Source of the DNA: Roseibacillus sp.
Lineage (GTDB): Bacteria > Verrucomicrobiota > Verrucomicrobiia > Verrucomicrobiales > Akkermansiaceae
Length of the DNA stretch: 39,435 nucleotides
Assembly (NCBI GenBank): GCA_014240355.1
Contig: JAAZXD010000001.1
Coordinates: 1-39,435 of the forward strand
Direction of reading: 5' to 3'
Shown: in pieces, positions 1 through 39,435 of the stretch
Layout of the letters: the number at the start of each line of letters is the position of its first letter
How positions within the stretch are numbered: position 1 is the first letter of the stretch
Translations under genes and position numbers: made by a program
Notes under the pieces: model-generated
The model's database searches: none
The model's input: the letters and a program-made list of their open reading frames with translations, nothing else
What the model was told of the DNA's origin: nothing

Positions 1-33
1 CTCGAGGGGGGAGCTGCCGCAGCCTTGCAGGAA

Positions 34-1446
34 ATGAAGGCAGTCCTTCCAGCCGTGGTTCTCACCCTTTCCCTGCCTGGCGGGGAGGCGGCGACTTCCA
101 CGGGGCAGCCGCCCAACCTGGTGGTGATGGTCAGTGACAACCAGCCCTGGTGGGCGATGGGGTGTGCAGGCAATCGGATCATCTCAACCCCGCATCTCGA
201 TCAACTCGCCCGGGAGGGAGTGCGGTTCCGCAACGCCTTCGTGACCACTCCGATCTGTGCCGCGAGCCGGGCCAGTCTTCTTACCGGCTTGTACCGACGG
301 AAACACGGCTTCACCTTCGGGACGCCGCCGTTTGCGGCCAGGTTGGCGGCGGGCAGCTATCCCGCCCAGCTGCACCGGGGGGGCTACCGGACCGCCTTGA
401 TCGGGAAACTCGGTCTCGAATCAAATGGACGACTCATGATCGAGGAGGAGGAGTCTTCGCTGGCGGCGATGTTCGACCACTTCGACCAGTTTGAACACTG
501 GGGACACTCGGGACCACGGGGCTATTTCGTCAAGCGGGAGGACGGGACGAGGCGCCATCTCACGGAAGTGACGGGAGACAAGGCGGTCGCGTTCCTGAGG
601 GACTGCAGTCCGGAAGAGCCGTTCTGCCTCACCCTTTGTTTCAATGCCCCCCATGCCCAGGATGATGATCCGCAACAGTACTTCTGGCCGGCGCGTTTTG
701 ATCATCTCTACCGGGACGCCACCATTCCCCCTCCCCGGAATGCCGAACCCGCCTTCTTTGCTGCCCAACCCGGGTTTATCCGGAACTCGCTGGGGCGGGA
801 GCGCTGGCGCTGGCGCTTCGATACCCCCTCCAAGTACCAGTCCATGATGAAGGGAATGTACCGCATGGTGAGTGGGGTGGATCATGTGGTGGGCAGGGTG
901 CGATCCGTCCTGCAGGACAGGGGGCTGCACCGGAACACGGTTCTCGTTTTCACCAGCGACAACGGGATGTTCTTTGGAGAACGGGGCCTGAGCGATTGCT
1001 GGTTGCTCTACGAAGAATGCCTCCGGGTGCCGCTCCTGCTCTACGATCCCCGCGGAGGCGGTGGTGTGGTGCGGGAGGAGATGGCTCTCAATCTCGATCT
1101 TGCCCCCACCCTCCTTGCGCTGGCGGGCATGGACAGGGAACAGAAGCATCCGGTGGACGGACGGAGCTTGGTTCCGTTGTTGCGGGGAGAGAAGAGGGAT
1201 GGGTGGCGTGAGGATTTCCTGTGCGAGCATCTTTTTGAGCACGGGAAGATTCCCAGGAGCGAAGGAGTGAGGACCAGGAGATGGAAGTACATTCGCTATA
1301 TCGACCAGGTGCCGGTGCGGGAAGAACTCTACGATCTCCAGATGGACCCCACTGAGCGTGTGAATCTTGCGGGAGAGGCGCAACACGCCGGTCGGTTGAA
1401 GGAGCTGCGCGAGCGCTGTGAGTCACTCATTGGCGCGAGTGGATGA
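34..1446 (+). CDS. Type I sulfatase (arylsulfatase A family), exported
   Basis: A formylglycine-dependent sulfatase that would hydrolyse sulfate esters, probably on sulfated polysaccharides, outside the cytoplasm. The sulfatase signature CAASR followed by ASLLTG lies near residue 75; its Cys would be converted to formylglycine. A DN pair near residue 35 and the TSDNG segment near residue 308 supply metal ligands, and NAPH near residue 205 supplies an active-site His. The end of the protein (ELYDLQMDPTERVNLA) is the usual sulfatase C-terminus. I chose the ATG at 34 because it begins a Sec signal peptide (MKAVLPAVVLTLSLPGG). A TTG at 25 is possible, and the frame is open to the window edge, so an upstream start cannot be excluded. 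Oddity: relatives read roughly GLxGKWxxYEES after the DN motif, whereas this protein reads GLSDCWLLYEEC, so the usual active-site Lys appears to be Cys. The family call is sure; the substrate is unknown. Confidence 0.9.
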   Translation: MKAVLPAVVLTLSLPGGEAATSTGQPPNLVVMVSDNQPWWAMGCAGNRIISTPHLDQLAREGVRFRNAFVTTPICAASRASLLTGLYRRKHGFTFGTPPFAARLAAGSYPAQLHRGGYRTALIGKLGLESNGRLMIEEEESSLAAMFDHFDQFEHWGHSGPRGYFVKREDGTRRHLTEVTGDKAVAFLRDCSPEEPFCLTLCFNAPHAQDDDPQQYFWPARFDHLYRDATIPPPRNAEPAFFAAQPGFIRNSLGRERWRWRFDTPSKYQSMMKGMYRMVSGVDHVVGRVRSVLQDRGLHRNTVLVFTSDNGMFFGERGLSDCWLLYEECLRVPLLLYDPRGGGGVVREEMALNLDLAPTLLALAGMDREQKHPVDGRSLVPLLRGEKRDGWREDFLCEHLFEHGKIPRSEGVRTRRWKYIRYIDQVPVREELYDLQMDPTERVNLAGEAQHAGRLKELRERCESLIGASG

Positions 1447-1504
1447 AAATGAGCAGCGTTGTTCCTGCACCCTGATTCGCACTTGCAGAGCGGCATCTGT
1501 AAGA

Positions 1505-1520
1505 CAAGTATTCAAGTATT
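1505..1520. repeat. Perfect 8-bp tandem duplication CAAGTATT x2
   Basis: CAAGTATT occurs twice back to back in the 122-bp gap between the sulfatase and the DUF1549/1553 gene, about 50 bp before the GTG start. It could be an operator half-site pair or chance. A weak promoter-like pair (TTGCAG at 1483, AAGTAT at 1506) overlaps it. No function can be assigned. Confidence 0.3.
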
Positions 1521-1568
1521 CCCTCAGCTTGGATTCCGGTGTCTGAGCGGGCGGTTTTCCCCTGACCT

Positions 1569-4433
1569 GTGAGAGCAATCCGACCAGTCCGACATGCTCT
1601 GGTCCTGGCAGGCACGCTGGTTGTCAGTCTGTCTCTTTCTCCAGCCGCGGAGGAGCAGGGAGCACGGCTCTTTGCCCTCAAGGTCTTTCCACTCCTGAAG
1701 GAAAAGTGCTTCGCCTGTCACGGGGAGGATCCCGGCAAGGTCGAAGGGAAGCTGAACCTTCTCAGTCTGGAGGGCATGTTGCGGGGTGGCGAGAATTCGC
1801 AGCGGGTCCTGGTGGCGGGTCGTCCGAAGCAGAGTGATCTCTACCGGGCGATCACCTGGGAGGACGGGGAACTGGAGATGCCGCCCAAGGAGAACGACCG
1901 ATTGAGCGAGATCCAGGTCGCGCTGGTGCGGGATTGGATCGCGGCTGGGGCTCCCTGGCCCGACGAGAAGACCAGGCGCAGGTATCTGGTTGCCGAGCGG
2001 GCCGTTGCGGTGACGGAGGATGGAGAGATCTTCAGGACCAGCGGGGGATTGAGCGAGGAATGGACCTACCGGCGGTATCGCCCGGCAGACCTGTGGGCCC
2101 TGCGTCCGGTGGCTGTCGGTGCAGTGCCGGGGGAGGAACATCCCATAGATGCGTTCCTCGACTCCCGTCGAAAGGAAGCCGGTTTCGAGGCGGCGGAGCA
2201 GGCAGATCCGCTCACCCTTGTCCGGCGGGCGACCTACGACCTCCTCGGGTTGCCGCCCACCCCGGATGAGGTCGCGATCTTCCGGAAGGCCTGGCGGGAG
2301 GATCAGGAAAAGGCATGGGGAGCCTTGATCGATCGACTCCTGGGAAGCCCCCATTATGGGGAACGCTGGGCCCAGCACTGGCTTGACGTCGCGCGCTACG
2401 CGGACACGGGCGGGTATTCCAACGACTACGAGCGATCCAACGCCTGGCGTTACCGCGATTACGTCATTCGTGCGTTCAACGAGGACAAGCCCTACGACCG
2501 CTTTGTGATCGAACAGTTGGCCGGGGACGAACTGGCTGATGCATCGGTGCGCAGGAGGCTTGGCATCACAGGTAACAAATTGCAGCAGCTACGCTTGAAT
2601 GGAAATTACACCGCAGAGGAGAGGGAGTGGCTGGTGGCCACTGGTTTCCTGCGGATGGGACCGTGGGACAACGCAATGGTGAAGGCTCCGGAAGCGCGCC
2701 AGATCTATCTCGATGACGTGGTCAGCTCGGTGGGGCAGACTTTCCTGGCGACCAATTTGCGTTGTGCAAAATGCCACGACCACAAGTTCGACCCCATTCC
2801 GACCCGTGACTATTACCGGTTCTATGCTGCCTTTGCGGGAACCCAGATGGCCGAACGGAAGGTGCCTTTCCTGCCGGAGGAGAACCTGAAACGGTTTGAG
2901 GAAGGTCGGTTGCAGGTGAAGCGTCTCCTGTCCTTTGCCACCCAGCGCAAGAACAGCATAAAGGAAAAGCAGGAAACCGCTGCGAAGGCCTGGTTTACGG
3001 AGAGGAAACTGCCCTACCTGCCGGAGCAGAAGCGTCGGAACCTCCCTGATGAAGAGAAGCCTCCCCGGCACGTGGGGCTCGATCACGTGGACCAGGGACG
3101 ACTGAAGGTCCGGGAGCAGGATGAGTGGATCTGGACGCGCCGACTGGAACGTTACGAACCCATGATCCAGGGAGTCTACAACGGCCCGGATCTGCCACAG
3201 AAAGGAAACCGGGCCCGCAAGATGCGCATTGCCGGGACGCCGGACCGGAACTGGCGACCCGAGAGCGTGATCTATTCCGGGGGGGCGCTGGAGGCCCCCG
3301 GAGAGAGCGTGAATCCGGGCGTGCTGAGTGGATGCGGCGTGCCGGTGGAGGGCAGCACCGACCGCGATCCCTACCGCATCGGAGAGGAGCTCGAGGGGCG
3401 TCGACTGGCCCTCGCGAAGTGGATAGCCGATCCCCGTAATCCGCTCACCACGCGGGTCATCGTGAATCGGATCTGGCAGCATCACTTTGGCAAGGGCCTC
3501 GCGGGGAACTCCAACAATTTCGGAGCCAAGGGCTCGAGGCCCACCCATCCGGTCCTGCTGGATTGGCTGGCAGCCGACTTTGTGGAGAACGGGTGGACCT
3601 TCAAGCGCATGCACCGGCTCATCATGACTTCGAGGGCCTACCGGCAGGCGGGTGACCACCGGGAGATGAAGGCTCTTCGAGGAAAGGACCCCAATAACGA
3701 GTTGCTCGCCTACTTCCCGCCGCGCCGATTCACGGCCGAGGAGCTGCGCGATACTCTTCTGGTGGCCACCGGTGAATTGAACCGGACCCTGGGGGGGCTT
3801 CCCATCAGGCCGGAGATCAACCGGGAAGTGGCCCTTGCGCCACGTATGATCCAGTTCTCCATCGCGCCGGCATGGCAACCCTCCCGCACCCCCGCGGAGC
3901 GGAACCGGCGGACGATCTACGCCTACCGGGTGAGGGGATTGCCGGATCCCTTCCTGGATCTCTTCAACCAGCCCAATCCGAACGATTCCTGTGAAGCGCG
4001 TCATTCAGCAGCGGTGACTCCGCAGGCGTTCACCCTGCTCAACAGCGATGTCATGACCGACCGCTCGATCGCGCTGGCGCTGCGCCTGCAGGGAGAAGCC
4101 CGGGGTCTTGAGCAACAGATTGAGCTGGCCTTCCAGCTGGTGCTGGGACGTTCTCCGGATGCGGTCGAGCAGGAGAGGCTGCAGGCCTACGTCGGGGACA
4201 TGCGAGACTATCATCGCAGGGGAAAGATCGAGCGTGACCGCTTCCCGACCCGGGTGACGCGTTCCCTGGTGGAGGAGCTCTCAGGGAAGCCCTTCGACTA
4301 CGAGGAGATTCTCCCGGTCTTCGAGAACTATGTGGCCGACCGAAAACCCGCGGATGTGCCACCAGTGACCCGGGCTCTCGCTGATCTCGCACTGCTTCTT
4401 TTCAACAGCAACGAATTTCTCTACCTTTACTGA
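1569..4433 (+). CDS. DUF1549/DUF1553 protein with cytochrome c-like (PSCyt1) domain
   Basis: A large secreted protein of the family abundant in Planctomycetota and Verrucomicrobiota. Seen: a signal peptide in residues 1-26 from a GTG start; a haem-binding-like CFACH motif at residues 47-51 within a PSCyt1 domain; a DUF1549 domain at about 150-410 with the PHYGERWAQHWLDVARYADT block; a second CAKCH motif at 399-403; and a DUF1553 domain at about 660-950, including NRIWQHHFGKGL and the terminal NSNEFLYLY block. Length (954 aa) is normal. In these phyla the gene is typically followed by a DUF1501 gene, as here with a 6-nt gap, so the two form a transcription unit. The biochemical role is not established; genomic context elsewhere links such pairs with sulfatases and polysaccharide use. 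Both CxxCH motifs suggest a c-type haem or redox function in the periplasm, which is inference. Confidence 0.9.
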   Translation: MRAIRPVRHALVLAGTLVVSLSLSPAAEEQGARLFALKVFPLLKEKCFACHGEDPGKVEGKLNLLSLEGMLRGGENSQRVLVAGRPKQSDLYRAITWEDGELEMPPKENDRLSEIQVALVRDWIAAGAPWPDEKTRRRYLVAERAVAVTEDGEIFRTSGGLSEEWTYRRYRPADLWALRPVAVGAVPGEEHPIDAFLDSRRKEAGFEAAEQADPLTLVRRATYDLLGLPPTPDEVAIFRKAWREDQEKAWGALIDRLLGSPHYGERWAQHWLDVARYADTGGYSNDYERSNAWRYRDYVIRAFNEDKPYDRFVIEQLAGDELADASVRRRLGITGNKLQQLRLNGNYTAEEREWLVATGFLRMGPWDNAMVKAPEARQIYLDDVVSSVGQTFLATNLRCAKCHDHKFDPIPTRDYYRFYAAFAGTQMAERKVPFLPEENLKRFEEGRLQVKRLLSFATQRKNSIKEKQETAAKAWFTERKLPYLPEQKRRNLPDEEKPPRHVGLDHVDQGRLKVREQDEWIWTRRLERYEPMIQGVYNGPDLPQKGNRARKMRIAGTPDRNWRPESVIYSGGALEAPGESVNPGVLSGCGVPVEGSTDRDPYRIGEELEGRRLALAKWIADPRNPLTTRVIVNRIWQHHFGKGLAGNSNNFGAKGSRPTHPVLLDWLAADFVENGWTFKRMHRLIMTSRAYRQAGDHREMKALRGKDPNNELLAYFPPRRFTAEELRDTLLVATGELNRTLGGLPIRPEINREVALAPRMIQFSIAPAWQPSRTPAERNRRTIYAYRVRGLPDPFLDLFNQPNPNDSCEARHSAAVTPQAFTLLNSDVMTDRSIALALRLQGEARGLEQQIELAFQLVLGRSPDAVEQERLQAYVGDMRDYHRRGKIERDRFPTRVTRSLVEELSGKPFDYEEILPVFENYVADRKPADVPPVTRALADLALLLFNSNEFLYLY

Positions 4434-4439
4434 TCCGCC

Positions 4440-5858
4440 ATGCTCCGACCGATCTGTTCGAGGCCAATGTCCACGCCGGGAACCCGCCGGGAGTTTCTCT
4501 ACGGTCTGGGATCTTCGCTCGGAGCGGTGGCAATGAGCGACCTGCTCGCCAGGGAGGGAGTTGGAGCGGGGCCGTTGGCCCCGAAACCGGCCATGCATGA
4601 ACCGAGGGCCAAGGCCTGTATCATGCTCTTCATGGAAGGCGGCCCCGGGCATATGGACACCTTCGATCCCAAGCCCAGGCTCACCGAGCTGCACAAGAAG
4701 GAATCCAAGCTGACGCGCGGACTGGAAACCGGGTTCAAGTTCTTCGTGGGAAGTCCGTTCAAGTTCCGCAAGGTGGGTCAGTCGGGGATCGAGATGTGCG
4801 ACCAGTGGAAGCATCTGGCTGATCCCGTGGTGGCTGACGAATTGTGCAACTATCGCGGATGCCAGGCGGAGTCGTTGAATCACCCCGAGGCTCTTTTCCA
4901 CATGAACACCGGCAGTCGACTGGGTGCCGACCCAGCCCTGGGGGCGTGGGCCAACTATGGACTGGGGACCCTCAACGAGAATCTGCCCGGGTATGTGGTC
5001 ATGACCGAGTTGGCCATGCCGCAGGGTGGACCAGGAAACTGGAGTAACGGATTCCTGCCTGCCCATTACCAGGGAACACGCTTGCGGCCGGCGGGATCCC
5101 CCATCCTGGATCTCAGTTCCCCGGCCTTCAAGGATCGCAGGCACCTGCGCCGGACCCTCGATGAGCTGGCCTTCCTGAATCAGAAGCATGGCGCAGAGCA
5201 CCCCGGGCACGGGGATCTGGCGGCCCGCATGGAGAGTTACGAACTGGCCTATCGCATGCAGATGACCGTGCCGGAGGTGGTGGACCTGGAGAGCGAATCC
5301 TAGTCCCTCCGGGACATGTACGGGCTGAATGACAAGGAAACCGCTTCCTTCGGACGGCAGTGCCTGATGGCCCGGCGCCTGGTCGAGCAGGGAGTGCGCT
5401 TCGTTCAGATCTTCAGTGGAGGCTGGGACAGCCATGACTACCTTGAGCGTGGTCACACCGCCCGCATCCGCAGCGTGGATAAGCCCATGGCGGCTCTCAT
5501 CAAGGACCTCAAGGCGCGTGGTATGCTCGATGAAACGCTCGTGATATGGACCGGTGAATTCGGCCGTACTCCGGACAACAACAAGCGGGGCGGAGTCTAC
5601 TCGCTTGGGCGCGGCCACAACATCGACGCCATGACCATGCTCCTGGCCGGTGGAGGAGTGAAACCGGGGTCCATGGTCGGGGGAACCGACGAACTGGGAG
5701 CCAGAGCAGTCGACTGCGTGCACCCGATTCGAGACCTGCACGTGACCCTCCTTCATCTCCTTGGCCTGGATGACAACAAGCTCACTTATTTCCATGGCGG
5801 TCGCTACAAGCAGATGAGCCAGTTCGGGGGGAAGGTGATCGACGAGATTCTGGCGTGA
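4440..5858 (+). pseudogene. DUF1501 protein gene interrupted by in-frame TAG
   Basis: Reads as one 472-codon DUF1501 gene with a premature amber codon at 5301-5303 (codon 288). The N-terminal part has a twin-arginine signal (TRREFLYGLGSSLG, residues about 14-27) and the MLFMEGGPGHMDTFDPKP block. Translation after the TAG continues in the same frame with the conserved DUF1501 C-terminal half: MYGLNDKETASFGRQCL, then FVQIFSGGWDSHDY, WTGEFGRTPDNN and the terminal TYFHGGRYKQMS segment. The residues flanking the stop (ESES, stop, SLRDMYGL) fit a sense codon such as GAG, CAG or TGG having become TAG. An ATG at 5316 could allow reinitiation, giving two polypeptides. The gene lies 6 nt after its usual DUF1549/DUF1553 partner. 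A recent pseudogene, readthrough, or a sequencing error are all possible. Confidence 0.85.
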
Positions 5859-5918
5859 TGGGATTGCCAATTCGTGCAGTCCCCCCTATAGAAACCCGCG
5901 TTCAGAGACACCCACCCC

Positions 5919-7112
5919 ATGTTTGAATCCGTAGAACCCGCTCCTCCCGATCCCATCCTGGGGTTGACCGAGGCCTTCAAGGAGGATCCCAGTCCCGGTA
6001 AGATCAACCTTGGCACCGGCATTTATGCTGATGACACCGGGAAGACGCCTACCCTGGAATGCATCAAGGCGGCTGAGAAGGTCGTATCCGAAACGGCGAC
6101 TTCCGGTGGTGGATACCTGCCCATGACCGGTCTGGCGGAGTACAACAGAGACGTGGTGGCCCTTCTCTTCGGAGAGGAAAGTGAGATTCCTGCCTCGGGG
6201 CGCGCCCTGGCGGCCAAGACCCCTGGCGGCACTGGTGGTTTGCGGGTGGCAGCCGACTTCATTGCCCGGATCAAACCGGGAGCACGGATCTGGATGAGTG
6301 ATCCCACCTGGGCCAATCACAACGGGATCTTCACTGCTGCTGGCCTGGAACTGGCAACCTATCCCTACTACAACCATGAGACGAAGGCCCTGAACTTCGA
6401 TGAAATGGTGGCGACCCTGAAGGAGGTGCCGGCTGGGGACGTTGTTCTTTTTCACGCCTGCTGCCACAACCCGTCGGGGATGGATCCCAATGCGGAGCAG
6501 TGGAATCAGCTTGCCGACCTGGCGGCGGAGCGTGGGTTTCTCCCGCTCTTTGACTTTGCCTACCAGGGATTCGGCACGGGGATAGAGGAGGACGCCTTCG
6601 GGCTGCGCGCCTTTGCCGAGAAAGGAATGGAATTACTGGTTGCTTCCAGCTTCTCGAAAAACTTCGGGCTCTATAACCAGCGGACAGGTGCCATGACGGT
6701 GGTGACCAGGACCGCGGAGGCGGCGACGGTTGCCATGAGTCACGTCAAGCTGGCCATTCGAGTCAACTACTCGAATCCGCCCGCCCATGGAGCGCGTCTG
6801 GTGGCTGCCGTACTGGCGGACTCCGATCTGCGGAGGGTATGGGAACAGGACGTGGCCACCATGCGGAATCGCATCAACGGGGTGCGGCAGCAGTTCGTTG
6901 AGACCATGGCGACCAAGACCGACAAGGCCGACTTCTCGTTCGTGGCGACCCAGTGTGGAATGTTCAGCTTTTCCGGGCTGAACAAGGAGCAAGTCCTTGA
7001 GTTGCGTGAGAAGCATTCGATCTACATCGTAGGATCGGGCCGGATCAGCATCGCGGGGATCACCTCCGCGAACCTTGACCCCCTCTGTAGCGCGATTGCG
7101 GCGGTGCTTTAG
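5919..7112 (+). CDS. tyrB: Aromatic amino acid / aspartate aminotransferase (class I)
   Basis: A PLP-dependent class I aminotransferase that would interconvert aromatic amino acids or aspartate and their 2-oxo acids with glutamate/2-oxoglutarate in the cytoplasm. Diagnostic blocks: MFESVEPAPPDPILGLTEAF at the N-terminus, INLGTGIYADDTGKTP, the HNPSGMDP block at about residue 184, LFDFAYQGF, and SFSKNFGLYNQR at about residue 245 carrying the PLP-binding Lys. A terminal Arg-containing substrate-binding segment (GRISIAGI) is present. Length (397 aa) is standard for the AspC/TyrB family. The start is the ATG at 5919; no clear Shine-Dalgarno sequence precedes it. It stands apart from the DUF genes upstream (60-nt gap) and is followed by a hairpin. 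The family is certain; tyrB versus aspC specificity cannot be decided from sequence alone. Confidence 0.88.
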   Translation: MFESVEPAPPDPILGLTEAFKEDPSPGKINLGTGIYADDTGKTPTLECIKAAEKVVSETATSGGGYLPMTGLAEYNRDVVALLFGEESEIPASGRALAAKTPGGTGGLRVAADFIARIKPGARIWMSDPTWANHNGIFTAAGLELATYPYYNHETKALNFDEMVATLKEVPAGDVVLFHACCHNPSGMDPNAEQWNQLADLAAERGFLPLFDFAYQGFGTGIEEDAFGLRAFAEKGMELLVASSFSKNFGLYNQRTGAMTVVTRTAEAATVAMSHVKLAIRVNYSNPPAHGARLVAAVLADSDLRRVWEQDVATMRNRINGVRQQFVETMATKTDKADFSFVATQCGMFSFSGLNKEQVLELREKHSIYIVGSGRISIAGITSANLDPLCSAIAAVL

Positions 7113-7168
7113 GAGCGCCAACTCATGACCGACGAGCCGTTCGTGCTCCACTGGCTACGGTGGTGTGT

Positions 7169-7191
7169 TTCACCGGTTTCAACCGGGTGAA
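7169..7191 (+). terminator. Hairpin after the aminotransferase gene
   Basis: TTCACCGGTT and AACCGGGTGAA form an inverted repeat with one bulged G, 57 nt after the aminotransferase stop. There is no T-tract, so it is at best an atypical terminator or an mRNA 3'-end hairpin. It precedes the sulfatase relic. Confidence 0.3.
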
Positions 7192-7242
7192 TGAGGAGAA
7201 ATTGGGTTGTCGCTTTTGTCATTCCGGGAAAGGGTCGAGGTA

Positions 7243-7590
7243 ATGCGCTGGATCGGGACGTTTTTTCTGCTGGTTCTGGGCGCCGCGGTGCTGGCCCGGG
7301 AAGGGGACTCCCAGCCAAACGTCCTCTTCATTGTGGTGGACGACCTGAATGACTGGACCACGGTTTATGATCCGGACAATCCGATCAAGGCCCCGAACCT
7401 AACATTTCAACTGGCCCCAAAAGGGTGTCCCGATCAGGGCCGTAACGAGAACGATCCCGACGATTGGCACAACCTGGCGGCAGATCCCAAGCCCGAACAC
7501 GAACAGGTGATGGCGGGCCTGCGAAAGTGGTTTCCGGCCCGGGAGGCTCCGCAGGTTGCCGACATGCTGTCGAGCAGGGAGCAGGAGTAG
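7243..7590 (+). pseudogene. Sulfatase relic with internal deletion (N- and C-terminal ends only)
   Basis: A 115-codon open frame that joins the two ends of a sulfatase. The start ATG at 7243 follows GAAAGGG with good spacing and begins a signal peptide (MRWIGTFFLLVLGAAVLA). The first sulfatase block follows (PNVLFIVVDDLNDW, with the DD metal ligands), then the strand ending IKAPNL. The reading then jumps, after about 15 residues of unrelated sequence, to a typical sulfatase C-terminus (NENDPDDWHNLAADPK, then VMAGLRKWFP). The roughly 350-400 central residues, including the CxPSR/CxASR catalytic signature and the second metal site, are missing, so it cannot be an active sulfatase. The N-terminal DDLNDW pattern resembles iduronate-2-sulfatase-like family members. 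It lies 51 nt before the sialidase start and may have been its operon partner. Confidence 0.75.
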
Positions 7591-7641
7591 CGGGCGGGGT
7601 GGTTGATTGCACCGGGTCCCCGGGTTAGTAAGTTGGTCGAG

Positions 7642-8802
7642 ATGGGAACGAGACATGCATGCTGGGTGGTCACCCTGCTTCTGGCCGGAACCTTCCTTCC
7701 TGCCGCCCAGGCGGAAGACGAGGTTCTGCGGAAGGACATTTTCAGTCGCAAGACGGATGGCTACCACACCTACCGTATTCCCACCATGGTGGTGACTGGC
7801 AAGGGGACCATTCTGGTTTTCGTTGAGGGGCGCAAGACGCACCGGCGGGATCATGGTGACGTCGATCTCCTTATGAAGCGCAGTGAGGATGAGGGCCGGA
7901 GCTGGTCGAAGCAGACCCTCATTCATGAAGAGGGAGGGGAGGCCCTGATCCGGGTGGGTAATCCATGTCCTATCGTGGAAAAGGACGGCAAGACCGTGCA
8001 CCTGCTCTTTACCCGGAATGGGCCGGACTGCCTCTTCTACACCAGAAGCACGGACGATGGTAACAGCTGGGAGCCCTTCGTAAGGGTCTCCGATGATCCC
8101 AAGGCGCCGGAGTACAGGAAGGGAAACTTCCTGGCAGACTTCGGCGGGTCGCCGGTCGGTGTGGGGGCGGGCCCGGTGCACGGGATCCATACCAGCAAGG
8201 GCCGCCTCATTGCTCCGTCCTATGTCGGGCACAAGGTGGATGGCGAAGGGCGGGGGCAGTCCTGCATCATTTATTCCGACGATGGAGGGAAGAGCTGGCA
8301 GGCCGGGGGTGTCGTCCCCTGGGTGCCGGAGTTCCGGCATGGAGAGTGTACCATCGTGGAGCGTCGGGACGGATCGCTCCTCATGAACATGCGAACCTCG
8401 GCTCCGGGGGTTTACTCCTTTGGATACCGGCTCACCTCGGTGAGTGCGGACCACGGGATGACCTGGTCCAAGCCGGTGGTGGACAAGAATTTGCCCTGTC
8501 CCGCCTGTCAGGCGAGCATGATCAGGCTGAACGGGAAGGAGATGCTCTTTCTCAATCCCGCTGTAAACCATCACGGAGGATTTTCGATCTGGAGCCGCAA
8601 GAAACTGACCCTGCGTCTCAGCCGTGACGAGGGCAGGAGCTGGGAGGCGAGTCGGGTCCTTAACGAGGGATTGGCCGGCTACTCTGATCTCGCCATCGCG
8701 AAAAACGGCAACATCCTCTGTCTCTTCGAGAACGGGGAGCGGGACTACTGCGAGAAGATCACCATCGCCGAACTCAAGCCGTCCTGGCTGACCCGGGAAT
8801 AG
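7642..8802 (+). CDS. Exported sialidase (GH33-like exo-alpha-sialidase)
   Basis: A six-bladed beta-propeller sialidase that would release terminal sialic acids from glycoconjugates. The ATG at 7642 starts a signal peptide ending AAQA at about residue 24; the frame is open further upstream, but an earlier start would spoil the signal. The RIP motif (YRIP, Arg45) is followed by VFVEGR and RDHGDVDL. Five Asp boxes are visible: SEDEGRSW (81-88), STDDGNSW (136-143), SDDGGKSW (212-219), SADHGMTW (268-275) and SRDEGRSW (327-334). Candidate catalytic residues are Glu235 (HGECTIVE), Arg251 (NMR) and Tyr347 (GYSDL), which together with Arg45 and Asp70 fit the family pattern. The length of 386 aa fits a single catalytic domain without a lectin module. 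It sits directly after a sulfatase relic, suggesting a glycan-degradation operon. Confidence 0.92.
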   Translation: MGTRHACWVVTLLLAGTFLPAAQAEDEVLRKDIFSRKTDGYHTYRIPTMVVTGKGTILVFVEGRKTHRRDHGDVDLLMKRSEDEGRSWSKQTLIHEEGGEALIRVGNPCPIVEKDGKTVHLLFTRNGPDCLFYTRSTDDGNSWEPFVRVSDDPKAPEYRKGNFLADFGGSPVGVGAGPVHGIHTSKGRLIAPSYVGHKVDGEGRGQSCIIYSDDGGKSWQAGGVVPWVPEFRHGECTIVERRDGSLLMNMRTSAPGVYSFGYRLTSVSADHGMTWSKPVVDKNLPCPACQASMIRLNGKEMLFLNPAVNHHGGFSIWSRKKLTLRLSRDEGRSWEASRVLNEGLAGYSDLAIAKNGNILCLFENGERDYCEKITIAELKPSWLTRE

Positions 8803-8881
8803 AGCCTGGTGATCCTGTAAACGGGCGGAAGGGTCGGTTTTGGGTTGCGTCGGCGGTGGTTGCCTGCGCGAATGAGACACT

Positions 8882-10462
8882 ATGAAAGTCCACTTTGCTC
8901 TTTGCCTGGGAGGAGTTCTGCTGATTGGTCCTGGCGTCTTTGTGCAGGCAGCGGTTTCGGACTGGCAGGCTGCGGCCGCATCCCAGTCGAACCTGATGCA
9001 CCACTACAGCTTCGATGGGAGCACCGATCAGGAGCGGATGAACGACAAGAAAGGGGTGGCCCATCTTGCCGCCCGGATTTTCGGAAGTGGGACCATCGAT
9101 CAGCTGCAGCTTGGCACAGCGGGTTTTGACCCTTCTTCAGAGGCCGTGCGGACGCACCGGGGTCCGGGAACTGATAATGCCGAAGGAGCCTACCTGCGCA
9201 CCGAGTCGGTCACTCTGGGACGGACGGTTTCCTTCGAAACTCTTTTTTCACCGACTGACCCGGAAATCACGGGAGGTCAGTGGAACCTGGGCTACATCCT
9301 GTCCACCCGGGTCGGGAACGATCGTGGTTATTTCCTCACTCAGGGTGGCCCGCTTCCGAGCACGGGCATGAAGATCAGGAGCACGATCGGGAATTCGCAC
9401 AGCGATCCAAACACCAATACGGTGCTGGAGAGTTTCACCGTGGGCAACTGGTATTACGTGGCGGGCTCCTACACGACGGGTGCGGGAAACGTGACCTGGA
9501 CGAACTACGTTGCGGATCTCACGGCGGGGGAAACCTCGCTCACCCCCATCGGTCCTTTCACCAACTCGGGAGGGCTCTTCCCCCAGAGTTCCACTCCCCT
9601 TGGGATCGGTGGTCGCTGGGATGGCCAGGAGTCCTTTTCGGGATTCATCGATGAAGTGATGTTCTACAACGAGGCCCTGCCCGTGGGTGTTTTCCAGAAG
9701 CACCTGGCCCTTCTTGCCGGCGCAGGGGTGGAGCTGGAGGTTGCGGCGGTGGGAGGTGACCTGGCCCTGAAATGGGACAGCAAGGTGGGAAAACGGTATA
9801 ATCTCCGTAGTTCGGTCGACCTCACCGGCGACCCGGCCACCTGGCCCGTCTTCAGTGGCTTTGAGAACCTGGAGGCCACCCCGGATGAGAACACCCTCAC
9901 CTTTGCCCGGCCGGCAGACCCCGAACGCTACTTCGTGATCGAGGAATTCCAGCCTCCGCCGGTGGTAGTGTATTCCACCGATTTTGAGGAGGGCGCGGTG
10001 GGCTGGACGACGCTGGTTAATGATGTAAATGCCAATACGAGTTGGGAACTGGGAACCCCTGCCGGGACTACCGGGCCTCTGGCGGGCGCTGCAGATTCGG
10101 CCAATGCCTGGTCCACCAACCTGGGTGATTACGGTCCGGATTCCGATATCTCCCTCCGTTCACCGGCCATCGATTTGAGCGGGGTTCCGGAGGCCGGGTT
10201 GTCCTTCGAGGCCTACCGCGATGCGGACGGCTTTGGTGATGCGGCGGGGGTCCGTTTCCTGAGAGCGTCCGACCTGGTGCAGTTGGGGGCAGAGGTGCCG
10301 ATCGACATGGATGCCTTCGATAACGGTTGGAGGACCATCCGGGTCTCCATCGTGCCGGAGGCGATCGGAGAGACTGTTCTGATCGAGTGGAATTTCACCA
10401 GCGATGATACCCCGGACAGCTTCAGCGGCCTGTCGATTGATGATGTCCGGGTGAGTGACTGA
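8882..10462 (+). CDS. Secreted LamG (concanavalin A-like) domain protein
   Basis: A 526-aa secreted protein of unknown target. A signal peptide ends near residue 23 (FVQAA). Residues about 38-275 form a LamG/concanavalin-A-like lectin fold: HHYSFDGS at its start, GNWYYVAGSY in the middle, and FSGFIDEVMFYNEALP as its typical last strands. Residues about 285-355 contain a short module with LKWDSKVGKRYNLRSS that also occurs in the giant DUF1800 protein of this window. The remainder (about 360-526) is a second beta-sandwich beginning YSTDFEEGAVGWT and ending SFSGLSIDDVRVSD, of the jelly-roll kind often used for carbohydrate binding. There is no C-terminal sorting motif. It follows the sialidase by 79 nt on the same strand and may be a binding protein for the same glycans (inference). 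Confidence 0.75.
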   Translation: MKVHFALCLGGVLLIGPGVFVQAAVSDWQAAAASQSNLMHHYSFDGSTDQERMNDKKGVAHLAARIFGSGTIDQLQLGTAGFDPSSEAVRTHRGPGTDNAEGAYLRTESVTLGRTVSFETLFSPTDPEITGGQWNLGYILSTRVGNDRGYFLTQGGPLPSTGMKIRSTIGNSHSDPNTNTVLESFTVGNWYYVAGSYTTGAGNVTWTNYVADLTAGETSLTPIGPFTNSGGLFPQSSTPLGIGGRWDGQESFSGFIDEVMFYNEALPVGVFQKHLALLAGAGVELEVAAVGGDLALKWDSKVGKRYNLRSSVDLTGDPATWPVFSGFENLEATPDENTLTFARPADPERYFVIEEFQPPPVVVYSTDFEEGAVGWTTLVNDVNANTSWELGTPAGTTGPLAGAADSANAWSTNLGDYGPDSDISLRSPAIDLSGVPEAGLSFEAYRDADGFGDAAGVRFLRASDLVQLGAEVPIDMDAFDNGWRTIRVSIVPEAIGETVLIEWNFTSDDTPDSFSGLSIDDVRVSD

Positions 10463-10536
10463 GTCTTCCCTGTGACTGGAGCGGTTGTCGCGATGGAAAC
10501 GTCGTCTGAAGGGAGGCACTTCCTCATCCGGCAGAG

Positions 10537-11211
10537 CTAAGAGTTCTCCCGGGCGAGTTCCGGCTCCTCCAGGGTGATGTCATCATTCGTTCCGAAGGCG
10601 CCATCGGGTCCGGCAGAGGAAAACTCCATGTGGGAGCCGGAAATGGGATGGAAGCGGAAGGGCGTGCCCCAGCGGTCGAGAAGTTCGTTGCCTGCGCTGA
10701 GGGCAGGGTGAGCGGGGTCGAGGAATATCAACCGGTGGGGGTTCCTGCCCGTCAGGGCAGCGACCACTTCCCGGTTTTCTCCTGCTACCGGGTTCTGATG
10801 AAATATCAGACGATAGGATTCAATGGTCCTGCGGAGCAGTCCGAGATCGGACTCGGTCTCCTGTCCTTCCTCGTTGAGGGCATCCAGCATTTCCATCACA
10901 TCCTTCTTGTGGATGGTGCCATTGCCCTGCCGTTCGAAGGGTGGCGCGCCGAAAGCGAGAGGAAGGGGTGCGGGGTCGAGGGCGTGCGGGTTGCTCTTGA
11001 GTTCCTCGATGGAAGGAGGACTGTAATGGGATCCCGGGGCCGGGGAGATCATTGCAGGAGTCTGTTCTGCATTTTCATGGTGGGCTTTCCCCGTGACGGT
11101 GCGTGCTTCGTGATCGGGTGACCCCGGCCCGAGGGTGAAAAAGAGGACAGCCGTGAGCATCACGGCGGCGAGGAGAAGAAGACAGGTGCTGTTCCGCGCC
11201 GAAGGTTTCAT
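10537..11211 (-). CDS. Membrane-anchored protein with GspG-like (T2SSG) C-terminus
   Basis: A 224-aa protein with one N-terminal hydrophobic segment (about residues 10-28, LLLLAAVMLTAVLFFTLGP). A Pro-rich linker follows, then a C-terminal segment reading DRWGTPFRFHPISGSHMEF and SAGPDGAFGTNDDITL. That last block matches the calcium-binding end of type II secretion major pseudopilins (WGxPYxY, then SxGxDGxxGTxDDI). The prepilin cleavage motif and long N-terminal helix of a true pseudopilin are not present, so only the C-terminal half is shared. The start is set at 11211 because its ATG overlaps the TGA of the upstream DUF1501 gene by one base (TGATG), which implies translational coupling. It is the last gene of the DUF1800-DUF1501 operon. 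Its function is unknown; a surface or secretion-linked role is inferred. Confidence 0.75.
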   Translation of the reverse strand: MKPSARNSTCLLLLAAVMLTAVLFFTLGPGSPDHEARTVTGKAHHENAEQTPAMISPAPGSHYSPPSIEELKSNPHALDPAPLPLAFGAPPFERQGNGTIHKKDVMEMLDALNEEGQETESDLGLLRRTIESYRLIFHQNPVAGENREVVAALTGRNPHRLIFLDPAHPALSAGNELLDRWGTPFRFHPISGSHMEFSSAGPDGAFGTNDDITLEEPELARENS

Positions 11212-12929
11212 CAGATTCCGTTGAGATAATCCATGTGAGGATTGGACAGCATGCTGTTGTAATTGGCAGGATTGTAAGTGCTTCCGAAGGGTGAGGTGAA
11301 ACGATCGAGATTGGGGAAGATCGTTGCGATTTCGGGATCGCCTACGCCCATCCACCTGGCAAGGGGAGCACTGAATTGCTCCACCGAGCAGGTCGGAATC
11401 CAGCGTCCGCGACTACTCCCCGGCGTGCTCCACTCCCCGGCGGGGTCGAGATCGGGATAGTAGCCGTAGACATTGCCGCCCTTGACGTCGCCACCCATGG
11501 TGAAGACGTGCGTGCCCCAGGCGTGATCTGATCCGGCGGGCCCGGGAATGGTGCCGTTCGGCGTCAGGGTGCGGTTGAAATCGGAATGGGAAGCGAGGAG
11601 GAAGTCGTTGTAGGAAAAGGCATCGTCCTGTCCGGTCTCGTAAATTTCGAGTTCGTGCATGCAGTCGTTGAAAGCCTTGAGGGCGTCATTAAGCACGGTC
11701 ATGTTGTCGTCGAGATCGCCGGCTACATAGCCATTGCCGGTGCTGTAGCCACCCTGGTCCCCGTGGGTGTCGTGCCCTCCGTAGCTGCAGAAGAAGAGTT
11801 GGCGCCTGTTGCCGAGGCAGCGCCGTCCGGCCATGAGTTGCGCGATCTTGAGGAGCTGCCGGGCGAGGTTGGGCAGGATGTTCAGGGCGTTATTGCTGCT
11901 GCTGTTAACGGTTGCGGGATCGATCCCGTGCTGGATGAGGAAGGTGGCCGGGATGTAGGGCCAGGCCGCCCCCCGGCTGTCCACCGCAGTGGGATGGAGC
12001 CATGCGCCGGCCTCCTCAAGGGAGGCGCTGACGTAGCCTTCATTCTCGCGCGCCTGGCGGACCACATTGGTATAGCCTTCCTCAAAGAGGTGGGCGTGGG
12101 TGTAGTCCATGATATCCTGGAAGGCCTTGAGGCGCTTGGCGGAGGTATTTGACTTGTAGCTGTGTTTGTCCTGGGAGTTCCGCAGGGCACTGGAATACTG
12201 GGTGCCGTAGCCGTTGAGGCTGATGGCACCCGATTTGGTCACGGAGTATTGAGGGGAGACCTGGGTGAGGCCGGCCTGGATGTCGTTGATGCCCGAGAGG
12301 GAGACCGACATGGAGATCTCGCTGTCCGTGTTCCGGGGGTGGAGGATGTCTGCGATGCGTCCACACCAGCCACTCTGGAAGGGTTTGTCGGGGAGGGAGC
12401 TCTGCCATTGGTTCTGCTGGTCGCTGTGGGAGAAGAGCTGGGGAGGAAGAGCCACCGTGTCGTAAGTGGAAGCCTTGGTGGGAACAACCAGGGTGCCCAC
12501 GTTGGCGGCGAGGGAGAGATCGCCATCGTCGAAGAGAGTCTTGACGTCGGGAAGGGCCGGATGGAGTTCAAAGAACTCCGCGCCCACCGGAGCGGATCGC
12601 GCTGTCGCAAGATTGGCCGCCACAATGGGGTGGGTGGGATTGTTTCCCCCGGTGGGCAGGGCCAGCACCCCGCGGTGTGCGTCATAGTTGGACCGGCCCG
12701 GATGCAGCAGACCGGGCATGAGGAAGTTATTGGCGTCCTTGGCCCCGAAGAGAAAGAGGACCACGAGGGCCTTGTAGTCTCCCAGGGATCCGGAACTGTT
12801 GGCCAGCGCGCCCTGCATCAGCTTCATGTGCGCGAGGGTATTGACCATCCCGGTCAGGCCCATCGCGGAACAGGCCGACTTGGCCATGAAGGCGCGGCGG
12901 GTCAGGGGCAGTTTCTTTTTCGGATTCAT
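11211..12929 (-). CDS. DUF1501 protein, Tat-exported
   Basis: A 572-aa DUF1501 family protein. A twin-arginine signal is visible (TRRAFMAKSACSAMG, residues about 10-24), so it is probably exported folded and may bind a metal or cofactor. Conserved blocks follow: LVVLFLFGAKDANNFLMP, FELHPALPDVKTLFDDG, the FFCSYGGHDTHGDQ segment near residue 385, FLLASHSDFNRTLTPN near residue 445 and SDHAWGTHVFTMGGDVKGG near residue 470. The distribution of His and Asp residues recalls alkaline-phosphatase-like hydrolases, to which DUF1501 has been related; no activity is assigned. It starts 19 nt after the DUF1800 gene and overlaps the next gene by one base. DUF1800-DUF1501 pairs are a recurrent arrangement in many bacteria. 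Confidence 0.9.
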   Translation of the reverse strand: MNPKKKLPLTRRAFMAKSACSAMGLTGMVNTLAHMKLMQGALANSSGSLGDYKALVVLFLFGAKDANNFLMPGLLHPGRSNYDAHRGVLALPTGGNNPTHPIVAANLATARSAPVGAEFFELHPALPDVKTLFDDGDLSLAANVGTLVVPTKASTYDTVALPPQLFSHSDQQNQWQSSLPDKPFQSGWCGRIADILHPRNTDSEISMSVSLSGINDIQAGLTQVSPQYSVTKSGAISLNGYGTQYSSALRNSQDKHSYKSNTSAKRLKAFQDIMDYTHAHLFEEGYTNVVRQARENEGYVSASLEEAGAWLHPTAVDSRGAAWPYIPATFLIQHGIDPATVNSSSNNALNILPNLARQLLKIAQLMAGRRCLGNRRQLFFCSYGGHDTHGDQGGYSTGNGYVAGDLDDNMTVLNDALKAFNDCMHELEIYETGQDDAFSYNDFLLASHSDFNRTLTPNGTIPGPAGSDHAWGTHVFTMGGDVKGGNVYGYYPDLDPAGEWSTPGSSRGRWIPTCSVEQFSAPLARWMGVGDPEIATIFPNLDRFTSPFGSTYNPANYNSMLSNPHMDYLNGI

Positions 12930-12948
12930 GGAGCTCTTCGTGCGGGGG

Positions 12949-15900
12949 TTACTTCTGGATCAGGTATTCCGGACTGGTAGCCATGAGGTAGAGTGCGTTC
13001 CGGACCTTGCTCCAGATCTGGTTGTCGTCATTGGCGCTCCAGGTATCGCGCAGGTAGTAGAGAAGCGTTTCGCGGGGATTGCGACCCGGGTAGTGAGTGA
13101 GGGACCCCTGCGGCACAGGTATGCCGTCATCACCGGGATCGATCGGGTAGAGGATTTTGAAGCGGCCTGCCAGCAGGAGGTTGTCGAGGTCATCTATCAA
13201 TTGAAGGTCGATCTCCTGTTCGTCATCCATGGGGTTCTCGGGATCGATCCGATAGTTCCGGTAGCGATTGATCCAGGCGTAGTAGTCCGGGATGATGTTG
13301 TCGTCGGTATAGGTGGTTGATCCGTTATTGTATTGTCGCTGCGTCCCGTAACCGGCGAGGGCCGAGTTGGTGTTGTTTCCGCCCACGTTGGTGGCACTCC
13401 ACCCGTTGCCGTTGTAATGCGATTGCCAGTAAACATTGATGTTCTGTAAGGCACTGCTCTCGGTTACGATCTGAAATTCGGGGGCCACTTTGCCATAGCT
13501 CGCGATGAGGCCGCCGGGTTTGTAGCCGGGGAGGAACCAGTTAAAGACAGAGGGCGCCCTGAGGGGCACTTGCCCGAGGGCGGTGGTGCCTCCGTTGTCG
13601 AGATTCTGGAGGCGGTAGGAAGTGCCGGGCAGGCGGGCGAACGTCCCGGGACCGGTCGGAACCAACCGACCGGTGGCATCATGTTTCACCATGCCCTCGA
13701 ACTTGGTGAGGGAGGCTGCCGGGAAATCGAAGTTTTGCAGGTCGGCGTCGCGGGTCGGGGTCAGGGAGCCGATATGGGCCTGGAGGGGCAGGAGGATCGG
13801 GTCGCCCGGAATCACGCTTCCGTCCAAGGTGATCCGTGATCGTCCTCCCACCGCGCGCAGGGCCTGGATCCAGGCGATGATGGGTTCCTTCTTGCGGCCG
13901 TATTCCGGATGGAGTTCGGATATGCTCAGGTTGCGTGCTTCAGGGTCCAGCAGGATGGCCCGCACCACGTCATCGAGTTGGCCGTTGGTGTTCCGCCAGG
14001 TCTGGGCCACCCGGTAGAGATAAGGGCCGGAGGGGTTGCTGGTGATCAGTCGCTGGATGAGCCGGTAGGCAATGAAGACCGGGGTGGTCTGGTGATTAAC
14101 CATGGGGTCCCTTGACCAGGTCGGAGCGAAGGACTTGGATGTGGTGTTGAGTTGGGTGCCAGCCAGCAGGTTGTGGACGTCTCGCAGGTCCTTGTCCCCC
14201 TCGTTCCGGTAGCGGCCGTTTGACCTGCCGTTGTTGCTGATGACTACGCCTCCCACGATGGTCTTGTTCCCCCTGTCATGCCGGTTCTCGTAGAAGGCCA
14301 TGGGGTAGTTGTAGCGGGAGGAATACCAGCTGTTGCCGGGAGAATCGTCGTGCCAACCGGATGGCGGGTTGTCGGAGTTGAGATTAGGTGAGTTCCAGTT
14401 GTCCGCGCTGGCGCTGTTGGTGCTCCAGCTCATGCCGGTCATGACGCGGGCGAGTTCCTTGATATCGTTGTTGTCGTAGGTCGGGATCAGGTTGAACTGG
14501 ACCGGATCCAGTTTGACAAAACCGTCGTCCCAGAGTTCGAAAAGCCCGATGGTGAAAAGCTGCATGATCTCGCGGGCGTAGTTCTCGTCAGGCGGCACTC
14601 CGGACGAGCCCTCGCTGCTGTTCTGGAGGTGGCTGAGATACTTGCCCATCACAGGCGAGTAGGTGACATCCTCGATCAGTTCGCGAAAGTGGTCGTCGGC
14701 GTTCTCGGCCAGCATGTCGGCCCACCGGGCCATGCCGATGTGATGATTGCGTATTTCGGCAAGATTTCCCGAGACGACCGTGATTTCGGAGAGGGCGAAT
14801 CCCACCCGTTGTCGCAGTTGATCCCGTGCGTTGGCCATGATCGTCCACTGGGCGCGGCGCCGGTTGTTGTAGTTCGGGCTTCCCAGGATGTTATCGAGGG
14901 CATTCTCCTGGGCGCCGGTCAGGGGGAAGCTGGCGTCGGGAGCCTGCCAGGTGCGGGGATTGAGAGAGTCGAACCGGGAGATGTCCTGGGAGGGCCAGTT
15001 GGGCCAGTTTGCAGGTGATACCGGTGGGGGATCAGCCGCACCGTTACGGGAGGAATCAAAGTAGCCGCGCCACGTGAATTCCTGCATGTCCATGGCATGA
15101 GTGAGATCGCGGACCAATGTCTGGGGAAGGGACCACTGGGCGGTAAGCCAGGCGTCGTAGGCTGCCATGCGGTCTCCGCCATGGGTCTGAATCACTTCGT
15201 AAAGCAGTTCCTCGATATCGGCCTCGGTGGGGCCAAAGGTGGCCTGGGTCAGGAAGCGGGTGACCTCACGCCGGAGCTTGTCCGCTTCCGTGACGGGGTT
15301 GATTGGTTCAATGGGGGGAGTGGCCGGAATCCTGTCTCCGTCCTCCGGGGAGAGTTCGGAAGCCGGTCGCCGCTGGTAAATGGCCCAGATCTCGCCCCCT
15401 CCGTTGTTGGCCGTGTGCTTGTTGTCGTAGAGTGGCGTAGTGCCTGCAGGGGCCTCCTGCTTGGGATTATCATACTCCAGTGAGTCAATGATGTCCTGCA
15501 CCGAGAAGGCTCCGCGCGGCTCGATGCGATAGGTGTAGTTACTGACCGGACCCATGAGCGGGGTGCCGTTCTCGCTACCGTCCTCCGTGATGGATTCCAC
15601 CACTGGTCCCGAGGTGAAGGTGATCCCCGCCAGGGAGGCCTTGTGGATGTGGGTGTTGGTCTGGTTTGAACTGAGGTTCTCAAAGTAGTCGTTGATGATG
15701 GCCACCGTATTGCTGCCATTCAGGACGAGGAGGGTGGATCCGGTTGCGCTGGTGGGCATGCGGGCCGCGGGATCTTTGGCAAAACTTCCGATGTAGTATT
15801 TGTTGAATTCCGGGTCGTCGCGGGCGTCTACCAGGTCGACGGTCCCCTGGGAGGGGGTGCCCACCACGTAATTGATCCCGGGGGTGTCGAGCACGAGGTT

Positions 15901-17493
15901 GAGTTCCTCGGGGTATTCCACGATCTCATCGAGAAGAGGGCGCAGTTCGATGACCGCCTCCGTGCTCCCGAAGGGGAGGGCCGCCATGTAAGCCCCGTTG
16001 TCGGGATCCCTGGTCAACCGGGTGCCGTCGGGCAGTTCGACCACGTAATCGCGGTTGCCGGGCACGCCCTTGCTCTGGGGATCAGCCGGTCCGTTGAGGA
16101 AGAAGACGATATTCTTCGGGGCAAGGGAGCCGCTTCGTTTGAGGAGAACCCGGGCCACGTTTTTCACACGGGGAGTGCCTCCCGCAATGGTGCCATTGTT
16201 CTCGAGGCCGGTAGCATCCGTTACTTCCACCGTGAGGACATCGGCCGGTGGGAAGGCCTGGCCGGAAGCGGTGAGGGATTCGCCGTCGGAAGTGTCCGCC
16301 CGGGCGCTCTGCGGCCGGAAGAACTGGTAGCCGTCGAGAGCATTCTCAATTTCATCCGCCACGTGGTCACCATCGGCGTCGAGGGCTTGGGCGCTCAGAG
16401 GCCCGAAGGTCTTCACTCGGACGAACTTGCGGTTGCCGCGGGCGAGGAGGACAGCGACATTGTTGTCAGTGTAATCCTCGTTCTCCACGAAATCGCCGAC
16501 CGGTTCCAGACAGTCACCGGGGACCACCGCGATGGTCCCGTTCCTGCCGAATTTCCAGCCCACCGCGAGGTGATCCCACTGGGCGTTGTGATTGTGGTAG
16601 ATTTCGAAATAATAGCGCTGACCGGCCGTGAGCCAGAGGTCGGCGGATTTCTGCGTGTCGGTCACGCCGAGGGAGGCGAGATAGTCCCAGTCTTCCTCCT
16701 CGGTGAGATCCTGATTGTGCAGCCAGCAGCGTCGCTGCAGGCCAATGCCGTCGGAGGGATTTCCGCTGGCATCGAGCCAGAACTCGCACTGGTGCCGACC
16801 CGCGATGTAGAAGTTATGAATTCCGGTGCGCTTCGGAACAATGAACCCGCGCCACCGGGTTCCGTAATTGTCACCGTAGTTGGTCGGTCCCTTCAGGCTG
16901 TCGCGCCATTCGATCCCGTCAGCGGGAGTTTCCGCCGCGTCGGGGCCTGGACTGAGGTGCCTGCGCAGGGCGCCGATTGATCCATTCGACTCGCCGTGGT
17001 GCCAGACCTCGCGGGTGACGCCGCCCCGTACTGCCGGAGTGTCGGGGTCGGAGAAATCCACCGTGAGTCGGCCACCCGTTCCGAACCAGTTGAGGGCGGT
17101 GGTGCCGGCGGCATTGCTGACCGGTTTCCAGGTTTGCAGGTCATCTGAGAGTTCGATCTGGTAGCGTTTGCCTGGCTTCGTGTCCCAGGTGATGGAGAGT
17201 TCTCCGGGCTTGAGGATTGTCCTGGCGAACGTGAGGCAGTCTACCCGATCGTTGGGATCGGTGCCGTCCTGACTTTCCTTGAGATTGGTGCAGGTGTCTC
17301 CATCGGGATCGAGATTCGCGGCTCCATCCGGGTGGTTGAGCGCTCCGAAATGTTGGATTTCCCATGAATCGATGAGGCCATCGGAATCGGAGTCCAGATT
17401 CACTGCCTGGCCACAGAGTTGGACGGGAAGAAGCACGGCGACGGCGGGAACGGCGATGTTCTGCCGGAAACGAAGGAGAGAAAGCATCTTCAT
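12949..17493 (-). CDS. Giant secreted DUF1800 protein with PA14 and Calx-beta-like regions
   Basis: A 1514-aa secreted multidomain protein. From the ATG at 17493: a Sec signal (about 1-30); an Asp-rich Ca-binding segment (about 30-80) with DSDSDGLIDSWE and DPDGDTCTN; a short module with ITWDTKPGKRYQIELS (about 95-150); and a PA14-like domain (about 160-325) including LTAGQRYYFEIYHNHNAQWD. A second DADGDHVADEIEN Ca-site lies near 370, a Calx-beta-like segment near 470-560, a beta-rich region with THIHKAS near 620-700, and DUF1800 from about 735 to the end. DUF1800 blocks include FLTQATFGPTEADI, RQRVGFALSEI, PVMGKYLSHLQN, NYAREIMQLFTIGLFEL and TYDNNDIKELARVMTG. A TTG at 17511 also opens the frame, but it coincides with the predicted transcript start, so I use the ATG. 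Probably a surface protein working with the downstream DUF1501 protein; its activity is unknown. Confidence 0.88.
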   Translation of the reverse strand: MKMLSLLRFRQNIAVPAVAVLLPVQLCGQAVNLDSDSDGLIDSWEIQHFGALNHPDGAANLDPDGDTCTNLKESQDGTDPNDRVDCLTFARTILKPGELSITWDTKPGKRYQIELSDDLQTWKPVSNAAGTTALNWFGTGGRLTVDFSDPDTPAVRGGVTREVWHHGESNGSIGALRRHLSPGPDAAETPADGIEWRDSLKGPTNYGDNYGTRWRGFIVPKRTGIHNFYIAGRHQCEFWLDASGNPSDGIGLQRRCWLHNQDLTEEEDWDYLASLGVTDTQKSADLWLTAGQRYYFEIYHNHNAQWDHLAVGWKFGRNGTIAVVPGDCLEPVGDFVENEDYTDNNVAVLLARGNRKFVRVKTFGPLSAQALDADGDHVADEIENALDGYQFFRPQSARADTSDGESLTASGQAFPPADVLTVEVTDATGLENNGTIAGGTPRVKNVARVLLKRSGSLAPKNIVFFLNGPADPQSKGVPGNRDYVVELPDGTRLTRDPDNGAYMAALPFGSTEAVIELRPLLDEIVEYPEELNLVLDTPGINYVVGTPSQGTVDLVDARDDPEFNKYYIGSFAKDPAARMPTSATGSTLLVLNGSNTVAIINDYFENLSSNQTNTHIHKASLAGITFTSGPVVESITEDGSENGTPLMGPVSNYTYRIEPRGAFSVQDIIDSLEYDNPKQEAPAGTTPLYDNKHTANNGGGEIWAIYQRRPASELSPEDGDRIPATPPIEPINPVTEADKLRREVTRFLTQATFGPTEADIEELLYEVIQTHGGDRMAAYDAWLTAQWSLPQTLVRDLTHAMDMQEFTWRGYFDSSRNGAADPPPVSPANWPNWPSQDISRFDSLNPRTWQAPDASFPLTGAQENALDNILGSPNYNNRRRAQWTIMANARDQLRQRVGFALSEITVVSGNLAEIRNHHIGMARWADMLAENADDHFRELIEDVTYSPVMGKYLSHLQNSSEGSSGVPPDENYAREIMQLFTIGLFELWDDGFVKLDPVQFNLIPTYDNNDIKELARVMTGMSWSTNSASADNWNSPNLNSDNPPSGWHDDSPGNSWYSSRYNYPMAFYENRHDRGNKTIVGGVVISNNGRSNGRYRNEGDKDLRDVHNLLAGTQLNTTSKSFAPTWSRDPMVNHQTTPVFIAYRLIQRLITSNPSGPYLYRVAQTWRNTNGQLDDVVRAILLDPEARNLSISELHPEYGRKKEPIIAWIQALRAVGGRSRITLDGSVIPGDPILLPLQAHIGSLTPTRDADLQNFDFPAASLTKFEGMVKHDATGRLVPTGPGTFARLPGTSYRLQNLDNGGTTALGQVPLRAPSVFNWFLPGYKPGGLIASYGKVAPEFQIVTESSALQNINVYWQSHYNGNGWSATNVGGNNTNSALAGYGTQRQYNNGSTTYTDDNIIPDYYAWINRYRNYRIDPENPMDDEQEIDLQLIDDLDNLLLAGRFKILYPIDPGDDGIPVPQGSLTHYPGRNPRETLLYYLRDTWSANDDNQIWSKVRNALYLMATSPEYLIQK

Positions 17494-17517
17494 CAGGGAA
17501 AAATCCAACACGGTTCT

Positions 17518-17546
17518 ATATTACGCGCTCACAGGCCACTACTCAA
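17518..17546 (-). promoter_or_regulatory. Sigma70-type promoter of the DUF1800-DUF1501 operon
   Basis: On the - strand a -35 box TTGAGT (17546-17541) and a -10 box TAATAT (17523-17518) are separated by exactly 17 bp. Transcription would start near 17511, leaving a short leader of about 18 nt before the ATG at 17493. A 7-bp inverted repeat (GTATGAA at 17548-17554, TTCATAC at 17586-17592) lies immediately upstream and could be an activator or repressor site. The promoter is a pattern match only. Confidence 0.5.
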
Positions 17547-17680
17547 TGTATGAAACGTGTCAGCGTTACCCGATTGAGGGTCTGGTTCATACTGTGGAAC
17601 GACGCATTGTTTCCGGGTGGCGTTACAACCTGGGAGTTTAAAGTCGCGATTTCAGAGAGGAGAATCACCGCTATGAGGGA

Positions 17681-19978
17681 TCACGGGATTGACGGATCGG
17701 AGGAGGGACCAGCAAGGAGGCGCCTGGCTTCTTCAAGGAGTCTGCCAGCGTGGTTGAATGGTTCGTGGCCGATGTCGCTCCACAGGATCCGGCCCTGCGG
17801 GCCGATGAGAAAGGTGCCGTGCATGGGGCCTTCCTCGAAGTCGTCAAAGACGTGGTAGTTCCTGAAGGCCTCAAGGCTGGGATCCGCGAGGATGGGGAAG
17901 GGGAAGGTTTTGCGGGCTTCCACCGTCTTTTCCTCGGTTTTCCCCAGTCGCAGGGTGAGGGTTTTCACGTTGTCGCTGCTGATGGCGATCATCTCGATAC
18001 CCGCCTTTCGGTAATCCGCCAGAGCGGGGCGGAATGTTTCGAGTTGGCTGAGACAGAAGGGACAGCTGACCCCGAGGAAGAAGTTCAGGAGAACCGCTCT
18101 GCCCTTGAAGTCGGCGAGGGCCACCGGGCGTCCGGTGTGATTGGGGAGGGTCCAGGCCGGAGCAGGTGGAGGAGACCACTGCGCCGGTCCCAGGCTGTCA
18201 GGATCTTCGGGAAGACTGCTCTCCTCCAGATTTCCAGGAGGCAGAGTCCAGCGCGTGGGGAGTCCAAGGGTGGTCGCGACCTTGTCGAGGGCGGGGAAAC
18301 TGCGGTGGGCCTTGTCGGCCCGCAGGACGTCCTGGCGGAAGCTGCGATCGAAGGCTCTGGTGGCCGCAACGCGGTTTCCATTCTTAAAGCTGGTGGAGCA
18401 GTAGAGGGCGGTGGCGAAGAGGCCACGGGGGTTCTGTTCGAGATGATCGCGGGCCACCTGGAGTGCGATCCCGGGCTTTTTCAGTTTTTGCCAGGCCGCG
18501 GAATGGATGCCGGCAGGGAGATGGGGCGGGGAATGAGGTCCGCCGGGATCCTCCCGACTGCTGAGGGCATGGAAGTAGGTCAATCCGTCGGCCCAGGCTC
18601 CGATCAACGAGTCATTCTCGTAGCGCCTGGCCATCTTTGCCAGGGACAGCGCAATGGATCTGGCTTCATCCGGGCGTTCAAGGGAGCAGAGAGCAAGACC
18701 GGTCCAGTAGTTGGCCTGGGCCGCTTCCTGTGGAGAGCGGGACGTGGAGGTAAACCGGGGATCATTGCGGAAGAGATGGATGACATGTTCTGATTTTCCG
18801 GCCTGCATTGCGGCCTGCGCGTGGAGACGGCGGCCGAGGAGCAGGAGATCGGATGATGTCCTGTTGATTCCTTCCACGGTCAGGCTGCGGGGCAGGCTGA
18901 GGAGAGCGTCCGCAATCTCAAGCGCTTCCTGCAGTCGGCCCATTGAAACAAGCATGTCGCCGAGGGCGGCGTAATTTGAGGAGAGATTCTCTGCCGCCGG
19001 AGGCATGAGGAGGTGCTTGCGCATCTCGCGGTGGTGGACGCGGAGGGCACACTGGGACAGGGCAATGGCCTCATGTTGCCGGCCGTCGGCCCGCCATCCT
19101 TCCGCCGCGAAGCGCCATGAATCAGCAAGACCCGGGGCGGTGCTGGCGCTGGATCTGGCGTGCGCGCGGGCCTGGGCAGGTTGTTCGCGCAGCCAGAGGA
19201 ATACGCGGTAGTGAGCGCCGGGGTGACGGGGGGAGAGAGTGGTGAGTTCGTGCGCGAGGCGGTCAACGGCCAGGTGGCTGGTGAGTTCGATGCCGGAGCG
19301 GTGGAGATCGAGGACGAGTTGGCGCAGGAGAAAGGCTTTTGCTTCCACGTCGTGGGGATAGGCAAGGGCAAGGTTCTCAAGGTCGTGAATGCGCTGTCGA
19401 TGTCGCGCGCGATTCTGCTCCCCGGTCTGATCAGGAGGTGGCGGAGCCTTGACCGGGTTGTCGCGTTTGAGGTTGTAGAAGTTGGCAAGGACATGAATCC
19501 AGAGACGTTCGCGCGGAGTGGTGGAGTTGCCGGTCCGGCGCAGCGCAGTGTGGGCAAAGAGTCGGGCCCGGCCCGGTCGCTGTTCATTGGCGACTGCGAG
19601 GCCCCAGAAGATCATGGGGTTGCGGGGATCGGAGAGGAGGGCCTGCCGGAAAGAGCGCTCGGCCTCGCCATGGGCCTGACCGTGGATCCAGGCCACTCCC
19701 TGGTTGAACCAGCGCTGGGCTTCCTTGGAGGTGGTGGTGATGGGGAAACTGACCACCCCAATGTCATCGCGGAGAACCGGGGCACGCCAGGGGCCGTGTA
19801 GAAAGGCGAGGTTGACGGTGGCCGGGGCTTCCGGGTCGACCTGTTTGAGAAGGGGAGCGAGGCAGGGGAGCTTGAAGTTGCGGTAGGTTGTGGCGTTACC
19901 ACCGGGGCTCAGGGCCAGCAGGGCCAATGCAGGAGCGATGGCCATCCTGAATCGTGAACCATGGCACCAGCAGGACAT
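17681..19978 (-). CDS. TPR protein fused to a C-terminal redoxin (AhpC/TSA-like) domain
   Basis: A 765-aa exported protein. The N-terminus (MSCWCHGSRFR, then MAIAPALALLALSPGGNA) looks like a signal peptide; an internal ATG at 19945 could be the true start. Residues about 75-600 are a helical repeat region with TPR-like pairs (for example RWFNQGVAWIHGQAHGEAER and WGLAVANEQRPGRARLF). Residues about 610-755 form a thioredoxin-fold redoxin: WTLPNHTGRPVALADFKG, then LLNFFLGVSCPFCLSQLE with a CPFC pair at 639-642, IAISSDNVKTL, and MHGTFLIGPQGRILW. CPFC resembles a thioredoxin-like CxxC, so a periplasmic thiol reductase/oxidase or peroxiredoxin role is likely, with the repeats as a docking platform. 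It precedes the DUF1800 operon on the same strand but is separated by 187 nt containing a promoter. No partner is known. Confidence 0.8.
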   Translation of the reverse strand: MSCWCHGSRFRMAIAPALALLALSPGGNATTYRNFKLPCLAPLLKQVDPEAPATVNLAFLHGPWRAPVLRDDIGVVSFPITTTSKEAQRWFNQGVAWIHGQAHGEAERSFRQALLSDPRNPMIFWGLAVANEQRPGRARLFAHTALRRTGNSTTPRERLWIHVLANFYNLKRDNPVKAPPPPDQTGEQNRARHRQRIHDLENLALAYPHDVEAKAFLLRQLVLDLHRSGIELTSHLAVDRLAHELTTLSPRHPGAHYRVFLWLREQPAQARAHARSSASTAPGLADSWRFAAEGWRADGRQHEAIALSQCALRVHHREMRKHLLMPPAAENLSSNYAALGDMLVSMGRLQEALEIADALLSLPRSLTVEGINRTSSDLLLLGRRLHAQAAMQAGKSEHVIHLFRNDPRFTSTSRSPQEAAQANYWTGLALCSLERPDEARSIALSLAKMARRYENDSLIGAWADGLTYFHALSSREDPGGPHSPPHLPAGIHSAAWQKLKKPGIALQVARDHLEQNPRGLFATALYCSTSFKNGNRVAATRAFDRSFRQDVLRADKAHRSFPALDKVATTLGLPTRWTLPPGNLEESSLPEDPDSLGPAQWSPPPAPAWTLPNHTGRPVALADFKGRAVLLNFFLGVSCPFCLSQLETFRPALADYRKAGIEMIAISSDNVKTLTLRLGKTEEKTVEARKTFPFPILADPSLEAFRNYHVFDDFEEGPMHGTFLIGPQGRILWSDIGHEPFNHAGRLLEEARRLLAGPSSDPSIP

Positions 19979-20148
19979 GGGATGAGACTACGCCCGGGGG
20001 GGGCTCTTCTCAAGGACGACTACTCCCGGTCATTCTGGCAGATCCCATGGGTGCGCCCCTTGCGGGTTCTGGGCTGGAAACAGTTGGTTCGGAAAAATGC
20101 GACCGGAAGTGTTGGTCATGCCCGCTCAATCCACCTTTTATTCATGTC

Positions 20149-21003
20149 ATGAGTGATGCCGTCCCCGAGATCAGATTCATTGCCAACCTCTGGACCCTGG
20201 TGGAGCATCCTTCCGCCGGGGACGAGTGGTCCCTGGCAGAGAAGGTGGGGGCAGTGAAAGAGGCAGGCTTTGATGGGGTCAATCATCGTGGCAGCGCGGA
20301 ACTGCACATCCTCCTGGAGCAACACGGGCTGGAGTTCTCAGGGCTTTTCGATGCCAACGATCCCTCGGAATATGCGGACTTGATTCGCACCCAGCTGGAA
20401 TGTGGATCGTCGACCATCAATGTGCAGCTCTGCGATCACGATACGCCGGTCGAGGAGGCCATCTAGAAGACCATTCTCCTGATGGAAGAGGATGAGCGGC
20501 AGAACGCCAATGTCCACCTGGAGGTTCACCGGGACACCTGCACCGAGACCCCGGAGAAGGCTTATGCCATCGCCGATGGATACCGGCAGGCCACTGGCAG
20601 AATCCTGCGCATGAACGTCGATCACTCGCATCCCGCCATCATCAAGCACCTGCGACCCGCCGACTTTGCCGGGCGACTGCTTGATCGTCCGGAACTGCTG
20701 CAGCACGGCAACCTGCTGCACTGCCGCCCCTTCAACGGGCATCACTGTCAGATCCCTGTGACTGATAGCGAAGGAGGGTTCACCCGGGAGTTCCTCGACT
20801 ATCTGCCCTTCGTGGAAGCAGCGTTTGCCTGCTGGCTGGAGGGACCGCGTCCCCACAATGTGCTCTGGGTGGTGCCCGAACTGGGTCCAGTGGCCAGTGG
20901 TTACGGGATCAGCACCTGGCCCCCGGTGTGGGAGGACTGCATCGTGGCAATGGGCGAGATGCGAAAGGCCTGGGAACGGGTGGGCGTGAACCCGGCAGGG
21001 TGA
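20149..21003 (+). pseudogene. TIM-barrel sugar phosphate isomerase/epimerase gene with in-frame TAG
   Basis: A 284-codon xylose-isomerase-like TIM-barrel gene interrupted by an amber codon at 20464-20466 (codon 106). The first part runs from the ATG at 20149 (MSDAVPEIRFIANLWTL) through AEKVGAVKEAGFDGVNHRG to TPVEEAI. After the TAG the same frame continues KTILLMEEDERQNANVHLEVHRDT. The likely metal ligands all lie after the stop: Glu in HLEVHRD, Asp/His in NVDHSHPA, His in NGHHCQIP and Glu in VVPELGP. Both halves are well conserved in character, so the break looks recent or artefactual. Reinitiation at the ATG at 20482 would yield a fragment with the ligands but without the first two barrel strands. 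It lies divergently from the TPR-redoxin gene. Confidence 0.78.
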
Positions 21004-21138
21004 CTGGCGGCCGGTGCTTTGCTCCCCGGGTCCCTGCTGCTCTTTGAAGAGATTCGAGGTCATGCAGGGAAACTTGCCAAGTCGGGAGGTGGAGGCGAAG
21101 ATCGCCCGGTGTCGACGCGTGGGGACAAGGAGGTGAGA

Positions 21139-21918
21139 GTGATCCGCATCGGGCAACCCGATGGCCAGGAGGCCGACCGGGTCGCCTTGGAGGAGCCTCT
21201 GCAGCTCGTGGTGGATGGTCATCCGGTGGCAGTGCTGATGCGCACTCCGGGAAATGATGCAGAGCTGGCAACGGGATTCCTCTGGACCGAGGGAATCATC
21301 AGTTCGCAGGGAGAGATTGCCCGGATCGATCTCGAGGCGAAGGAGAATCATGTTCTCGTCTTCCTGGCCGACGGGGTGGAAGTCGACTTTGGTCGTTTGA
21401 CGCGCCATCTCTTCAGCGCGTCCTCCTGCGGACTTTGTGGGAAGGCGACCATCGAGGCCATCACCTCCCTTCACGAACCCGTGGCCATGGGACCGGTCAT
21501 TTCCGAGTCGGCCCTGATGGAGGCGCCGAACATGATGCGGGCAGTCCAGGCAACCTTTGAGGAAACCGGCGGGTTGCACGCCTCGGCGATTTTCGACCGG
21601 CAGGGGAGGCTCCTTGTCCTGCGCGAAGACGTGGGTCGGCACAACGCGCTGGACAAGGCGCTGGGCTGGGCTCTCATGAACAGCGTCGATCTCTCGAACA
21701 GTTTTGTCCTGATGTCGGGACGTCTCTCGTTCGAGCTGATGCAGAAGGCGCTGGCAGGTCGCATTCCCGTTGTGGCAGGGATCTCGGCTCCCTCCTCCCT
21801 GGCGGTGGAGTTTGCCCGGGAAGCGAATCAAACCCTGGTGGGCTTCCTGCGCCCGCCGCGCTTCAATATTTATGCGGGTTCAGAGCGTGTAGGGGAGCAG
21901 CAGGACGGTCACGAGTAA
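21139..21918 (+). CDS. fdhD: Formate dehydrogenase accessory sulfurtransferase FdhD
   Basis: FdhD carries sulfur from the cysteine desulfurase IscS to the bis-MGD molybdenum cofactor of formate dehydrogenases in the cytoplasm. The diagnostic motif CGLCGKATIEAI, with its paired sulfur-carrying Cys residues, is present, as are TPGNDAELATGFLWTEGII, the LHASAIFD strand, EDVGRHNALDKALG and SGRLSFELMQKA. I chose the GTG at 21139 because a strong Shine-Dalgarno AAGGAGG (21127-21133) lies 5 nt upstream; the frame is open further upstream to a TTG at 21019. This gives 259 aa, normal for the family. No formate dehydrogenase gene is in the window, so its client is encoded elsewhere. The last residues are polar and non-conserved. 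Confidence 0.93.
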   Translation: MIRIGQPDGQEADRVALEEPLQLVVDGHPVAVLMRTPGNDAELATGFLWTEGIISSQGEIARIDLEAKENHVLVFLADGVEVDFGRLTRHLFSASSCGLCGKATIEAITSLHEPVAMGPVISESALMEAPNMMRAVQATFEETGGLHASAIFDRQGRLLVLREDVGRHNALDKALGWALMNSVDLSNSFVLMSGRLSFELMQKALAGRIPVVAGISAPSSLAVEFAREANQTLVGFLRPPRFNIYAGSERVGEQQDGHE

Positions 21919-22210
21919 CTGCCTCTTCCTGCTCATGGCACCCTTGATGCCGTGGTTGCCAGCTTGAAGGTTGCGTGGTCAGGTCAGGCGGTTAGGTCAG
22001 GCTGGCCGTTGCCCTGCGGTTGAGATTGTCCCCGATATACAGTCTGGGGGAGAGTTTTCATCAATCGGGGTGCGCTGGACGGGAATTTCATCCCGGCCTT
22101 GTGCCATAAGTGATTGTCCAAGTGCAGGGTGCGGGGTGCAGGGGGCCAGCGCGGCGGGATGCTGGCGGATTTCCGGTATTGCGAGCCAGGAACCGCAAAG
22201 CGATTGAAAA
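21919..22210. other. Intergenic region with three GGTCAGG copies
   Basis: About 290 bases without a credible gene between fdhD and the M1 peptidase. It contains three copies of GGTCAGG (21977-21983, 21982-21988 and 21995-22001), the last two within the 9-bp repeat AGGTCAGGC. A small inverted repeat, CGGGA/TCCCG, lies at 22080-22095. No promoter boxes of good quality were found. The region probably carries the regulatory signals for the peptidase gene. Confidence 0.35.
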
Positions 22211-24568
22211 ATGAATGTTCATCATCATGATCATCCCGTGATGAAGATGACGCTACCCATCGCCCTCACCCTGATTTGCCCCCTGTTGGCTTATGCCCAT
22301 CCGGGGGGGCACTATCAGAAGGACCCCTTCCGTCAACTTGATGAGGCCCTGCCCGATCCCAATGAGGTGCGGGCTGCCAATGGAGCACCAGGTCCGGAAT
22401 ACTGGCAGCAACGCGCGGACTACAAGATCAACGTGGTGCTCGACGACAAGAACCAGCGTCTCAAGGGGTCGGAGACGATCACCTACACCAACAATTCGCC
22501 AATGGACCTGACTTACCTCTGGGTGCAACTGGATCAGAATCGCTTCGAGCAGCAGGCCCTCGGTCACCAGGCCATGGAGGCACCTGACTTCGGAGACGTT
22601 GGTTTCCGGACCCTGCGCAACGAGTTGGCGCGTGAGGGATTTGAAGGGGGCTATCGGATCAAGTCCGTGCGCGATGAGAGCGGGAATCCACTCAGTCATT
22701 CCATTGTCGATACCATGATGCGGGTGCAGGTGCCAGTAGCGGCGGGGGCGACAGTGGGGGTGGCCATCGACTGGGAGCACAACATTGTCAATGCGAAGGC
22801 CATCCGGGCTCGGGGTGGCTACGAGTACTTCAAGGAGGATGACAACTACATTTACACCATCGCGCAGTGGTATCCCCGGGTGGCGGCCTTTACCGATGTG
22901 AACGGGTGGCAGCATAAGCAGTTCCTGGGGCGCGGGGAGTTTGCCCTCGAGTTCGGTGATTACGAAGTGGCCCTGACCGTTCCCGAGGATCACATCGTGG
23001 CGGCTACCGGGACGCTGCAGAACCCCGGGCAGGTGCTCACGGTGGCCCAGCGGGAGCGCCTGCAGCGGGCAGAGGGCGGGGATGAACCTGCCTTTATCGT
23101 GACTCCGGAGGAGGCGAGGAAGAACGAGAAGGAGAAGGCCGGGGGGAACAAGACCTGGGTTTTCCGGGCGGAGAACGTTCGCGATTTCGCCTGGGCCTCC
23201 TCCCGCAAGTTCATCTGGGATGCCGCCCACGTGAAGGTGGGCGGGAAGAAGGAGCGGGTCTGGGCCATGTCGGTCTATCCCAATGAGGGGGAACCGCTCT
23301 GGAGCAAGTATTCCACCCACTCCGTGATCCACGCCCTGCAGGTGTTTTCCAAGCACACCTTTGATTACCCCTACCCGGTGGCGATCTCCGTGCACGGACC
23401 GGTCTTCGGAATGGAGTATCCCATGATCTGCTTCAATGGGCCCCGTCCGGAGGAGGATGGCACCTACTCGCGTCGGACCAAGTATGCCCTCATTTCGGTG
23501 GTCATCCACGAGGTGGGGCACAACTGGTTTCCCATGATCGTGAATTCGGATGAGCGGCAGTGGACCTGGATGGACGAGGGGTTGACCACTTTCTGCCAGT
23601 TCCTGGCCGAGCGGGAGTGGGAGGAGAAGTATCCTTCGCGCAGGGGGATGCCCCCCAGCATCGCCAGTTACATGAAGCGCGATGACGAGATGCCCATCAT
23701 GACCAATTCAGAATCGCTCCGCTACTTCGGGAGCAACGCCTATGCCAAGCCGGCGGTGGCTCTCAACATTCTGCGGGAATCGATCCTCGGGAGGGAGAAT
23801 TTTGACTTTGCCTTCAAGGAATACGCCAACCGGTGGAAGTTCAAGCGGCCCACTCCCGCTGACTTTTTCCGCACGATGGAGGATGCCTCGGGCGTGGATC
23901 TTGACTGGTTCTGGACCGGCTGGTTCTACACCACGCACCACGTTGACCTGGGCATCAAGGGAGTGAAGCTCTACCAGTTGGATACAAGGGATCCGGACAT
24001 TGAAAAACCGAAGAAGAAGGAGAAGGAGGACAAGGAGGACGCCAAGCTCCTGACGAACAAGCGTAACACGGGAATCAAGAGATATACTGACCGCTTCCCG
24101 GATCTGCTCGATTTCTATAATGAGCATGATGAAGATGATGTGACCAGGAAGGACCGTGACGATTTTCAGGAATTTCTTGAGAAACTGGAAGATCACGAAC
24201 GAGAAGTTCTGGAGGCCAATCGCTACTTTTACCACATCAACCTGAGCAACGAAGGAGGGTTGGTCATGCCGGTGGTCCTCAGGGTGGAATACGAAGACGG
24301 AGAGGAAAAATTCATGCGCCTGCCCGCCGAACTCTGGAAGAAGAAATCGAAGGAAGTGTCCAAGCTCCTGGTTTCCAGAAAGAAGGTGGTGAGCATCGAA
24401 CTTGATCCCAATCTTGAGATTGCCGATGCCGACCGTACCAACAATGACTGGCCCGCCAAGCCGGAGGAACTCACCTTCACGCTGGACAAGGAGGAGAAGA
24501 AGAACCTGATGAAGCAATTGAAGGAAGAGAGGGAAAAGAAGGAAGAGAAGGAGCAGAAGGAAGAGTGA
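22211..24568 (+). CDS. M1 family metallopeptidase (aminopeptidase N-like), exported
   Basis: A zinc metallopeptidase of the M1/gluzincin family. HEVGH at residues 433-437 followed by Glu456 (WMDEG) gives the HExxH-(18)-E zinc site; FGMEYPMICF at about 400 corresponds to the exopeptidase G-M-E-N-type motif, with Tyr in place of Asn. The N-terminal beta-domain (KINVVLDDKNQRLKGSETITYTN) is intact. The start is the ATG at 22211; an ATG at 22241 begins the hydrophobic signal peptide (MKMTLPIALTLICPLLAYA) more directly. Length is 785 aa. The C-terminal part has two highly charged stretches, about 597-680 with KPKKKEKEDKED, and a Lys/Glu-rich tail from about 757 to the end (for example KEEREKKEEKEQKEE). 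It likely degrades peptides in the periplasm. The regulatory context is unclear; a large intergenic region precedes it. Confidence 0.88.
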   Translation: MNVHHHDHPVMKMTLPIALTLICPLLAYAHPGGHYQKDPFRQLDEALPDPNEVRAANGAPGPEYWQQRADYKINVVLDDKNQRLKGSETITYTNNSPMDLTYLWVQLDQNRFEQQALGHQAMEAPDFGDVGFRTLRNELAREGFEGGYRIKSVRDESGNPLSHSIVDTMMRVQVPVAAGATVGVAIDWEHNIVNAKAIRARGGYEYFKEDDNYIYTIAQWYPRVAAFTDVNGWQHKQFLGRGEFALEFGDYEVALTVPEDHIVAATGTLQNPGQVLTVAQRERLQRAEGGDEPAFIVTPEEARKNEKEKAGGNKTWVFRAENVRDFAWASSRKFIWDAAHVKVGGKKERVWAMSVYPNEGEPLWSKYSTHSVIHALQVFSKHTFDYPYPVAISVHGPVFGMEYPMICFNGPRPEEDGTYSRRTKYALISVVIHEVGHNWFPMIVNSDERQWTWMDEGLTTFCQFLAEREWEEKYPSRRGMPPSIASYMKRDDEMPIMTNSESLRYFGSNAYAKPAVALNILRESILGRENFDFAFKEYANRWKFKRPTPADFFRTMEDASGVDLDWFWTGWFYTTHHVDLGIKGVKLYQLDTRDPDIEKPKKKEKEDKEDAKLLTNKRNTGIKRYTDRFPDLLDFYNEHDEDDVTRKDRDDFQEFLEKLEDHEREVLEANRYFYHINLSNEGGLVMPVVLRVEYEDGEEKFMRLPAELWKKKSKEVSKLLVSRKKVVSIELDPNLEIADADRTNNDWPAKPEELTFTLDKEEKKNLMKQLKEEREKKEEKEQKEE

Positions 24569-24663
24569 GGCTTCGTTCTCCCGTTGTGCCGGATTCATGA
24601 GCGTTACCCGGTGAAGTCGGGGTTGACCCTTGAAAAGCCCGGCCACGGATTCATGCTGAGCAT

Positions 24664-25083
24664 GTGATTGCCGAAACAGGGGAATTCAGGGTGGAAACCC
24701 AGGGGAAGGGGACCTGCGAAATTACCGATGAGGTGGCGGCCATCGTGCACCGGTCGGGTGTTTCGCGGGGCACGGTGACGGTGTTCGTGAAACACACCAG
24801 CGCCAGCCTTGTGATCATGGAAAATGCCGATCCCAGTGCGCGGCGGGATCTGGAGGAATTCTTCGAACGGTTGGTGCCGGAGGACACGCCCTACTTTGTC
24901 CACACCATGGAAGGTTCCGACGACATGCCTTCTCACATCCGGATGGCCCTCACACGGACCAGCGAGGTGATCCCCGTGGTGGAGGGGCGGATGGCGTTGG
25001 GAACATGGCAGGGAATCTTCCTCTTTGAACACCGTCGCGCCCGACACACCCGTCGGATCGTGGTGAGCGTGGTGGGCCAGTGA
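24664..25083 (+). CDS. yjbQ: YjbQ/UPF0047 family protein
   Basis: A 139-aa single-domain protein of the YjbQ (UPF0047) family, often annotated as secondary thiamine-phosphate synthase because some members weakly complement thiE mutants; the true physiological role is unsettled. Conserved blocks: VFVKHTSASLVIMENADP, a D-rich DDMPSHIRMALT segment whose His with the upstream His is the likely metal or substrate site, VVEGRMALGTWQGIFLFEHR, and the terminal RRIVVSVVGQ. The start is the GTG at 24664; no other start fits better and the length is normal. It lies 95 nt after the peptidase gene and 114 nt before nadC, on the same strand. Association with nadC does not by itself indicate a shared pathway. 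Confidence 0.9.
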   Translation: MIAETGEFRVETQGKGTCEITDEVAAIVHRSGVSRGTVTVFVKHTSASLVIMENADPSARRDLEEFFERLVPEDTPYFVHTMEGSDDMPSHIRMALTRTSEVIPVVEGRMALGTWQGIFLFEHRRARHTRRIVVSVVGQ

Positions 25084-25197
25084 GAGGCAGGGGGCCGCAT
25101 TTGGGCGGGAGATGCCGGCTGATCTTCCTGACCCTTGTCTCTACAGGAAGGAAACTTGCGGGTTGCGTGAGGGAAGGTAACGGAACTAGGCTGTGGT

Positions 25198-26058
25198 GTG
25201 GACGACAGGGTCTCGCAGTTGATAGATCTGGCCTTGGCGGAGGATATCGGTCCGGGGGACGTGACATCGGAATACTTCGTGCCGGCTGATCGCGAGGGGC
25301 GGGCCTTTCTGGTAGCCAAGTCGGACGGGGTGGTGGCCGGGGTGGACCTCGGGGCTGAAGTGTTCAGGCGGATCGATGCCGGGATCGAGATCAACGTCAT
25401 GTTGCAGGACGGATCCGCCATTGCGCCGGGGGCCTATGTCATGGAGGTCGCGGGGAATGCCCGCTCGCTGCTGACCGCGGAACGCACCGTGCTCAATTTC
25501 GTGCAACGCCTCTCAGGGGTGGCCACCAAGACAGCCCTCTTTGTGGAGGCGGTCAAGGGGACGGGTGCTACCATCATTGATACCCGCAAGACCACCCCCG
25601 GCTGGCGCTCGCTGGAGAAGGCCGCGGTGGTGGCGGGGGGCGGGCAGAATCACCGCATGGGTCTCTACGACCGCGCCATGGTGAAGGATAATCACCTGGT
25701 GGTGGAAGGGGGGGTGGAGGCGTTGCGTGAGTCCGCGCTCCGTCTGAAGGAAGCGCATCCCGGGGTGGGAGTGGAGGTAGAGGCCGAGACTCTGGAACAG
25801 GTGGAGGTGTTTCTGGAGATCGAGGAAGTTGATTATCTCCTGCTCGACAACATGGAGAACGAGCAGATGAAGAAGGCGGTTGAATTGCGGGGTGATCGCG
25901 AGCGCCCTCTTATGGAGGCCAGCGGAGGAATAAACCTGGATACCGTCCGGGGCATTGCGGAAACCGGAGTGGAACTCATCTCGGTGGGAGCCCTGACTCA
26001 CTCCGCCACCGCTCTGGATCTTTCCCTCGAATTCGTTTCATCTGAAGAGCGGGGCTGA
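25198..26058 (+). CDS. nadC: Nicotinate-nucleotide pyrophosphorylase (carboxylating)
   Basis: Quinolinate phosphoribosyltransferase: it converts quinolinate and PRPP to nicotinate mononucleotide, CO2 and PPi in de novo NAD synthesis. Seen: LALAEDIGPGDVTSE at the N-terminus, ERTVLNFVQRLSGVAT at about residue 100, DTRKTTPGWRSLEKAAV with the PRPP/quinolinate-binding Arg and Lys residues, HRMGLYDRAMVKDNHL, the LLLDNM strand at about 217, and EASGGINLDTVRGIAETG with VGALTHS at the end. The start is a GTG at 25198, with GGAAGG further upstream. Length 286 aa is standard. Three further genes (birA, valS, and the HHH/zinc-ribbon gene) follow closely on the same strand, suggesting an operon. No nadA or nadB is in the window. 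Confidence 0.96.
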   Translation: MDDRVSQLIDLALAEDIGPGDVTSEYFVPADREGRAFLVAKSDGVVAGVDLGAEVFRRIDAGIEINVMLQDGSAIAPGAYVMEVAGNARSLLTAERTVLNFVQRLSGVATKTALFVEAVKGTGATIIDTRKTTPGWRSLEKAAVVAGGGQNHRMGLYDRAMVKDNHLVVEGGVEALRESALRLKEAHPGVGVEVEAETLEQVEVFLEIEEVDYLLLDNMENEQMKKAVELRGDRERPLMEASGGINLDTVRGIAETGVELISVGALTHSATALDLSLEFVSSEERG

Positions 26059-26076
26059 CCCTGGTTCCCAGGACCG

Positions 26077-26814
26077 ATGGCAGCCAACCGGAAGAACTTT
26101 GAGCTCATGGGGGGGCACATCGAGTGGTACGATTCGATTGGTTCGACCAATGACCGTGCCTGCGAAATTGTCCGCGAGGAGGGGGCACAGGCCCACGGGT
26201 GGATCGTGGGAGCGGAGGAACAGACCGAAGGGCGGGGTCGCAAGGGGGCGAGCTGGATCAGTGAGCCGGGAAAGGGGCTGACTTTCTCGCTGGTGCTCTC
26301 CCCGCTGTGGGAGCGTGAACACTGGGGCTGGCTCAGCCTGGCAGCGGCCCTTGCCGTGTGTGAAGGAGGGTTGCTTCCCTCCGGTCTGGCTCCTCTCATC
26401 AAGTGGCCCAACGATGTGCTCGTTGAAGGGCGCAAGATCTGCGGAATCCTGATCGAGACGATTGCTGATTGTGCCGTGATCGGGATCGGGCTGAATGTGA
26501 ATGAACGCGGGTTTCCCCCGGAACTTGAAGCGGTGTCGATGTTTCAACTCCTCGGAGTGGAGACCGGACGCGAGCCCCTCATGGGGGCGATCCGGGACAA
26601 GCTGATGAATCTTATTCACCTGGAGGAGCCGTTGATTGCAGAGCACGCATGGGATCTTCTGGCGTGGAAGGACAGGGAGGTGGAGACTGCCTCCGGCGAG
26701 CGGGGAAGGATCCGGGGATTTGGTGAAAATGCCGAACTCAAGGTGGAGACCCCCGGGCGCCTGATCACCTTGTCTGATCCGGAGGGAATCCGGCTGGTCC
26801 CGCCTGCCGGGTAG
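26077..26814 (+). CDS. birA: Biotin-[acetyl-CoA-carboxylase] ligase (group I, no HTH)
   Basis: Biotin protein ligase: it forms biotinyl-5'-AMP from biotin and ATP, then biotinylates the acceptor Lys of biotin carboxyl carrier protein. Visible motifs: DSIGSTNDRACE (N-terminal strand), EEQTEGRGRKGASW with the GRGRxGxxW biotinyl-AMP loop at about residue 50, IKWPNDVLVEGRKICGILIE with the catalytic-region KWPND at about residue 108, and IGIGLNVN. The C-terminal SH3-like domain follows (ETASGERGRIRGFG). At 245 aa it lacks the N-terminal winged helix of E. coli BirA, so it is not expected to act as a repressor. It starts 18 nt after nadC, consistent with an operon, and ends with TAG. Confidence 0.95.
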   Translation: MAANRKNFELMGGHIEWYDSIGSTNDRACEIVREEGAQAHGWIVGAEEQTEGRGRKGASWISEPGKGLTFSLVLSPLWEREHWGWLSLAAALAVCEGGLLPSGLAPLIKWPNDVLVEGRKICGILIETIADCAVIGIGLNVNERGFPPELEAVSMFQLLGVETGREPLMGAIRDKLMNLIHLEEPLIAEHAWDLLAWKDREVETASGERGRIRGFGENAELKVETPGRLITLSDPEGIRLVPPAG

Positions 26815-26861
26815 CCGAATGTCTTGAAATGATGCGCCACGTGGGGTTCTCTCCGTCCGCT

Positions 26862-29528
<2,667 letters not shown>

Positions 29529-29578
29529 CTCTTGATTAGTTCCGCCCATAAGGCACGTTTTGAGGAGGCACGACTGCG

Positions 29579-30460
29579 ATGGGGGATATCTCTGAAGTTC
29601 CAGGCATTACAGATTCTGTCCTCCCGCTTCTTCGCGAGGCGGAGCTGGATACCGTAGAGCTGCTGACCTCCCTGGAGGCTGAAGAAATCATGACACGGCT
29701 CGATCAAGCCGGGAGGCGTCTTGCGGTGCCCGGGCAGGGCCCGTCGGCGGAACTGGTGAAGGCATGGCAGAGCACTGGTCGTGATCTTTTGCGCAAGCAG
29801 GCCGTGGTTCCTGCCCCGGAGGCGAAGGAGGTTTCGCTGGACAGCCTGCAGGGAGCTGGAATCGAGCTTTCCTCGGTGCCGGTCGCCAAGGTGCTGGAAG
29901 AGTCCCCTCCCGGGGACCGTGCGGGCGAGGTCGTCAGGAAAACCGGGTTGGAAGGCCGGGAAAATCTCAGGGAATTTTCCCCCCGGGATAGCGAAACCGT
30001 GGAATCCAAGGAGCCAGACATTGCCTTTCAGACCCTGGAGGAGCGGCGGGATGTCAGCTTGCGGGGAGAGCGGCGCAACCGGGGCATGTCGCACCCCGAC
30101 GCGGCATTGGTGAGATGGGCTGCCCTGGTGACGGTAGCGGTCATGTTACTGTCGATCATGGCGGTCCTGGCCCTGGTGACGATTGGAATCATGGTGCTCT
30201 TTCTTAAGGTCCAGTTTCACTGGAGCATTACGTTGCTTTTTCTCGTCTTCCCCTTTTGCCTCATCCTCTATCTCGCACAGGGCACGAAGGCGCGTTGCCG
30301 GCTCTGTGGCCAGAGGTTGTTCGTGCCCAAGAAGTGCGGTAAGCACGTGCGGGCCGGGAGATCCATCCTTGGGCACACCTTTGCGGTGGCTCGCAATGCG
30401 GTCATCTTTGCCAACTATCGCTGCATGCTCTGTGGAACCAAGACCCGGCTGAAGGACTAG
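29579..30460 (+). CDS. Uncharacterised HHH/two-TM/zinc-ribbon membrane protein
   Basis: I do not recognise a named family for the whole 293-aa protein. The N-terminal 45 residues (ISEVPGITDSVLPLLREAEL, then TVELLTSLEAEEIMTRLDQ) look like the helix-hairpin-helix-type repeat of DUF4332-like proteins. Residues 75-170 are a low-conservation, charged and presumably disordered linker. Two transmembrane helices follow at about 178-209 and 215-234. The cytoplasmic or periplasmic C-terminus carries CRLC at 240-243, a lone Cys253, and CMLC at 282-285, an arrangement typical of a zinc ribbon. The start at 29579 is well supported by GAGGAGGC at 29562-29569. It lies 50 nt after valS on the same strand and converges with dtd. 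It may tether a DNA- or RNA-binding head to the membrane, but this is inference. Confidence 0.65.
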   Translation: MGDISEVPGITDSVLPLLREAELDTVELLTSLEAEEIMTRLDQAGRRLAVPGQGPSAELVKAWQSTGRDLLRKQAVVPAPEAKEVSLDSLQGAGIELSSVPVAKVLEESPPGDRAGEVVRKTGLEGRENLREFSPRDSETVESKEPDIAFQTLEERRDVSLRGERRNRGMSHPDAALVRWAALVTVAVMLLSIMAVLALVTIGIMVLFLKVQFHWSITLLFLVFPFCLILYLAQGTKARCRLCGQRLFVPKKCGKHVRAGRSILGHTFAVARNAVIFANYRCMLCGTKTRLKD

Positions 30461-30482
30461 GGTGGTCAGCGGAAATCGTGGA

Positions 30483-30935
30483 TTATTCCCGGACCCGCGA
30501 GTCGATCACGATGGTGACTGGTCCGTCATTGGTGAGGGTGACCTCCATCATGGCCCCGAAGCGGCCGCGCCCCACCTCCTTGTCCAGGCACCCGGAGAGA
30601 AATTCGCAGAACTGTCGGTAGAGTGGTTCGGAATGTTCCGGTGGGGCGGCTCTGATAAAGGAGGGTCGATTGCCTTTTTTCGTGCTGGCATGCAGGGTGA
30701 ACTGGCTCACCACGATCGCTTCGCCTCCGGTGTCGAGGAGGGAGCGATTCATCCGGCCTTCCCCGTCTTCGAAAATGCGCATGCCGGTGATCTTGCGTGC
30801 GAGCCACTCGACATCCTCTTCCCCGTCAATTTCTTCGATTCCAAGGAGGATCAGGAGGCCTGAGCCGATGGCGGAGACGGGTGCTTCCTCAACGGTGACG
30901 GAGGCTCTGGAAACGCGTTGAATGACGGCACGCAT
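30483..30935 (-). CDS. dtd: D-aminoacyl-tRNA deacylase
   Basis: Dtd hydrolyses D-aminoacyl-tRNAs (and glycyl-tRNA-Ala), proofreading chirality in the cytoplasm. The 150-aa length is typical. Motifs: [15 protein letters not shown] at the N-terminus, [33 protein letters not shown], the catalytic [17 protein letters not shown] block, and the cross-subunit [10 protein letters not shown] block near the end, which contains the GP dipeptide needed for chiral selection. It is convergent with the zinc-ribbon protein gene, with only 22 nt between the stops, and divergent from the LysR gene. Confidence 0.96.
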
Positions 30936-31147
30936 GCCCGGAGTTTCAGTCCCAGGTTGCAGGGTTCAAGCTCTCTGAACGGGAAACTCGAAAGAGGGGG
31001 CTGAGCGGTCCGGGCAGAAAGAGGTGCCCGACGCCCCAGATGAAGAGGCTCCCCGGGAGGGCGAGGAGTTCAGATGGGCGGGGAGCGGAGGGTCATGAAT
31101 GACGGGGAATTCGGGAGCCTCGCAATCCAATCGAAGTCGCGGAAGTA

Positions 31148-31167
31148 TTGATTGAACTGATGATCAA
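31148..31167 (+). promoter_or_regulatory. Possible LysR-type binding site (TTGAT-N10-ATCAA)
   Basis: TTGAT at 31148-31152 and ATCAA at 31163-31167 form a dyad with 10 nt between the arms, close to the usual T-N11-A LysR operator geometry. It lies just before the LysR gene start at 31190 in the dtd/lysR divergent region. The position suggests autoregulation; this is a pattern match only. Confidence 0.3.
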
Positions 31168-31189
31168 AGGTGCTACCCATCGGGACGGA

Positions 31190-32089
31190 ATGAACATCCA
31201 CCATCTTGAGCTGTTCTACTTCGTTGCCAAATACGAGGGGATCACGGCGGCCGTCCGGAAAATGCCCTACGGCATCCAGCAGCCGGCGGTGAGTGGACAG
31301 ATCCTGCAGTTGGAGCGGGATCTGGGTGTGAAACTGTTCAATCGGAGGCCCTTCGCGCTCACGCCGGCGGGGAATGAACTCTATGATTTCCTCTATCCGT
31401 TCTTTTCCCGTCTTGGGGACATGGAGGCCTGCTTGAAGGGTGAGGAGAGTCTTCATCTGCGGATTGCCGCCTCGGCATCAGCGATACGTAATCATTTTCC
31501 TGATCTTCTGGGCGAGATGCGGAGGGAGGAACCGGATGTCCGTTTTACTCTGCGGGAGGTGCAGCCCTCGGATATTCACGGCCTTCTCCTCAATCAACAG
31601 ATCGATCTTGCGATCAGCATCATTTACGGCCGTCACATGGAGGGCTTGCAGTCGGTGGAACTGCTCAAGGTCCCTCTCGTGCTGTTGGTGCCGGAGAAAG
31701 GTAAGATCCGGCGCTTGAGAGACATGCTGGAGGATGATCCGTATTCAAAGGGCAAGATCTCGAAATATCCGCTGGTGGGGCTGCCTCCCCACGAGATCCT
31801 GGGCAAGATCTTCACGGAGGCGTTTAATGAGCGCGGCATTGATATGGTTCCCAGCATGGAGGTGGATTCCCTGGAACTGATCGGGGATTACGTGGTGCGG
31901 GGCTTCGGGGTGGGAATGGGAGTGGACATTCCGGAGAAGGAACCGCCGGAAGGGCTGCGCAAGATCCGGCTTACCGGCTTTCCTCCGGTGGTGGTGGGAG
32001 CGATTTACCAGGGGAGCCTGAAACCCGTTGCCAGGGATTTCCTCGCCTTGGCCCGCAAGCGCGCCCGAACCCTGATTAGAGGCAAGTAA
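31190..32089 (+). CDS. LysR family transcriptional regulator
   Basis: A 299-aa LysR-type regulator. The N-terminal winged helix-turn-helix is clear: NIHHLELFYFVAKYEGITAA, then GIQQPAVSGQILQLERDLGV (recognition helix) and KLFNRRPFALTPAGNELYDF. The effector-binding domain follows (about 90-295), with LRIAASASAIRNHFPDLLG and QQIDLAISIIYGRH. I chose the ATG at 31190, which follows GGGACGGA; the frame opens upstream at 31148 but the extra residues are not part of the fold. The HTH segment PYGIQQPAVS differs somewhat from common LysR members. The stop is 4 nt before purU, so the two genes are almost certainly co-transcribed. The effector is unknown; a formyl-THF, purine or one-carbon signal is a reasonable guess from the neighbour. 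Confidence 0.9.
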   Translation: MNIHHLELFYFVAKYEGITAAVRKMPYGIQQPAVSGQILQLERDLGVKLFNRRPFALTPAGNELYDFLYPFFSRLGDMEACLKGEESLHLRIAASASAIRNHFPDLLGEMRREEPDVRFTLREVQPSDIHGLLLNQQIDLAISIIYGRHMEGLQSVELLKVPLVLLVPEKGKIRRLRDMLEDDPYSKGKISKYPLVGLPPHEILGKIFTEAFNERGIDMVPSMEVDSLELIGDYVVRGFGVGMGVDIPEKEPPEGLRKIRLTGFPPVVVGAIYQGSLKPVARDFLALARKRARTLIRGK

Positions 32090-32093
32090 TCTC

Positions 32094-32951
32094 ATGACCA
32101 GAGAGGGACTGATTCTGAAGATTGACTGTCCGGACCGCCCCGGGTTGGTGGCGCGGATCGCGGGATACGTATCAGATCACGAGGGCAACCTGGTGGAGTT
32201 CAACCAGTTTACGGATACGGCGAACCAGAAATTCTTTGCCCGTCTTGAAGTCGATACCTCCGGACTGGATGTGGAGACGGACGACTTTGTGAGTGGTTTC
32301 GGGACACTGGGACGCGCGCTGGAGGCCCGCTGGCACTTTCGACGACTTCCCTATCGCATGCGCACCGCAGTGCTGGTGACGCGCACCGATCACTGCCTCA
32401 ACGAGATTCTCTGGCGGGCGCAACTCGGGGAAGTCCCCGTGGATATCACCTCCATCATTGGAAACCGTGAAGACTGCCGGCCGATTGCGGAAAAGGCGGG
32501 CATTCCCTTTCATTTCGTCGAAATTGGAGAGGACAAGGAGCCCGGGTTCCGAAAGATCGAGAAACTGCTGCAGGAGCAGTCGGTCGAACTGGTCGTTCTC
32601 GCGCGGTTCATGCAGGTCGTTCCCGGGTGGTTGTGCGGATCCTACGAAGGTCGCATGATCAACATCCATCATAGCTTCCTGCCGGCTTTCGCGGGGGCCA
32701 ATCCCTACCGCAAGGCCTTTGAGCGCGGGGTGAAGTTGATCGGAGCGACCTGTCACTACGTGACGGAGAACCTGGATGCAGGTCCCATCATCGACCAGGA
32801 AGTGGAGCGGGTGCAACATTACCACTCCGTGCAAGACCTCATCCGCCTAGGCCGGGATTGCGAGCGGTCAGCCCTCGCCAGAGGCATTCGCTATCACGTG
32901 CACGACCGCATCATCCTGGATGGACATCGTGCTATTGTGTTCCCGGACTGA
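32094..32951 (+). CDS. purU: Formyltetrahydrofolate deformylase
   Basis: PurU hydrolyses 10-formyl-THF to formate and THF, supplying formate for PurT-dependent purine synthesis or balancing one-carbon pools. An N-terminal ACT domain (about 1-80) starts LILKIDCPDRPGLVARIAGY. The formyltransferase domain (about 90-285) has the catalytic Asn-His pair in MINIHHSFLPAFAGANPY and the catalytic Asp in ENLDAGPIIDQ, with ATCHYVTENLD just before. Length 285 aa is normal. It begins 4 nt after the LysR stop, which is unusual for purU and suggests that the regulator senses or controls this step. It converges with the manA-type gene. Confidence 0.95.
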   Translation: MTREGLILKIDCPDRPGLVARIAGYVSDHEGNLVEFNQFTDTANQKFFARLEVDTSGLDVETDDFVSGFGTLGRALEARWHFRRLPYRMRTAVLVTRTDHCLNEILWRAQLGEVPVDITSIIGNREDCRPIAEKAGIPFHFVEIGEDKEPGFRKIEKLLQEQSVELVVLARFMQVVPGWLCGSYEGRMINIHHSFLPAFAGANPYRKAFERGVKLIGATCHYVTENLDAGPIIDQEVERVQHYHSVQDLIRLGRDCERSALARGIRYHVHDRIILDGHRAIVFPD

Positions 32952-33108
32952 GGATGTCCGGGGACTCCTCGAGGGGGGAATGTCCGGGATGTCTCCGAGG
33001 GTTTGATTTGTCGAAAGGCCGCCCGGTAACCGGATTGAAGGGCGAGAGAGGGCGGGAACAGGGAGCAGGCCTGGACAATGACGGGGAGGCCGGCCCTGCT
33101 GGAAGGTT

Positions 33109-34077
33109 TCAGCAGGGAATAGTGGTTTGCAGCAGGGAGGTTGCGGAGGAGGATTCCAGTTGATCCGCCCCACGGGGGAGCAGGAGACAGTTTCCCGCTG
33201 TGAAGGAGCGGTCATCGCGGTCGTGCAAGGCACCCTTCACCACCGTGATGATTGAAAAGCGATCGGAATCAGGATTGCCGACGGCCGCTCCAGCAGGGAG
33301 GTCCAGTTGATCGACCGTAAAGTGATCACATTTTGCCAGGGTGCTGCCGTCGGGTGTGTCCATCCCGGGTTCCTGGTCGTGAAAGTCGATGCAGTCCAGC
33401 GATTCCGGGATGTGCAAGTCACGCGGATTGCCGTCCAGACCGATCCGGTTCCAGTCGAAGACACGATAGGTGGTGTCGGAGTTCTGCTGAATCTCGTAGA
33501 TCAGGAACCCGGCCCCGATGGAATGGAGGCGACCGGAGGGAATGAAGATGGACTGTCCGGTCCGGGGTTCCACGGCGTGGACAACCTGGTCGACCGTCCC
33601 TTCCGTGAGCGCGGTTTCAAACTGCTGGCGCGTCACCCCGTTCCTGAGGCCGAGATAGAGTCTGGCACCGGGAAGGGCATCGGCAATGTACCACATCTCC
33701 GTTTTCGGTTCGCCACCCAGACGGGGAGCGACTTTTGCGGGAGGATGAACCTGGATGGAGAGGTCATGGCGGGCATCGAGAATCTTGATGAGGAGGGGGA
33801 ACCGTTCGCCTTGCAGTCCCTCGCCAAAGATTTCCTCGCGTCGCTGCGTCCAGAGATCGTGCAGGGTGAGTCCTGCCATTTCCCCGGCGGTCACCACGGA
33901 TTGTTCATTGCTGCGATCCGTGATTTCCCATGATTCGCCGTAGGGTTGGGAATCGGGCAGGTCCCTGGAATAAACTTCCTCCAGCGTCCGGCCACCCCAC
34001 ACTCGGGTCATGTAGAGTGGTTGAAAGGTGATCGGCTGCACACCAATGGATTGAACACGGTGGGCGGTAATTGCCAA
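33109..34077 (-). CDS. manA: Class I mannose-6-phosphate isomerase
   Basis: A cupin-type phosphomannose isomerase that interconverts mannose-6-phosphate and fructose-6-phosphate. Zinc-site and active-site blocks: LIKILDARHDLSIQVHP at about residue 105 (QVHP), EPKTEMWYIADA (Glu ligand of the KTExWY motif) at about 130, SGRLHSIGAGFLIYEIQQNS at about 180 (His ligand, EIQ), and TYRVFDWNR. The C-terminal cupin remnant (FSIITVVKG, then TAGNCLLLPRGA) is present. Length is 322 aa from a TTG at 34077, but the GTG at 34041 (just before QPITFQPLYMTRVWGG) is closer to the family N-terminus and may be the true start. Neither has a clear Shine-Dalgarno sequence. It would feed mannose into glycolysis or supply mannose-6-phosphate for glycan synthesis. 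A 195-nt gap separates it from the next upstream gene on the same strand. Confidence 0.92.
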   Translation of the reverse strand: MAITAHRVQSIGVQPITFQPLYMTRVWGGRTLEEVYSRDLPDSQPYGESWEITDRSNEQSVVTAGEMAGLTLHDLWTQRREEIFGEGLQGERFPLLIKILDARHDLSIQVHPPAKVAPRLGGEPKTEMWYIADALPGARLYLGLRNGVTRQQFETALTEGTVDQVVHAVEPRTGQSIFIPSGRLHSIGAGFLIYEIQQNSDTTYRVFDWNRIGLDGNPRDLHIPESLDCIDFHDQEPGMDTPDGSTLAKCDHFTVDQLDLPAGAAVGNPDSDRFSIITVVKGALHDRDDRSFTAGNCLLLPRGADQLESSSATSLLQTTIPC

Positions 34078-34272
34078 GAGGCAAGCGGTGACAATGAGAA
34101 CGGACCGGGAGAGGATCAGTGCCGTCGATCGCTCCGGAGGGGGAGTCTGCCGGGTCGAATTCAGCCTTCAGTCCGGGCTCCGGGTGAAAACTGGCGGGGG
34201 GCACCGGACTGCTTGTGATTAAAGGGGAGGGGAATTTCCCGGTCGTTTTGTCGCGGCCCAAGGGGCAACCTC

Positions 34273-34962
34273 TCAAGACTTCTTTCCCAGGTTCTCCACG
34301 ATCTTTCGCAGGCGGGGCCCCAACGGGCCGACCAGGGAGGATTTGTAGTCCTCTTCGGTATCGATGTCGGGCAGGGGGGGGAGCGTATAGAGGGAAATAC
34401 CCTCTTCGGCCGCCCGCTCCGTAGTGATCTGGCAGGTGACCGGGGTGCTCCACGGAATTCTGTCGAAGAGAGCGGGCAGGTAACGCTGCATGCCAAGAAG
34501 GTGGTATCCTCCGTCCGGGGTCGGTCCGATGACCGCGTCGTGGGTGTCGTTGAGCTGGGCAAAGGCCGCCTGAATCCACCGGCTGGAAATTTCAATGCAG
34601 TCACTGCCGATGAAGGCGACCTTCTGGTAGCCCTCCTGGAAGGCCTGCCGGGCGGCGCGGGTGAGGCGAGCTCCCAGGTCACCTCCGCCCTGGGCTCGGA
34701 AGTCAATGTGCTCCAGGTTCAGTTTAATCTCCGGCGTGTCCATGATCTCGGGCAGGATCCAGAAGCGGATGGCATCGTGGGCGTCGTCGGGTGTGTAGCA
34801 GAAGCGCAGGTGGCACTGTTCCAGTCCGCTTAACTGCATGAGGAGAAGGCGCACCATTGCACGGTAGACGGTCGCCGCCTGTTCCGCACCCACGGTGGCG
34901 GCCAACCGGGTTTTGACCTCGCCAGGGAGGGGTTCTTTCAGGAAGAGGAGGAGGAGGCGCAT
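34273..34962 (-). CDS. TIGR04282 family (DUF2064) glycosyltransferase
   Basis: A 229-aa protein of the TIGR04282/DUF2064 family, which has the GT-A-like nucleotide-diphospho-sugar transferase fold. Markers: LLLLFLKEPLPGEVKTRLAA at the N-terminus (the family's K-x-P-x-x-G-x-V-K-T-R-L block), FRAQGGGDLGARLTRAARQAF at about 95, VAFIGSDCIEIS at about 115 (GSDxP-type metal motif, with Cys here), and AVIGPTPDGGYHLLGMQ at about 140. The substrate is unknown; homologs are often near lipid or hopanoid synthesis genes, which are not seen here. It is divergent from ftsK, with an AT-rich gap of 160 nt. The ATG at 34962 is the only strong start. Confidence 0.88.
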   Translation of the reverse strand: MRLLLLFLKEPLPGEVKTRLAATVGAEQAATVYRAMVRLLLMQLSGLEQCHLRFCYTPDDAHDAIRFWILPEIMDTPEIKLNLEHIDFRAQGGGDLGARLTRAARQAFQEGYQKVAFIGSDCIEISSRWIQAAFAQLNDTHDAVIGPTPDGGYHLLGMQRYLPALFDRIPWSTPVTCQITTERAAEEGISLYTLPPLPDIDTEEDYKSSLVGPLGPRLRKIVENLGKKS

Positions 34963-35014
34963 CAGGTCGGGAAGAAAGAGGCGGGGAAAGGGAGCGAAGA
35001 GGGCAATATCCTTA

Positions 35015-35122
35015 AGGTTTCTTGAAAATAAAAAAAACTGTCATTCAATCTTGTTCACCCTTTGATTTTAGGGGATTCTATGCATGAAGCGGAATCCTTT
35101 TCGCGGCTCTGTGTAAAAATTT
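35015..35122 (+). promoter_or_regulatory. AT-rich control region upstream of ftsK
   Basis: This is the most AT-rich stretch of the window. It contains an A-tract at 35030-35037 that could act as a promoter UP element or bend the DNA, followed by TTGTTC at 35051 and GATTCT at 35074 (17-bp spacing, but each box matches consensus poorly). It also lies upstream of the divergent glycosyltransferase. I cannot assign exact boxes. Confidence 0.35.
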
Positions 35123-37666
35123 ATGGCGAGATCCAGGAACAAGTCGAAGCGGAAGGGCGCCGACGAGTCTCGTTGGTCGAGTGAGGGGATGGGCATCTTG
35201 CTTGCAGGAACGGGCGTGCTCCTGCTCCTGTCGCTCATTTCGTACACCCCGGGGGATCTGCCGATCAAGTTTCCGTTCACCGATTGGACGCTTCTGGGGG
35301 ACTTCGCCCTGGGAATGGAAGCAAATCATCCCCGGGACAACTGGATTGGGCCGGTGGGGAGCCTGATCGGTTTCGGCCAGATTCAGCTCTTTGGGGTGGC
35401 GGCCTATCTGCTTCCGCTGGGATTGATCTGGCTGGGCGTGGCGCGTCTCTTTCTGGATGCGTCCTTCAGCATGCGAACCTGGATTGGATTTGCGGTCTGC
35501 CTGGTCAGTGGTGCGAGCCTGGTGGCGGTGCAGGACAGCTTCTTTACGAGTTGGCAGACGACATACCTGATTGCCGGGACGGGTGGAGTGATTGGAGAGG
35601 GACTGGGCATAGTGGTATTCAAGGGACTGCTCAACAGTCTGGGCTCGATCATCCTGCTCGGGATGATCTACTGGTTGAGTTTTTTCACCCTGCTGGGAGC
35701 GCACCCCATCAAGTTCGTCAAGGAACTGTGCCGCTGGATTGTCGAAAAGAGTGGTGAGATCCGTGAAGCCTGGGCTGCACGGGTGGAGGAGAAGAGCGGA
35801 TCGGACAGGTCGCGGTCGTCTTCGAAGGAGAAGTCGGCGTCCCGGAAAAAGAAGGTGAAGGACCGGAAACCTCTGGTGGAAGCAGAGGAGGAGCAGTGGG
35901 AGAGTGAGGCGGAAGCCGATTTCGAAGAGGACGAGGAAGGGCAGTCCCACTTGCCCCTGCAGGAACTTCCCGAACCGCAGATCATTGATGCCACCCAGCG
36001 CATCAGGCCCACCATTGAGGCCGGAGCCAAACCCTTCGAGCGCAAGAAACCCAAACAGCATGCCGCCCTCAGCACGGAAGGTTTCGAGGATTACGAACTG
36101 CCCGGGTTCGATCTGCTGGAATATGAGGAGGAGGATTCCCCAACCGAGGACAACACTGATGTCCTCATTGCGCAGCAAACCAAGATCGTGGAGACTCTCA
36201 AGGCGTTCGGAGTGGATGTGACCGCTGGTGACATCACCCGTGGCCCGACCATCACCCGTTACGAGGTTTACCCGAGCGTTGGCCTGCGGGTGAGCCGGAT
36301 CGCACAGTTGGAACCGGACCTGGCGCGGGCGACCAAGGCGGAGCGGATCAACATTCTCGCCCCTATTCCCGGCAAGGATACGGTGGGAATCGAGATTGCC
36401 AATGACTCGCGGATGCCCGTGGCCCTGCGGGAACTGCTGCAGGACGACGAGTTCCGCAGCTCCAAGCGCAAGATCCCTCTCGCTCTGGGCAAGGATGTCT
36501 ATGGCAAGGCGGTCATCGGCGATCTCGCAGCCATGCCACACCTTCTGGTGGCGGGCGCCACCGGATCCGGCAAGTCGGTCTGTATCAACTCAATCATCTC
36601 AAGTATTCTCTTCAAGTTCGGTCCAGACGAGCTGCGGTTCATCATGATTGACCCGAAAGTGGTTGAAATGCAGATCTATTCAGCTCTTCCGCACCTCGTA
36701 GTGCCGGTCGTTACTGATCCGCGTAAGGTGGTGGGTGCGCTCAAGTGGTGCGTCAATGAAATGGAGCGGCGCTACAAGATCTTCGCCAAAGAAGGTGTTC
36801 GGAACTTCGATTCCTTCAACAACCGGGTGCGCGACGAGGGGGAATACGGACTTGATGCAGCGGAGGAGGACTGTGAAGAGGAAGAGGAAATCGTCGATGA
36901 GGAGCAGGTTGAGTCGATTGCAGCGGCGCTGGAGGATGGGGAACTGGGGCCGGTGGATGGAGACTGGGAAGAGGAAGAAGAGATCCCCGACCGTTTCCCC
37001 TACATTGTGGTGATTATCGATGAACTGGCTGATCTCATGCAGACCGCTCCGGCTGATGTGGAGATGTGTATCGCCCGGATTGCACAGAAGGCTCGGGCGG
37101 CAGGAATCCATCTGATAGTAGCCACTCAGACGCCGCGGGCCGATGTGGTGACCGGGATCATCAAGGCGAACATCCCGAGTCGTATCGCCTTTCAGGTGTC
37201 CTCGGCCCTGGACAGTCGCGTTATTCTCGACGGCAAGGGTGCGGAGAAACTGGTAGGCAAGGGTGACCTGCTCTTCCTGCCGCCCGGCTCGGCCAAGCTC
37301 GACCGGGCCCAGGGCGCCTGGATTTCCGACGAGGAAGTGGAATCCCTGGTGGAGTTCTGCTCCGACCAGAGCGAGCAGCGTTTCGAGAAAAGTGTGCAGG
37401 CCAGTATTGAGGGTGGAGGAGGAGGGGAAGATGGTGATGAGGATGAGGTTTCCGATGCCGATGAGGAGATTCTCCAGAAGTGTCTCGAGGTCATCATGCA
37501 GGAACAGAAGGCGAGCACATCGCTTCTGCAGCGGCGGCTGCGTCTGGGCTATACCCGTGCCGCCCGCATGGTAGATATCCTTGAGCAGCGCGGGATCGTG
37601 GGTCCGGCAGACGGAGCGAAACCTCGCGAGGTGTATTTCAAGGAGGAACCCGCGGGGATAGAGTAG
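35123..37666 (+). CDS. ftsK: DNA translocase FtsK/SpoIIIE
   Basis: A septal DNA pump that moves chromosome ends through the division septum and supports dimer resolution. The N-terminus has four hydrophobic segments (about 28-48, 74-113, 116-135 and 150-193). A linker rich in Glu, Lys and Ser follows (about 200-345). The RecA-like motor has Walker A GATGSGKS at 478-485 and Walker B VVIIDELADL at about 629-637 (Asp633, Glu634), with ATQTPRADVVTGIIKANIPS and the DSRVILDG block after it. The C-terminal winged-helix gamma domain (about 795-845) has TSLLQRRLRLGYTRAARMVD and contacts KOPS-type sequences. Length 847 aa is normal. Oddity: an acidic insertion of about 45 residues (about 573-620), with EEEEE twice, separates FDSFNNRVRDE from Walker B. 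The start is the ATG at 35123; the gene ends in TAG. Confidence 0.96.
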   Translation: MARSRNKSKRKGADESRWSSEGMGILLAGTGVLLLLSLISYTPGDLPIKFPFTDWTLLGDFALGMEANHPRDNWIGPVGSLIGFGQIQLFGVAAYLLPLGLIWLGVARLFLDASFSMRTWIGFAVCLVSGASLVAVQDSFFTSWQTTYLIAGTGGVIGEGLGIVVFKGLLNSLGSIILLGMIYWLSFFTLLGAHPIKFVKELCRWIVEKSGEIREAWAARVEEKSGSDRSRSSSKEKSASRKKKVKDRKPLVEAEEEQWESEAEADFEEDEEGQSHLPLQELPEPQIIDATQRIRPTIEAGAKPFERKKPKQHAALSTEGFEDYELPGFDLLEYEEEDSPTEDNTDVLIAQQTKIVETLKAFGVDVTAGDITRGPTITRYEVYPSVGLRVSRIAQLEPDLARATKAERINILAPIPGKDTVGIEIANDSRMPVALRELLQDDEFRSSKRKIPLALGKDVYGKAVIGDLAAMPHLLVAGATGSGKSVCINSIISSILFKFGPDELRFIMIDPKVVEMQIYSALPHLVVPVVTDPRKVVGALKWCVNEMERRYKIFAKEGVRNFDSFNNRVRDEGEYGLDAAEEDCEEEEEIVDEEQVESIAAALEDGELGPVDGDWEEEEEIPDRFPYIVVIIDELADLMQTAPADVEMCIARIAQKARAAGIHLIVATQTPRADVVTGIIKANIPSRIAFQVSSALDSRVILDGKGAEKLVGKGDLLFLPPGSAKLDRAQGAWISDEEVESLVEFCSDQSEQRFEKSVQASIEGGGGGEDGDEDEVSDADEEILQKCLEVIMQEQKASTSLLQRRLRLGYTRAARMVDILEQRGIVGPADGAKPREVYFKEEPAGIE

Positions 37667-37683
37667 CAGGAATCCGGGACGTC

Positions 37684-38304
37684 TTATCGGGAAGGGGACT
37701 GGAGCAGGTACTGGACCGCGGCCATGATGGCTCCGTGGATCTCCTCGATGGCTTGATCCGCATCGATCACACGCAGGAAATCGTCCTGCACGGAATGGAA
37801 AATCTGACTGCAATGCTGCAGGGATTCCCGCTGTTCGAATTCGTTGCCCCGCCCGTCGCGGACGCCGATCCGTTCAAGAGCCGTGTCGAGGGAGAGGTCG
37901 AGAAGGAGAAGCAGGTCGGGGCGGGGTGCAAATTCCTCATTGATCCTGCGGATCTCTCCGGGATCGAAGCCGCGGACCCCCTGATAGGCCATGGTGGAAA
38001 AGTAATAGCGGTCGAGGATGACGATCTCGCCATCCTGCAGGGCAGGAGCGATGAGCTTTTCCACGTGCTCACGCCGGTCCTGGTGAAAGAGTTGAAGTTC
38101 CTCCTCGGGAGAGAGCCGCCCGCTGGTGGCTGACTCCCGCAGCCTGCGGCCGAATGGTCCGTCGGTGGGTTCGCGGGAGAGAATCACGCGGCGTCCCTCC
38201 TGGCGCAGGGCCTTGGCAAGGAGTCCGGCCTGGGTCGACTTGCCCGTGCCGTCGATGCCTTCCAGGACGATGAGGAGACCGGGGTGATTTCGGGGTGTGC
38301 TCAG
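37684..38304 (-). CDS. tmk: Thymidylate kinase with non-standard (CTG?) start
   Basis: Tmk phosphorylates dTMP to dTDP with ATP. The P-loop GIDGTGKSTQ is visible only when the frame is read upstream of the GTG at 38187, which would remove the ATP site. Other blocks: SREPTDGPFGRRLRE (dTMP binding), ILDRYYFSTMAYQG (the DRYY motif), PDLLLLLDLS and the RDGRGNEFEQRE lid. In this frame a TGA at 38316-38314 is followed by no ATG, GTG or TTG before the P-loop. CTG at 38304-38302 is the only plausible near-start and gives 206 aa, the normal family length (numbering from it puts GIDGTGKS at 16-23). An ATG at 38339 is out of frame by a 20-bp repeat unit (see the repeat feature). It converges with ftsK, with 17 nt between the stops. 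Confidence 0.85.
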   Translation of the reverse strand: MSTPRNHPGLLIVLEGIDGTGKSTQAGLLAKALRQEGRRVILSREPTDGPFGRRLRESATSGRLSPEEELQLFHQDRREHVEKLIAPALQDGEIVILDRYYFSTMAYQGVRGFDPGEIRRINEEFAPRPDLLLLLDLSLDTALERIGVRDGRGNEFEQRESLQHCSQIFHSVQDDFLRVIDADQAIEEIHGAIMAAVQYLLQSPSR

Positions 38305-38328
38305 AGGAAAGTTTCAGTGCTCAGAGGA
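38297..38328. repeat. 12-bp direct repeat with 20-bp period at the tmk 5' end
   Basis: GTGCTCAGAGGA occurs at 38297-38308 and again at 38317-38328. The repeat overlaps the tmk start region. Deleting one 20-bp unit would join the ATG at 38339 (reading MGGNPLST) in frame to the tmk sequence PRNHPGLLIVLEGIDG, giving a full-length Tmk with a conventional start. With both copies present the ATG frame ends at TGA after 12 codons. Confidence 0.8.
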
Positions 38329-38380
38329 TTGCCTCCCATGGCCAGCATGCTGCACGTTGCAGACTATGAATGGAGGAGGG

Positions 38381-38454
38381 CACTCCCGGCAGGATTTGAA
38401 CCTGCGACCTACGGATTAGAAATCCGTTGCTCTATCCAACTGAGCTACGGGAGC
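38381..38454 (-). tRNA. tRNA-Arg(UCU)
   Basis: A 74-nt cloverleaf on the - strand. The acceptor stem pairs GCTCCCG with CGGGAGT (one G-U), the D-arm is GCTC/GAGC, the anticodon arm is ACGGA/TCCGT around loop TTTCTAA with anticodon TCT (reads AGA), and the T-arm is GCAGG/CCTGC around TTCAAAT. The discriminator is G; no CCA is encoded. It lies upstream of tmk on the same strand. Confidence 0.95.
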
Positions 38455-38857
38455 GTGGGCAGGATTCTACGCCATCGGGGAGAGTTGGCAAGACAGCCGG
38501 TGGAGTGGGGGGAGCCCTGATGCTGCCCTTATGGCGCGAGATTGCAGGTTGGGAAGCCGTAGCAGGGTTCTCTCTTGCAGGGGCGGTGCTTCATGCCGCG
38601 GCTGGTAGTAATCAAGGGTCCTGCTGCCGGGAAGACGAGACAGTTCTCCGGCGAGGAAATCCTTGGCAAGGACGCGGCCCCACGATCGTCATCAGCATCG
38701 CCCCGTATTGCGAGCGACAGGCGACAGAGTGATCCTTACTGATTCCTGCCAGGAATTCCCTTTTTGGGGCGGTCCATGCGCCGGGGTTGGAGGGGGTTCA
38801 GAGAGGAGGCAGATGGAAAGTGCCATGGCAGGATGGAGAGACGAGTCCTTGCCAGGT
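38455..38857. other. 403-bp stretch without an intact gene
   Basis: Between the tRNA and the terminal isomerase gene. No intact CDS on either strand is convincing. The only recognisable content is the FHA-like relic at 38593-38742. The remainder (38455-38592 and 38743-38857) shows no repeats, strong hairpins or promoter boxes that I can support. Confidence 0.6.
38593..38742 (+). pseudogene. Probable frameshifted FHA-domain relic
   Basis: From the ATG at 38593, the first 30 codons read MPRLVVIKGPAAGKTRQFSG, then EEILGKDAAP, which fits the first strands of an FHA domain (LVVxxGPxxGxxxxLxxxxxxIGRD). The same frame then loses all resemblance. A neighbouring frame, entered at about 38680, reads TIVISIAPYCERQATE, which fits the next FHA strand and loop (DIVISDxxVSRxHAE). 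Both frames stop before 38743. The simplest reading is an FHA phosphothreonine-binding domain broken by a frameshift and truncated. The match is short, so chance resemblance cannot be excluded. Confidence 0.35.
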
Positions 38858-39435
38858 TCATGAATGGATGCCGAGCATGCGGTCGAGCGAATCGGCGGTT
38901 TGATGAATGAGGGCCTCGGGGTAATGAGGGTAGGGGTGGAAATATTCGAAGGTCAGGTAGCCATCGTAGCCTGTTGCGTCGAAGGCCTCGATCACTGCGG
39001 GCCAGTCCGTGGTGCCGTCGAGGAGGGGGCGAAAGGACTCCAGGGAATAGTCGGTGCCTTTCTTGGAAAATTCCTTGAGGTGTACGTTGCGGATACGCCG
39101 TCCAAGGATGCGAATCCAGTGCTCCGGAAACTGGAATAGCATAATGTTGCCGGTGTCGAAATGCACCTGCACATATTCACTGCCAAACCCGTCGACGAAC
39201 CGGATCATCTCCTCCGGCGAGAGCAGGTAGCCGTTGAAGAAAATGTTCTCCATGTTCAGGTGAACCTTCAGTTTCTCGGCCGTGGGCAGCAGCTTCCCGA
39301 TGGCGGCCCTGGCGCGCTGGTCGCAGACGTCGTTCGGTGTGGGGTCGTGATCCTCACGCCAAGGCATGTGCACCGCGCCGGGCACCACGAGCAGGTTTTC
39401 CGTGCCCAGATGGTGGGCAGCCTCGGTCATCAACC
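38858..39435 (-). CDS. TIM-barrel sugar isomerase/epimerase, 5' end outside window
   Basis: The C-terminal 190 or so residues of a xylose-isomerase-like TIM-barrel enzyme (AP endonuclease 2 family); the frame runs to the window edge, so the start is missing. The likely metal ligands are Glu in LNMENIFFN, Asp in VHFDTGN, His in NVHLKEF and Glu in LTFEYF. The GAVHMPWREDHDPTPNDVCD segment lies between the third and fourth strands, with VCDQRARAAIGKLLPTAEKL as the next helix. Overall it resembles L-xylulose-5-phosphate 3-epimerase/hexulose-6-phosphate isomerase-type proteins, but the substrate is unknown. It is intact where visible, unlike the other isomerase gene at 20149. Confidence 0.8.
   Translation of the reverse strand, partial: LMTEAAHHLGTENLLVVPGAVHMPWREDHDPTPNDVCDQRARAAIGKLLPTAEKLKVHLNMENIFFNGYLLSPEEMIRFVDGFGSEYVQVHFDTGNIMLFQFPEHWIRILGRRIRNVHLKEFSKKGTDYSLESFRPLLDGTTDWPAVIEAFDATGYDGYLTFEYFHPYPHYPEALIHQTADSLDRMLGIHS

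Follow-up and report, generated by a model that had tools for sequence, protein, structure and literature searches.

The window analysed here, a 39,435-nt stretch of DNA, carries a DUF1800 gene, a DUF1501 gene and a small third gene in succession on the reverse strand (Table 1). The DUF1800 and DUF1501 genes are adjacent and on the same strand, and their domains scored 194.3 bits against a curated Pfam cut-off of 26.1 and 52.5 bits against a cut-off of 27, respectively. The start codon of the third gene overlaps the DUF1501 stop codon by one base (TGATG). This layout agrees with an earlier note on this DNA, which had described a 1514-aa DUF1800 gene, a Tat-exported DUF1501 protein encoded 19 nt later and a third gene overlapping the second by one base; all three were borne out, including the gap and the twin-arginine motif. 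The same note had called the operon promoter-led, which was not supported: a scan of positions 10300-17800 found no promoter upstream of the DUF1800 start, and the three promoter-like sites in that region were no clear excess over the 1.6 +/- 1.2 found in shuffled sequences. The closest named records of the third protein came from Verrucomicrobiales UBA8567 (94%) and Akkermansiaceae UBA7890 (87%). The source genome is 87% complete, in draft form with 675 contigs.

Table 1. Features of the three-gene locus and of a related gene pair elsewhere in the window.
Feature	Position	Strand	Description
DUF1800 gene	12949-17493	-	1514 aa; PF08811, E 5e-57
Signal sequence, N-terminus of DUF1800 protein	within 12949-17493	-	identified by eye
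PA14 module, DUF1800 protein residues 188-241	16771-16932	-	PF07691, E 7.5e-6, passes cut-off
DUF1800 core, C-terminal, residues 746-1514	12952-15258	-	Pfam and AlphaFold2 model
DUF1800/DUF1501 intergenic gap	12930-12948	-	19 nt
DUF1501 gene	11211-12929	-	572 aa, Tat signal; PF07394, E 6e-14
Twin-arginine motif TRRAFM, DUF1501 residues 10-15	12885-12902	-	from sequence
Third gene	10537-11211	-	224 aa; N-terminal membrane anchor, linker, predicted GspG-type head
Hydrophobic anchor helix, third protein residues 6-26	11134-11196	-	without prepilin processing motif
Predicted calcium-type loop, third protein residues 199-212	10576-10617	-	invariant G201, D203, D210, D211
PSCyt2–PSD1 with DUF1501 pair	1569-5858

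Conservation and co-inheritance of the three genes

We searched 97 genomes of the window's family with the third protein and found matches at 120 places, including the window, in 59 of the genomes. Surroundings were taken for 118 of the 120 places, plus the window, with one match at a contig edge (G095:C42) left out; locus L139 had no third-gene open reading frame at threshold. Among the 118 third-gene open reading frames, 90 were preceded on their own strand by both DUF1501, at most 600 nt away, and DUF1800, at most 4.5 kb away, while three had DUF1800 alone, two DUF1501 alone and 23 neither. An 800-nt limit gave 91 cassettes with DUF1800, DUF1501 and the third gene in order (91/118 third genes of the family), spread over 51 of the 97 genomes, each cassette-bearing genome having one to four paralogous copies. 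With starts chosen by rule, 34 of the 91 third genes begin no later than the end of DUF1501, and a further 42 begin within 30 nt of it. Part of the 23 partnerless matches are probably other pilin-like proteins, given their low scores, and at least two lie at contig ends. Fifteen orphan third genes scored above 90 bits, some of them at contig ends or in cassettes cut there; one orphan had a DUF1800 gene on the opposite strand, and the others had no partner in the stretch examined.

The earlier note had proposed a survey for all three genes in order as a check. Beyond the 91 family loci, 288 genomes of the phylum Verrucomicrobiota were searched with a third-protein profile (E ≤ 1e-6). The profile matched 59 of these genomes, 30 of them at about 100 bits or better, and in 25 of the 30 DUF1501 lay directly upstream at the best locus. 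Nine family codes are represented among the 25 loci, and three of these codes fall outside the window's class. The genes flanking the 91 cassettes were not conserved in general, the exceptions being an exopolysaccharide clade, scattered sulfatases and the surroundings of close relatives, and no secretion genes recurred beside them.

Co-divergence was measured at 83 of the 91 loci, with short, masked or cut loci dropped. Pairwise distances correlated at 0.77 between the third protein and DUF1501, 0.74 between the third protein and DUF1800, and 0.86 between DUF1501 and DUF1800. When partners were swapped within genomes, none of 2000 permutations reached the observed correlations, so paralogous cassettes retain their own third gene. 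DUF1800, DUF1501 and the third gene therefore form a conserved unit that is inherited together in many Verrucomicrobiota.

A tree of 128 DUF1501 proteins was built with FastTree, which warned of long branches; three fragments (L153, L179 and L181) were left out. In this tree, the 93 rows that have the third gene and the 18 that lack it form one group with local support of 100. Seventeen "classic" rows, a label assigned from DUF1800 length and score ahead of tree building, stand apart from this cassette subfamily, and none of them has the third gene. The 93/111 proportion comes from DUF1800 loci among the matches listed and is not an unbiased sample; when 42 DUF1800 loci that had shown no third-gene match were examined, two proved to have the gene. 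Its presence changes state nine or 10 times on the tree, which is most simply explained by a single gain at the root of the subfamily and several later losses. No hidden pseudopilin was seen downstream of DUF1800–DUF1501 pairs that lack the third gene.

The subfamily profile also matched five DUF1501 genes on four plasmid stretches from Pseudomonadota and Acidobacteriota, although their tree placement is unsure. None is accompanied by the third gene, and a search for the third protein among plasmids gave no match. Because these subfamily DUF1501 genes go without it, the third gene may be an addition made in Verrucomicrobiota. The absence of the gene from the 17 classic rows and the four plasmid stretches supports the earlier view that it lies outside the usual DUF1800–DUF1501 pair. 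That view came with a caution that a third gene mostly absent from such loci, or scattered among unrelated ones, would be a chance neighbour. Within the subfamily, the gene is neither, being present in 93 of 111 rows and in a cassette in 91 of 118 copies; in the wider DUF1800–DUF1501 family, most classic members do lack it. Gene order in the family and the phylum, together with co-divergence, ruled out a chance neighbour.

The third protein and its partners

The AlphaFold2 model of the third protein (pLDDT 85) gave 3g20, 3gn9, 4lw9, 3fu1, 5o2y, 2kep and 9a1f as its best PDB rows, with Z from 7.4 to 4.6, and all seven are type II secretion system (T2SS) G pseudopilins. The best superposition, with 3g20, had a Z of 7.4 over 94 residues with an rmsd of 3.8, and a PDB profile search also recovered 3g20 (E 0.0014). 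A Z below 8 would be modest alone, but the uniform list and the profile match point to a GspG fold. This predicted fold agrees with the GspG-type C-terminus of the earlier note, although the Pfam T2SSG match (18.7 bits, E 0.0019) falls short of its curated cut-off (21 bits). The third protein has six invariant residues among 60 aligned sequences of 91, including the four of the loop listed in Table 1, and the predicted calcium-loop aspartates match those of 3g20. In T2SS pseudopilins, calcium binding has a stabilising role, according to excerpts of PMC5131608 citing Korotkov 2009. (Of the 91 cassettes, alignments A1, A2, A3 and A4 cover 60, 40, 41 and 31, respectively.)

The third protein thus resembles GspG (3g20, PulG, EpsG and XcpT) in its predicted head fold, helix and calcium-loop aspartates. 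Unlike GspG, it has a plain anchor rather than a processed prepilin N-terminus, and it is encoded with DUF1501 and DUF1800 instead of in a gsp operon. A hydrophobic N-terminal stretch is present in 87 of 91 third proteins, but a strict prepilin motif, with a cleavage site and Glu5, is found in none of the 91 and a loose pattern in one. The T2SSG match and the fold could also be those of a normal pseudopilin or minor pilin, from a type II or type IV system, that lies here by chance. The motif is, however, present in pseudopilin-like comparison proteins of the same family (strict in L150, loose in L147), and the fixed cassette order and co-divergence already contradict such a reading, which we consider highly improbable. 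A true pseudopilin was ruled out by the missing strict motif. From the predicted structure and the N-terminal sequences, the third protein combines a GspG head with a fixed membrane anchor and is not a pilus subunit or pseudopilin.

The earlier note had also suggested export linked to type II secretion. The GspG head could act as a secretion adaptor that docks in a pseudopilin's stead and passes the DUF1800 protein, with DUF1501, for surface export. The retained fold and calcium loop are consistent with this, as are a large exported multidomain partner and the genome's three T2SSF-type proteins and single match to a prepilin peptidase. The helix that joins the filament and the processing site are nevertheless missing, no secretion genes recur near the cassettes, and the 18 subfamily relatives and 17 classic rows manage without the third gene. 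The fold keeps the suggestion alive but the N-terminus and the gene neighbourhoods weaken it, and we regard an adaptor as unlikely.

Of the surface modules that had been proposed for the window's DUF1800 protein, PA14 passes its cut-off. Calcium-binding TSP3 repeats fall below theirs (E 0.7), and a Calx-beta module has no Pfam match at E ≤ 1. Across 31 cassette DUF1800 proteins (E ≤ 0.001), we found TSP3 in 18, CHRD in 18, PA14 in 12, GLEYA in six, Calx-beta in three, H-type lectin in two and LamG in two. The DUF1800 core was modelled as mostly helical with a mean pLDDT of 78; its fold matched none of the 37 PDB chains tried at Z ≥ 2, and a comparison with PDB sequences gave chance-level matches only.

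DUF1501 had no sequence match in the PDB. Six of its residues (D65, H168, D387, H389, D468 and H469) are invariant among 41 aligned sequences, and such Asp and His residues would be expected of a metal site. A twin-arginine-like motif is present in 89 of the 91 cassette DUF1501 proteins, which are therefore probably exported folded. DUF1501 matched sulfatase profiles weakly, around an "SDNG" motif, with hhalign values of 37% for classic, 15.7% for mixed and 7.3% for cassette-subfamily profiles (controls <1%). We take the family to be a member of the Pfam alkaline phosphatase clan. Classic DUF1800 reached 85% against PSCyt2–PSD1 (DUF1549–DUF1553), with an E of 6e-6 for one comparison and controls below 1%; the value for PSCyt2–PSD1 was 38.7% against a combined DUF1800 profile and 0.4% against the cassette subfamily alone. 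Classic DUF1800 and PSCyt2–PSD1 thus appear, from these profile comparisons, to be distantly homologous.

The abundance of TSP3, CHRD and PA14 modules would also suit a non-enzymatic complex for adhesion or envelope organisation, in which DUF1800 is the adhesin, DUF1501 helps it to fold or to be anchored and the GspG head is a tether. The DUF1501 module occurs preferentially in compartmentalised PVC bacteria, according to excerpts of PMC4960237 and PMC4452313, which fits such a role. The invariant Asp and His residues of DUF1501, as expected for a metal site, and the exopolysaccharide operons described below argue against it, and we think it improbable that the complex is of this kind.

Exopolysaccharide neighbourhoods and related gene pairs

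Three genomes (G086, G031 and G065) share the order GT4-DUF1800-DUF1501-third gene-exosortase-EpsI, with an EPS sugar transferase and Wzy_C further on. In G095 a cassette is directly followed by exosortase and EpsI, and the contig stops inside DUF1800; in G094 exopolysaccharide genes lie about 4 kb from the cassette, and in G040 a sugar transferase and Wzy_C adjoin it on the opposite strand. Exopolysaccharide genes were therefore found near six of the 91 cassettes in the stretches examined, in one clade only. Two further loci (G049 and G095:C48) have a DUF1800–DUF1501 pair with exosortase and no third gene, so the third gene is dispensable in that clade. All eight loci fall within one DUF1501 sub-clade of 11 rows with support of 98. 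Cassettes of this clade thus lie inside an operon of the exosortase/EpsI exopolysaccharide type, unlike most cassettes, which lack these genes within the stretches examined. The window's own cassette has none in its stretch, the single exosortase match of the genome being on another contig (C233), and its link to polysaccharide is an analogy with these relatives.

The DUF1800–DUF1501 pair is already known and named. Excerpts of PMC5122149 place it next to the chitin synthase genes of Pseudomonadota, with examples from Dickeya, Pectobacterium, Brenneria and Agrobacterium vitis. The pairs share the same families, adjacency, orientation, a Tat signal on DUF1501 and polysaccharide synthesis nearby, but the excerpts mention no gene for a GspG head. 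Cassette DUF1800 proteins also differ from those of the classic pair in being mostly longer, with surface modules, and their DUF1501 partners form a subfamily separate from the 17 classic rows. Exopolysaccharide operons and chitin synthase neighbourhoods are two separate settings, which together indicate a polysaccharide role. The earlier suggestion of a surface complex for polymer binding gains support from these operons and from the lectin-like modules.

The PSCyt2–PSD1 with DUF1501 arrangement of Planctomycetes and Verrucomicrobia, which is also present in the window and common in its genome, is similar in that DUF1501 is encoded next to a larger partner. It is unlike the cassette in that this partner has a cytochrome-type domain, a sulfatase gene adjoins it in the window and there is no GspG head. 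The excerpted text of PMC5615132 describes PSCyt genes as adjoining two families of unknown genes. No description of the third member was found in the limited literature searched.

A proposed envelope complex and its significance

The three cassette proteins probably act jointly on sugar polymers at the cell surface. For the function of the conserved cassette we infer, tentatively and with slightly less than an even chance of being right, one cell-envelope complex that handles surface polysaccharide. The DUF1800 protein would be exported with its surface modules, grip glycan through those that are lectin-like and partner DUF1501. DUF1501, a putative metal-dependent enzyme of the alkaline-phosphatase/sulfatase type, could act on surface or extracellular polysaccharide at a phosphate, sulfate or similar group. 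The GspG-head protein would be a calcium-stabilised inner-membrane anchor that holds the complex where the polymer exits the cell. In one lineage the cassette forms part of an exopolysaccharide-exosortase operon, and in others it stands alone, with one to four paralogues in each genome that carries it. The 18 subfamily rows without the third gene argue against this envelope-glycan reading, as do the weak link between DUF1501 and sulfatases (hhalign 37% at best), the two exosortase loci that lack the third gene and the confinement of exopolysaccharide genes to six cassettes of one clade, the window's not among them.

A more specific scenario is conceivable, though we hold it to be rather doubtful. 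A pseudopilin head may have moved from the T2SS filament to a fixed anchor and become the dedicated third subunit of a DUF1800–DUF1501 glycan-handling complex, which in some lineages would be a station of an exopolysaccharide-exosortase export line, with up to four copies per genome across Verrucomicrobiota.

DUF1501 is highly repeated in these bacteria, the source genome alone having 58 DUF1501 and 43 PSD1 matches, and neither DUF1501 nor DUF1800 has a known function. Their association with a third protein of recognisable fold, in a fixed gene order and, in one lineage, with an exopolysaccharide context, leads to testable predictions on the location of the complex, its tether and its polymer. 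The third protein would represent a part of a secretion filament that has been reused without its assembly signal.

Plasmid pairs and GspG-head proteins outside cassettes

Four plasmids (L272-L275, from Agarilytica, Vibrio, Sphingomonas and Acidisarcina) carry DUF1800-DUF1501 pairs belonging to the same subfamily as the cassette, and the third gene was absent beside these pairs. On the Vibrio maritimus plasmid, the pair is followed by a glycoside hydrolase family 19 gene. At three loci (L145, L146 and L148), further proteins with a GspG head carry a plain hydrophobic stretch at the N-terminus and have no adjoining DUF1501; at L145 a DUF1800 gene lies immediately upstream.

Genes flanking the cassette

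A protein combining TPR and AhpC/TSA-redoxin domains is encoded upstream of the cassette in the window and likewise in loci L034 and L047. Window positions 25-10462 hold a sulfatase, a PSCyt1-PSCyt2-PSD1 protein and a DUF1501 protein consecutively, followed by an aminotransferase, a BNR sialidase-like protein and a LamG protein. An in-frame TAG codon at about position 5301 splits the reading frame of this second DUF1501 gene; either the gene is broken or the assembly is wrong at this point.

Positions of other genes in the window
Gene	Position	Strand	Context
PSCyt1-PSCyt2-PSD1	1569-4433		neighbour of second DUF1501 gene
Second DUF1501	4440-5858	+	adjoins PSCyt1-PSCyt2-PSD1 gene
TPR + AhpC/TSA-redoxin	17681-19978	-	directly upstream of cassette

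DUF1501 proteins and their partners

The whole genome contains 58 DUF1501 matches, 43 PSD1 matches and just one DUF1800 gene. The cassette DUF1501 is among its weakest matches to Pfam DUF1501 (28.9 bits, versus up to 531). Classic DUF1800 proteins appear to be distant homologs of DUF1549-DUF1553 (PSCyt2-PSD1) proteins which, if true, would give DUF1501 proteins a single shared partner type.
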